A stretch of DNA of 64,000 nt, taken from contig NC_087072.1 of assembly GCF_026151205.1 (NCBI RefSeq), forward strand, positions 15,887,669 through 15,951,668, read 5' to 3'. Below are positions 1-64,000 of this stretch, one piece after another; position 1 is the stretch's first letter, and every line of letters begins with the position of its first letter. The notes beneath the pieces were generated by a model. That model saw only the letters and a program-made list of their open reading frames with translations. It ran no database searches and was not told where the DNA came from. This DNA comes from Bolinopsis microptera. Lineage: Eukaryota; Ctenophora; Tentaculata; Lobata; Bolinopsidae. The translations under genes and the position numbers were made by a program.

Positions 1-1167
1 GACTTTGACAAATTATAAGAGTTATTATAAGAGACTATTTCATTATATAATCATTGTTTTTAACCTATTTACGATTTCGTATCATTTTTTGTGACAATGT
101 AAACATAAACTGATCTTAACTTGCATCAACTGCATTGTCATCATATAAAGTTTTCTCGCCTTTCAAATCAAAATCAGATATAAATAATTCGCCCAAAATT
201 TAAAATTCCATATATTGTGACAGAATTAACCTCATTTCCCAATAACCAAGTGCCTGTATTAGCTAACTATTCAAAACGACATATTTTAGGGCTATGATGG
301 GTACATCAACCATCAAATAATGAGTTAAAAGGGTTTTGAGGACACCTCACAGTAGAATAGAGGTATGGTATTCTGACTGTGACAAAGTTACCCAAATATT
401 GCCTTGTAACCGTTCGATCCGTGCCCTTTAACCAACGTTGTATCATAATTGTTAGATTGACCTAATCTACTATATTTCAGACCAAGGGATGATAATTAGA
501 CAACTACAGTTAACTAAGTCACACAAAATGTGACATTTGAAACATTATAGTGCTTAACAACAATAGATTTTCTTTCTGAGCAGTGCATATGGGAGTATGT
601 GTTACGTGGCTAATGTTCAGAACTTCTGAACGTGCTAGGTTAATAGATGTCAAAATTAAGCCACTTACGTCGAAAACGCTATTATTTTTGTTTACCAATA
701 TCCTCAAACTCAAATGAACGTGTCCGTATACACACAAACCTTTTTTCAGGACATGGTTGCCTGTACTTTGCAAAAGACATATCATAATTTTTGATAACTA
801 CGATAAATGGTGCCAGCTGGCTGTTTTTCACTTGTGGGTTGTCAGAGAAAGTCACTTTAAAATAGCCATTTCTCAGTTCTAACACACTATTTTGAATGGC
901 TATAGATAAATTGTTATTGTAGATTTTAATGTGGCCAAGCAAAAACGCACAAATGTTTCCGTGGCCCAGCTACAAACCACCAAGAACTGGCTATGGGCTT
1001 GCTTCACACACCGTGCTAGCGCTGGGAAGCCACAGAAAAAGAAAACTTGTATCTGGGAGGAAATTTTAAACTTTATGGATCTGGGCATATTTGTAGATTT
1101 ATACGTCATATAAAATATAATTAAAGTAGTCAATCCCCAATATTTACAATGCTCTTATAACTTTTAG
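1..1167. other. No gene seen upstream of UBLCP1 exon
   Basis: I looked here for exons encoding the N-terminal ubiquitin-like domain expected of UBLCP1 and found none in any frame on either strand. Short open frames exist, but none has recognisable domains or convincing splice signals. The missing 5' exons probably lie upstream of the window. Confidence 0.5.
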
Positions 1168-4100
1168 GCGACGACTGCGCCAGAAAACATGCCGGACGTT
1201 GTGGATGACTTTGAAGTACCAGAGGAGGTAATGCTGAGGATCAGTGAGAGACCTGAGAATCTGGACAAGGTAGCAAATAGAGTACTAAAGTACGAGTTCA
1301 AGAAGAAGTTTCATGATTTTAGGGAAGGAAAGAAGTTACTTGTCCTTGATATTGATTACACTCTATTTGGTAAGCAATACTTTATTAGCGCGTGTTTACA
1401 GTTTGTTACCTTTAATTTTTGTATAGTACAGTCAAATCCGTCCTAATTTAAGCCTTTGTCGGACAAAATTCGCAACAAAGCGATTTTAACGGGATATGGT
1501 CGGGACAGGTCCCAGGAATCATTCCAGAGAGTTCCCAAAATCCTCGACTTCAGGAAAATCCACAATTACCACTTTTTTACCACTTTTTTACCACTTTTTT
1601 ACCACTTTGGTTTTCCGCAAATAAGTCACGTTCTGAATATCCTAGAAGATTCTAGTTTAAAGCATTGTGTTTAGAAAACAAAGAAAAACAACTTTTTCTT
1701 AAACAACTTTTTCAAAAATAAATTATTTAATTAATTAATTAAATAATTAATAAATTTTCAAATATTTCAAAAATACATTTTCAGCGGCCAGGTAGCGCAG
1801 TTGGTTAGAACGCCTGTCTTACAATCGTTAGGTTGCGAGTTCGAAACCCACTGACTGCCTGGTCGTGGGGTGAGCGTCGTCGACGTTCAGCTAAGGATCA
1901 TGAGTGGTCTATGCAGCCCCCCGGTCTACTCAGCCGAATACTCGAGAAATCGGGTGTGAGGGTTAAATGAGGAGCTGCACATTGCAGCAAAGTCTCGGAC
2001 GAAGAAAGTATGGTACACACTACCTTAACCGTCACTGGCCAAAAAAGATCCTTCGGCTTCCTGTAATTGGCTGGTTGCACTTGTGTAACATTGTGGCTGT
2101 TGGAATACACCGAAGTAAAATAAGTGTCTAGATAAAAAAAAAAAAAAAATAAAGAATGTTCACAATTACATTCCACGTATATTGAACTAATTTTTATGAA
2201 AATTTTGAAAATTTTCACTTACAATATTTTGGACTTGTAACATTTTCGAAATTTGTAAAGAAAAACCAATATTTACCACTTTTTACCACATTGAATCTCC
2301 GCTAATAAAACGACTTCTGAATGTCGTAGAAGGTTCTAGATTGAACCAATGTGTTCAAAATATAAAAGAGAACAACTTTTTATCTGACAATCTTTGGATT
2401 AGATAATTGAATTAAATAATTAATTGAATTAAATAATTAATTAAATAATAATTAAATTTTTAAAAATTTCAAAATATAATTTTTATCAAAAATATTTGCC
2501 GTGACGTAAAACGTAAAATGAATTTACTTGAATAACAGAACATACACCGTCACATAGATAAGATAACAGATTAAAAAAATCCAGATAAATGGAATAAACG
2601 GTAAAATATCCAAATTTTGTACGATACTATTATAGCTTATAACTATTTACACATCATATCTCTCGACTTAGTGTTGTGCTTAACTAAATTGTTAAACTGG
2701 TTTGTTTGGAAGCGTAAGCTTCAGCTTTACTTTATGTTGACTTCTCTTCCTAAAAATGTTGAATCTGCTAAAAATCGAGGACTAAAATCACACGAAATAG
2801 TTAATATTTTGACAAAAGAAGAACACATCGTGTGCCTGATACTGTACGCGTGCAGATTCTATGTAAGTAGCTGTCAACTAATATATGTACAATAATAGTA
2901 ATATATGTACAATAATAGTAATATGTTTTTACCGTTTTACTTTCAAGTTTGATTTCAGCGGAGAGCGCAACTAGAGGCATTCTTAACCAATACAATGTTT
3001 TAATTTACCAGGCAAATAAGGAGTTAGTTTCGGTGAATAGCTTTAAGAGGTCCTATTCTTTATCCTGACGCCTCTTATACCTTGTATAAATAAACAAATC
3101 AACGCACCACAGGTTGGATCAACAACCCCTGGTCACTGAACGAAATTAAACGGCAGTACAACGGCATGACTAATTCAGCTCAGAGTGACGTCTTGTGTGT
3201 ATTATTGCAGACAGTGACCATAGACCAGTTCCAAAGATTCATATCTAGCCTAGCGGTTAGAGCATCCGCCTTCTGCGCAGAAGGTTCAGGGTTCGAATCC
3301 CAGTGTCACCTAGTCTAGGGAGTAGCTAAGGATCCATTGGATCTATGCGATCTCAACGGTCGACTCAACCGAATGATAGGAAACTTAATTGAGGGTTAAA
3401 TGAGGAGGGTACCTGTTAAAAGTTCAAGAAACTTCCTAGGATACCCCTTCAGTGCATACTGTAAACATAGTGCTATTAACTATTATATCGGCCAATGAAG
3501 AGGAGTCCGTTGTAAATGAGGCAGGACCATCTTTAGTCCACGAACACAGTTTAAACAAATTTCAATTCTGTAACGTAGAGATCGCACCAAATGATGAATC
3601 CTCGAACCGGATTACAGACAGGGATAGTACACATATGTTAGGCTCTTACTAAGTTATCAATTCGCTCGCCCAAAAATTTCACGTGACTTTCTCCGTAGCT
3701 TAGTGCACTAGATTCCCACTTTCGGAATCGTTCTGAATAGCCGATCCTTACCAACTCCGTGGATCCGACTGGTGGTGTCTGATCCAGTGAAAGCGTGGCA
3801 CAGAAATCGTGCAGAAAGCCCAATTACGGTATCGTAGCACCCTGTCACGTGATAAGCGATTAGGTAATCATTGATAACCCAATCAATTTCGCTAACGAGA
3901 TAAACAAATTGCTTGATAACTTCGTCATTTTCAATCCGTTTCGCACATCGTTTTGCAGATGTTTTGATTTGCAGAGAGGCAGTTGAGTGGTCTACAGGTC
4001 TAATCAAGTTGATGTTTCTGTAATTGGTGATGATACTGATTTGCTTGTCATTTTACTGCACATGACAAAACACTTTGCATTTGACCACCTACTGTTTCTC

Positions 4101-7026
4101 ACCACCAAGAGATCACTAGATGAAGCTAGACTTTCAGGTCTTGAACAGAAGTCGCAATCTTTAACAGCAGACATCAAGTGCGAACAGCTCCTGCCAACAT
4201 CTGGGGCAGCTGAACAACATTATTATCGTGTTTACCATCAGCTGCAGGCGTGGGATGAGAATGACCTAGATCCGATAAGCTGGGGATGGAAGATGAACAA
4301 ATTATTCAGAACAATGGGACACATGTACCAGTGACCACTCTTATGAGTACAGCTCCGAAAAAGCTCATTCAAAAAATCAGTTGCAACTGTTTAAAGTCAG
4401 GTTGTGGCAATGCTTGTTCATGCAGAAAAGCAGGAATACATTGTGGATCAACCTGCCTCAAATGTCAGGATCCAATTGCACCAATGTGCCAGCTGAGGAC
4501 TCATAAGTTAGACTCTTATCTAGTATATATGGTTATATAAAGTACTACTTCGATTTCCCGATTAAATTAATGAAAATTTGTTAATTATTCGTGATATGTA
4601 ATTTTAAAATATTTTGATCAAAAATAATTTGTATAATTTTTGAATATTTGTTTAATAATCGAATTAACTAATTAATTAATTATCTAATCCAAAGGTTGTC
4701 GGATAAAAAGTTGTTCTCTTTTATATTTTGAACACATTGGTTCAATCTAGAACCTTCTACGACATTCAGAAGTCGTTTTATTAGCGGAGATTCGATGTGG
4801 TAAAAAGTGTTAAATATTGGTTTTTATTTACAAATTTCGAAAATTTTACAAGTCCAAAATATTGTAAGTGAAAATTTTCAAAATTTTCATAAAAATTAGT
4901 TCAATATACGTGGAATGTAATTGTGAACATTTTTTACGAAAATGTATTTTTGAAATATTTGAAAATTTATTAATTATTTAATTAATTAATTAAATAATTT
5001 ATTTTTGAAAAAGTTGTTAAAGAAAAAGTTGTTCTTCGTTGTTTTCTGAACACAATGCTTTAAACTAGAATCTTCTACATTCTAGGATATTCAGAACGAG
5101 ACTTATTTGCGGAAAACCAAAGTGGTAAAAAGGTGGTAAAAAAGTGGTAACTGTGGATTTTCCTGAAGTCGAGGATTTTGGGAACTCTCTGGAATGATTC
5201 CTGGGACCTGTCCCGACCATATCCCGTTAAAATCGCTTTGTTGCGAATTTTGTCCGACAAAAAGACGGATTTGACTGTACTAGTACTGATTCACGCAATT
5301 TTACTTTCCCAGTAGCTGTTCAAAACTCACTGCGTATCTAAAACTGTCACCCTTGAAAACATAGGGTGGTTTGTTATTTCGGTTATGTTGGTACATATGT
5401 TTATATCTTGATGAAATTATGGATAAACATGTTCCTATGATCAGATCACAAATCCTGTGCTGAGCGGGGTGAGGAGTTGATGAGACCTGGTCTACATGAG
5501 TTCCTCTCCGTAGTTTACTCCGAGTACGACATCGTCATCTGGTGTGAGTATTCTCTCCAGTGTATCCAATGCTACAAGTTATTCTCAACGATTTTACGTT
5601 TTTAAAAGACGGCATTCCTACCATGTAATTTTACTAATAACAATGGAACTTATGATCAGTTTCGTATTTGGCTGATTTCCAGATATTGAATACCTCTCCC
5701 CTCAGCCGCTACAGGTATGAAGTGGATAGAAGCTAAGATGGCAGAGTTGGGGGTCCTGAAGAACCCCAGCTACAAGGTTGCCATGTTGGTTGATGATGGA
5801 GCTATGATAACGGTTCAGGATGAGGAGGGTCATGTCGTCAGGTAACTTAGTAACCTAGTAACCTAGTAACCTAGTAACTAAGTAACAAGTAACCTAGTAA
5901 CCAAATACTTCATATCTGTGGTAAGATAAAAGTAGTTTTGATAGTCGACGACTGTTTTAATCGTAATCCACCCAGTAAATTATGGTCCATTTCAAGATAT
6001 TTCAAAAACTACCATACCAGCATACTATCAGACATCAGTACCATATATTTGCAGTCATCATTAACGAACCTGCAGGTGTAAGCCGCTAGGAGTGTTGTGG
6101 GGAAAGTTCCCCCAATTTTCTGCAAAGAACTCCGTTATCTTCGATGATGTTAGGCACAACTTCCTAATGGCACCCAAGAGCGGTCTCAAGGTAAAATTTA
6201 GTTGAACTTTCTTAAAGATATAATTTTACTACGATCGAATGTTCGAGATTCCAAAAATCGAGCTAAGGTGTGAGAAATTTATAAATTCATGGTATAGGAA
6301 GATGTCTCAGTCTAACGATATTCACTCGAAACTTAACCCAACCATTTGTCCAGATCAAGGCCTACAGGAAAGCACACAAGAACAGAGGGACAGACAGGGA
6401 ACTGTTAAAGTTAGCCCGGTACCTAATGTCGGTAGCAGATAAGGACTTCACCTCACTCAACCATGATCGGTGGGAAAGGTAAGGCTGTTTGTTTATCTTA
6501 GTTTTGCGTGGTGATGCATGATGTCTGTACTGTGATCATGGTCGCTCTAATTTGCTGATTGATCGCTCTTGTTTTTTCGCTCACGGATTTAATCGGCTAA
6601 AATCATAGCATTCGTGCTAATCACACTTTCATTTTTGTGATGTACTCTCGCAACTGTGGTGATTTTATTAGCGTGCCCTCTTTTATACACGATTTATTAT
6701 CTGGTAAAGTAACTAATAACTATGCATGTCGACTGTCATGTCTGACGATTCTTTCTCTTCAGTCTCAAATTTGCATATAATTTTTCGCATCCTTACGAAA
6801 TTATAACTAAAAATCCGTCTTGTTTGTTGCTTATAAAGCACCTTTTTAATGATTATTTTATCTTATTTGACTCCAACAGCCGATTTCTTGTACTGTGGCA
6901 GTGATAGGCAAGCCTTTAAAGTTTAAAGATTCCACCTCCAAGCTTTTTATTATTCTACCTTTTATATTTAGATATTGTGAAAAGCACGGCATAACGTTTG
7001 AAGACCTTCTGGTGAACGATTCGTGA
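1168..7026 (+). CDS. UBLCP1: UBLCP1-like nuclear proteasome/CTD phosphatase, 3' part of gene
   Basis: Six exons join in phase: 1168-1369, 5445-5543, 5706-5841, 6076-6190, 6354-6478 and 6972-7026. From the ATG at 1189 they give 236 residues, matching the phosphatase part of UBLCP1 (about 318 residues in human). The HAD/FCP catalytic motif LDIDYTLF (DxDxT) ends the first exon. It is followed by MRPGLHEFL, the IWSAT motif, [10 protein letters not shown] and the second acidic motif [10 protein letters not shown]. The last exon encodes only 18 residues. UBLCP1 dephosphorylates proteasome subunits, and in vitro the RNA polymerase II CTD, in the nucleus. The ubiquitin-like domain is not in the window; seven codons before the ATG stay open after a good acceptor, so the ATG is probably internal. 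Intron 1 is filled by a transposon. Compared with human, about four residues are missing before KPLGVLWG. Confidence 0.92.
1783..2153 (+). mobile_element. tRNA-derived SINE with poly(A) tail
   Basis: The head has a tRNA-like A box (GTAGCGCAGTTGGTTAGA) and B box (GTTCGAAACC), with CCAGGTA and TGCCTGG forming a six-of-seven acceptor stem. A non-tRNA body follows, containing GTGAGGGTTAAATGAGGAG, and then an A-tract at about 2133-2149. The opposite transposon arm (around 4925-4935) lacks this block and shows the uninterrupted empty site, so the borders are well defined. The tRNA source looks Val-like (anticodon TAC), but the stem is degenerate. Confidence 0.8.
3243..3440 (+). mobile_element. Second tRNA-derived SINE with a different tRNA head
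   Basis: The head TAGCCTAGCGGTTAGAGC and the B box GGGTTCGAATCCC mark a tRNA-derived promoter. Its anticodon arm is the palindrome CCTTCTGCGCAGAAGG. The downstream body shares AGCTAAGGATC and GAGGGTTAAATGAGGAG with the SINE at 1783-2153, although the heads differ. No long A tail is visible. It lies in the transposon core, upstream of the decayed coding fragments. Confidence 0.7.
3671..4007 (-). pseudogene. Inverted fragment of a DTDLL/Cys-tail repeated-gene family
   Basis: The minus strand encodes [20 protein letters not shown]. This matches the HA(I/F)TGCDTTSRxxGxGK block of an abundant uncharacterised invertebrate protein family that occurs in many copies and behaves like transposon cargo. 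In intact members this block lies between the DTDLL block and the PPTSAAA/WGWK block. Here it is on the opposite strand to both and upstream of them, so the gene is broken by an internal inversion. Confidence 0.6.
3987..4540 (+). pseudogene. DTDLL/WGWK/Cys-tail family gene fragment
   Basis: Two overlapping frames (3987-4334 and 4286-4540) encode, in family order, [41 protein letters not shown], and a Cys-rich tail with [20 protein letters not shown]. These are hallmarks of a repeated invertebrate family of unknown function; I recognise it from its motifs. The frame shift near 4290-4334 and the missing [10 protein letters not shown] block, which lies inverted just upstream, show that it is a pseudogene. 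It is probably the relic cargo of the enclosing inverted-repeat element. Confidence 0.7.
5842..5905 (+). repeat. 8-bp tandem repeat AGTAACCT starting at a splice donor
   Basis: About seven to eight copies of AGTAACCT run directly from the donor of UBLCP1 exon 3 (AG then GTAACTTAG). Each unit carries a donor-like GTAAC. Confidence 0.85.
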
Positions 7027-7776
7027 CAGCTTTGCAGTCCTCACTAATACCAGAACCTATCATATCGGGTACCGCAACTTTACTATGAGGGTACCATGAC
7101 CGTACCTTGGGAGTACCCTTACCGTACCATATTTTCAAAGGAATGGGAAATTCTATTAGCGGGGTTATTTCGTCGAACTGTGAACTGTATCAGTTAATAC
7201 TCCGAGATTTTTGGAATTATACGAAAATATTTAAGTTATGTATTTGAAAACAAAGCTGAGTTTATATGAAAACAGTATTATTGTGAGCCTTATGTATCTC
7301 ACTACGCGATAACATTTAAAGGTTCATCTTATCTTACAATTGTGATTTGACGATATAATGACCAATATAATGGTCAGTCAATCATTCCTCTACATAATTA
7401 TTTCAATCCATTCTTTTATCTTCTAAAAAAACCGGCGACATTTTGTTGAAAATTAACGCTATTTCCTTACCTGTTTCATTGAGAGGAAGGATCCTGCGCG
7501 TGCGTGGTCGCTGCCTCGTTTCGCCTGATCACTCGTCAATTTATACTCACTTTTTCTCTCTCCTATTTCAAGCTTTCTTCAAAGGATACGATTCTAGATC
7601 TAGATAAAGTCTTTTCATTTCATTTACAAGTACGCTTTTTTAATCATATCCTCGGCCTGCATTTCGACAAAATGTATTAGAATTTTATTCAATGTTTGTT
7701 GATGAGGCTTCAAGTAGAATAACACAGAGTGTCGTTTTCCATTTTATTGTATTCGTTATTGGTTTATAAATACTAG
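7027..7776. other. UBLCP1 3' flank, no gene seen
   Basis: Probable 3' UTR followed by AT-rich intergenic DNA. A short cluster of GTACC-containing microrepeats lies at about 7068-7130. I see no coding signal. Confidence 0.5.
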
Positions 7777-10700
7777 AGTAGCAGAGAGGAGTTGAGTGTG
7801 CACTTCGATGTCCACAATTTCTGACCACACAGGGTCCTTCATTAGGTCGTTCTAAACCAAAATCATCTAGGTACCCAATTTGTGTCGCTAGTCCTAGTGC
7901 TACAGGGCATATTTTCTAAATTGCCCTCAGTCGCGAATGGGGATTTTTGTATTTTGGCCCCTGAAGATCGTAGAGGCTTCATTTTTAGCTTAAAATGACC
8001 GCAATGGGCATGTTTATATACAACTTATGAATCAATATGTGGTCTAAAATTGTTTGTTTCCGAGATATCTGCAAAAAACTAATTTTAAGCTCAGGCGTAG
8101 GCACAAATTTCATCACATTTGTATCTCAGCTTCTGAAGGTCTTAGAGACTCAAACTTTAGCTTAAAATGACCGCAATGCACATTATGTGTTTATATTGAC
8201 ACTATAAAGGTCATATAAAGGCCCAAAATGCTTACTTTTGGGAAAAATCCAGAAAAACTGATTTTCACTGGGGCGAGTGAAAATAATCTACTCTAGAGGC
8301 TAATTGAAATCGAGTATGCAGTTTGGTGTCTACAACTTTCCTAGAAACCAGGTCCTTTGTAAGGTCATTCTGGATCAGAATTGATAAGGTACACAATTTC
8401 TATCAGTAGTTCCAACCCTAGGGGGGAAATTTATAAATTACCCTCAGGCGCAAATATATGACTTTTGTATCTCGGCTTCTGAACGTTGTAGGGGCCTCTC
8501 TTTTAGCTCACACTAACTGCAAAGGCCACATTTACATACAAGCTATAAAGCAACAGATGGTTTATAGTGCTTTTTTTTATTAAATACTTTTCAAATTTTA
8601 CAGAGTACAGCAATAGATGAATATAAAATAGAATCGTTCAAAATATCGCCCCCATCTGTAAAATATGATGGGCACCCAAACACGGTAAACACATAGTGAA
8701 CTATGTCCGCAGTAACTTGGACCCATTCAAAGTTTTGGAGGTATTCATTAAAAACTGTTTTAACTTTCGTGCATCCTGAAATAGTAACATCAAACGTCAT
8801 GTACTTAATTTTGTTATCCCGGGCTAAAAAAGTCTTACAGACACATTACTTGCAGCACAGCATACTGTTCAGCATGAACACATTCAGATAATATTTATGA
8901 AGCAACACAATTCAGTTTCAGAAGCTCCTTCCAGCTATCTTGTCTTATCCCCAAATGTATACATCTGACCATCTCTCTGGTTACTTCGAACTACCTCAAT
9001 CCCCAAATTTATACATGAACATCTAACTATCTCGTTATAGCTACCACAAGTTGGGCTCTCTCCAGTACTGTTTGACTATTATTGACTCTCTTGTTGCTTC
9101 CATCTCGTTAAAGCTAAGGCTCGACCGGGACTGCTTTTTTGACCGGGACTGGGACTGGGAAAAAGTGCTGGGACCGGGATTAAGACCGGGATAAGGGATC
9201 AGGATTAAGCCGGGATCCCGGTCTTAGCATAAGTTGGACTCTCTCCAGTCTCCAGTACTGTTTGGCTATTATAGCTAATCAACTCCAATCCAACCTCATG
9301 TAGTAGAATCTACTTTTAGTTTCCTTCAATTCTGCTACCTCCACTCTAGCAATCTCCGAATGCTACTTCCTGCTCTATCCAGCTTCCACCAACACTCAAT
9401 AATTGTTGTTTAAATGTTACCACTAGCACCTGCAAATTCTAGCCCTATCCAGAAACCTCAGGGCTCAGACTTACTCCTACTCTGTTCAGCTATCACCAGC
9501 ACCTGCAAATTCTAGCACTTATTCCAGCAACCTCAGACTACTTTCTGCTCTATCCAGCTAACACTAGCAAACGGTACCCACAAATTTTAGCTTCTTCTAG
9601 CTACTTCGGGCTACATCCATCCTTATTCAGTTGGTTGAGCACTCTCAAATTCTATCTGTTTTTATCTAATTAAGGTTACCTCCAGGCTCCAGCTAGAATT
9701 TGAGGGTGCTTGTACTATCTGGATATAGCATAAGGTAGGGTGAGTGTGCTGGATAGGGCTAGAATTTGCAGGTGCTAGTGGTAGCTCAACAACAATTAGT
9801 GGGTGTTGGTGGAAGCTAGATAGAGCAGGAAGTAGCATTCAGAATTTGCTAGAAATAGCAGGTTTCCTCTTCCTCAATGAGCTGGAAACAGTTGAATGCA
9901 GCTGAGTCAGCCGGAAAGAGCCAGAATAAATTGTTGCTGGTGGTGCTATAAAAGGCAAGAGGTAGCTTAAGTTAAGTTTCCTAGAAAGAGCAGAAGTTGG
10001 AGGGGCCAGGCGGCCTTGCAGTAGTAGCTAAATAGATGTAGCCGAAGTACGTGAAAAGAGCTGGAATTGGTGGTTTCTGCCCACTGATGGTACCTGTATA
10101 GAGCAGGAGGTAGCATTCAGAGGTTGCTAGAAATAGCTACAATTATTATTACGTGTTGGTGGTAGCTGGGTAGAATAGGCATGGCATAGAGGTAGCAGAA
10201 TTAAAGATAGCTAAAAGTAGATTCTACTTCATGAGGTGGGATTGAAGTTGATTAGCCAAAATAGTCAAACAGTACTGGAGAGAGCCCAACTTGTGGTAGC
10301 TATAACGAGATAGTTAGATGTTCATGTATAAATTTGGGGATTGAGGTAGTTCGAAGTAACCAGAGAGATGGTCAGATGTATACATTTGGGGATAAGACAA
10401 GATAGCTGGAAGGAGCTTCTGAAACTGAATTGTGTTGCTTCATAAATATTATCTGAATGTGTTCATGCTGAACAGTATGCTGTGCTGCAAGTAATGTGTC
10501 TGTAAGACTTTTTTAGCCCGGGATAACAAAATTAAGTACATGACGTTTGATGTTACTATTTCAGGATGCACGAAAGTTAAAACAGTTTTTAATGAATACC
10601 TCCAAAACTTTGAATGGGTCCAAGTTACTGCGGACATAGTTCACTATGTGTTTACCGTGTTTGGGTGCCCATCATATTTCACAGATGGGGGCGATATTTT

Positions 10701-11558
10701 GAACGATTCTATTTTATATTCATCTATTGCTGTACTCTGTAAAATTTGAAAAGTATTTAATAAAAAAAAGCACTATAAACCCTCTGTTGCTTTATAGCTT
10801 GTATGTAAATGTGGCCTTTGCAGTTAGTGTGAGCTAAAAGAGAGGCCCCTACAACGTTCAGAAGCCGAGATACAAAAGTCATATATTTGCGCCTGAGGGT
10901 AATTTATAAATTTCCCCCCTATTGTTGGAACTACTGATAGAAATTGTGTACCTTATCAATTCTGATCCAGAATGACCTTACAAAGGACCTGGTTTCTAGG
11001 AAAGTTGTAGACACCAAACTGCATACTCGATTTCAATTAGCCTCTAGAGTAGATTATTTTCACTCGCCCCAGTGAAAATCAGTTTTTCTGGATTTTTCCC
11101 AAAAGTAAGCATTTTGGGCCTTTATATGACCTTTATAGTGTCAATATAAACATGTGCATTGCGGTCATTTTAAGCTAAAGTTTGAGTCTCTAAGACCTTC
11201 AGAAGCTGAGATACAAATGTGATGAAATTTGTGCCTACGCCTGAGCTTAAAATTAGTTTTTTGCAGATATCTCGGAAACAAACAATTTTAGACCACATAT
11301 TGATTCATAAGTTGTATATAAACATGCCCATTGCGGTCATTTTAAGCTAAAAATGAAGCCTCTACGATCTTCAGGGGCCAAAATACAAAAATCCCCATTC
11401 GCGACTGAGGGCAATTTAGAAAATATGCCCTGTAGCACTAGGACTAGCGACACAAATTGGGTACCTAGGTGATTTTGGTTTAGAACGACCTAATGAAGGA
11501 CCCTGTGTGGTCAGAAATTGTGGACATCGAAGTGCACACTCAACTCCTCTCTGCTACT
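7777..11558. mobile_element. 3.8-kb foldback/palindromic element
   Basis: The sequence starting AGTAGCAGAGAGGAGTTGAG at 7777 returns as its reverse complement ending at 11558. The arms stay nearly identical toward the centre: the 62- and 69-residue frames at 8591-8891 recur exactly, inverted, at 10449-10749. Arm similarity falls in the inner kilobase (about 9300-10150), which is made of loose repeats of CACCTGCAAATTCTAG-like words. Each arm is itself a diverged tandem duplication: the block from about 7777 to 8060 resembles about 8290 to 8560. No transposase is recognisable. It could be a foldback transposon, a non-autonomous long-TIR element, or an inverted duplication. Confidence 0.75.
9084..9231 (+). 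repeat. GGGA-rich insertion present in only one palindrome arm
   Basis: The left arm has repeated GACCGGGA/CTGGGA words, flanked by two copies of CTCTCTCCAGTACTGTTTG. The right arm at about 10255-10290 lacks this segment and has one flank copy. It therefore arose after the palindrome formed, by insertion or local duplication. Its spaced G runs are compatible with quadruplex formation. Confidence 0.65.
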
Positions 11559-12245
11559 AGAGTAAAAGTTTGTTTAATAGTTTAAAATTAAATTGGCCTG
11601 ACAGGTATAAACTAACTGTTCGGTATTCACTTTTCTAACCAAAGTGCAGTTGTTTAGTGTCAGTATTATATTAGTTTAATGAGTTCCGTTATGAGTTTAA
11701 CGTGAGATATATTATTATAATAGTGATGGTTAAATTGTACCTATCTTTTTATCAATTTATCTGCATTGCACATCAGTTACATGACATTTTTACTTTTTCT
11801 CACCAACAAAAGGACATATCCTCGGAGATTTGGGAAATTATGACCGCTCAATATTGAAACTAAAATATCATGTAGTTTTTAATTGATAATTATGATTATA
11901 TCAACATGAATGATGAATATATTTAAAAAGTGTGATAGTCACTCAAACATAATACCTCAAAAGACATTCCCACAGTAAACCGTTGGAAGACAAAAAATTA
12001 ATTTGGTAAAGTAATTAAGTCAAAACCTTTTCCAATTCTTAAAGTAAAATCCGTCAAGTCTCATTTGCAAAGATTTTTCAGCATAAATAATAATACCGGT
12101 AATAATAAGGCGAAGCACATAAGATTGGGAGCACATAAGATACACACTGTGTAACACAGTATATTTACAGTTTGTACAATATTTGTCACTACACAAAGAT
12201 TACAGGCATCTAAAACTGAATTGAAAAATTGTAATTGTGATAAAA
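11559..12245. other. Intergenic and 3' flank of the CH-trihelix gene
   Basis: AT-rich sequence with no coding signal. The part nearest 12245 is probably the 3' UTR of the minus-strand gene. Confidence 0.45.
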
Positions 12246-15200
12246 TTAGGCATCAACAGTAACACCAGCTGATTCATTCTCGCTGCATTCGGAAATCTTT
12301 TCTGGGATATCAGCATCGGACGCAAGGCTCTTGGAGTCGCTGTCTACCGCTGCTGGAATCTTCTCCACACTGCCCTGCTAAAATCAGGCTCTAATTTCTT
12401 AAATTCCGTTTCCAATTTTCGCATTTTGGACGAAACTTAATAAGACCATGCGCAATGGTCATGCGATACAATAAATTGTCCAGTGACCATGCTTATTAAG
12501 ACGAAAAAGGTTTAAAAGGTATCCCCCGTGCTTAAAATTAAACAGTCTTTAGCAGAGCAGCAATTTGCGATTTTTGAGATCATCTTTTTAATGAACATGT
12601 CCCTGATTGTAATAGTGATATTAAGCATCATCTCGCATTGAGCTGTATGCATCAATTAGCAAATCAGTTTTATGATATCATGTCCTCATGCTGAAACAAG
12701 GGCACAGCGTTGATCATTGATAAGTGAGCTCAGCACATGTTTGCTGGTCTAGCTCCTTACGTTAGAATTTGAAAGCAGGGAAGCTGCTTGGGATGCTGCT
12801 TCGGAAGCTGCTCTATCTCCGTTTTCCAGACTTTCCCCCTTCAGAACGTGGGTCAGCAAGACGAGAACGGCTGCGTTCGTAGTGGCGTTTCTCTCTGTCT
12901 GTTCTTTTAATGCGATCAGATTGTCACTGAAATGATGGGATTTTTAGCGTACTTTACACCGACAATGTACATTTTCAATGATATCGTTTAATATGAGTGA
13001 GAACTGGGATACCAAAAAAAAAACTCTGTTTTATTTCATATGTTGAAATGAAACCCGAAAACCACTACAAAGTATTGTTGGGCTGTTGGTTTGTACATAT
13101 AAATCTCTGATTTATGGTAACCATGGTAACCTACTTGATACTTCTGAGGATGACAGTTTGTTCAGCGATCTGCTCTTTTCCTGACTTCTCAGCTTCCGCT
13201 TTCTCTCCGGCATCACCTGCGATAATATGTCAGTAAACTCACTGTACTTAATAGATTAGACGGAAACTTGCTTTAAAACGTTTTACTGATAGCATTCTAG
13301 ATGTAGATCGCTGGTACTTGAGTCGCAGTTCATGCTGCCTATTATGAGTATGATATTAAGCGTATGATAATAAGCAGACTCTTGGTTTGCGTATTTCAAA
13401 CATATTTACTAAAATACAAAGCTACACTCTACTGACGGTACTACAGAGAAGACGTAAAAACAATTCTCCATCTAAATACTGAGTAGAAGGAAAAGTACCT
13501 GATCGTTTACTTTTAGGCTCATGAGCCCGGAAGGAGTTGGCGGCAGGGGTACGCCGTCTAAAACATGCGCTGGGCGGGGAACTCTTGGTGGGAGGTGAAG
13601 GTGGGGGAGGGTGTGACTCTACCTTCTCCTTCTCCCCGTTCTTGCTCCAAGTTGCATAAATGATGGGTCTCATTTTCTGGAGACTATAGAGCTCAGTACA
13701 TGGCAAACTTATCAAACGTGAAATAGAGTGGGGGTTCTTTGACAAAAGAAGACAAGCTCGAGTAATTATCTCTCAAATTAATGATCTTGTGTCGAGCACG
13801 CTGTTCAGGGACTAAGCTCCTACTCACGCTCCAAGTTGAAACTGTAACAACAAGCGAAATCAGCTTTACACACGCAGACAGCCGCTTCCAGAGCTATACT
13901 GATACTGTACTACGAGAACACGCTCTCTCTCTCACTCTCACTCTCTTCTGCTCTCTCTCTCTCTCAGTCTCTGAGTCTAATCGCCGAATAATGAGATAAG
14001 CGATTTATAGCGGCTCCCTCTTGCTGAGACCGATGCTAATGACAGGAAGGGCTTACACCCCTCAGAGAATGGAGGGATCCCCCGCCTCTTGATTATATGC
14101 AATAATTCCTCCGAGGTGGAGATCCTTATGAGCTGGGTCCACAGTAAGAGTTCGGTACAGTTCGGACGATACCGCACAATAGGCCACTACTGCATTATGT
14201 ATGAGATCCGCGTCGAGAGTTACTTACTCAGTAAGCTTGCGCGGTCGTGAAGCTTGTCTATTAATGAAGATAATTCTATTTATAGATATAAAAGTTATAA
14301 CTTGTAGCTGTATTTTAAGACTAAGATAAGACTGATTTGCTAATGAACGATCAATTACTCTGATCATTTCCTGTTTTATAAAATAGTGCTTCTATGTTCT
14401 AGTGCATCAATGATCTCGTTCAACTAAGTGGCATGGTCTTCATGTTCTTCAAGGACGCTTATGAATAACATGAATAGTGAACTACGGATTCTCCTTTGAG
14501 CTGAGTACTGACACGAAGATTACACGTGAGGGCAGTGAGTGATGAGCGTAAACGGAGCCAGCAAGACCTCTGGAAGTTCTTAAATCTAAATAACATTTTT
14601 ATTTTAAGTCAAAGCTCCTCGCCGAGCGTTTGAAGGCTCTTGATGTATTCTAGAGAAATGACCTTCTTTTAGTGGTGGACTTTAACAAAGCCACCTACTG
14701 ACTCATTAATGTGGTAGCTATTCAGCTATTGTAAGTGATTCGTCCAAAGACCCTGAGTACACTGGGTTCTATTGCTTCTATTCTAAGATTGGCATCAACC
14801 TGGCTTGACGGGTGCATGCTAGTGGAAATACTAACCCTAGCTGCATCCAGGAACTGTTCTGCTACTAATGAGCTAGGTGGGGCGGCTAATCTTTACCAGT
14901 GTAGGAATTTACATTTAGACAGAAACGTTCTGTACATGATGCTAAGCGTAAGAAGCCCAAGACTAAGATTAAGAAACCTACTAACAGTGTACTAAATTGT
15001 CATAAGGTTGGACTAATGTAAAAAGTACAAGCCTCTTAATTCAAAACTATTTATAACTTCTCAAAATGTCCCTATTTCGGTGTCATAGTTTACCAATTTG
15101 CTAAATGCCTTAAGATGTTTTGAGAACTAAAACTGACAATATCAGATCAACTTAAACAATCAACACGATACAATATATATATATTTCGCAGATAAAATCG

Positions 15201-18200
15201 ACATGTGAAGATCACAAGTTAATTTCAAAAAAGGCACAAATAACAAAAAATATTAAGTATTCCCACGGCACAAAAAGCTAAATTCCACACTAAATCACAC
15301 TTACACTCAATGTAGGAGGGGATAGAAGGAGCCTTGCCATGAGACATGCCAGTGTAGACAGCGTTCAGATGCTTGGCCAGGTCCGTGTCTCCTAGTGTCA
15401 GATGCAGTTGGTCGTGGTGAGGTCCCGAACATACCTTCCTCTTGAACAACCTGGGTGGGGGAGACGGTGTGTTTTAAGTTTAAAAATGGAATTATGTTAC
15501 AAAGGTTGGTCTAACAATAAAATGGCTATCTGATCAAATTGCTGGTTCTCCAACTAGAACCAGCGTTTTCTGCTTCTCTCTCCAGTCAAACAGTAAGAGA
15601 AGGCAGACAGATGAACCTGGATAGAGGGAGACTAATAGGGTATTTGAATAGCACAGATTAATTTGGTGAAAATGAGCAGATACCTAGAAACAGGCAGGGA
15701 GCCTGGTTTAAAATCCACCGTAGTGACCGTGTGGGGTGCACTGGTTTTGGGCTTTGGAATTTTCGAAGCCATTTCTCACAGAGTACTACAGAAAATGATG
15801 TAAAACCAAGTGAATTTCTATCTAAGCAAATGAATATGCTTGAGCAGCTGGAGCTGTGATATAAACAAGGTATTTCATAATGAGGAGGCATCCTCTCATA
15901 AATAAAGCTGTCTCCTCTTAATCAATCACATGACCTGAAAATATCCTGTGGCTGCATTTATGGACTACGCATAGAAACTGAAGACTGGATTTAGTTGCAA
16001 CTCCCATTGTTCCCTCAGCTTAATTGAACTTCATTTACGTTAGTTCAGTGCGACTGTAGTGAAATTGTCTCAATTAATTAGGAATTTCAGTGTTCATGTT
16101 CGGGTTGGACTAAGGTTCATTAAGAAATATGACAAGCCTGTTTGACTAGAAATTATGTTCTCATGCACATATAATATAATGCATGAGAACATAATTTCTA
16201 GGCACTCACTTCGTTAATTTTCTTTTTTTGAATCATTAACAAACATAGTTGAATATTTAAATGTATAATATACAAATATTGAAGTATGTTTGCTAATGAT
16301 CCAAAAGAAGAGAATTTTAACCAACATATGATGTTCTACTGAATTAAAAAAGAAAAAGAGAGTGGAATACAGTTTGCAAACGGGCCTTATTAGTACCTTA
16401 TCTGATATAATTGGAGTATTAACCCTTATCTTTATTAGGCACTGAAGATGTCCGAAAATATTTTACCAATGATGTTATAAAGATTTTGTTTGAAACTTTT
16501 TAACTCATTCGTTGTCTGACTGTGGGAACTCTTGATTTTTGGTCTTGTTAGTACCTGTTAGCAGATCTGTCGCACTGGTATCTCTCTATCAGCTGGTACA
16601 TCTTATCCCAGCACTGGTGGGGTGTCCTGTGTTTGAACCTCTTCGAGAAGTTCTTGGACAGCAACTGCAGGTTGAAAACCAAGTCAGGGTTTTAAGTTTA
16701 TTTATTTGAATACATATATGCAATCATCGATTTGTGAAGTTTGATTTTCTACGAAGGAGAAACTTTATTAACCTGGAAGTCAATGTGGTCGTCTCCAAAT
16801 TCATCAATCTGGTGCCTGTAGAGCTCTATCAAGCAAACAATCTCCTCGTTGTCCCATGGCCCCATTTTAGCTTCGCTGAAGAAATAAAATAGCTATATTA
16901 ATATTAGGCGTCATCGTTTAATATAATAGTTAAACTTTACTATAATTAAATCACCCACATATTTAGCTATTTTGTAGCTGTGCAGCTTTTTGATTTAATA
17001 GCAAAATCAAAAGTTGTGCTTTTTTTGCCTTTGACCCTTAGTTGTAGTGAACGTACGGAACGTTCACTAAAAATAGTTTGTGAACGCGTTCGCTAAAAGA
17101 TTTTAACGTTCGGAACATAAGGAACGTTAATTGCTATAATGAAATTAAAATGCCGGACATAGCCCAATTATCCGGCAAAGTACTAGCGTTTCCATTGCCA
17201 CTTGCCGACAGGATTTGCCACGTTGTAACAGACAATCCAAATGTCAATAAATCTCTACGACGCTTAAGCGAAGCTGATTATGAACACATCATACGATCAT
17301 GCTGTGTAACCCACCAGTTCGATCTACTTGCCGAGGATGTCGGGAAGTTGAGCTGGACCAAGGAGACATTGTCGAATTGTAACAAAATAGTTACAAATGT
17401 GAAGAATCACGACATGATTCTAAAAACGTTAAGAACCCATTCTCTTGTCAATTTGCTAAAACCAGGGGAAACTCGGTTTGCCACCCAGTTTATTATGTTA
17501 GAGAGACTGAAGGGTTCCAAGGATACTTTGATTAAGACTTATATTGATCCAACCCTTACTGAGTCTGTTAGCAATAAAAGTAATGCATACAAGAATTTGT
17601 TTGAGTGCGCTAAAGATTTAGTGTTTGACCCCGATTTCTGGATAGAAGTCGACTGTTTATGCTCAATTCTCGAGCCGATAATGGTCTTGCTTAGATTTTC
17701 AGACAATACAGGGTGAGTTGAAAATAGTGTGTGGAAAGTAAATGGCTCTACTTTTTTTGACAAATGAAATTTCCAGTTAACTTTTGCATATTTAGGTAAT
17801 GAAAATATATACTTTTTATGATAATACAATTAAAATACTTAATGATTAATAATTTGCTCAACCCATCGTCCTTTATTAACTAGGACATATTGATAACGTG
17901 TAAGACAATTGTCTATAGCCGACTTGACTGTATTATGGGGGCAGGGGAGTCTTATGGAAATTTTCTCAAAATCGACTTTTTAGTTAGTTGTTTCTGATAG
18001 AGGGGAGTAATATTTATCAGATGCTTTTGATGCCGTGGAAAAATATCGTTCCTAGCCGAAATTATTGCCGGTGAAAGGTCAGTGCGTGTGTGGTAATTGT
18101 ATTGCGCGAGCGATTTTTGATCGCGTGCCCTGAAAATCGAGTCTAAAAATCCATTTTCTCCTACATTTTTTGAGCAATTACCCTGAAACTTTCAGTATAT

Positions 18201-21200
18201 GTTCTAAGGATCATTTAGAAGAGATGAGCCAGACAGAATTTTGAGATAGGCCTTTAAAAAATTTTTATTCGATTTTGAAAATCTTGGACCTCGTTTTTTG
18301 ATGATTTTTTGATTCTTAAGATTCCTGTTGGTTTCATCGGTGTAATTTATTACAAATATTATCTGTTCACCTTAAAGTTAGCAAATTTTGCTTTCCGCAA
18401 TAGAAACCATAAAAGTGATATGGTTAGTCTTGCCAACAAAAGGTGGCTCGAGCTCCATTCCCCCTACATTCAGTAGGGTTTTGTGCTCACCCGGCTTATC
18501 AGGGATATGATCAGCACACGAATCAGGATGTCTGGAAGGAGTTTCTAGATGTCATGGACACGTGGTGTGACGGCGCAACAAAGAAGAAGATAATTTCGCA
18601 GTACACGTTCTACCGAGAAAAAAGAGGCTTATTCTCTACTGACGCTGCCTCAAGTTTTAGCCAAGATTCTGACGATCCAGTCTCTTGGTGGAGCAACTTC
18701 GGTTGCGAGGTACCCGAATTACAGAGTTTTGCAATGAAAGCGCTGTCGCAATCGACATCAGCCTCACCCTGTGAGACGAATTGGAGCTTGTACGACTGGG
18801 TGATAAACAAAAAAAGAAACCGCCTCACAGTTGACAAGCAGCGAGACCTTATTTATGTTAACGCAAGTTTGCGTCTTATGAACAATTCACGAATTAAGGA
18901 GCAATAATTTCATTACTATTTGCTATACTAGTGACTTATTTTTATTCATTATTGTTTATTTACTGTCTAATTCCGACAACATGGTTTTATCTCATTGTAT
19001 CCATCTAAAGTTAAAAACTATCGGAAAAATTATCAAAATATTGACTAACGTTCACTAACGTTCACAAACGTTCACTACAAAATGATTGGAACGTACGTTC
19101 AGTACGACTAAGTTCAGCGTTCACTACAACTAAGATCAGAATTAAGCAATAGCTAAGGTTCATGATACAATCTAAATTTTGGGTTGGTTTTTTGCGAACA
19201 TTTGACTTTATAATGAATTTACGTTTACCTGATATGGTTAGGAGTTGGCTGGTGGCCATGATGGTATCAAAGGATGAGGAAAGATTAGTTGGTGCACAAC
19301 TTGATGAAAAACGATATTTTCTGGCAACTGATTTATGGGCATTGTCTCTTACTTTTATATTTGTGTGCTGCCAGGTGTTTTATCTTTTAATTTGCTAGCC
19401 AGATAAAATTATTGATTGAAATTCCCATTGAGCAGTGAGCACGATTGAAATGATTCAAATTATAATCGTTAAATGCACAATTTTCCTCTGTACTCCTGTA
19501 ACTCTTTCTTAAAATGAAACAATTGCCGTAATTAAAATCGTTCTACAAAGAGCGGTACGGACCACTTACGTTTCAAATGAATTCAAATTTTTCGTTAAAT
19601 CACCCTTGTTAAATATCTTTGGCACTATCTTACCGCCCACTTGCACTGGTCGGAAATTTATGGGTTTCGGCTCTCTGGAAAGTATTAAATTTTTATTTAA
19701 ATAACCCGCAAGGGAGGGTTGCATCTGTCACAATGTAATTACGCCATTAATTGTATAATATTTAGTTTCAAACAACTCCGTCGTAACTTAATTTATTGCA
19801 AGCGACTTAGTTTGAAGAAATGGAGTGACCTGTAACAGTGTAACCGGGCGAGGGGTTCTCCCCGAAATCAACCATAAATTTGACTTTGGGTATGTTGAAA
19901 ACATATTAAAAACACATGCTGTACGACCTCTTATAAAATTTCAACCTCAGGGAGAGTTCATAGTGCACCCTAATGTTAAATATCTCAACTTCAGGGAGAG
20001 TTCATAGCGCACCCTAACGTTAAATATCTCAACTTCAAGGAGAGTTCATAGCGCACCCTAACGTTAAATATTTCAACCTCAGGGAGAGTTCATAATCATA
20101 GCGCACCCTAACGTTAAATATCTCAACCTCAAGGAGAGTTCATAGCGCACCCTAACGTTAAATATCTCAACCTCAAGGAGAGTTCATAGCGCACCCTAAC
20201 GTTAAATATCTCAACCTCAGGGAGAGTTCATAGCGCACCCTAACGTTAAATATCTCAACCTCAAAGAGAGTTCATAGCGCACCCTAACGTTGAATATCTC
20301 AACTTCAGGGAGAGTTCATAGCGCACCCTAACGTTAAATATCTCAACCTCAAAGAGAGTTCATAGTGCACCCTAACGTAAAATATCTCAACTTCAGGGAG
20401 AGTTCATAGCGCACCCTAACGTTGACAGCATCACAAAATATTGACTAACGTTCACTAACGTTCACAAACGTTCACTACAAAATGATTGGAACGTACGTTC
20501 AGTACGACTAAGTTCAGCGTTCACTACAACTAAGCTTTGACCATCACCGCATGATGAATCGTCAGGCATTAAATAAGAAATGAGTGACAATTCCCGTATG
20601 ATTGTCAGCAAGGCTCTTACGGTGGTGAGTCCAGGGGGGTTTGAATAACCACAGCCTTTTTTACTCTTTGGAAAATAAGATAATAATTTACTAAATTTTT
20701 GACTCAAAAAGCTTGGTTATGTTAACTTAACTGATTAAGAACAGTCATGTTAACTGTCCTTAATAAACTGGTTAACCAGTATGGGATCAACGAGAGTTTA
20801 GTTTTTTGTCGCTTTATATTATTATTATTAGGGATCGTTCATAAAATACGTAAGCCAGATTGTTGCACTTTTGCAAGGATTTAAAAATCCCATCCCTTCT
20901 AAACTGGCTTACGTACTATGTGAGCAATTCCTAACTGACCGAAAGTTATGCCAAATATTCTTAAAATGTATATCTTCTTATTGAATGATCGTCAAATGAC
21001 TTTATATCGATAATTAAAATAAGTTCATTCATTAAAAGTGCGTTTCAGTACTTACAGAATAGGTGGAGGTGTTGGAGGTGGGGTTGGCGTCGGAGGAAGG
21101 GGTTCCGGTGTCGGTGGTTTAATTTCCGTTCCAGCCCACTTTCCTACCAGTCTCTTCCTCCAGTTTCCTAGCTGCTCAACGAGTGTAGAGTCACTCCTAG

Positions 21201-23103
21201 CAAGCGCACAGAGGTGTAAGTACAATTTCTACAATATAGCAAATGTGAGTATGCCAGTTACAGCCTTACACACTCAAAATCCTGACGTGGGCACTCATCA
21301 TTTGAATATTAAGTACTCATTTAGAGTTATGCTGGGGAAGCTATAAGTATAAGAAATTTGGGGCCGGCTAGGCTCTCCTCTCAATTGTTCTTCTAAGTGG
21401 TGGTAGACTCGGGGACTTGGTCCAGGCCTGCCTTCTAATGTTAACTGGTTTTACCTCACTAACTACATATTACATGGAGATGAATTTTAGCCTACTAAGA
21501 AGGTTATAATTTACCTTAGAGCTCCAAGTCCGCGATTATTGATTATGTTAATGAGACCAACTTTGGCAGCTGTCTCCTCTTTGCTGAGTGGCCCATGATC
21601 AGGGTCAAATAACCCCACGATGTCATTGTACCTCATACTGTGCTCCAGCTGAAATATGGAATATCTTGTACTACTGTCTACTCAGGTAGTTAAACAAAAA
21701 TACGTTTCAATACTGTAGGTCTAGGTTGCATTTAATGCATATTATAAATATAAATTATAAAATAGAAAATGGGATTCACCCTTCACCAGAATAGCAAATC
21801 AAATTTGTTATCCAAACCTCTAGAGCTACAGATGGAGGATGGGGTAGTCCGAGTTCAGCACACTTTCTTGCCACGTTGTAAACGTTGTTCAAAGCCTGCA
21901 TGATGTCCTTGAGGTCGACTAGATCGCTTACAGAGCAAGTGTCTGTCACACCGAAATTCTTGCTCCACCTTAGAACAGGATGTGTTAGTATTAACTAATT
22001 AATCGATTAAGTGAGTTTCAAAGTGATCTTACGGGGTAAAATAGAATAGGTCTAAGCATGGTTAAATTGAGAATATCAACGTTAATAATTCGAACTGTCG
22101 ACTCTTGGCAAAACAACTATTGCCTCTGATTAGTGATTACCTTATGAAAGTCTCAATGTTTATGCGAGCAAAGAAGACACTATTCCCGATGTTTTCCCTA
22201 AAGTGCACTAGTTTGAAAGGCTCCCCATATCTTTCACATCTTAGTTTACTGATGGCATTCACCAGTCTGCACAGGACGATTCCATCTTGCATGCACTGAA
22301 AAGATAAACGTTAACAAAGTTTTGCAACTTTTTAATTGCTAATTTCAGCCGCATTTATCTTTACTAACTATGGTGTGAGAATGCTACCTTGAGGTACGCC
22401 AAAAAACTTACCGAGACGAACTGCTCGATCTCCAAGCAGGTCTGAGTCTGTTCGGCTACCCAATGACACAGGTCCACAGCTAGAGGCAGGTACTCGACAT
22501 CTATCACTGCGGAGGTCAGGGACCCTCCTGCTGGCTTGTTGGGGGATCTTAACTTGTCGCTTCCACCCTCTAGGGGAAGATACAGTTAGAATTTATTTGA
22601 TAACCCCGTGAAGTAACCCTTGCAGGACTTCGAGACAGAATGTCAAATTAAAAACAAACGAAGAAATTATTTACTTTTAATGAAATGACAACTCTACCAT
22701 GCATGATAGAATTGTTTAGAACTCTTCTGAACAGCATATCGTGAAATTCTCGACAAAAACTAAAAGAATAACACGTTGTATAGCTCTGATAGCAATTCGA
22801 CCTGGATTGCTTTATTTTAAGTGTCGGGCTACTCAGATCGCTATTTACCCAGCTTAATTTTCTACTCTACCAGTAGAGAACTCATACCTGATCTTGGAAT
22901 CCCCGAAATTCCCTCACTCGACCCTTGGCGGGAAATTTTTCGATTTTGCCCCAAATTGGGAACCATCACAGTGGAAGTGGTTGTCCTCGACCGTCTTCTA
23001 CTCATCTCTACTTTAGTTAATTGTCAGAACATAATGTCTACTCACTTGTTGCATTATTAATAGCCTCCCAAAATTTAGATTGAGACTTTCTCAGGATCGT
23101 CAT
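12246..23103 (-). CDS. Calponin-homology plus trihelix/Myb-SANT-like domain protein
   Basis: Fifteen minus-strand exons join in phase: 23103-23046, 23010-22888, 22569-22412, 22295-22141, 21968-21818, 21648-21515, 21196-21056, 16875-16773, 16664-16555, 15450-15305, 13841-13828 (14-bp microexon, tentative), 13676-13499, 13216-13135, 12926-12761 and 12374-12246 (stop at 12248-12246). They give about 615 residues. Residues ~87-212 are a CH domain closest to the GAS2 type (DGIVLCRLVNAISK, SVFFARINIETFIRWSKNFG). A Pro-rich linker follows (PPTPEPLPPTPTPPP). Residues ~308-378 resemble a trihelix/Myb-SANT domain (GPWDNEEIVCLIELY, RTPHQCWDKMYQLIERY). Then come a Pro-rich basic stretch and a tail with KEQTERNATTNAAV, as in other Myb/SANT-like proteins. 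No GAS2 microtubule-binding (GAR) domain was found. A CH domain suggests actin or microtubule binding; the trihelix suggests DNA binding. The one-gene model rests on phase continuity across the 4.2-kb intron; two genes remain possible. Confidence 0.62.
13911..13975 (+). repeat. CT microsatellite
   Basis: Interrupted (CT)n tract in an intron of the CH-trihelix gene. Confidence 0.9.
16146..16201. repeat. Perfect inverted repeat, 22-bp arms
   Basis: CTAGAAATTATGTTCTCATG and its reverse complement are separated by a short AT-rich loop. It lies in an intron of the CH-trihelix gene. Confidence 0.85.
16215..16318. repeat. Second adjacent inverted repeat
   Basis: GAATCATTAACAAACATA is mirrored by TATGTTTGCTAATGATCC about 50 bp on, with one or two mismatches. 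It follows the 16146-16201 hairpin directly and could be a MITE remnant. Confidence 0.65.
17150..18907 (+). pseudogene. hAT transposase, truncated and frameshifted
   Basis: The frame 17150-17716 encodes the middle of a hAT transposase of the DUF659 type: VVTDNPNVNKS, the CVTHQFDLLAEDVGKL block, and LLKPGETRFATQFIMLERL. The frame to 18907 encodes the C-terminal dimerisation region: FCAHPAYQGYD, DPVSWWSNFGCEVPELQSFA, SPCETNWSLYDWVINKKRNR. Between them (17717-18440) there are stops. Near 18470 the frame shifts, since NKRWLELHSPYIQ lies in another frame directly before VGFCAHPAYQ. The N-terminal BED-finger and first catalytic region are missing because only about 110 bp separate the left terminus from this frame. 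The protein is not expected to be active. Confidence 0.85.
19034..19134 (+). repeat. Internal duplicate of the hAT right terminus
   Basis: These 101 bp are identical to 20434-20534, exactly 1400 bp downstream, and include the terminal inverted repeat. The flank after this copy (ATCAGAAT) does not match the left target duplication, whereas the flank after the distal copy does. Confidence 0.9.
19940..20425 (+). repeat. 44-bp minisatellite, about 11 copies
   Basis: The unit contains CTCAACCTCAGGGAGAGTTC followed by ATAGCGCACCCTAACGTTAA. Copies differ by a few substitutions (CAGGG/CAAGG/CAAAG), and one has a small insertion near 20094. It lies within the captured segment of the hAT element. Confidence 0.9.
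20831..20935. mobile_element. Short inverted-repeat (MITE-like) element
   Basis: GGGATCGTTCATAAAATACG plus TAAGCCAG is mirrored by CTGGCTTACGTACTATGTGA plus GCAATTCC around a ~35-bp centre; the inner 12 bp (TACGTAAGCCAG) match perfectly. The size and the terminal motif suit a small non-autonomous DNA transposon. The target duplication is unclear. Confidence 0.55.
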
Positions 23104-23579
23104 CTGATTGGCGGATGAGGATCTCGATATAATATCAACCACAAACTTCAAATCAGGACAATTAAATTACAACAACACAACTATTAGCTACAAGAAATTA
23201 AGAGTATTGCTCGGTATTACAGGGATTAACTAGCCGGCCATCCCCAGATTTGGATCATAGTAATTCCAACGGACAATGAACGAATGAGGCAATGAAGACT
23301 GATGTACATGGCTTTCAGGAGCATGTGAGGTCACCTAGACTTCACATTTATCCTCTCAGTCATCAACTATTCGACTTTCTGTCCAGGGTTCCACTTACAT
23401 CAAGTTGAATACGACTGAGATCGAACCTTTGACGTCATGCTCTTTGTAATGCGAGTTGGAGGTTGACAGGTGACTATATTGATTACATGTGATTTTGAAG
23501 TAAACGCTTGTATGAGGAGGGTGTTATTGGAATGAGAAAAGTGTAACCCACTGATTAGGTCCTGTCTACTCTAAGTTAA

Positions 23580-23624
23580 GCCTGGATGCAGACATCCAGG
23601 CTACATTGTATAATATACAATGTA
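23580..23624. repeat. Two adjacent perfect hairpins
   Basis: GCCTGGATG-CAGA-CATCCAGGC is followed at once by the palindrome CTACATTGTAT/ATACAATGTAG. They lie just upstream of the CH-trihelix gene. Confidence 0.8.
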
Positions 23625-24225
23625 GATTGGCAATTTGTGGGGGAGAAAATATAAGTTTGTTTCCCAATAGACGTTTACTCTCTACAACTATTAGTTCTTT
23701 CAAGAGATATTAGAAAACACTCTGTGAATGGAAGTGGTATGGACATAGACTAGAGTAATTAGGAAATAATATGAAATAAGATGCACTTATGCTAGTACAG
23801 TGTACACTAAGATGCATCAATCAATTAACTTTAACCGCCACCTGGGTCGAAAGAAATTACTTTTTGCCAGGAATCAGGATCTCGACATTGGCCGGTGGGC
23901 AAGGCTAAGTATTTGTAATAAACAGCATGCCTTACTGCAGAGGGAGGGTCCCTAGCTCATAAGCACGATGTTGAAAACATTTAATTTATAGTCAAGCGTC
24001 CCCGCTTGGCAATGATAAGGTAATGACTAATGAATATTGAAAACACATTCATTTCTATGTAAGTCTCGTACATTCCTTTTTCAGTAGTTTCTATTGGCAA
24101 AAAATGTCGCTAAATCGAAAATCGGCGTGACAACGAAAACAATCAAAACTGTAGAAATTCTACATCAAAATCACAAACAAGCATCTATATTCTAGAAGTA
24201 GAACAAACGATGAAGCAAATATGCA

Positions 24226-24302
24226 AGTCCTCAAATTGAGAAACCGCAACCATTATCCATATTCGAAAGTCCTCAAATTGAGAAACCGCAAACATTATCC
24301 AA
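24226..24302 (+). repeat. Two-copy tandem duplication
   Basis: GTCCTCAAATTGAGAAACCG and the following bases occur twice, about 42 bp apart, with a few differences. Confidence 0.8.
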
Positions 24303-24433
24303 AGTAAACCTAGAATTAGACCTAAACGTAGACCTAAGTAACAATTTAAACCACAATCCACATCACTGCTTCTGACAGCTCTCCAGGAACTGATGTAGTA
24401 CTATATATAGTAAGCAGATTATAACTACCGGAG

Positions 24434-24486
24434 ACAGACGATCGCTTACCGTTCAGTAACGAGTGGTTGCCGGGTAAGCGGTCTGT
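24434..24486. other. Extended hairpin with 14-bp bulged stem
   Basis: ACAGAC-gat-CGCTTACC pairs with GGTAAGCGGTCTGT across a ~22-nt loop. The stem is longer than its neighbourhood would predict and could be an RNA structure or a transposon remnant. No function is shown. Confidence 0.45.
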
Positions 24487-25458
24487 GGTTTTATATCGGC
24501 ATGGTGGTGGACGTTAACAAACGTAACAAACTATAAGTAACTTATTATCAGTTTATCTGATTATAGAGGCAGGTACACACACGACACAGTATACTGACGA
24601 CCTGGATCTGACTAAACCTTTAGAAGATTACTCTGGCAGTGAACGCTGAGTTTGATCCAAGTCCTCTCGTACAAAGAGTATTGTAACTATAATGATCGGG
24701 TATAAATGTGCATGACGTCTGGTAATCTAGAGTGGTAATGTTCACAAAGCAAGGTCTATCAAAGACTGTATTTAAATATAGATAACGATTAACGATGTAT
24801 AAAATTGTAAACTTTTTAAAGCAGCACTGTTTATTTGAAGATTTGAGATGGAAACATGAACAGCCTGCCTACCATTTAGCTACTTATGGTTAATGTTTCG
24901 AGAGCCTTGCCGTCTATTATAATATTGGGATCCAGCAAAGGCAAACGACCCCTTAGATCTTGCAGAACAGTGGTCTTTTAGCACGAGCTCTTGGCTAGGG
25001 TGACTATGATTTATTCAAGATCGCTCTATTGAACAGCCCCAAGATTCTAACATCGTAAGTAGTAATCTTAGTCATCCAGTCTCCACCGGGAAATGAGCAC
25101 GGGTAGTACAGTACTCTCCAGTATATATAATGTAAATGAAACTTCTTAACGAGGCTTGATAATATATATACCCTGGTGAGAGAAGAAGTGGAGAGTACAC
25201 ATACTCGCACATGTACCACTAGCATGCAGCTCATCTATACCTGGGACCCTAGGTAATATAAGCAGCGGATTCGAGAGAGCAGCAGCAAATGACTGGCCTC
25301 TCTTCTTCTCTCTTCTCGGAGAATATATTTCATTGTGACGCAGGTGATCAGCCACACACTGATAGAGTCTTACTCACTTACTGTTCAGAATGTGAGAAAA
25401 TGAGAGTTCAGTACATATCCTCCTTGTGAGACCGAGTGTTGAATTGAGTGAGTCTTGT

Positions 25459-25511
25459 CACGTGCCACGTGGGCTGAAATCGTGTCACGTGGGAGGTAGT
25501 CGTGTCACGTG
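25459..25511. promoter_or_regulatory. Cluster of four CACGTG E-boxes
   Basis: CACGTG occurs at 25459, 25466, 25486 and 25506; the last three are each 20 bp apart. Three have a 5' GT (GTCACGTG), the form preferred by USF/MITF/TFE-type bHLH-zip factors. Which gene it would serve is unclear. Confidence 0.5.
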
Positions 25512-26973
25512 ACCTGAATAACTAGCTAACTATGTGTATTGAATGAGGTGTATTCAGGTTTACGTCATGTGGCAAAGAATGATATTCTAAACTCTATAGA
25601 TAAAGCACCGATTTTGACGTTAGTATCGTCAGATCAATTAGGTGCAGACACGCCGCATATAGTTTCACTGCGTCATAATATTATACGATACGTGGCTTTG
25701 TCTCAATATTATATGAGAAATACAGGTAGAATATATCGTACGTGGTGGAATCAGATTACGTTTCAATGATGATGCTTGAGGAATTATACTCAACACATCC
25801 CATAGTTCAGATGGGTTTTAATAAGTTTTAATAAGTTGTGATACAATAAGATCAGCATCTGGGCCTATTTTCACAAGATATCAAACGATATGCGCTCTGA
25901 AAATCGTTATTCGGGAAGAGGATTTCATAGTGACTGAGTCATGCATTTCACTAGACTGAGTGGACTAATTATTCGTGACAAAATGTGAAAATTTGATATT
26001 TAATGGTTTAACTGCCCTGTGAAAATCGGCGTGGGACATTTATTATAATAAAGTATAAAAAGCTTAATAAACTAGTTCATGTGTGAAGCAATCGGAGCAA
26101 TTATAGAATTATTTCCTTGTGGCCATGTTGCTTTTCAAGCTATTTTACTTGTGAGCATTGTTCTGTCTAGTTACAAAGTGTACAATGAACAATTTAAACA
26201 TATTACATATGACTTATCGCTATTATAGTAGATGTCACATCACTGTCAGTTAAAGATAACTTATGAGAAAACGGATAGTTGCTCAATGCTCAAGCATTGA
26301 AACTGAAGCAGTTGTTCAACAACTAGCTATATTAGCCGATTAAGCTGTAGCGATAGTCGGTTCAGAGCCGGTTCATAGCCAGCTCTTGAACCCGTTCGGT
26401 TGTTTGCTCTAATATGTACACTACTGCAGTCTGACGTTCGTAACCATTAAACCATGATCATAATCATAAGATAGTTTATTATGATAAATAATGGATGAAG
26501 GCAATTGTAGGAACCTATAATACCTGTAGGATCGAAACAGTGCATGCAGATAAATAGAAACCGAAAGATTTGTATCAATTAGAAATGTGCGTGGTATGTG
26601 CCGGTTGATGGTTACTGTAACCTCTGCAATTCACCGCCATCAAAATGGCTCAATGTTAGTTATATAAAACGGTATTAACATCTTTTGATTCGAATCCTGA
26701 AGCCGCCTTAAGTCAGTCATGATCTTATTGTACTAATCGATATTTTGAGACACGAATACAGGTGGAATATAATTATTAAATATATTTACTAGAGCCATTA
26801 GTAACAACTGAACTATTCAACGGAACTATTCAACTGAACTTGGTATATTAAATATTCATCATCCACATTTAAGTGAGTCATTAATAATACATGAACCGTG
26901 TATACTAACTTGGTATAAACTTTATCCTTCAAAATGTAATTTGATGTAACCCATATTCTAAACCAAAACTTAC

Positions 26974-28081
26974 CACCATTGAGATCGTTAAGTTTGCTCT
27001 TGCTTCCCGCCTTTCTGATCCCCGCCCCATTCGTAGTTACTTTATTCGAGGTCCCCTTGCCACCAGAATTAGCGGTCCCTTTGGCAGCCTTATCTTTCGC
27101 TGTTTTACTGTCCTTAGCCACCTTTGTGTTCATATCACCTGATGTTTAAGGGTACGCTTTTGAAATATAGGGCTTTATAGTTTAATCCAAGGTTTCAGGG
27201 GTCACACATATGCATGCTTCGCCACGAGATTACAGAAAACCTATTTTAAAATTTGTCGTTTCCAAAAATAATCATTATTCGCAACAAATACAGTCATAAA
27301 GAAATAGTGCATATTTTTCTGAAAATACAAATTGGGACTGTACATAGGCTTTCACAACACGGTTAACCAACAAAGCCTCAAAGAAGGAGGTAAAGTGGGT
27401 TTCACAACAAAAAAGACCTGCTCAAGACGATGGCTTATTAATCAAGAAGACCTTTCTATAGACAATTAATAAGAAGAATAAAAAGAATGCAATGACTCCG
27501 AAAACAACGTACTACAAAATGCTGCAACTATAGTTCAATATTACAAAGAAAAGTCTTATCTCCCTACACCGGCACCCAAGATAGTAAACATTACATAGAT
27601 AACACAGACAAGTGTGCAGTCTGTCGAGCCACACACGTGCTTTACTTGGAACATAAGTGACGGTGTGCAACCGAGCTGGTGCTGCACTGCTCTCATACTC
27701 TCATATACCCATTATCACGTTAGAGCACATGCAATCCCACCTGTTTCCTACTACAGCAGCAAACACTAGGATATTTAGCTCTATAGGAAGTAATGCTTGT
27801 ACACACTAGGATATTTAGCTCTAGACTCTAAAGGACATGAAGCACCATAGGATATAAGGATAGACCCTGAAATGCAGCAAACACAACGCACCAGTAAACA
27901 CGGAGACAGTAACATCCAGACCAGGACCAGGATGCTCTGCACATAATGCTGGCCCTTGAGAGGACTGCTGCTCCAACTTACTCCTATTGTCCTCCACTTC
28001 TGGGGGTTTAACCACTACTTCAGGGGGTTTAGCCACTACTTCCAGGGGTTTACCGCTCATGACTAACTCCGTCTCGCTCAT
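26974..28081 (-). CDS. Lys/Ala/Gly-rich low-complexity protein, 5' exons
   Basis: Exon 1 (28081-27982) starts MSETELVMSGKP and contains a degenerate KPPEVV repeat (three rounds). It ends at the strong donor A/GTAAGT in phase 1. Exon 2 (27138-26974) starts in matching phase, giving EDNRSDMNTKVAKDSK, and continues with Lys, Ala, Gly, Thr and Asn-rich sequence (AKGTANSGGKGTSNK) to a GTAAGT donor, again phase 1. I could not find the next exon, so the 3' part is missing from this model. There is no recognised domain; a disordered, basic segment is likely. The two-exon linkage is supported by phase and splice sites only. Confidence 0.5.
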
Positions 28082-30751
28082 GACAAAGTCTGCGGGGGCT
28101 CACAAAAAGGGGGCTAAAAACGGCGGGAACTAAACTCTGCGGCAATTGTGTGTAGATGTCTAAAGCCCAAGAAACTTAGAGCATGACTCTTAGAGAAATG
28201 CTTACCAGAATATTGCGTAACTAAAAATTAAGAGTGTTACTGTACGATCTCCCCGAGCTGTAGTACTGGCCTACAGCGTGAGCCTTGCCCGGTACACAAT
28301 TATGTGGCATGTAATTATTAGACAACAGTTGAAGAAGCTGGACTGCCCTCGTTATGTCATTATCTAAGCTCTGGAATGTATAATTGTGGTGGATCGCCGA
28401 AAATGTGGATGATTCGAACTTTAATTGATCAATTGTTTCCGCGAACCGGAGAAAGATTTAGGCTGTATAAAGATTTATAAATTTCGAAATCGATATCAAG
28501 CTAAAATAGGCCGACTAACGAGTAGCCTAGACAGCAGTGTAGATAAATATCGGCATAGATAGACTCTGAATTTTTTCGAACGCGGAGTCTTGACACAAAC
28601 CATTGACAGTGGATCTAAACACTCGCATTTTTGTGAAGCACTCAGATTAGAGAGTGACAAGATCGATGATACGACTTGTCATAAGTCTAAACGACATTGA
28701 TTACGTGCACTCAAAGAAGGGGCATGTGGTGTGTCAAGGATACAAAGGCGCTGATGTCACCGTGATGCATCTACTCCGGACCATGGTGATTGAACTTTTG
28801 TGATCAACCAGTTTAGCCCCTACACCACGTGGGAGATATTCACACGCCTAGCCTTTGCAGAGGTGTGGTGGACATTTTGTGTCATCAAGATTTTAAGGAG
28901 AAAGCAAATACGATACGTAATGGTTACAGAAGAATATTGAGAGTTTGTGTTTAGTTTTTTTACACCGCAGCAACAAATGATAATGAGATCTCACCAAGAA
29001 CCTAAAACATCCATCTCTCTGCATCAACTCTTGAGTGGAAATCATTCAAACATCAGTGGTGGTCAATTTGATGCCCAACGTTTTTAGGAGTAATGATAGT
29101 GATGATGAATTACAACGTCAAATTGCGAACTTTTAACGTAGCCGCGGCTGGTTTAGGAGATTTAATAGCACCGAACCAGGAAATGATTTATCCGCTAACC
29201 GATTTACTGCATTATGATCATTGCCTAGAGATTACCGTGCACATTTCACTTTTAGACGTGTCTGTTATAGTTTATTGATCGACATGCAAACAAACACCGC
29301 TCAGCTTCCAGAGCAATCCTACCGTTTGGGAAACTGTTAACTTTAAGATTACAAGATCTATCCTCGCAAGTCTTACCCTGAGTCCTAGAGTGTTTGTCAA
29401 AAGGCTGGACTCCAACCGAACAGGTTAACAACAGGACAAGAGAGGCTTTAACTTCAGAAGAAGAGACTTCAAGAGAGACTGCTGCCATGACGAGTGCCAC
29501 GTCTATGATATCCACCGCTATCATCTGTGAAGAAGATGAAATACGTGCCACAACTCCCATGCACTTGGGAAGAACTTCCCCACAATATGTAAAAAGTATT
29601 AGAGCCTCGACTTTGGAAAATGAAGAAGAGGTAGATCTTGAGAGGGTCAGATGTAATCGAGTGGGATCATATCCTCTGGAGAATAGATCTAGCAGGTTAA
29701 TAAGTTGTTGAGTCATATTATTACTAGAAAGTTTGGTAAAACAATGTAAGCAAGTTAATTGATTACAATTTAATAATATTTAGTAATTTAGTAATATTTA
29801 ACTAATTTTGTGGTCTATTATTCTATACTGTCTCATTTGTAATTGGTTCGTTTATGGAGACCATACACTGAGCGTTTAGGAGTTCACCACAATTTTGAAT
29901 TTTCATTCAAGTTCACCCCCTTTTGACAATAGAGCTCCTTGGTGCCTTCATTTTAAAGGCACAAAGAAATTTGTAAAGTGTTTTATACGGAAATGCTTGT
30001 GGTAAATCAGTTCCCAGAAAATGTTCACAATTACATAACTTATGGTGAAAGCGGCAATGATCATCACCTAACGGGCCAACGCCACAAAGAATTGAGCATT
30101 CATAATCTCATAAGTTTATACCGTTTAAGTGTGTAACTATTCTCCGACTGGGTCTCCAATCTGGCATATATTCCCAAAGAGAAATGTATAATCATAATAG
30201 TAAGTCAGTAGATGTTGGATCTGTTGATTAAGTCCTTTCTCTGGTCTGCATTCCTTAAATTTTCAGACTGATATATGTCATATGTGGCCATGTGCTGGAA
30301 TTGTATTTTATTGTAGTAACGGATGCACTTACTTTGCATTATTCTCTCAATCATATAACTCATAACTACACATACAGTCTAGTCTAAGCACGACCGTGGA
30401 CATTTATACCTCTTTTACTCAGTTTAAATATTTGTCATTAATATCGCTCAGAGGGATCGTTCAGAAGGTTTATTTTTAGTTAGTTCAAAATATTATTTTC
30501 ATTTAATTTTAAAATTAACGAGGTCTGATCGTCATCTTCTTACAGCGTTCGATGTCTGTGTGAAGGTACAATGGTGACATCCTCAGGAATAAGAAATAGT
30601 CATGTTAAAGTGTTTATTAAATTTGTGCTAAATACGCGCCATTCAGCACTGTTATACGAAATTCTGTAAAACCCTAAAATCGTCATGTTTAGGTGCCTAA
30701 AAACTATGTAAATATTAAATTTGAGATCTGAAATTTTGCAGAGCTTCTAGT
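28082..30751. other. Intergenic; overlapping unassigned frames at 29252-29716
   Basis: A 154-codon frame on the minus strand (29716-29252) overlaps a 105-codon frame on the plus strand (29394-29711). The plus product is charged and Ser/Thr/Glu-rich; the minus product is hydrophobic in part. Neither resembles a family I know, and neither has splice support. The rest of the stretch shows nothing. Confidence 0.35.
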
Positions 30752-30777
30752 ACTTGAACAAATTGACTACAAAGTTT

Positions 30778-30795
30778 GGGGGGGGGGGGGGGGGG
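30778..30795 (+). repeat. G18 homopolymer
   Basis: Uninterrupted run of 18 G, matched by a C9 run at 34435-34443 in the opposite inverted end. Confidence 0.95.
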
Positions 30796-31387
30796 TCCAA
30801 CCCGATGTCCGATATGAGGGTTGATGAGGCCAAAATCGGAATCGGAAAAATCGGAAAAATCGGAAAATTGAGAAATTTACAGAATCGATCTCTAAAACCT
30901 CTCAGAAGTGATATAATTCAACCAGAACCCCTACATATGCTATATTGTTATATGAAAACAAACCAATTGGACATTCCAATAGTATGTTTTATGTGTTTTT
31001 CCACTGCAGGGGCTTATTACTGTTATTAGTATGCTCACTACTAGTTGGAGTTGTCATGTACTCCCAGACCCGAGTGCTTTGGCCTTTTGACGTGACATCG
31101 ATTGTCGGATTGTTTCTGCTCATTAATTTTATCCCTGTTACTTGTTATTATGTATTAGTACAACACTAGGTACCGGGTTATATTTTGTGGTCCGGTCTTT
31201 AAACATACCATGATATCACTAGTACACTGCACCTTAAATGTATACCAGTAGTAGTCAAGTACATTTGTATCGTAACACATGCTTGGCTGGGGGATCATGT
31301 TTTGTGTCCGTTCGGTACCCTATATTTTCAAAACGGAAAAAAAGTAGGGCGAACAAAAACGGACAAAAACAGACAAAACATTTACAT

Positions 31388-33960
31388 GTCCTCCTCCTCC
31401 CTAGTCTTCCTCCTCCTTCTCATCAGTCCTCCTCCTCCTCCTAAGTCTTCCTCCTCCTCCTGAGTCCTTCTCCTCCTCAGTTCTCTTCAGTCCTCTTCCT
31501 GACTCCTCGTCCTCGTCCTTCTCCTCAGTCCTCCTCACCCTGCTCCTCAGTCCCCTCCTCCTCCTCAGTCCTACTCCCAGTCCTCCTCCTTCTCCTTCTC
31601 CTCCTCCTCCTCCTCATTTCTCCTCCTCATTTCCCCTCCTCATCCTCCTCCTCCTTCTCCTCCCCATCAGTCCTCCTGAGTCCTCCTCATAGTCATCATC
31701 CTCCTCCTGAGTCCTCCTCCTCATCCTCGTCCACCTCCTGAGTCCTCCTTCTGAGTCCTCCTCCTCATCCTCCTCCTCAGTCATCCTCCTCTTCCTCCTC
31801 AGTCCTCCCCAGTCCTCCTCCTCCTCATCCTCCTCCTTCTCCTCCTCATCAGTCCTCATCCTCTGTCCTCCTCACAATCGTCCTCGTCCTCATCCTCATC
31901 CATAGTCCTCCTCCTCCTTATCCTCCTCCTCAGTCCTCCCCCAGTCCTCCTCCTCATTATTCTCCTTCTCCTCCTCCTAGCCTCATCCTCCTCCTCCTTC
32001 TCCGCTTTCTTCTTCTCCTAATCAGTCCTCCTCCTCCTCCTCGTCCTTAGTCCTCGTCCTCCTCAGTCTTCCTCCTCAGTCCTCCTCAGTCCTCCTCAGT
32101 CCTCCTCCTTATCATCCTCCTCCTCCTCCTCAACAGTCCTCCTCCTCCTCCTCAGTCTCCTCTTCCTCATCGTCCTCCTCAGTCCTCCTCCTCCTTCTCC
32201 TCATCAGTCCTCATCCTCAGTCCTACACTAGTCGTCCTCGTCCTCAGTCCTCCTCCTCATCCTCCTCTTCGGGCTCTTCCTTCTTCTCCTAATCAGTCCT
32301 CCTCCTCAGTCGTCCTCCTCCTCTTCCTTAACCCTTGTCCTCATCCTCCTAGTCCTCGTCCTTAGTCTTCGTCCTCCTTAGTCTTCGTCCTCAGTCCTCC
32401 TCCTCCTCATCCTCCTCATCCTTCTCCTTAGTCCTCCTCCTCCTCCTCAGTCCTACTCCTCAGTCCTCCTCCTCTTCCTCATCCTCTTCAGACTTCAGTC
32501 CTCTTCCTCAGCGCTCATCTTATTCCTCCTCAGTCCTCCTCCTCCTCATTCCCCAGTCCTCCTCCTACTCGTCAGTCCTCCTCCTCCTCCTCCTCCTCGT
32601 CCTCATCCTCCTCGTCCTCCTCCTCAGTCCTTCTCCTCCTCAGTCCTCCTCCTTCTCCTCCTCAGTCCTCCTTCTCCTTCTCCTTATTCTCCTCCTCCTC
32701 CTAAGTCCTCCTCCTCCTCCTCAGTCCTCCTCCTCCTTCTCCTCCTTTTCCTCCTTCTCCTCTTTCTCCTCCTACTCCTAAGTCCTCCTCCCCCAGTCCA
32801 CCTCCTCATCAGTCCTCCGCCAGTCCTCCTTCTCCTCCTTCTCATCCTCAGTCCTCCTCCTCATCATCCTCCTCAGTCCTCCCCCAGTCCTCCTCCTCCT
32901 CAGTCCTCCCCAAGTCCTCCTCTTCCTCAGTCCTCCCCCAGTCCTCCTTCTCCTCCTCATCATCAGTCCTCCTCCTCAGTCCTCGTCCTTCTCCTTCTTA
33001 TCAGTCCTCCTCCTCAGTCCTCAACAAGTCCACCTCTTCCTCAGTCCTCCCCCAGTCCTCCTTCTCCTCCTCCTCATCATCAGTCCTCCTCCTCAGTCCT
33101 CGTCCTTCTCCTTCTTATCAGTCCTCCTCTTCAGTCTTCCTCCTCGTCCTCGCTCTCGTCCTCCTCCTCAGTCCTCCTCCTCCTTAGTCCTCCTCCTCCT
33201 CACCAATCAGCTGCTCCTCTTCCTCAGTCCTCCCTCTCCTCTTCAGTCCTCCTCCTCCTCAGTCCTCCTCCTCCTCAGTCCTCCTCGGTCCTTCTCCTCC
33301 TCCTCAGTCCTCATCGGTCCTTCTCCTCCTCCCCAGTCCTCCTCTTTCTCCTCAGTCTTCCTCCTTCTCCTCCTCCTCCTCCTCAGTTCTCCTCCTCACC
33401 CTCCTCCTCCTTCTCCTCTTCCTTCTCCTCCTAATCAGTCCTCCTCCTCAGTCGTCCTCTTCATGTCCTTAGTCATCGTCCTCATCCTCATCGTCCTTAG
33501 TCCTCGTCCTCATCCTCCTAGTCCTCGTCCTTAGTCCTCGTCCTCATCCTCCTAGTCCTCGTCCTGGTCCTCCTCTGTTCTCCTCAGTCCTCCTTCTCCT
33601 CAGTCCTCAGTCCTCCTCCTCAGTCCTCCCCCAGTCCTCCTTCTCCTCCTCCTCATCCTCAGTCCTCCTCCTCCTCCTCCTTCTCTTTCTTATCAGTCCT
33701 CCTTCTCAGTCCTCGCTCTCGTCCTCGTCCTCAGTCCTTTTCGTCCTTAGCCCTCGCGTTCTCTTAGTCCTCCTCCTCCCCGTCCTCAGTCCTCCTCTTC
33801 CTCCTCACCAATCCTGCTCCTCTTCCTCAGTCCTCCCTCTCCTCTTCAGTCCTCCTCCTCTTCAGTCCTCCTCCTCCTCCTCTGTCCTTCTCGGTCCTTC
33901 TCCTCCTCGTCAGTCCTCCTCCTCCTCAGTCTTCCTCCTTCTCCTCCTCCTCCTTTCTTT
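31388..33960 (+). repeat. 2.6-kb TCC/CAGTCCTCC polypyrimidine satellite
   Basis: The plus strand is almost entirely C and T, built from TCC triplets with a recurring CAGTCCTCC phrase and local duplications; the block around 32930-33010 recurs at about 33050-33120. Open frames on the minus strand (Glu/Asp/Arg/Gly-rich) are by-products of the repeat and are not called as genes. Confidence 0.95.
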
Positions 33961-34459
33961 TAATTTTATTTAAAATTGTGTAGACTATTCTTTGTATCTA
34001 ACTGAGGATTGGAAGTTTGAGAAAGGACCATGGTCAATGGTCATTAACCGTGCTACCCATTTCTGCAGATAGCCTGTTACAAATTGTGGAGACAATTTAA
34101 ATCAAAAGTTACTAAAGCGTTCCCTATTTGTTACTATTGTTATTACCAACCGTACCTCTTTCAATTGTGGACCGGGGTGGATGTTTCTGTCAAACAAGAG
34201 TTGATACGACAGTGTGTTGTTTTTCGGACGAAACGATTCTTGTTTGGAACTAGAAACCATTTTGGGGTTCTGGGACCACCACCAATCGATTTCTTGTCAT
34301 ATTTAAGTACAGAAATAGCTACCTATATCGCCTAGAAACCTCAGAGGAAAGATTTAAATTTTCCCGATTTTTCCGATATGAGGGTTGATGAGGCCAAAAT
34401 CGGGATCGGAATGATCGGAAATGATCGGGTTGGACCCCCCCCCAAAGTTTTGTTCAAGT

Positions 34460-35536
34460 TTCAGGATTATCCGGTATCGGGAAGTAAAGGAGGTTAACTC
34501 CATTTTCCCATTAATTCACAAATAATTGATGATTTATTGTACTCTTAAGTTTCCCTAGGTTTCCCTAAAGCAACCCAAAGAAATTTCGACTGAGTTTGAT
34601 TGCAATGTGATAAACCTAAACCCGCAAAAATGTGCAAACCATGAATTAAAAGCGAGCGACCGATTTCATTCCCAGCATCATATTTTAGCGTTTTGAAACA
34701 ATTCAAATTAATAAAATTTCTTTTTGTTTGGAAGATGACACTGGCCATGCCAGGGTCCAATCTACCCAATTTTGGGTTTTGGTAAATTCTATGACGCAAT
34801 TATAATCATGAATAGATTGAATAGATTGTTATACTTGTAGATGATATTGGTTCTTGAGCGGTCTAATCCAACTAAATAGCCCGGAGCCAAGGTCTGAGCA
34901 ATTATAAGACTCCGTAGTTTTCTCAAATTATTCGTTATATACTTATAGTACTTAGTAGGTAACCTAGGAGTAGAAGTATTCAGATAATGCTTTTAAATTT
35001 ATACGAGCTATTGGTTTTGAATCATAAATCGAAGAGTTACAAATACTTGGTCCGTGTCACTAGAAAATTCGCTATCATTACATTTACAATACTCATCTTA
35101 TGTTTTATAAGTGAGTTGTTTAGGTTTGAAAGCAAACTCTGAGCGCATACCCTGACTAACTGAGTTACAAGATCCAACCTGACCTGAACCATGTGGAGAA
35201 TTATCGTCACATCAACTAACTACGTGAAGTATTAATAAACGCTCGTTTACATTTATAACAAGATCGCACCACCTCGCCGGATGGTATTAAGGAAATAATT
35301 TGTTGATGCTCGACCGTATTAGCTTCATTGTGATCATCAATTGTAAAGTAAATTAACTTTAATCATCGTCGCTAACCCGTGATTAATTTCAAACAATCGT
35401 TGCAAACATTCATACATATGCTATTAATTCGTTTAAGTTGCTTTGTTATGTGTTATAATGAACTCCATGACAGTTAAGGTTTTCTCGTTGTTTCTATGAT
35501 GTAAATAAGGTGTTACATTACTGCCACTGTGTTGAA
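34460..35536. other. Intergenic, no gene seen
   Basis: AT-rich DNA without coding or repeat structure that I could support. Confidence 0.4.
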
Positions 35537-36357
35537 ATGGTATCGGTATCTGTAACGGATCCCAATGATTGCTGTGTTGGAGATCAACACACTGCCAGAT
35601 ACACACAGACCGAACAGAATAACAAGTTAGTGCTAAATAATAATACAGAATCTCACGTAAATGCTAAATAATAATACTTCATGATTACTATCTGTACAAT
35701 TACTACAATATGTAGTTGGTACCTCTGTCCCTGCATTCCCCAAGCACCGTACATAGTAAACGGTACGTACCTTTCCAAAAGGTGTGTTTGTTGCCCAGAC
35801 CCCAAGGGACCGCATGATAATGATCCTTGCCCTTTCTCTCCACCGCGAGGCTTTGTGGTGAGGCACGGCCCCTACGGATGACAGTATATACAAAATAAAA
35901 TACACTATACACTATACATGATTAAATAGTTATTTATTTGCATCTGACTGCATATTTGTTAAAATTGACCCCCTATAGGCCGGGTCCAGTAATGGACGGA
36001 TACTCTGTGCTAGATGGACTTAACAAGATGACGGTCGGTATGAAGAAACAAAAGTCAGTGTCGTCGAGGAAGAAGAGGTATTGGAGACCCAATTCGACAG
36101 AACTAGCAGAGTTTTGTCAGAGTTACCTTGGTGACTCAAGGTAATTGGTTTTCTAATGTTTGAAGCTTATTGTTTTACATTGTTTATTACATAGTTTTTT
36201 TGGGAAGTCACACCTTTGGTAGTATGTGAGTTTGTTTTGTTTAATTTTGGCTCATTACAGTTTTACGCTGGCATGTCCACCTTCCTTATCGGCCCTGGAT
36301 TACCCTTATTCGAACTATTTGCCCTCTTATACTGCTCACTTTTTGGGCTGCTCATAG
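35537..36357 (+). CDS. Small unknown protein, tentative four-exon model
   Basis: Exons 35537-35656, 35716-35762, 35979-36140 and 36261-36357 join in phase (0, 2, 2) to a TAG stop, giving about 140 residues. The third exon is the best supported: it has a TATAG acceptor, a CAAG/GTAATT donor and a sensible product (MDGYSVLDGLNKMTVGMKKQ, then KKRYWRPNSTELAEFCQSYL). The last exon is Tyr/Pro-rich (ALDYPYSNYLPSYTAHFL). The first donor is weak. I recognise no family. It may instead be part of a longer transcript. Confidence 0.35.
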
Positions 36358-38008
36358 TTTGCACTTTACAGTCTTACACTTGCACAGAAATTAATGTGTC
36401 AATGGTACTCAGGTCTGATTGCTCCAAGTCTGATTGCTTCATCTATCGCCTGACATTAATACAAAGAAATGGAAAAAATGGTATGCACATCTGCCTTAAA
36501 TAGAAAAAAATGGGGGTTCAATGAAACGATATAATATTATTTTGAATGAGTCTGTTGCAATCGTTTATCACGGACTTGTCTTTCATCTTAGATGCAAAGC
36601 TGTGGTTGACTAGGTCGGCGCTACAGTGTTGCTTAATCTGTTCAGCAATTCGTAGTTCATTTAAATTGCTGTTGTTTCTAAAAGGGTCATCAATGTATCT
36701 GTATAACATTAATACAGTATCAGATGAGTCTATGTATCTGTATAACATTAATACAGTATCAGATGAGTCTATGACAATATTTCATGACAGACTAACTGCT
36801 CTGGGTATAATATGTGTCTGCGCTAGTGTATTCTTTAATACGTAGTTCAATCTATTTATTACTTCATCAATTTTTCTAAATTGCTATTCTATTGAGCTTA
36901 AATTTGACTAGAGAGGTGCGAGCATCCCTTATTTGAGGCCCCTTATACTTGGTCTAACCACAAAAGAGTCCATTATAGGGTATGTTATGATGCGGGCACC
37001 AAACCAGCCTATTTATCAACATAGTCATAAAGTAGTTGGGTTCAATAATAAATTAAAAGCATGTGACCGGATGAACTAAATCAATTTGCCGCAGTTTCTT
37101 CATCATCATGGCGTATTCTTATTACAGTTTACTCCTACAAAGCAAAGATTTGCAACTCGATATGAGTAGGATTGAGGCAGAATAGAGTTGATAACGGAAG
37201 AGTAGCACTGGTAGCACTGGTGCTGAATTGTTGCTGACTAATATCAAATAGTGTTCCGACTATCAGTTTACGCACTGAAGCGCTCATCAAGTCATCATCT
37301 TAGTTTTAGTGATTATAGCCTTATTAGATGACGGTAATGACAGAGATATCGGGGTTTATTTTGAAAGTGGTATGCGTGTATACATAAATCAGATCGGCGG
37401 TAGATTTCTAGTATTCTAGCGATCGGAACGTTTCGTTATATTCAAACATTTATCGAACTTCCAACTTTATTTGCGGAGGCTTAAGCTTTGCATTCCTTTG
37501 AAAAAGTTCTGCCCTTAGAGATAGCTTTGCCGAATCCCTGTTCATGATGACAATGCTCATGCTTCATTGATAATTCTGACTTATTCCAAATCATGATCAA
37601 AATGCTCTGTCTTGCTGAACCCTTTTGCTTGACTAATATACCTAATTATCTATTCATGCAGCTGGCATACGTTATAATTTAGCTGATATTCTCTTACTTA
37701 TTTGAATTAGTAAGAGAATTAGTCTAAAACATGTCGTGTTTATACCCGAAACAACATTTTAAATTAGTTCATGTGTTCAATCAACTGTGCATCAGATTCA
37801 TGTCCATAGGTTTGCTGACGGTTTTACCTGATCAGCCTTATTATAATCATTAAAAATACAAATTACTCATTTAACTGTACCGTGTGCGTCATGCGCATTT
37901 CGCAAGCAATTTTCCTCGATCAATCCATTTTATTATCGAACCTTGCTACTAAGTTTTGGTCGAAGGCCTCCATACATTGACCATTATATTGCTGAGTGAC
38001 CCTAAATC
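36358..38008. other. Intergenic, probable Kv promoter region
   Basis: No gene seen. Contains a two-copy 39-bp tandem duplication (36693-36770) and a hairpin with 11-bp arms at 37688-37719 (ATTCTCTTACT/AGTAAGAGAAT). Confidence 0.4.
36693..36770 (+). repeat. Exact 39-bp tandem duplication
   Basis: ATGTATCTGTATAACATTAA and the following 19 bp occur twice head to tail without a mismatch. Confidence 0.95.
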
Positions 38009-41000
38009 ATGATGAATTCTAAGCTCCTACAGTTTGCCAAGTCACTCTACGAAAGACAGTTATCTGATGAGCTACAACTTATTCGGTCACCTTCCAGAAT
38101 GAACAAAATATATTTGAGCAGCAATCATGATCAAAGAAATGCAACTCCCTCTCCACTGCCGATTAGGTTGGATAAGATTAGATCTCAGAATGGATCAGCC
38201 AATGATTCCAATGCTGGAAAAATGCGGCCTAAAAGCCGCCATCGAAGCCTTGCTAGTAGCAAAGTACGTCGGCTGAGGAACAGTTTTATGCCCATGCTAT
38301 TCCGGGACGCAGAGATTTCCTATAGTCCCAAATTTAACTCCAGATGTGGTGGGGGGAGAGGAGAAAGGAGAAGATCAAGAGGACAAAAAGGGTTCTGTTC
38401 AACGATCAGTCCCATCCTCAGTAGAGGATCAGACAGTTTTGACAGCGATTCAGAACAAGCTGCGACATGCAGCTGGAAAGAGGATAATAATAATACATTT
38501 GACCCAGAATTTAAGGTGAGCAGAATTCATTCGCAATTTCGTGCTTCCTTCGATCAATTGATATAATCACCTTCAACTTTCCTAGCAACTTTATATTGAG
38601 GAAATAACGAGTTTCCAACAAGCTAAATAGGTGTTGCAAGCAAGCCACTATCAGACGATACCAAATATTTACAGGTGTTCAATGTGAGCGGAAGTTACTT
38701 TTTGATAGAAACAGAAATCTTTTCCCTTTACCCCGACACTCTCCTTGGTTCTGAGCGTCTTGAGGAGTTTTACCGCCCTAAAAGGGACGAGTACTTTATA
38801 GAACACAACAAGTACGTGTTTCCCGCCATTTTGAGGTTCTACACTCACCAAGAAGAGCTGGTCTGTCCTCCTTGTATGCCTAAAGATACTTTTGAGGTGA
38901 GCTGCAGTATATACAATATACATTACACATCATACATACAATATATAACATACATTACACATCATACATACAATATATAACATACATTACACATCATACA
39001 TCTATATTATATTTTAAACTTGACGAAATTTCCCCGACAACGGGGACATAGAAGAAAAAACACCGAAAATCGACCTCAAAATGACCCTCTGGTGATGCCA
39101 AACCCAGCTCCCAAATGGAGTTGAAACCTCGCCATTTTTAGCAGGGTTGTAGAAAAAGGATAGGAATAGGCTATAGCATTCTTAGAATTTTGATTTAGGC
39201 TTTAGATTTTTTATAATTAACGTCGGAAGTGAGGTAAAATAACCGTTAGAATAATGTCGTTATTTTAGCAAAGGTTTACTGCGCTGTTGCGTAGCAACGT
39301 TAAAATGCACGTGCGCGAGCAATAACATCTTAACTACGCGCGTTGTTATGCTGTATGCTACGTCATAACTTCAAAACTAGCTCACATTTACGCTCACGCT
39401 ATGACTTATATTCATAACTTTGGTTGTGATTGGTATTTTTTGATGCGGTAAAAAGTATCGTTTTGGGAATCCGAATACTAACAACGCTGTCGCCATTGTT
39501 AGATAAATTTCATTATGTCTACTGTATTATAACAGAGCTGTATGATGAAGAGAAATTAAAACATAACTGATTTTTAAAATTTCCTCGAACAAAGCTTTCG
39601 ACTAGCGGGTTTCTAGTACAATATATAACATACATTACACATCATACATACAATATATAACATACATTACACATCATACAATATACATTACACATCATAC
39701 ATACAATATATAACATACATTACACATCATACATACAATATATAACATACATTACACATCATACATACAATATACAATATACATTACACATCATACATAC
39801 AATATATAACATACATTACACATCATACAATATACATTACACATCATACATACAATATATAACATACATTACACATCATACATACAATATATAACATATA
39901 TTACACATCATACATACAATATATAACATTCATTACACATCATACATACAATATATAACATATATTACACATCATACAATATACATTACACATCATACAT
40001 CTCTACTATAATTCAAAAGATTCTTTTTGTAGAATGTATGTACGACCGCCCACGTGCAAATCAGACGAGAAATAGGAAGTTGCGTAGTTACCATGGTAAC
40101 GAGGATTGTTACACGCACGTGCACGTGCAATGATTGTTTTAACGTCATTTTGATCAGTTTTGTCGATATTACAATGTGTTTAGTACGAGCAACATTTTAA
40201 TTGGCTTTATCTTTGGTTGTGATGGATATTTTTTGACGCGATTTAAACTTACTAAGAAAAAATACTATCAATATTAGCTTCCTCCCTGTGACCACAGGTT
40301 TTCTAGTCTATACTATAATTTAAACTTGACGAAATTTCCCCGGCAACGGGGACATAGAAGAAAAAACACCGAAAATCGACCTCAAAATGACCCTCTGGTG
40401 ATGCCAAACCCAGCTCGCAAATGGAGTTGAAACCTCGCCATTTTTAGCAGGGTTGTAGAAAAAGGATAGGAATAGGCTATAGCATTCTTAGAATTTTGAT
40501 TTAGGCTTTAGATTTTTTATAATTAACGTCGGAAGTGAGGTAAAATAACCGTTAGAATAATGTCGTTATTTTAGCAAAGGTTTACTGCGCTGTTGCGTAG
40601 CAACGTTAAAATGCACGTGCGCGAGCAAGAACATCTTAACTACGCGCGTTGTTATGCTGTATGCTACGTCATAACTTCAAAACTAGCTCATATTTACGCT
40701 CACGCTATGACTTATATTCATAACTTTGGTTGTGATTGGTATTTTTTGATGCGGTAAAAAGTATCGTTTTGGGAATCCGAATACTAACAACGCTGTTGCC
40801 ATTGTTAAATAAATTCCATTATGTCTACTGTATAACAGAGCTGTATGATGAAGAGAAATTAAAACATAACTGATTTTTAAAATTTCCTCGAACAAAGCTT
40901 TCGACTAGCGGGTTTCTAGTACAATATATAACATACATTACACATCATATATATAATATATAACATACATGATACATTATACATACAATATACAACATAC

Positions 41001-42738
41001 ATTACACATCATACATACAATATATAACATACATTACACATCATATATATAATATATAACATACATGATACATTATACATACAATATACAACATACATTA
41101 CACATCATACATACAATATATAACATACATGATACATTATACAATTTAATTAATTACATAGTCATACAATATACGTTGGGTAGTCTCCACCTTTATACCG
41201 TAGCTTGTAGAAGTGATTCTGACTAATTGTGACAGGAAATTATTCGATACACCTATTTTCAGGATTGTATGGAGTTTTACGGACTGTTGCCCTACTTCCA
41301 GGGCTTGAAGTCGGTGGTTAATGGTGGCCCAGAAGTGTTGGATCCCAAAACCTGGAAAGATAGGCTATCTTGCACCCTGCAGTTTCCCTACTTTTCGCAA
41401 ACAGCGAAAGCGTATGCCATATTCGACATCTGCGTTATAGTTCTCAGGTGTTTTAAAATTTGTATCTCATATTGAGAAATATTATAAACATCGTTTACAA
41501 AATATTACAGCCATTTTCTGACAAATGTGCTTGAAGATCACTCAAAAATCCGAGGTTTTTGAGCACCTTTGACGCATTTTGACAAATTTTGACATGTTAA
41601 GTGGTTCCAAAAGGTGGTTCCTTGGGGCAAGCGATTGGTTCTGATGGTTTTCAGGGATATTTTTTGACCCCAACAAATAAATTTGGGTTAAAGAATTCAG
41701 AATTTCAAAAATGGTGTTCAAACAAATTTGTCAGAAAACAGCAGAATTGACCATTAACTGTGTCTCTATATCCTCAGTACGATGACGCTGGTGCTGGAAT
41801 CTATTCCAGAACTCACCCGCCAACCATACTTTAATGTGGTGAGATAAATTGTATCATTTTATTTCGTTCTTATTAAGTTTTACTCTCCGTAGTAGGTATT
41901 TGATCGTGCCAGTCAAAATGTCTTATAGTAATAAGATATAGGAATGCTGACCGTAAGTGATTTCCCAATTCCATACGAGAATTTACTTTCAACATTAATT
42001 TTGCAGTCTTAAGAACAAGGAAAACCACTGGCACTTTTTCACTTTTCAGGTGGCACAAATAGTTGAGGCGTGTGTGAACGTGTACTTCACAATCCAGGCT
42101 CTCCTTCTCCTCCTCGTTTACTCGCCGTGGAAGGATTACTTTAAAAGCGTGCTTCACTGGATCGATATTATCTCAATATTACCTTTCTATCTGAGACTCA
42201 TCGCTGGGAGTTTCTTTAACCAGGTCTGTTTGATTGTTATATTGATTTGCAAAGCTGTGTTATTATTAATAACTTATACTTATAAAACTATAAAATACAG
42301 TTTACAATTCGTCTTATTGTCCTCTCTATCTGCCAGGTAGGAGGGTTCCGAGTACTGCGTCTTATCCGACTACTCCGAGTAATGAAGCTGTTCAGACACT
42401 CCCGAGGTAGCCAGACTATGATGACCTTCCTCCTTGCTTCTCTCCCTGAAATCATGTTACTTCTTCTCATGTGGAGCATTGGAGTTCTCCTCTTTGGACC
42501 CCTCATCTTCTTTATCGAACACGCCCACGGGGAAAACGACTTCAAGTCAGCCTTCTCTGGAATGTGGTTTTGTGTGGTCACTATTGGGACTGTTGGATAT
42601 GGGGACTTGTCACCTGCCACTAACTTGGGCAAATTCGTGTCAGCACTTTATACAATTCTCAATCTGACCATCATGACAATACCTATATCCATTATTATCA
42701 CCAAGTTTAGCAGGTCGGTGAGGCAGGCTAAGAAGTAG
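38009..42738 (+). CDS. Voltage-gated potassium channel (Kv, Shaker superfamily)
   Basis: Six exons join in phase: 38009-38515, 38675-38896, 41263-41447, 41778-41838, 42050-42223 and 42337-42738, giving 516 residues. An in-frame TAA lies two codons before the ATG. A Ser/Arg-rich N-tail (~169 residues) precedes the T1 domain (VFNVSGSYFLIETEIFSLYP, RDEYFIEHNKYVFPAILRFY). S1 ends in exons 3-4. S2 is VEACVNVYFTIQALLLLL, S3 has HWIDIISILPF, S4 is RVLRLIRLLRVMKLFRHSRG with the full Arg/Lys repeat, and the pore has TIGTVGYGD. S6 reads TIMTIPISIIITKF, so the usual PxP is PIS. In S2 the charge-transfer Glu (Shaker E293) is Gln, while E283, F290 and S3 D316 equivalents are kept. The C-tail is only ~15 residues. 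It should form a plasma-membrane K+ channel subunit; whether it conducts alone is uncertain. Confidence 0.95.
38901..39000 (+). repeat. 32-bp minisatellite, first block
   Basis: Units of CATCATACATACAATATATA plus ACATACATTACA begin right after exon 2 of the Kv gene. The array continues at 39617-39999 and 40920-41152, interrupted by the Helitrons. Confidence 0.85.
39001..39616 (+). mobile_element. Non-autonomous Helitron, copy A
   Basis: Begins TCTATATTATATTTTAAAC after an A and ends GGGTTTCTAG before a T, i.e. the TC...CTRR ends and A/T target of Helitrons. It is nearly identical to copy B at 40307-40919. Interior words such as TTTGGTTGTGATTGG recur in the shorter copy C. It has no coding capacity. 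Confidence 0.75.
39617..39999 (+). repeat. 32-bp minisatellite, second block
   Basis: About a dozen units, with some shortened ones lacking the ACATACAATATATA part. Confidence 0.85.
40000..40306 (+). mobile_element. Non-autonomous Helitron, copy C (short)
   Basis: Begins TCTCTACTATAATTCAAAAG after an A. It ends with the perfect hairpin CCTGTG-AC-CACAGG followed by TTTTCTAG and T, the classic 3' Helitron structure. Copy B starts at the very next base. Confidence 0.8.
40307..40919 (+). mobile_element. Non-autonomous Helitron, copy B
   Basis: Begins TCTATACTATAATTTAAAC directly at the end of copy C and ends GGGTTTCTAG before a T. It is almost identical to copy A (613 against 616 bp). Confidence 0.78.
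40920..41152 (+). repeat. 32-bp minisatellite, third block
   Basis: Resumes right after copy B with variant units carrying TATATATAATATATAAC and GATACATTATAC. Confidence 0.8.
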
Positions 42739-44184
42739 CCTGCTGAGAAGTCAGAACTTTGATGGCAGTGATAATTAAAGCAATTTTTGTGCAAGGGAAA
42801 TGCCAACACGTATTTAAGTTACAAGCATTTTAGTATCGTGGACTTATGAATGTTGCGTATTTGTATACATAAAAGAATCACCATTATACATTTTTTTCCC
42901 TTCGTATTGTATCAGTTAAATGTTAACTGGCCAGAATTTAAAAACCATAGCTGCTGTTAATCTGTGTGGTCATCAACAAAAAACCACCGTTCAATTAATG
43001 GTCTGCCTCTTCAAAATTACTCAACCGGCTACGCCATAATAGTGGTTGATTACAAATTATCTGTGCGACAGTTACCTTATGTTCATTCCAAACTTCCAGA
43101 CTCGGTGGATGCCAACTTTCTTAATTTTCAGAATGACAAGAAGTGTTGGATTGGTACATACTTGCTATCTGCCGGTCAATTTAATCTGATTGTTAATCTT
43201 CAAAACTACTGCTGTTTTATAATTAAAGCCAAAGCTGCGTGCTTGCTGAATTTATATGTCATTAACATACAAATCTTCGGTTGTTCTTTCATAAGCGAAC
43301 CTCTCGAATTAAGGAATGAAGTTGTATGGAACTAAAAATAACAACAATTTTCTGCTATTATTGGATCTGTGCTGTCCCTGGCTGACCTGTTAATGTAAAC
43401 GGTTTGCCCGAATTAATTAGTTTATATTAGCTATGCATTTTTCGCAAATTTTGGTAATTCGTTGGCACGCTTTGAATAGCTCAGCTTGAGTGGAACTTTT
43501 GACATGTCACCGTTACGTTTAAAGAACAGGCATTGTGTAACCCACGAGTTGGTTGTTTATGTCCCTTTTTATCACGTCTTATTCATTATTACTATTGGCT
43601 TAATTATTTAATTGTTAGTGATTCCTCGAGTCCATATTGTGAGTTCAATAATGTAGCCCTATGTATTTTGAGCATCTGTGCACAAGATTTGTGGAGTTTA
43701 GCATTTTGGTTTGTTATCTATAACCTCTAGAATGTTAATGTTATAGATGACAGGAGACATAAACTAACCACTCATCCCTAATGGGTTAATCTAATGCATC
43801 ATATTTTGATCGTAAATCCGCGTAATTGTTCAGTCTAAGTTTTGTCGAAAATTTATTGAAACTGTTTTTAGTTTCAACTCTAGTTTTTTTCCCGACGATC
43901 AAAGCAATGTCGTGTGTTGCCAGTTTTAACTTTCTACTATGACTGGTCGTAGAATTTCCAAATTTGCGCTATTGATTATACTTGTAAATAATCGCATTTC
44001 CGCTCGGTTGCTGCTCAGTGTAACTGTAATGTAGAACTGTTGCAGAGTTAAGAATTTTACTCTTTTGAATTTACAATTTTGTTGGGTGTTTGCCCGCTGT
44101 GTGTTGGAGTATGCTTCATCTTGCTATTTTATACAGGTCGTGATCTCAAGTGGTACTAAGAGTGGTAGTTAAATTCGTATGTAA
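42739..44184. other. Kv 3' flank and intergenic DNA
   Basis: Probable Kv 3' UTR, then the 5' flank of the acidic gene. A 123-codon frame at 42964-43335 has no recognisable domain and may be chance. Confidence 0.4.
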
Positions 44185-47100
44185 ATGGAAAGCGAAAACA
44201 AAGAAGATATTCTGGAAGCAGCCTCTCTAATTCAAAAAGATGAAATAAAGGAAACATCAGAAAAAACAGTATCTGAGATAGAGGTTATCGAATCGTCAGC
44301 TCAGAACTCGTCATCTCTGAACGTAGCTCCGTGTGAAGAGGTATCTAACCCGATAAAATCCCCAGACAATACGTTATCTTTTGGAGAGGGTCAGCAACTT
44401 GCAGACTCATCTGAAATCTCTGCGGAGGCACCAGAAGCAGTTAGTCTAAAACTGAACGACCAGTCTTTAGACAGCACTTATTCTGGAGACGATGAAGATA
44501 CGTTTGACATTGAGAAGGACTATTCTGTTCCGTCGGAAGAAGATTCGAGTGTATGCGTTTCTCTCTCTCACCGTCACACTCATACCAGAAACCCGTCAGA
44601 GATATCCGAAAGCGAGGTGCTCCAGTTCTCCGGACAACCTTATGCTGTCATAGGAGGCAAGATATTTCCCTTTGACATAAATGATGAAGACTTCTTTCCT
44701 GAATTTGAACTGCCCCATGACAATGATCCACGCACAAATGACATTATCAATGACGTGCTTCAAGCATTTCCAGATGGCACTGCTGAACTCCTGGAAGATA
44801 TTGATGAGATCGATGCTGAAGCAACCCCCTTACCTCTTCGAAAGTTGGAGCTAACTGCTGGAGATGATGTATTAGATAAAACTCCTACTGATTGCAACAG
44901 TCATCCCGACTGTCAAATTTTCTCAGAAGGTAAAAGTTCTCCAGTTAATGAAAGTATTCCTGATGATGACATTGTTCGACAAAATCCCGAAAACTCTTCT
45001 CAGTCTGAATTTTCACCAGACGAAAGTAGCGAGCAGACGGATTCGGTCACTGATCAAGACATATCTGCTGCTACTGAAGAGGATCTAGCAGAAGACGGTG
45101 GCGAGCGAATGGATTCGGTCACTGATCAAGACATATCTGCTGCTACTCGAGAGGATCTGGAACCTTCTCCAGATTTGTCGATGAAAACTAATGTTTCACT
45201 AAAGATTTGCTCAGAACATCAAACTGACAGATCTCCTCAGTCTGACTCGTCTCCTGGAGAAGATGGTGGTAAGGAGATGGATTTTGCCAACCTAGACGAT
45301 CTCTCTCCAGTACCATCTGAAGAAATAGAACTTTCAAAAGATCTGCTATGTGAAACTACAAGTTCTCCACAGATGAGCTCCGACAATCGACCAGGTTATT
45401 CAGCCAAGAATCCCTCTGTTTAAAAATACTGTATTTTAATAGTGAGTCCACAGGTCATAATTAAATGTGGTGCTTTGTCTTCTGAGAGTGATGATTGGTG
45501 AAACCATTCTCTAATTCCTTTGGAGACAGACAGCACCAACCTGGCACTGCACTTATTTGTAGAACTATGAAACCCCACCATAACTGAGGCCCTAGTTTAG
45601 TAGTCTCCTAGGGGAAGAAATGGGGGCTTCGCCACGAATCAGTGACATCAGTATTCAAATATGCATCTTTTAAGTGCTGGCTTATAATTTATCCTTACTT
45701 CTCCACCCAGATTTGAGTCTCGATCTTCGTCTCGAAGAAAACACAGGGAATGAAAACGCAACGGAATTAGAGGGAATTCTCTCGCCACTGGATGAAGATC
45801 AGTTTAAACAGGTCAGTTTCTATCCATTAATCCCCACAACTAATAGTTCGCTGTCAAATAATTGTTTGTTGCACCCTCGCTGAACCCCGAGTTTATTTAT
45901 GGCGCTTTTAATTGTTCCAGTTCTGCATCTTTTATCGACAAATTCTTAATTACGTGTATCACAATTACTTCCAACCGCAGTTGATTAAATTGAAAATTGC
46001 TGAAAAATGTTCCATTTTCTTTCAATAATTCAGATCAGAAATAGCAAACTATTCTTAGCATATGATAAAATAATACTATGCATAATATTGCGATGTGGGT
46101 GAATTCATTTTCGGGGAAAATGATTTTATTTCAACAATTGTCCCACCAGATTTTAGAATTACAGGTTACGTAGATACATATTTTAGAACTGTCATGTTGG
46201 TGAATTCCATTATAAGTTGATTACATCTCCCGATTTTGTATACTTTTCATGCTGATTCCCAATTCCCATATTACATAAATCAATTGGAATTTTGATATTT
46301 TACTTTTATTTTAAATTGAATTGATGAATCAAATGCGACGTCTAGAAGTAATAACTGAAATCGAAACTTGTCGTGTTTCTGAATAGACATATAACATGGT
46401 TATGATATTATTTGAAGAGTGGTTAACCATTTTTCTTTGATGTGGCTAGAACTTTTTCTAAGTTTTCTTCATGGCATTAACACATGCAACACTTAAAATA
46501 TGCTGCGGTTAAACATGTGATAATACAAGATGAAATTTTGTAAATACATGCCCAGTCGTGTATACACATGCTAATTGAATTAAGTCAGGTAATATCAAAA
46601 GTATTAATTTTTACCACCAACTTGTATCTAGAATCTCATAAATACCCAATTTCGTCATGTGTCACTGACTTTATTCTTTCCGACAATATATTCAGGTAAA
46701 TTTCGTCATTTAATACAGTATATTATTGTACTATGATGACACCCGATTCTTTCCTTGCGGTAAAAATATATTAGCTCTTCAACCAGGGGAGAGAGTTTGG
46801 CTGGCCGAATGTATAAATCCGGCCGTATAAGTAGCTTTTCTGCCAGGTTGCTGCTTGCTGCCAATTGGATGTTCACTTACCGTGTACTTTTTTAGTCCGA
46901 TTAGTTTTTTTTTCTTGGACAGGCACAAATATGACATGCTCTGTCAAAGCTCCTAATTTGATCCGTAGTTACCTGTTACAGCTCCGATTTAAGTTTCTAA
47001 ACATTGTACTTCTTGATTTGACGTATGTATGTGTGCAATGTGCATACTCTCTTTCTTTTAAAACCGATTATTTTTGCGGGCGTGCATAGTTGCATATACT

Positions 47101-50100
47101 GGAAAACGAATCTTCATACTTTCGATCCAAGTTTAAACTGTTGCTTAATATAGTTGATTGACATTCTAGTAGCACATAAACGAGTCTAACTTCCTTGTGA
47201 CTTTTAAAGCTGCCGCTGTTTCTGCAAACTTAGTCTAAAGTTTGGGGGGTTACGTACGTGTTGACAACTGTCAACTTCTCAACTCTAGCTCCAGCCAAGA
47301 AAACCCGGAACAATGCCAACAGTGAAGGATATACTGTTCAGCCGAGTGGTAAGAAGACATCTGTTGAATATTATAATTATTTATGTCGACTCGCGGCCTT
47401 GTACATATGTGTATATTTAGCTGTTACGTCGTTTAACTCTATTGTATAATTCACTTTTTAACTATCACATGAACAAGTATATAATTCGATATACACACGT
47501 GAAGCATTTCCGTTCAGCTCAAAATTGAACAATTAAAAAATTCGTTATCGAACCAAAAAGCAAATCTTGTTAACGTCTGGATATAGGGCTGGGATTTGTC
47601 CAGTTAAACGCAGCTGCACTGACCCAGCCAAGAAACATCTCTAACGTGGCCACATCTCCAGCTATAATTGCTACTTAGCCTCTGATCGTGTCTCTGTCAG
47701 TTTTGATATGCAAACTGAATCATCTCCAGCTGATGAGCTGTAGGACTGGCCCTCCATGACGTTATCTTGTTTTTAGTTTGAGCTTGTCATGCTCCGTCGG
47801 TTAACTCGAAACACATCTTTTAGCACTATTCCGGCAACCTCTAGTTGTTAAACTGCACTTGTACATATTATTTTTATTGCTACTTCATGCCGGTTATGTG
47901 CTGATAGTTTCGTTTAATCGCCAGAATCAAGATGAAACATCAGAGCTAAAATAGCAAGGAGGAGGGCCTCTCACTTATTAGTTTCAAGTCTCCTGTAAAT
48001 GGACTTTTGAGCGGTATGTCCTTTAACACAACTCATCGCTGCCCACTGCTATTGTCAACAGTCAATATCAATTGAAGCTAGAAAGAGATCGCCTCCATGA
48101 CTTCACTGTTGGTCCAGTAACCCGACACTTCATAGTTGGTAATCTTTGTACTTCTAAGGATTGAGCTGGTCGACAAGTGTACATGTGTATAGGGGAGCTT
48201 ATACCCAACTGCCAGCGCCATGCACTCTGCAACTCGTTTATCTGCGGTTTCTCTTGTATAGCGTGCACAATGTCTCCCTTATTGTGTCTCGACAACTGAC
48301 CTCATGCTAATTTTTGGACCGATACCAATTTCGGAGCGATCGATCGTATTTTATTGAAACCAGTTTTTGTATAGCTTCTATTTTGGGCGCGTGATTTTGT
48401 CCTTTCTGTCACGTTCAATCTGCAAAAGATCAAAACGCTTTTACTAGGAGGCAAACAAATGTTATGTGTTATCTTAATGCGAGTTCGAAATTTGTGTAGA
48501 ATGCTTTGATACTTTTTATGATTTGCATTTCTACTGACACCTTCAATAAATGAAACACAAAATACCAATCAATATTAATTGACTTACTGATTAAATGCTC
48601 GAAATATTATCCGTGCCCTTGACATGATGATGTTTTAGGCGATACCAAACAGTCCGAACCCGAGACGGAACATCGTCAGAAGAAAGTCCTGTGCAGACGT
48701 GAGTTTTAATTTTGAAATTATTCAAATATTGTGCTTAATTATAAATTTACCAATATATTGCTGTCTGTGACGCAGGTTTATAGTTTAAATTTTACAGGAA
48801 TTAAGTATGTTTAATGTAAATTGTGTTCAAGTTCATCTTTACTATACCGCCACCATAATTTAATTCTGCCCGGTTACACGTCCCATCTAATCTGTCATGT
48901 CTCGACTAAGTAACTGGCTCCTTTTAGGAGAATCGAAGGACACCATATTTTATTAACCAGCAAACTCTCCATCCTCTGCAGAGTGCTCGGAAGCATCCTG
49001 ATTAGATTAAGATACAGGTTTGCACGCTGTACAGAGTAAGATACTGTGAGATTGAGCTCATGTAGTATCAGACATACCTGCTAGAGTGATTAAATATCTG
49101 AGTATTCAATATCATCCCTGGAAGCAAGCTTATTACATCCGTTACATCCGTTACATCCGTTACAAGTATTAGGTGTTCTATATGTCTCCACCAAGTGTCT
49201 TCTGGTTGCACACCAAGGAATTAAACAGGAATTAATTATTAAAAAGGAATTAAACAAGAATTAAACAGGAAATAAACAGGAATTAAACAGGGAATTAAAC
49301 AGGAATTAAACAGGGAATTAAACAGGAATTAAACATGAAATGACCAAGGAGAACACAGACGAACTCGTCTTGGTAATACAACAATTCATAAAGACGATCA
49401 GAACTCTAAAAATCGAGAGAAAGCTATAAAAATAAAATCTTAAAAACTAACCGTGTTATTTAAATATTTAAATACGAGTAAAAAATAATGGAGGCTGTGC
49501 AATGTGAGACTAGATATCCTTGCAGTGTGATTCGAGACTAAGTGCCCCATCTCCAACCTTTGAACGAGTGACGTGTTTTAGATACCACAATGCTATTAGA
49601 TTTAAGCCTTTACTACTTTTATTTAGCAATTATTTAGCTCGATCGCCATTCCTACAACCACCCTCCTATTTACTATTTAAAATGGTGCGCTCTTCAAATC
49701 CCACCAAGTTTAACTTTTTCATGATTTTCTGCGGATCAAAATGATAAGAACGATGTTTAGATTTAAAAAAAAACCATAGAGATCGCAAACCATCAAAGAA
49801 GTCGTGCACATGCAAATGTAAGTAATAAATTATATGTGGCCCTTCAATTTCGAATAAAAAATCACTTGATAATCAATAAATAAGTAACTCATAACATGTC
49901 AAACAATTAATTATAGATTATTCACAAATCCGTCACTGTTGAAATTTTAGATCCATTGCCCTACTAAGATCATCATATTATTCGCAAAAGCTTCCTATGT
50001 TTGTATGACTATTTAGTGCAGACACATTTTGGAACATTCTGGAAGGATAATATACTATGACCGATCTGGTATAAATGAACTGTAAAGGTGTCAAAATAGA

Positions 50101-53100
50101 AACATATAAAAGTACACATTTTAACTCTAATTTATCAAGCCTCGATAAACCAGTAACCCGGGACGGTGGATTCCCAAAAGTGTCCAGCAAAAGAAATTCA
50201 TTCTTTAAAAAACAATTCTAAAAAAACTTCGAATCGCTGACATGGTAGATGGTCATCCACTATATAATAAAAAAACTGTGTACTCTGAAATCATAATATT
50301 ATATGTATGGAATAATATTGCCACACCAATTTCAAGTTCGTGACACACAATGAAAAAGTGATTTATTAATTGCCCAAACAACAGGATCTTCTTCAAAGAA
50401 TAACCCACTAGCTGATATCACATTTGCGGAGGTTATAACTAGTTTGGGTATGCAGTATCTAGACCGAGTTCGCTCGGAGCCTCCACTCTTGCTGATTGCC
50501 ATTTTATTTTGTATCCCAGTGGAGAATTTACTGTACCACTGTATCGTGTTCGATATCATTTTTTTCGAGCAGATGTAGAGAAAAGGGTCCGCTATGCAGT
50601 TTATGTAAAGGAACAGGACAGATATCTTCCTTGCATCAATCCCAACCCTGTCTTTGAAGACAAAGCAAATCAGTATGAAGGGGAGCCAAGATAAGAGGTT
50701 TACTGAGGTGATCATGAGGGTTCTAATAGCTAGAGCTGTGGTCTGGATCTGTCTCTGACTCCTCGCACTGCCAAAGGAGAACCGAAACTTTGTTATCTTC
50801 CAAATTATGCGAATGTAAGCGCCTATGTTGAAAAGAGTTGGAAGGACCATGAAAAGCAGGGTTGGTAGGTAGAGAAAGAGGAATAGGAAAGTTCTGTCCT
50901 GTGAGTATGGAGGAAGGGAACAACTGCAGGTGTCAGGGTTATAGTGGTAACTCTCAGAGTATTTGATGGAGAGCATGGTCCAGGCTACAACACCGTGGAA
51001 AATGGGTAGCAGCCAGAATACTACAATCAGCCTACAGATGAGGATACTGTGTGCACGTCTGTTCCCTCTGTACCTGCGATGTGGCACAGGGTCATTCAAC
51101 TTGAGTCATGGCAGGTAGCATTGTTATTATAATTAAATTGTTCAACTCAATCAAAGCACAACGGTATTAAGGTTCTCGTAAATATCGATTTAAAGCTTAC
51201 CTAAAAGGGCAGGTCACTGCAATCAGTCGATCAAAGGTGAGGGGTATAACAGCTAGAAAGTTGATGTGGGTCACCATAATCTGTATTGGAGGTACTAGAC
51301 TACAGAATACCCTTGCTATCTCTTCGGTTTGCATCCAGCATAGGGTTACTGAGTGATGAAAATGGCACTGATATTGGCTTAAAATTAAACACATATAGGA
51401 ATGTTTTTGGTTAAATACAGCGATGATTTCAAAAATATAAATCCTTGACCAGTGTCCACTTTTAAAACTTTATTAGCGGAATCTCCATTAATTAAAAATT
51501 TCAATGTTTTGACATGAAAATCTGTAAAATTTCATGGAATGTTATGAACCTTCCCGAACCTGGCAGTGAAATGGTAGTTGAAAAGCAAGCTATAAGAATG
51601 TCCGATCCTGCTTGATTTAGATAAGCCAAGTGGAATGTCTTCTTGTATTTCTTCTTCTGGACAAAGTAAACGCAAAGTGTGGTGTTGATGATTATTGAGG
51701 AGACTAGCATCACCATTTGTGTATATCCGTATACTTTGATCTTGGAGAGCTGAGCTTCCACCATCTCATCCTCAAACACCCTTTCAGTCATGTTAGAGTT
51801 AGACATCCTGCGATTTTCTGGTTTTTTATTTTGGTATAATTGTACAATTGTGATATCGAGTTACTCGAGTTGAGTACACGAATTCCGAATATATTGCTGC
51901 CATAAAGCGCAAATAAACCAAGAATAAACTGCAAGGATAGGATATGTAGTTAAAAACAGCAATTATAGTGACCGCTTATACCACGCTAGACCCTGGTTAA
52001 AGTTTGAGGTTGTAGTTAACAACCGCAACAAAATAGTGAAAGTGAAAGCGAAAGTGATGACAAATAGATACTGATGGTGGATATATTCTTTAGAAATTGC
52101 CAGGTCAATGCGAGAATATTATAGAACTTGATGAATGAGGATGACTGATGAGTGATGAGTGATGCATCATAATCTCCCTAAAAGCCTTACAACCATGTTA
52201 TTTATAGTGAATACTTACATGATTTATGAACGTTACAATCAGTTGAGATCACTATGATTAACATATCCCATACAATAAATTATTTTTGCTTTATAGGCTT
52301 ATAAAGCCTGGTAAAAGATCGGTAAATTGCTTTTAAAAGTTCGTTGAGTGCATTTTCCCCAACAATAGAAATTTATTAGAACTTAATGAATGATGATGAG
52401 TGATGGAATAAAAACTCTTACAATCTAAAAGCCTTACAACCATGTTAGAAGTCGTTTACTTTAAGTTCTGTTCTTGCGTTGGGGTGACTCCTAACTTAGT
52501 TTTGTCAGTACCAAGTACGATCGTTGATCAAGCAATAAACAATAGTCAACAAACAATAACACGTCCAGAACTTATCTTGACCACAACACCTAGTTGTATA
52601 CGAATATGAGAGATTGTCTCTAGAACTAACTGATCTAAATTCTAATCGTCCTTATAAACAGTAAACCACGAGATAACCAAACTCCTGCAACCGCGATATT
52701 GGTAACGCATCTAGGTACTACTCGCCAGCCACACTACGTCATAGCTCACATGGAGACTACTTGTTATTCACGTTTTAAACAAGTAGACTCTGCGTGCGCC
52801 TCCTGATCCTTTATTCTTTAAAATAAGCGTTTAGTTGAACAATTCGGTAGAAATTACTTTAAAATAATGTGTTTAGTTGAACAATCGGTTGAAAATTTCT
52901 TTAAAATAAGTGTTTAGTTGAACAATTCGGTAGGAAATTTCTTTAAAATAAGGTTTTAGTTGAAACAATTCGGTAGAAGAATTTTCTTTAAAAATAAGTG
53001 TTTAGTTAGACAATTCGAAGAAATTTCTTTAAAATAAGTGTTTAGTTTGAACAATTCGAGGAAAATTTCTTTTAAAAATAGATTTTAAGTGAACAATTCG

Positions 53101-56100
53101 GTAGAAATTTCTTTAAAATAAGTGTTTAGTTGAACAATTCGGTAGGAATTTCTTTAAAATATGCGTTTAGTTGAACAATTCGGTAGGGAAATTTCTTTAA
53201 AATATGTGTTTTAGTTGCACAATTCGTTAGAAATTTCTTTAAAAATACAAGCGTTTGTTGAACAATTCGGTAGAAAATTTGCTTTTAAAATAAGTGTTTT
53301 TTTGAACAATTCGGTAGAAATTTCTTTAAAATAAGCGTTAGTTGAACAATTCGGTAGAAATTTTCTTTAAATAAGTGTTTACTTTGAACAATTTCGTGAA
53401 ATTCTTTAAATATGTTTACGCTGAACAACTTCCGGTGAGAAATTCATCTTACAAATAAGTGTATTCATTGAAACAATCCGCTAGAACAATCTTTAAGATA
53501 GCGTTTGTTGAACATTCGGTAAAATTTCTTAAAAAAGTTTAGTCTGAACAATTGTAGAATTTCTTATAAATAACTGTAGTTGACAATTCGTAGAAATTAC
53601 GATATTAAAACAACTGTTTGATTGAACATTCGGTAAAATTTCTTTAAAAAGCGTTAAGTTGAACAATCGGAGCCAATCTCTAAATAGCGTGTGTGCAACA
53701 ATTCGTCAGAAATCTCTTTAACAGTGTTGTAGTTGAACAATTCCGTAAGAGACATTTCTTAAAAAAACGCGTTATTACAATCGGTCGAAAGGTTTTTCAA
53801 ATATAGCGTTGTAATTTGAACAATCGGTAGATTTCTTAAATAGGGCGTGTTGGGTGGGAACATTCGGTAGAATTCTTAAAATCGATAGCACAATAAGTAT
53901 TAATGTAAAATTTCTGAATTTAAATATTTGAACTAAGTGGCGCCTAAAAGCGTAGGTATAGAGGCATATGTGGAAGTTAGTGACGATGTGACGTATATGT
54001 GTAAATGACAAACTATCCGCAATTCCCGAAAATTATAAAATTCGTCATTATGGATGCACATAATCGAAATGCGATAGTTTAGAGTAACTTATTTCTTGGT
54101 TTTTTTTTGTTATTTTTTTGCAGAACGAATAAGAAACAAAGTTTTTTGTTGTCCAATTATAGTGGCCTGTTAACACTGATAAAGCATAATTTCAATGTGC
54201 CCACAGTGCATTCCTTCATATGATGTTATTAAAATCGATCAATTAAACAATTAAACATTCGTGGATTTGTAATTATCCTTACATTCTTCATTTGGCCGAA
54301 AAATCGTAAAATACGTATAATTAATACGATCACACATCACAGTGATTGACCATTCTCGATGTGTTAAAGAGTAACGTCCTCGAGTATAAACAAGATAGTA
54401 ACACGTTATTTTACAATGTATTTTTACAGATTGTAATAGACCAAGTTATCTTTCGATTCTCAACCGACGCTAAGAACAGCCCATAACGTTAACGATTAAA
54501 TCTAGCAGTTCAACGAATAGACTGGAGAGGGAAGGAAAGTTATCATTTGATGTATTTTGGATAATTTCAAGACAGTATTAATTAAAAATTATTTATAACA
54601 CATAGGCTCAGTGTTATGAAATAATCCATCAAATCTCTAATTATCAATACAATGTTGAGTCGAACAGATACCAAATTTTATACTTAGTGTACACTATACT
54701 CTATATATACTACGTCTTGGGTGTCAGAATTAACAAATATTGCCTTGTGATGGTTTTTAATCCACGTGGAAATTTGTTGCCCATTCTATAAAAATGAATC
54801 GGTGCTTAAAAGAAAACGAAAAAACTGACAGATTAGTCGCCTTCGTCCTTGGTATGGTATTAATTTTGACTAAACTTTCGTGGTACTCATATAGTTAAAA
54901 TCAAAATTCTTCCTATACCAGTTAAAACGAACCCTAAGCTTAACATTTGAGTTGTAGCAACACCGCATATAATACAATATGATTTTATGATAGCAAATGA
55001 GCGATCGATGTCTGATCGGTTGCCTTTGTGCGTTTGACATATGCAGCATGGAGAGAGTCAATTGAACCCTTATGAATTAAACACTCAGTTGGCTTTGAAG
55101 ATCTTTCTCCTAAAGTGCCACAACATAGTACTTTTAACAAGTCATTAAACTCATATGTGAATGAACGTTACATCATTTTGAGATGGCGACTAAGTAACTT
55201 ATCTGGTAAAAGGATCGGTAAATTGCTTTTAAAAGTTCGTTGAGTGCATTTTCCCCAACAATAGAAATTTATTAGAACTTAATGAATGATGATGAGTGAT
55301 GGAATACAAACTCTTACAATCTAAAAGCCTTACAACCATGTTAGAAGTCGTTTACTTTAAGTTCTGTTCTTGCGTTGGGGTGACTCCTAACTTAGTTTTG
55401 TCAGTACCAAGTACGATCGTTGATCGAGCAATAAACAATAGTCAACAAACAATAACACGTCCAGAACTTATCTTGACCACAACACCTAGTTGTATACGAA
55501 TATGAGAGATTGTCTCTAGAACTAACTGATCTAAATTCTAATCGTCCTTATAAACAGTAAACCACGAGATAACCAAACTCCTGCAACCGCGATATTGGTA
55601 ACGCATCTAGGTACTACTCGCCAGCCACACTACGTCATAGCTCACATGGAGACTACTTGTTATTCACGTTTTAAACAAGTAGACTCTGCGTGCGCCTCCT
55701 GATCCTTTATTCTTTAAAATAAGTGTTTAGTTGAACAATTCGGTAGAAATTTCTTTAAAATAAGTGTTTAGTTGAACAATTCGGTAGAAATTTCTTTAAA
55801 ATAAGTGTTTAGTTGAACAATTCGGTAGAAATTTCTTTATAATAAGCGTTTAGTTGAACAATTCGGTAGAAATTTCTTTAAAATAAGTGTTTAGTTGAAC
55901 AATTCGGTAGAAATTTCTTTAAAATAAGTGTTTAGTTGAACAATTCGGTAGAAATTTCTTTAAAATAAGTGTTTAGTTGAACAATTCGGTAGAAATTTCT
56001 TTAAAATAAGTGTTTAGTTGAACAATTCGGTAGAAATTTCTTTAAAATAAGCGTTTAGTTGAACAATTCGGTAGAAATTTCTTTAAAATAAGTGTTTAGT

Positions 56101-58550
56101 TGAACAATTCGGTAGAAATTTCTTTAAAATAAGCGTTTAGTTGAACAATTCGGTAGAAATTTCTTTAAAATAAGTGTTTAGTTGAACAATTCGGTAGAAA
56201 TTTCTTTAAAATAAGCGTTTAGTTGAACAATTCGGTAGAAATTTCTTTAAAATAAGTGTTTAGTTGAACAATTCGGTAGAAATTTCTTTAAAATAAGCGT
56301 TTAGTTGAACAATTCGGTAGAAATTTCTTTAAAATAAGTGTTTAGTTGAACAATTCGGTAGAAATTTCTTTAAAATAAGCGTTTAGTTGAACAATTCGGT
56401 AGAAATTTCTTTAAAATAAGTGTTTAGTTGAACAATTCGGTAGAAATTTCTTTAAAATAAGCGTTTAGTTGAACAATTCGGTAGAAATTTCTTTAAAATA
56501 AGTGTTTAGTTGAACAATTCGGTAGAAATTTCTTTAAAATAAGCGTTTAGTTGAACAATTCGGTAGAAATTTCTTTAAAATAAGCGTTTAGTTGAACAAT
56601 TCGGTAGAAATTTCTTTAAAATAAGTGTTTAGTTGAACAATTCGGTAGAAATTTCTTTAAAATAAGTGTTTAGTTGAACAATTCGGTAGAAATTTCTTTA
56701 AAATAAGTGTTTAGTTGAACAATTCGGTAGAAATTTCTTTAAAATAAGCGTTTAGTTGAACAATTCGGTAGAAATTTCTTTAAAATAAGTGTTTAGTTGA
56801 ACAATTCGGTAGAAATTTCTTTAAAATAAGTGTTTAGTTGAACAATTCGGTAGAAATTTCTTTAAAATAAGTGTTTAGTTGAACAATTCGGTAGAAATTT
56901 CTTTAAAATAAGCGTTTAGTTGAACAATTCGGTAGAAATTTCTTTAAAATAAGTGTTTAGTTGAACAATTCGGTAGAAATTTCTTTAAAATAAGCGTTTA
57001 GTTGAACAATTCGGTAGAAATTTCTTTAAAATAAGTGTTTAGTTGAACAATTCGGTAGAAATTTCTTTAAAATAAGCGTTTAGTTGAACAATTCGGTAGA
57101 AATTTCTTTAAAATAAGTGTTTAGTTGAACAATTCGGTAGAAATTTCTTTAAAATAAGCGTTTAGTTGAACAATTCGGTAGAAATTTCTTTAAAATAAGT
57201 GTTTAGTTGAACAATTCGGTAGAAATTTCTTTAAAATAAGCGTTTAGTTGAACAATTCGGTAGAAATTTCTTTAAAATAAGTGTTTAGTTGAACAATTCG
57301 GTAGAAATTTCTTTAAAATAAGCGTTTAGTTGAACAATTCGGTAGAAATTTCTTTAAAATAAGCGTTTAGTTGAACAATTCGGTAGAAATTTCTTTAAAA
57401 TAAGTGTTTAGTTGAACAATTCGGTAGAAATTTCTTTAAAATAAGCGTTTAGTTGAACAATTCGGTAGAAATTTCTTTAAAATAAGTGTTTAGTTGAACA
57501 ATTCGGTAGAAATTTCTTTAAAATAAGCGTTTAGTTGAACAATTCGGTAGAAATTTCTTTAAAATAAGCGTTTAGTTGAACAATTCGGTAGAAATTTCTT
57601 TATAATAAGCGTTTAGTTGAACAATTCGGTAGAAATTTCTTTAAAATAAGCGTTTAGTTGAACAATTCGGTAGAAATTTCTTTAAAATTCGATACGGCCA
57701 CTATAAGTATAAATGTACAAATTTTCTGAATTTAAAATATTTGAACGTAAGTGGCTACATAAAAGCCGTATCGTGTATAGAGGCCATATCGTGGCAGTTT
57801 AGTGACCGTATCGTGACCGTATAGTGACTGTATAATGACCAAACCTAATCCGTCAATTTCCCGAAAATTTTATAAATTCGTCATTAATTGGATGCACAAT
57901 AAATCGAAATTAGCGATAGTTTTAGAGCTAAGCTTTATTTTCTTGGTTTTTTTTTTGTTATTTTTTGTTGCAGAACGAATAAGAACAAATGTTATTTATT
58001 TGCTTCATTATGAGTGGCCTTGTGAATGATAAAGCAATAATTTCATGTGCCACGACAGTGCATTCCTTAGAATATTGTTATTAAAATCGTAATTAAACAA
58101 CTTAAACATTCGGTGGAATTTGTAATATTCATTAAATTCGTATTGGCCGAAAAATTCGTAAAATACGTATAATTATACAACACACAGTCACAGTGATCAC
58201 TTCTCTCAGTGTGTTATAGAGTAACGTCTCGAGTTATAAACATGTTAGTAACATCGGTAATTTACACATGTTTCTTTTTCAGATTGTAATAGACCAAAGT
58301 TTCTTCGATTCTCAACCGACGCAAGAAACAGCACCCATAGACGTTAAGAAAACTCCTAGAGTTCAACGAAAAGAACGAAGGGAAAGGAGAAAGTCTATCA
58401 TCTTGGTAATTTTGATATTTAGAACACCGTATTAATTTTCAAAAATTATTTTTTCACATAAGGCTCATGATAATGAAATAATCCCAGTTATCAAATCTTA
58501 ATAGATCAATCACAATGTTGATCGGAACATACAAAATTTTATTAATAGTG

Positions 58551-58584
<34 letters not shown>

Positions 58585-61500
58585 GCGTGGTGGTCAGAAT
58601 TAACAAATATTTTGCCTTTTTTGTTTTTTAAATCCACTGTTTGGAAATTTGTTCCCATTCTATAAAAATGAAATCCGGTGCTAAGAAAAAACTGAAAAAA
58701 AACTGATCCAGACTCTAGTCGCCTCCGTCCTGTGGTTAATACTTTGATAAAACTTTCGATGCGTCTCATTACATAGTTAAAATAAAATTCTTCCTTTACC
58801 AGGTTAACAGAACGCAACCTTAAACATTTTGCACCGAATATAATTACAAATATGCTATTTTATTGACTGAATACATAATGGAGCCGATCTGTATGTGATC
58901 CCGGTTGCCTTTGTGACGTTGACATATAGCACGGGAGAGAGTCAATTGAACCCCTTTGAATTAAACACTCAGTCTGGCCCTTTGTAAGATTTTCTCACTA
59001 GTGCCACAAATAAGTACCTATTTAAACAAGCAGTTAAACTGCCGATATGGTGAAATGAACGTTAGATCAACTTTTAGGATTGGGCGACTAAGGTAAACGT
59101 TTGAAGTGAATACCACTTATTTTCTTAGTTGGAAGCTGGAAGGTGTGTCTGATACGGCAAGGTGTAGCTACGGTGAAGAACACCTACTTCAGCTTACAGA
59201 CTATGTCATTCTTATGCGAGATAGCAGAGTCACATCATGGCCAAAACAAGTAGGCTTGAAGCATAAAAACTTATACCTCAAGGGGGCAAAACTTCGAAAA
59301 AGAGAGCTGGATAGTTGGCCACTTGGGATTGGCTAGTTTTTTGCTACGTTCAATGTAAATCGTCTAGTCAACAAGACAGTTGAAGTTCCGGCGCACCCTA
59401 CTGATGAGGACGTTGATATCTCTTTTCTTCAGCAGACTTTTCTTAAGAAGATCTTAAGTTGATACTGCAAAGCAGGGGTGTGCGCAGGGGGGAGGCGATG
59501 CAAAGCTACATGATACGTGGCTGGAACCATCGTAGTGGTGGAGGAATAGTGATGATCTTAAATAAGAATCCCAAGTTGACAACAATTATTGTAGAGTCAA
59601 GAGGTATAAATCTTATCAAGTCATGGAAGTTGTTGAAACCAATAGTGGGATAATCAGACTTATTAGTAGTTTATTATAGACCACCTTACACCAAGATTCT
59701 ACCTGGCACTCTTGGTTTAAGAATGCCAGGTAGACTTATTGTCACTTCTTAGAAGAATTCAGTGAATAGTCGAAAGACCTAAAGATCTTTATCCTGCAAA
59801 TTTTCTTGCCCTTTTAGATCAGTTTGGTTTCATTCAATGTGTACTACTGGAAAGAACTCGCCAAAAATGAAGTAACACTAGACCTCGTGATAACAACCAA
59901 AGACTCTCTAAATTCCATCAGTATTGTAGAATCTGCGACTAGATCAGATCATTTTGTTGTTAAATTTGTAGTGTCAGTGAGCCTGAAGGCCTCTGTAAAC
60001 GATACTAGGGTGATAAAGTGCTATGATTTAAATAGTGTTGTGTTTGAGGATTTCAAAGCGGATAATCTGGATTTAGAGCTCTGTTAAGGAGATGGTGCTC
60101 TGCAGTTAATATGTACAATAGTATTATCTTGGAATTAATGGACTGTCCTGTGGTAAGTAAGAAGATGAAGAGTGAAGAAAAATATAAGCCTTAGATGGAT
60201 CAGGAGCTTAAGGCCTCACAGAGGCAGAGGTGATCAGAAGAAAGATCGTAGAGAATCTATGCTAGTGAAAGATCCGTCGAAAAAATACAATTTTTGAATT
60301 GAGTTAGTAGTTAGTACCTCTGTGTTTATAGCAGTGTGATATTTAGTTAGCCATTAATCTATTTATTTAGCCCCCCATTTGAATACGTAACTTTAATTCA
60401 ATGTGTCGCCGTCGATATTTTCATATCTCATGCTGCTTACACTAGGTTAGTATAATAATGTAGAAAGGTAAAATAGGAGGTTGTGTATTTCAAATCTGGC
60501 GCGGTTGCCATTGCCATAATTAAAACTGTTAATGGTTTGTAGCAGCACCAGTAACCACTAAAAATCTCTCCTATTTACTCACTTCACCTCTACCCCAGGT
60601 AGATCATCCGGACGCAAAGGATCCGTCAATAAGAGTGGTGAGTCCAGAGAGCGGTACGGTGATAAGCGAGTCCACCATGATACTTCAGCAGATGCTGCAT
60701 GACGAGGGCTTTTCGGAGAGTGACCTTGATTTTAGGTACTTAATTTTAGGGATACTCGATCGGTGTTGAGATGTGCTTGATTAACATTAGATTCACAACA
60801 TAATCTTTTATCCCGCTGGGGTCGTACTAATATTAATTCATGCTCCCTGAAATAGGAAAACTTTTGAAATGGGAAACAAATTCGGCTGTAAGAAATAGGA
60901 AATGTTTCCAATTTCAGAGACCGCAGAGAGTTTTCAAGTTAAACATTCTAGAGAAAGTAATTAGGATTTAAAATGGCATTTCGTCAGTAACCACTTAACT
61001 ATGAAATTATAACTTTGATATAGTTAATAGATAGTGGCACTTCAACCAAATCTTTTTTAAATAGAGTTGTTGCTTCCCTAATTTCTTAACTTCTTAGGCG
61101 GTACTAATTACAGCTTTCGTCGAAATAAAATTTGATTATCGACACCACCATAGCATTCGAACAACGCCGCAATATTCGATAATGCGTCGGGTGACGTCTC
61201 GCCACCTCCAATACGATACTTAGCCTTAGCCTTGACTTTATAACTACATCTTAACGTAACCCTGATTACCAAATCCTAACTAGTGACCAACTAGGTCAAC
61301 AATTTCCCACCGGGCCAAACCGGATTCAACGATTAAATATTCAGTTGATCCGACCAGATCCGAAGCTCGTGAAATCATCTTTAGTTAGTATAATTAAATA
61401 AGTAATGCAGACATTTCTAGATTTCTGTCAATTTCTGGTAACTGAAATTAAAATAGCAAAAAAATATGTCTGACTTCTCCCTGTCTTGCTAACCCGGGAT

Positions 61501-63036
61501 GCCACGTATCTTTAAATACCAAGCCTAACGACCATTACTCATTATAAATAGCGGATAGCCACTGCATACAAACTGCAGAGTCCCTACTATTCGGTTAAAT
61601 AGTTAAACAGTTAAATTAATAAACATAAACAGCGTAGTTGTGTGTAAGGATGTTTAGGGGAAGTGGATTGTGGAACGTTTTAGATTCAAAGAAGTGTCAT
61701 GAGACATACGTCACGACGCTCCATTCGGAAAGTGATCCCCTCCCTGTACTCCTATATAAAACATGATCAGAATAAGCCGGCGAACAAATTAATTTCGATT
61801 TTTAATTTTGTTAAATGCTGATCAGGGTCCAACTGAATTTGAAGATGAAACCAGATGAACAGGTTCCAGATTACAGTACGGTGGTGTTTACTCAAGAGGG
61901 TAGAGAGTACGGTGGATTATTTGATACTCTCTTTACCATGGACACTACTATGTATATTCGCATGAATCTTTCAACTTTTGGAGATGTATCAAAGCCTTCA
62001 ATAACATTGCATCTTTGATATGACTCATTGATATGAGCATTGAGCATCGAACTAATTGACCAATGACCGTTAAATAATGACAAAACAACTATATCGGTGC
62101 TTTTTATACAAAGTTACAACGAATTCTTCATGTTATGCATCCTTGATACATGTTTCGTATCCAAATACGGCGGCGCGCGCTTCGCGCGCGAAAAGTGGCA
62201 TGCAACGTATGTCAAATGCATCCTGGGTTTGGACAGGATATGACCCGTTTAAAATATTTCCATCGTGTTACATTACATAATTCTGAAACATATTATATTT
62301 ACAATAAATTATGCAATCACAACATTATAATCAACAAAATAAATTTAATCGCAGAATCTCAGATACTAGTAATCATGAATTAAGCACAAAAAAAAACAAT
62401 TAAACAAGCAATAAATGCCTATACATTCCCCTCATGTGATTAAAATGCAGGGCTTCGTGAGAGGAAATAGACTGAAGCTTATATATTTAGAACAAAATCA
62501 GCAATTAAATTAAGTTATTATACATAGGCATTACTAAGTTTATCGATGTTTCAGTGTATAACTCCGCGTTTGTGTCCATGGTATACCAGGCTGTATGTGT
62601 TTTCTACCGTACCCCCATCTACCCGAAATCAGAGTCCAGACTGTGTAGTTTAGGACCAATAATTTCCAGACCATGCTCCCTGGACCGATCTTCTGTCTTA
62701 ATCCTAACCTTATAATTCCATAAACAAAAATCTCATTTGGAATGTTAGAGTGTCAAATGTCGAGGGGTGAAATGTTTGCCTCACACAATGCTGCAAAATT
62801 TATGATACATAGCGAGCTGCTAACTTGTCCCATCTCGATTTCAGCCCGAGCATGCCACCATTTCGCCAACTATTCCTCTGGATGCAGCGATGTGGAAAAT
62901 GTATCGTACATAAATGATTATATTAACAGTTAATTCTGTGATGTGTATTAAACCTGACCCTTTCAGTTTTGAAGACGATGAGCTGAATGATTCTGAGCTG
63001 GAAAATGTAGGAGCATCCTTTCTCTCCGACCCTGAC
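44185..63036 (+). CDS. Acidic, Ser/Asp/Glu-rich protein, 3' end beyond window
   Basis: The first exon starts at 44185 just after an in-frame TAA. The ATG-started frame is open to 45423, but splicing from a phase-1 donor is needed to continue; candidates are 44929, 45268 (GGTG/GTAAGG, strongest) or 45394. Further exons in phase are 45711-45811, 47289 or 47295-47348, 48639-48698, 60599-60735 and 62967-63036. The product is strongly acidic and probably disordered. It has a tandem repeat of MDSVTDQDISAATREDLE type (two copies near 45020-45160) and one more ordered-looking block, LQFSGQPYAVIGGKIFPFDI. A basic exon (PNSPNPRRNIVRRKSCAD) precedes further acidic exons. No family recognised. An antisense GPCR gene lies in the ~12-kb intron 48699-60598. 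Confidence 0.65.
49133..49165 (+). repeat. 9-bp tandem repeat
   Basis: About three and a half copies of TTACATCCG. Confidence 0.85.
49224..49340 (+). repeat. 12-13-bp tandem repeat
   Basis: About nine copies of AACAGGAATTA with single-base length variation. Confidence 0.85.
50332..51806 (-). CDS. Rhodopsin-like (class A) G protein-coupled receptor
   Basis: Three exons, 51806-51560, 51348-51201 and 51073-50332, join in phases 1 and 2 to give 378 residues. The N-terminus has an NMT glycosylation sequon. TM1 is about residues 29-50; TM2 contains LAYLNQAGSDILIA; a Cys (residue 98) opens TM3, which ends DRLIAV at 122-127, in place of DRY. The second intracellular loop (CPFRYRGNRR) restores the usual order only when the third exon begins at 51073. 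TM4-TM7 follow, with SWLPFILICF in TM6 and an NCIADPFLY version of NPxxY in TM7. The tail is Ser/Arg-rich and about 75 residues. The ligand cannot be read from the sequence. The gene is nested antisense inside an intron of the acidic-protein gene. Confidence 0.9.
52312..55190 (+). repeat. Duplicated segment, copy 1 (degenerate)
   Basis: The sequence from GGTAAAAGATCGGTAAATTG onward is repeated at 55203-59093 over the entire length: a ~500-bp unique leader, a 41-bp array, and a ~1.3-kb trailer. The leaders are almost identical; the arrays and trailers differ by many single-base insertions and deletions. Confidence 0.85.
52815..53880 (+). repeat. Degenerate 41-bp repeat array (~26 units)
   Basis: Same unit as the 55703 array, but with indels in nearly every unit, increasing after about 53390. 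Confidence 0.85.
55703..57688 (+). repeat. Near-perfect 41-bp array, 48 units, two alternating types
   Basis: The unit is TTTAGTTGAACAATTCGGTA followed by GAAATTTCTTTAAAATAAGYG. The only common variable base is Y (T or C). Long stretches alternate T and C, making an 82-bp higher-order period; elsewhere TTTC blocks repeat. Two units share a TATAATAAGCG variant (near 55840 and 57602). Confidence 0.95.
58550..58584 (+). repeat. TAC trinucleotide microsatellite
   Basis: About eleven TAC units. Confidence 0.95.
59335..60087 (+). pseudogene. Decayed LINE endonuclease (EEP/APE type)
   Basis: Fragments in three frames follow the order of a non-LTR retrotransposon endonuclease. FATFNVNRLVNKTVE then DVDISFLQQTFLK are the N-terminal and LQE-like motifs. 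SGGGIVMILNKNP is the GGG block, VVYYRPPYTKILPG is the YRPP block, and TLDLVITT, then SATRSDHFVVKFVV, is the C-terminal LDLV and SDH motif. Stops and frame changes separate them. The reverse transcriptase part is absent. CR1/L2/Jockey-like clades share these motifs, so the clade is not assigned. Confidence 0.75.
60736..62966. other. Intron of the acidic gene, no further gene seen
   Basis: AT-rich. A 67-codon frame at 61815-62018 has no recognised domain. Contains the GC hairpin at 62171-62190. Confidence 0.45.
62171..62190. other. Isolated CG hairpin
   Basis: CGCGCGCTTCGCGCGCG is a self-complementary all-CpG stem in otherwise AT-rich DNA. Confidence 0.8.
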
Positions 63037-64000
63037 GTAAGCATTTACAATATAATTTTATTCCATTTTTTTTTAAATGAACGAAATTGATTGATCAGAC
63101 TTCTTTCTTGTCAACTTGCAAACAAGATCTGCAAGCAAAATTTGTTACCTATTAACAATTGTGGGTAAAAATATTTCGGTGCTCCAACAAAAACAGTATA
63201 TGATAATGAGGAATGAGTATCTTTAATGACAATGTAATGTTCACGGACTCCCCTGAACAGCCATTATTACGAACATATTCGAATTTGTATACATACTTAT
63301 GTCTTATACTGAGTTATAGTCGTTGTCAAATGGCAAGACCACCTCGATAAATATTAAATCCCGATCCTCGAACGATCAAATATCGTAGTCATTTAGCTCT
63401 GCAAGGTTTGACAAGGTACTGCAGTACGTTACAGATAAAAGAGATGGACCACTTTACAGTAAGAGCGTGGATTAAGGTGCGACTCGGACTAATCTAGAAA
63501 TAAAACGCCTAGAAACGATAACGTCTCACTTAAAATGTGAACGGATGCTATTTAAAAGGCAGCGTCTGCAAAATTTGGGTCAAACCGATCACTCTACTTC
63601 AACTGCCCATAATCTAGATTTAAAGTAGTCCTAAATCATTGGATGAATTGTTGGCCCATTACCTGCAGCTATAATTATAAAGGAGAGCTCTATAAGTCAC
63701 ACGGCTGTCTGGGTTCGGCTGGACCTCTTATTGTAACTGTAAGTGCCGCTTGTGAGATCGCGATACTATTACTTGAGTAGTAAAAAACTGAGTTCATTTT
63801 ATTGGTCGGTTAGCCTTACCCCATTTTATAAAACTAAGCAGCCACTTAATAGTTGGCCACAGTTATTCGAAAAATCAACTAGTTTGGTGGATTTTGGGAC
63901 ACAAAACCTTGCAAAGTGTGCATTTAAATGCATTTGTTTATATGAAACGGAATGGGTTTCTTGTGATATTATGTAAATGAATAATGGAGTAACTTTATGG
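63037..64000. other. Start of the next intron of the acidic gene; nothing else seen
   Basis: Follows the GAC/GTAAGC donor at 63036. No further exon or repeat could be supported. Confidence 0.4.

Follow-up and report, generated by a model that had tools for sequence, protein, structure and literature searches.

A GAS2-type calponin homology unit and a neighbouring trihelix-like unit, possibly parts of one gene, on either side of a hAT element in Bolinopsis microptera

Here we describe a locus in a 64,000-nucleotide stretch of DNA from Bolinopsis microptera (contig NC_087072.1; hereafter the window), whose minus strand carries exons for a calponin homology (CH) domain, followed by exons for a trihelix-like domain, with a hAT element between the two sets (Table 1). 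A chain of 7 + 8 exons, rebuilt from the coordinates and exon counts of the initial annotation, comprises 616 codons including the stop, and the only stop in its translation is at the end of the chain. The landmarks proposed earlier agree with the DNA: an ATG begins at 23103 and has AG before it, 21056 is followed by GT, 16875 follows an AG, and 12246 is the end of a stop codon.

Table 1. Features of the locus (positions counted from the first letter of the window; splice-site ranks and codon scores as defined in the text)
Feature	Position	Strand	Remarks
E1, candidate first coding exon	23046..23103	-	ATG 23103 directly after AG acceptor-like site
E2 of 15-exon chain	22888..23010	-	donor top 1.0%; codon usage non-coding-like (0.490)
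E3, CH domain start	22412..22569	-	CH profile match; coding-like codons (0.005)
E4, CH domain core	22141..22295	-	CH profile match; codon score 0.285
E5, CH domain end	21818..21968	-	CH profile match; coding-like codons (0.004)
E6, past CH domain, no known domain	21515..21648	-	open, in phase; codon score 0.134
E7, proline-rich linker	21056..21196	-	donor TCT/GTAAGT (cut at the slash), top 8.3%; codon score 0.042
hAT element	17037..20534		ends CTTAGTTGTAGTGAACG; 8-bp target-site duplication GGTCAAAG at 20535-20542 and 17029-17036
E7b, candidate optional cassette exon in hAT element	19570..19674	-	105 nt, in phase with E7 and E8
E8, trihelix first half	16773..16875	-	Myb_DNA-bind_4; acceptor top 0.6%; coding-like codons (0.005)
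E9, trihelix second half	16555..16664	-	Myb_DNA-bind_4 match crosses E8/E9 junction; codon score 0.045
E11, follows E9 in phase	15305..15450	-	acceptor top 1.4%; coding-like codons (0.020)
Microexon, 14 nt, needed by continuous model	13828..13841	-	acceptor top 1.6%; codon score 0.450
E12	13499..13676	-	own ATG at 13673; codon score 0.148
E13	13135..13216	-	coding-like codons (0.009)
E14, tail, helical-looking by eye	12761..12926	-	coding-like codons (0.014)
E15, contains the stop codon; tail acidic by eye	12246..12374	-	coding-like codons (score reached by 0 of 1000 null stretches)

Splice sites were scored with general donor and acceptor frequencies that had not been trained on this genome, and are reported as ranks (top x%) among the GT or AG sites of the region, which contains 813 AG sites. 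The codon score is the fraction of 1000 open non-coding stretches that score as high. The underlying codon table consisted of 1156 codons and takes in the open frame 44185-45420, which has no Pfam match; the training set included E3-E6, E8 and E9, each of which was left out when it was itself scored. A score reached by at most 4.5% of the null stretches was obtained for three of the seven exons on the CH side (E3, E5, E7) and for six of nine on the trihelix side (E8, E9, E11, E13, E14, E15), where E12, the microexon and candidate E10 missed this level (0.148, 0.450 and 0.112, respectively).

The upstream exons had initially been assigned a CH domain with GAS2-like features, and profile and structure-database searches bear this out. 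The spliced exons E3/E4/E5 matched the Pfam CH profile (PF00307) with 37.2 bits (cut-off 26) across the splice junctions, and GAS2 was the best match of the CH region in the PDB (E 2e-05, with calponin at 0.0011; best of six sequences listed, E up to 1). The donor of E1 ranks in the top 0.6% among GT sites, and the codon usage of this exon is non-coding-like (0.392). The place of E2 in the chain is weak because intron 1 (23045-23011) measures only 35 nt and its acceptor ranks poorly among AG sites (top 58.5%). Joining E1 (23103-23046) directly to E3 (22569-22412) is likewise in phase, and E2 is more likely an alternative first exon from ATG 23005, or spurious, than a second exon. The splice sites of E5 are weak (donor top 13.4%, acceptor top 25.7%). 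Reading through past the E7 donor gives an immediate stop, as is bound to happen with GTAAGT in this phase.

The GAS2 and GAS2-like family consists of cytolinkers that combine a type 3 CH domain with a GAR domain. The CH unit described here resembles its members in the type of CH domain, sharing the stretch FFAR.N...F..W....GV..TC with GAS2 in the alignment, and in the position of the domain close to the N-terminus, but differs from them in that no GAR domain was detected in the spliced unit. A profile search of this unit gave no GAR match at E values up to 10 (HMMER filters drop most matches above 0.1), and none of five GAR motifs (GGGW, HDPC etc.) occurred in the six frames of the window, a scan that would miss motifs interrupted by introns. 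A frame-wise scan of 20001-29998 (three minus-strand frames, X for stops) returned no family, missed even the CH domain and had no power. The GAR domain of GAS2 is described as binding microtubules (PMC12084551), and the pairing of CH with GAS2 has been reported in Amoebozoa, Fungi, Choanoflagellata and humans (PMC9145010).

The downstream exons encode the trihelix-like domain that had been proposed for them, with a match to the Myb_DNA-bind_4 profile (cut-off 27 bits) of 30.1 bits for the domain alone and barely above the cut-off, at 27.1 bits, in a longer chain. The C-terminal tail had no match to Pfam. Animals possess Myb/SANT-like proteins (trihelix, Myb_DNA-bind_4), e.g. the MSANTD proteins; like them, the unit has the domain at a possible N-terminus of its own, followed by a charged tail, whereas a fused model would differ from them by the CH domain ahead of the trihelix. 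An additional candidate, "E10" (15774-15684), was rejected as an internal exon: it is out of phase with E9, its frame contains a stop one codon ahead of the ATG at 15772, and the sole candidate acceptor at that place is poor (top 50.6%). Its codon score is 0.112, and, being in phase with E11, it might serve as an alternative first exon.

The 4.2-kb intron between E7 and E8 had been said to hold a hAT element, and the element was located at 17037-20534, with the 8-bp target-site duplication GGTCAAAG. Besides this duplication, it has terminal inverted repeats and a hAT dimerisation domain; its plus strand matched a piece of Dimer_Tnp_hAT with 34 bits (cut-off 21.4) and a piece of DUF659 with 33.3 bits, just below the cut-off of 34.7. 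The gap between E7 and E8 measures 4180 bp, of which the element accounts for 3498 bp, and had a length of 674 bp before the insertion; 2 of the 13 other introns of the 15-exon model exceed this length. An additional copy of one hAT end is located at 19118-19134.

The locus contains both domains, the hAT insertion, splice sites that could be used and a frame that stays open and in phase. Judged from the sequence, the two domains may belong to a single minus-strand gene of animal origin (probability about 0.45), extending from approximately 23.1 to 12.2 kb, in which the CH and trihelix domains would be spliced in frame and one mRNA would be formed from both units. A GAS2-type CH gene without GAR domain would then probably have been joined to a neighbouring trihelix gene. 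E7 would be spliced to E8 over an intron whose length was 674 bp before the hAT element inserted; given the uncertain link between E11 and E12, the transcript may stop at E15 or before it. The likely product would be a regulator whose N-terminal type 3 CH domain contacts F-actin without the microtubule side (GAR) of GAS2, and whose trihelix domain would bind DNA or a chromatin partner. Unlike in GAS2, the trihelix unit would come next after the CH unit, and we tentatively suggest, at somewhat less than even odds, a lineage-specific gene in which a GAS2-type cytolinker has a trihelix in place of its GAR domain, yielding an actin-binding putative transcription or chromatin factor, and in which the hAT element in the fusion intron may add an optional exon. 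If there is one protein, it would link actin-binding and DNA-binding-type modules directly, possibly offering a simple way for the state of the cytoskeleton to influence gene regulation, and would exemplify a new domain pair arisen from neighbouring genes.

With the same probability as a single gene, the locus may instead comprise two neighbouring genes on the same strand, a CH gene ending just after E7 and an independent trihelix gene starting at ATG 16865. The CH gene could end at the stop after the E7 donor or in a short terminal exon. The strong E8 acceptor might then be used for spliced-leader trans-splicing or for an intron in the 5' UTR, and the two genes might form an operon; several animal groups have trans-splicing and operons. 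A search for RNA families gave only a weak tRNA-like match, with no spliced-leader RNA among the matches listed. The rank of the E8 acceptor among the 813 AG sites makes it probable that E8 is spliced to something, and few nearby cis partners other than E7 are available, because the 674-bp gap contains a single donor of at least 5 bits (5.3 bits; that of E7 itself has 4.9 bits). E7 and E8 are in phase, a coincidence expected in one case out of three, which raises the odds no more than threefold; homology lends the join no support because neither domain spans the junction. Counting against a single gene are the E7 donor, which ranks only in the top 8.3%, and ATG 16865, which has a good start context (aaaATGG) and lies 10 nt after the top-0.6% acceptor and directly ahead of the trihelix domain. 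The gap also offers four acceptors of at least 3 bits that would give CH tails of 1 to 16 residues followed by a stop, the best of them (6.3 bits) giving the 16-residue tail, and it contains ATTAAA and TATAAA twice each as well as other variant poly(A) signals. Two genes would, however, have to accommodate a 3' end and a promoter in only 674 bp, and AATAAA is absent from the gap outside the hAT element, an absence that hardly counts because the 2 kb following the terminal stop (12246) likewise contain none. The 6.3-bit acceptor and the uninformative absence of AATAAA lower the odds for a single gene to the value given above. In the literature searched, "calponin homology" was found neither with "trihelix" nor with "Myb SANT-like", which also favours two genes. 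Searches of viral contigs with the CH region E3-E6 (5 pattern stretches) and with the trihelix domain (19 pattern stretches), and of prokaryote genomes with the joined query E3-E11 (42 pattern stretches), yielded no confirmed relatives, and say little, such collections not being animal genomes. Two genes would make this an ordinary locus, save for a CH gene in which no GAR domain was found, and an example of how in-phase joins in gene models can mislead.

The initial annotation had also called every junction phase-consistent; the chain is indeed open, but only by way of a 14-nt microexon (13841-13828) between E11 and E12. The microexon is needed because the phases of these exons do not match, the exon ending at 15305 being out of phase with an exon starting at 13676 or 13683. 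When the gap between E11 and E12 was shuffled (n = 500), at least one bridge with both sites of at least 5 bits arose in 58% of the shuffles, and one with an acceptor of at least 8 bits and a donor of at least 5.5 bits in 13.8%; the real gap contains one bridge at each of the two threshold levels. Chance readily supplies microexon bridges of this kind, and the link between E11 and E12 is uncertain. Whichever of the two main readings applies, the downstream unit might itself be two genes, a trihelix gene (E8-E11) and another starting at ATG 13673, in which case the C-terminal tail would be no part of the trihelix unit; the 1.6-kb gap and the ATG of E12 point in this direction, but the microexon has a good acceptor and is the sole bridge with both sites of at least 5 bits, and we regard such a split as unlikely. 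Far less probable still, and compatible with a single gene, is a genuine exon contributed by the hAT element at 19674-19570, which would provide a transposon-derived linker between the domains. This cassette, which the initial annotation lacked, was chosen post hoc, its codon usage resembles that of non-coding DNA (0.432), it is without a Pfam match, and cassettes at 5/5 bits occurred in 29% of shuffles. In its favour, its acceptor and donor rank in the top 5.3% and 2.1%, respectively, it is the sole cassette at 5/5 bits that is in phase on both sides, and shuffling yielded equally strong cassettes in 4% of cases (n = 300), or in 2% of a separate set (n = 300) when a length of at least 100 nt was demanded.

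The exons proposed in the initial annotation were translated and scanned with Pfam profiles. The spliced translation of E3-E5, within the upstream CH unit (E1-E7), contained a CH domain (37.2 bits against a cut-off of 26). E8-E9, which open the downstream trihelix unit, gave a Myb/SANT-like domain (30.1 bits against a cut-off of 27; 27.1 bits in a longer chain). Since both matches cross splice junctions, the junctions within E3-E5 and E8-E9 are backed by homology. The nearest PDB entry to the CH region was GAS2 (E 2e-05), followed by calponins (E 0.0011 and 0.026) and by three weaker matches to unrelated entries; for the trihelix region no PDB entry matched convincingly (lowest E 0.067, for a TNFAIP8-like protein; EAF1 0.17). 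No GAR domain was seen in the profile scan of the spliced CH unit or in a six-frame motif scan of the window. The GAS2-like CH domain and the downstream trihelix-like domain of the initial annotation were both recovered.

Features of the locus. Codon values are the share of 1000 null stretches per exon that score as high.
Feature	Position	Strand	Description	Codon null fraction
CH unit, E1-E7	23103-21056	-		E1 0.392, E2 0.490, E3 0.005, E4 0.285, E5 0.004, E6 0.134, E7 0.042
hAT element	17037-20534		bounded by identical 17-bp inverted repeats	
44-bp tandem array	19934-20423		between two hAT end copies	
Cassette candidate E7b	19674-19570	-	in phase with E7 and E8; between two hAT end copies	0.432
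Extra copy of one hAT end	19118-19134			
Trihelix unit and tail, E8-E15	16875-12246	-		E8 0.005, E9 0.045, E10 0.112, E11 0.020, E12 0.148, E13 0.009, E14 0.014, E15 0.000
Microexon	13841-13828	-	14 nt, between E11 and E12	0.450

We put the probability that both units form one gene, a CH-trihelix fusion, at about 0.45, a judgement and not a computed value; two separate genes are, on the same uncomputed footing, rated equally likely. The pre-insertion gap between E7 and E8 is small (674 bp without the hAT element and one duplication), the phases of E7 and E8 match, and the E8 acceptor is strong with few other donors nearby, all of which favour one gene; this acceptor ranks among the best 0.6% of 813 AG sites, the E7 donor among the best 8.3% of 719 GT sites. 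Separate genes are favoured by the unusual domain pair, by homology that does not span the E7-E8 join, and by a possible end of the CH unit at a stop immediately past the E7 donor; four gap acceptors of at least 3 bits (best 6.3 bits) would likewise end the CH unit after a further 1 to 16 residues. Pointing the same way is a suitably placed ATG, 10 nt past the E8 acceptor and immediately ahead of the trihelix domain, but such an ATG would also be expected as a leftover after fusion of two former genes. The gap contains no AATAAA, which is not decisive because the 2 kb past the stop at 12246 also lack it; gap variants are ATTAAA (offsets 550, 627), TATAAA (49, 237), AGTAAA (363, 390, 608) and AATATA (235, 650). 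The single-gene reading is preferred as the first to test because it is more novel and is permitted by the DNA.

E4 has a codon value of 0.285 although homology marks it as coding; the measure therefore overlooks genuine exons, and a poor score counts little against one. The claim that all junctions are in phase held for E7-E8, whereas E11-E12 can be linked only through the microexon. The real gap holds one such bridge with both sites of at least 5 bits; 500 shuffles averaged 1.08, and 58% of them had at least one. A stricter bridge (8 and 5.5 bits) occurred in 13.8% of the shuffles. At the start of the chain, the proposed intron 1 is only 35 nt long with a poor acceptor; a direct E1-E3 join is in phase (575 codons counting the stop), and E2 could serve as an alternative first exon.

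The hAT element placed earlier in the E7-E8 intron was confirmed by its inverted repeats and by flanking GGTCAAAG at each side. Two transposase pieces lie on its plus strand: one from DUF659, which at 33.3 bits falls slightly under the cut-off of 34.7, and one from the hAT dimerisation domain, which clears its cut-off of 21.4 with 34 bits. Because these transposase pieces are separated and the first spans only the C-terminal part of DUF659, the element is probably non-autonomous. E7b is probably a chance occurrence, and exonisation is given a small probability: equally strong cassettes arose in 4% of 300 shuffles, those also at least 100 nt long in 2% of another 300, and those at a looser 5/5 level in 29%, and its codon usage looks non-coding.

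A section of PMC12084551 describes the GAS2 CH3 domain as binding F-actin by itself and the GAR domain as binding microtubules, and part of PMC9145010 gives the range of CH-GAS2 pairs as Amoebozoa to humans. Unlike GAS2, which has CH and GAR, the CH unit here has no detected GAR, and such a protein would retain no more than the actin-binding role; in fusion with a trihelix domain, it could most simply act as an actin-tethered regulator.

Elsewhere in the window, profile and PDB comparison covered selected open frames. The frame at 1168-1443 (+) matches UBLCP1 (PDB 3shq, E 5e-10), and a Kv-type potassium channel exon lies at 42286-42735 (+; best PDB match KCNB1, E 1.3e-25), followed about 1.4 kb later on the same strand by a 412-residue open frame (44185-45423) with no Pfam match. 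A rhodopsin-family receptor segment at 50335-51105 (-; profile 44.6 bits) matched nothing in the PDB within an E limit of 0.0001. With its UBLCP1, Kv channel and receptor frames, the window is very probably of animal origin. A weak tRNA-like match at 3246-3303 (+; 29.5 bits, cut-off 29) was not called as a tRNA by ARAGORN. The region around 30000-34500 is repeat-like, with extreme GC skew (-0.739 in 32001-34000) and long open frames of low complexity. Two near-identical translated pairs on the minus strand (38997-39201 and 40306-40507; 52336-52651 and 55232-55547) look like local duplications or repeats.
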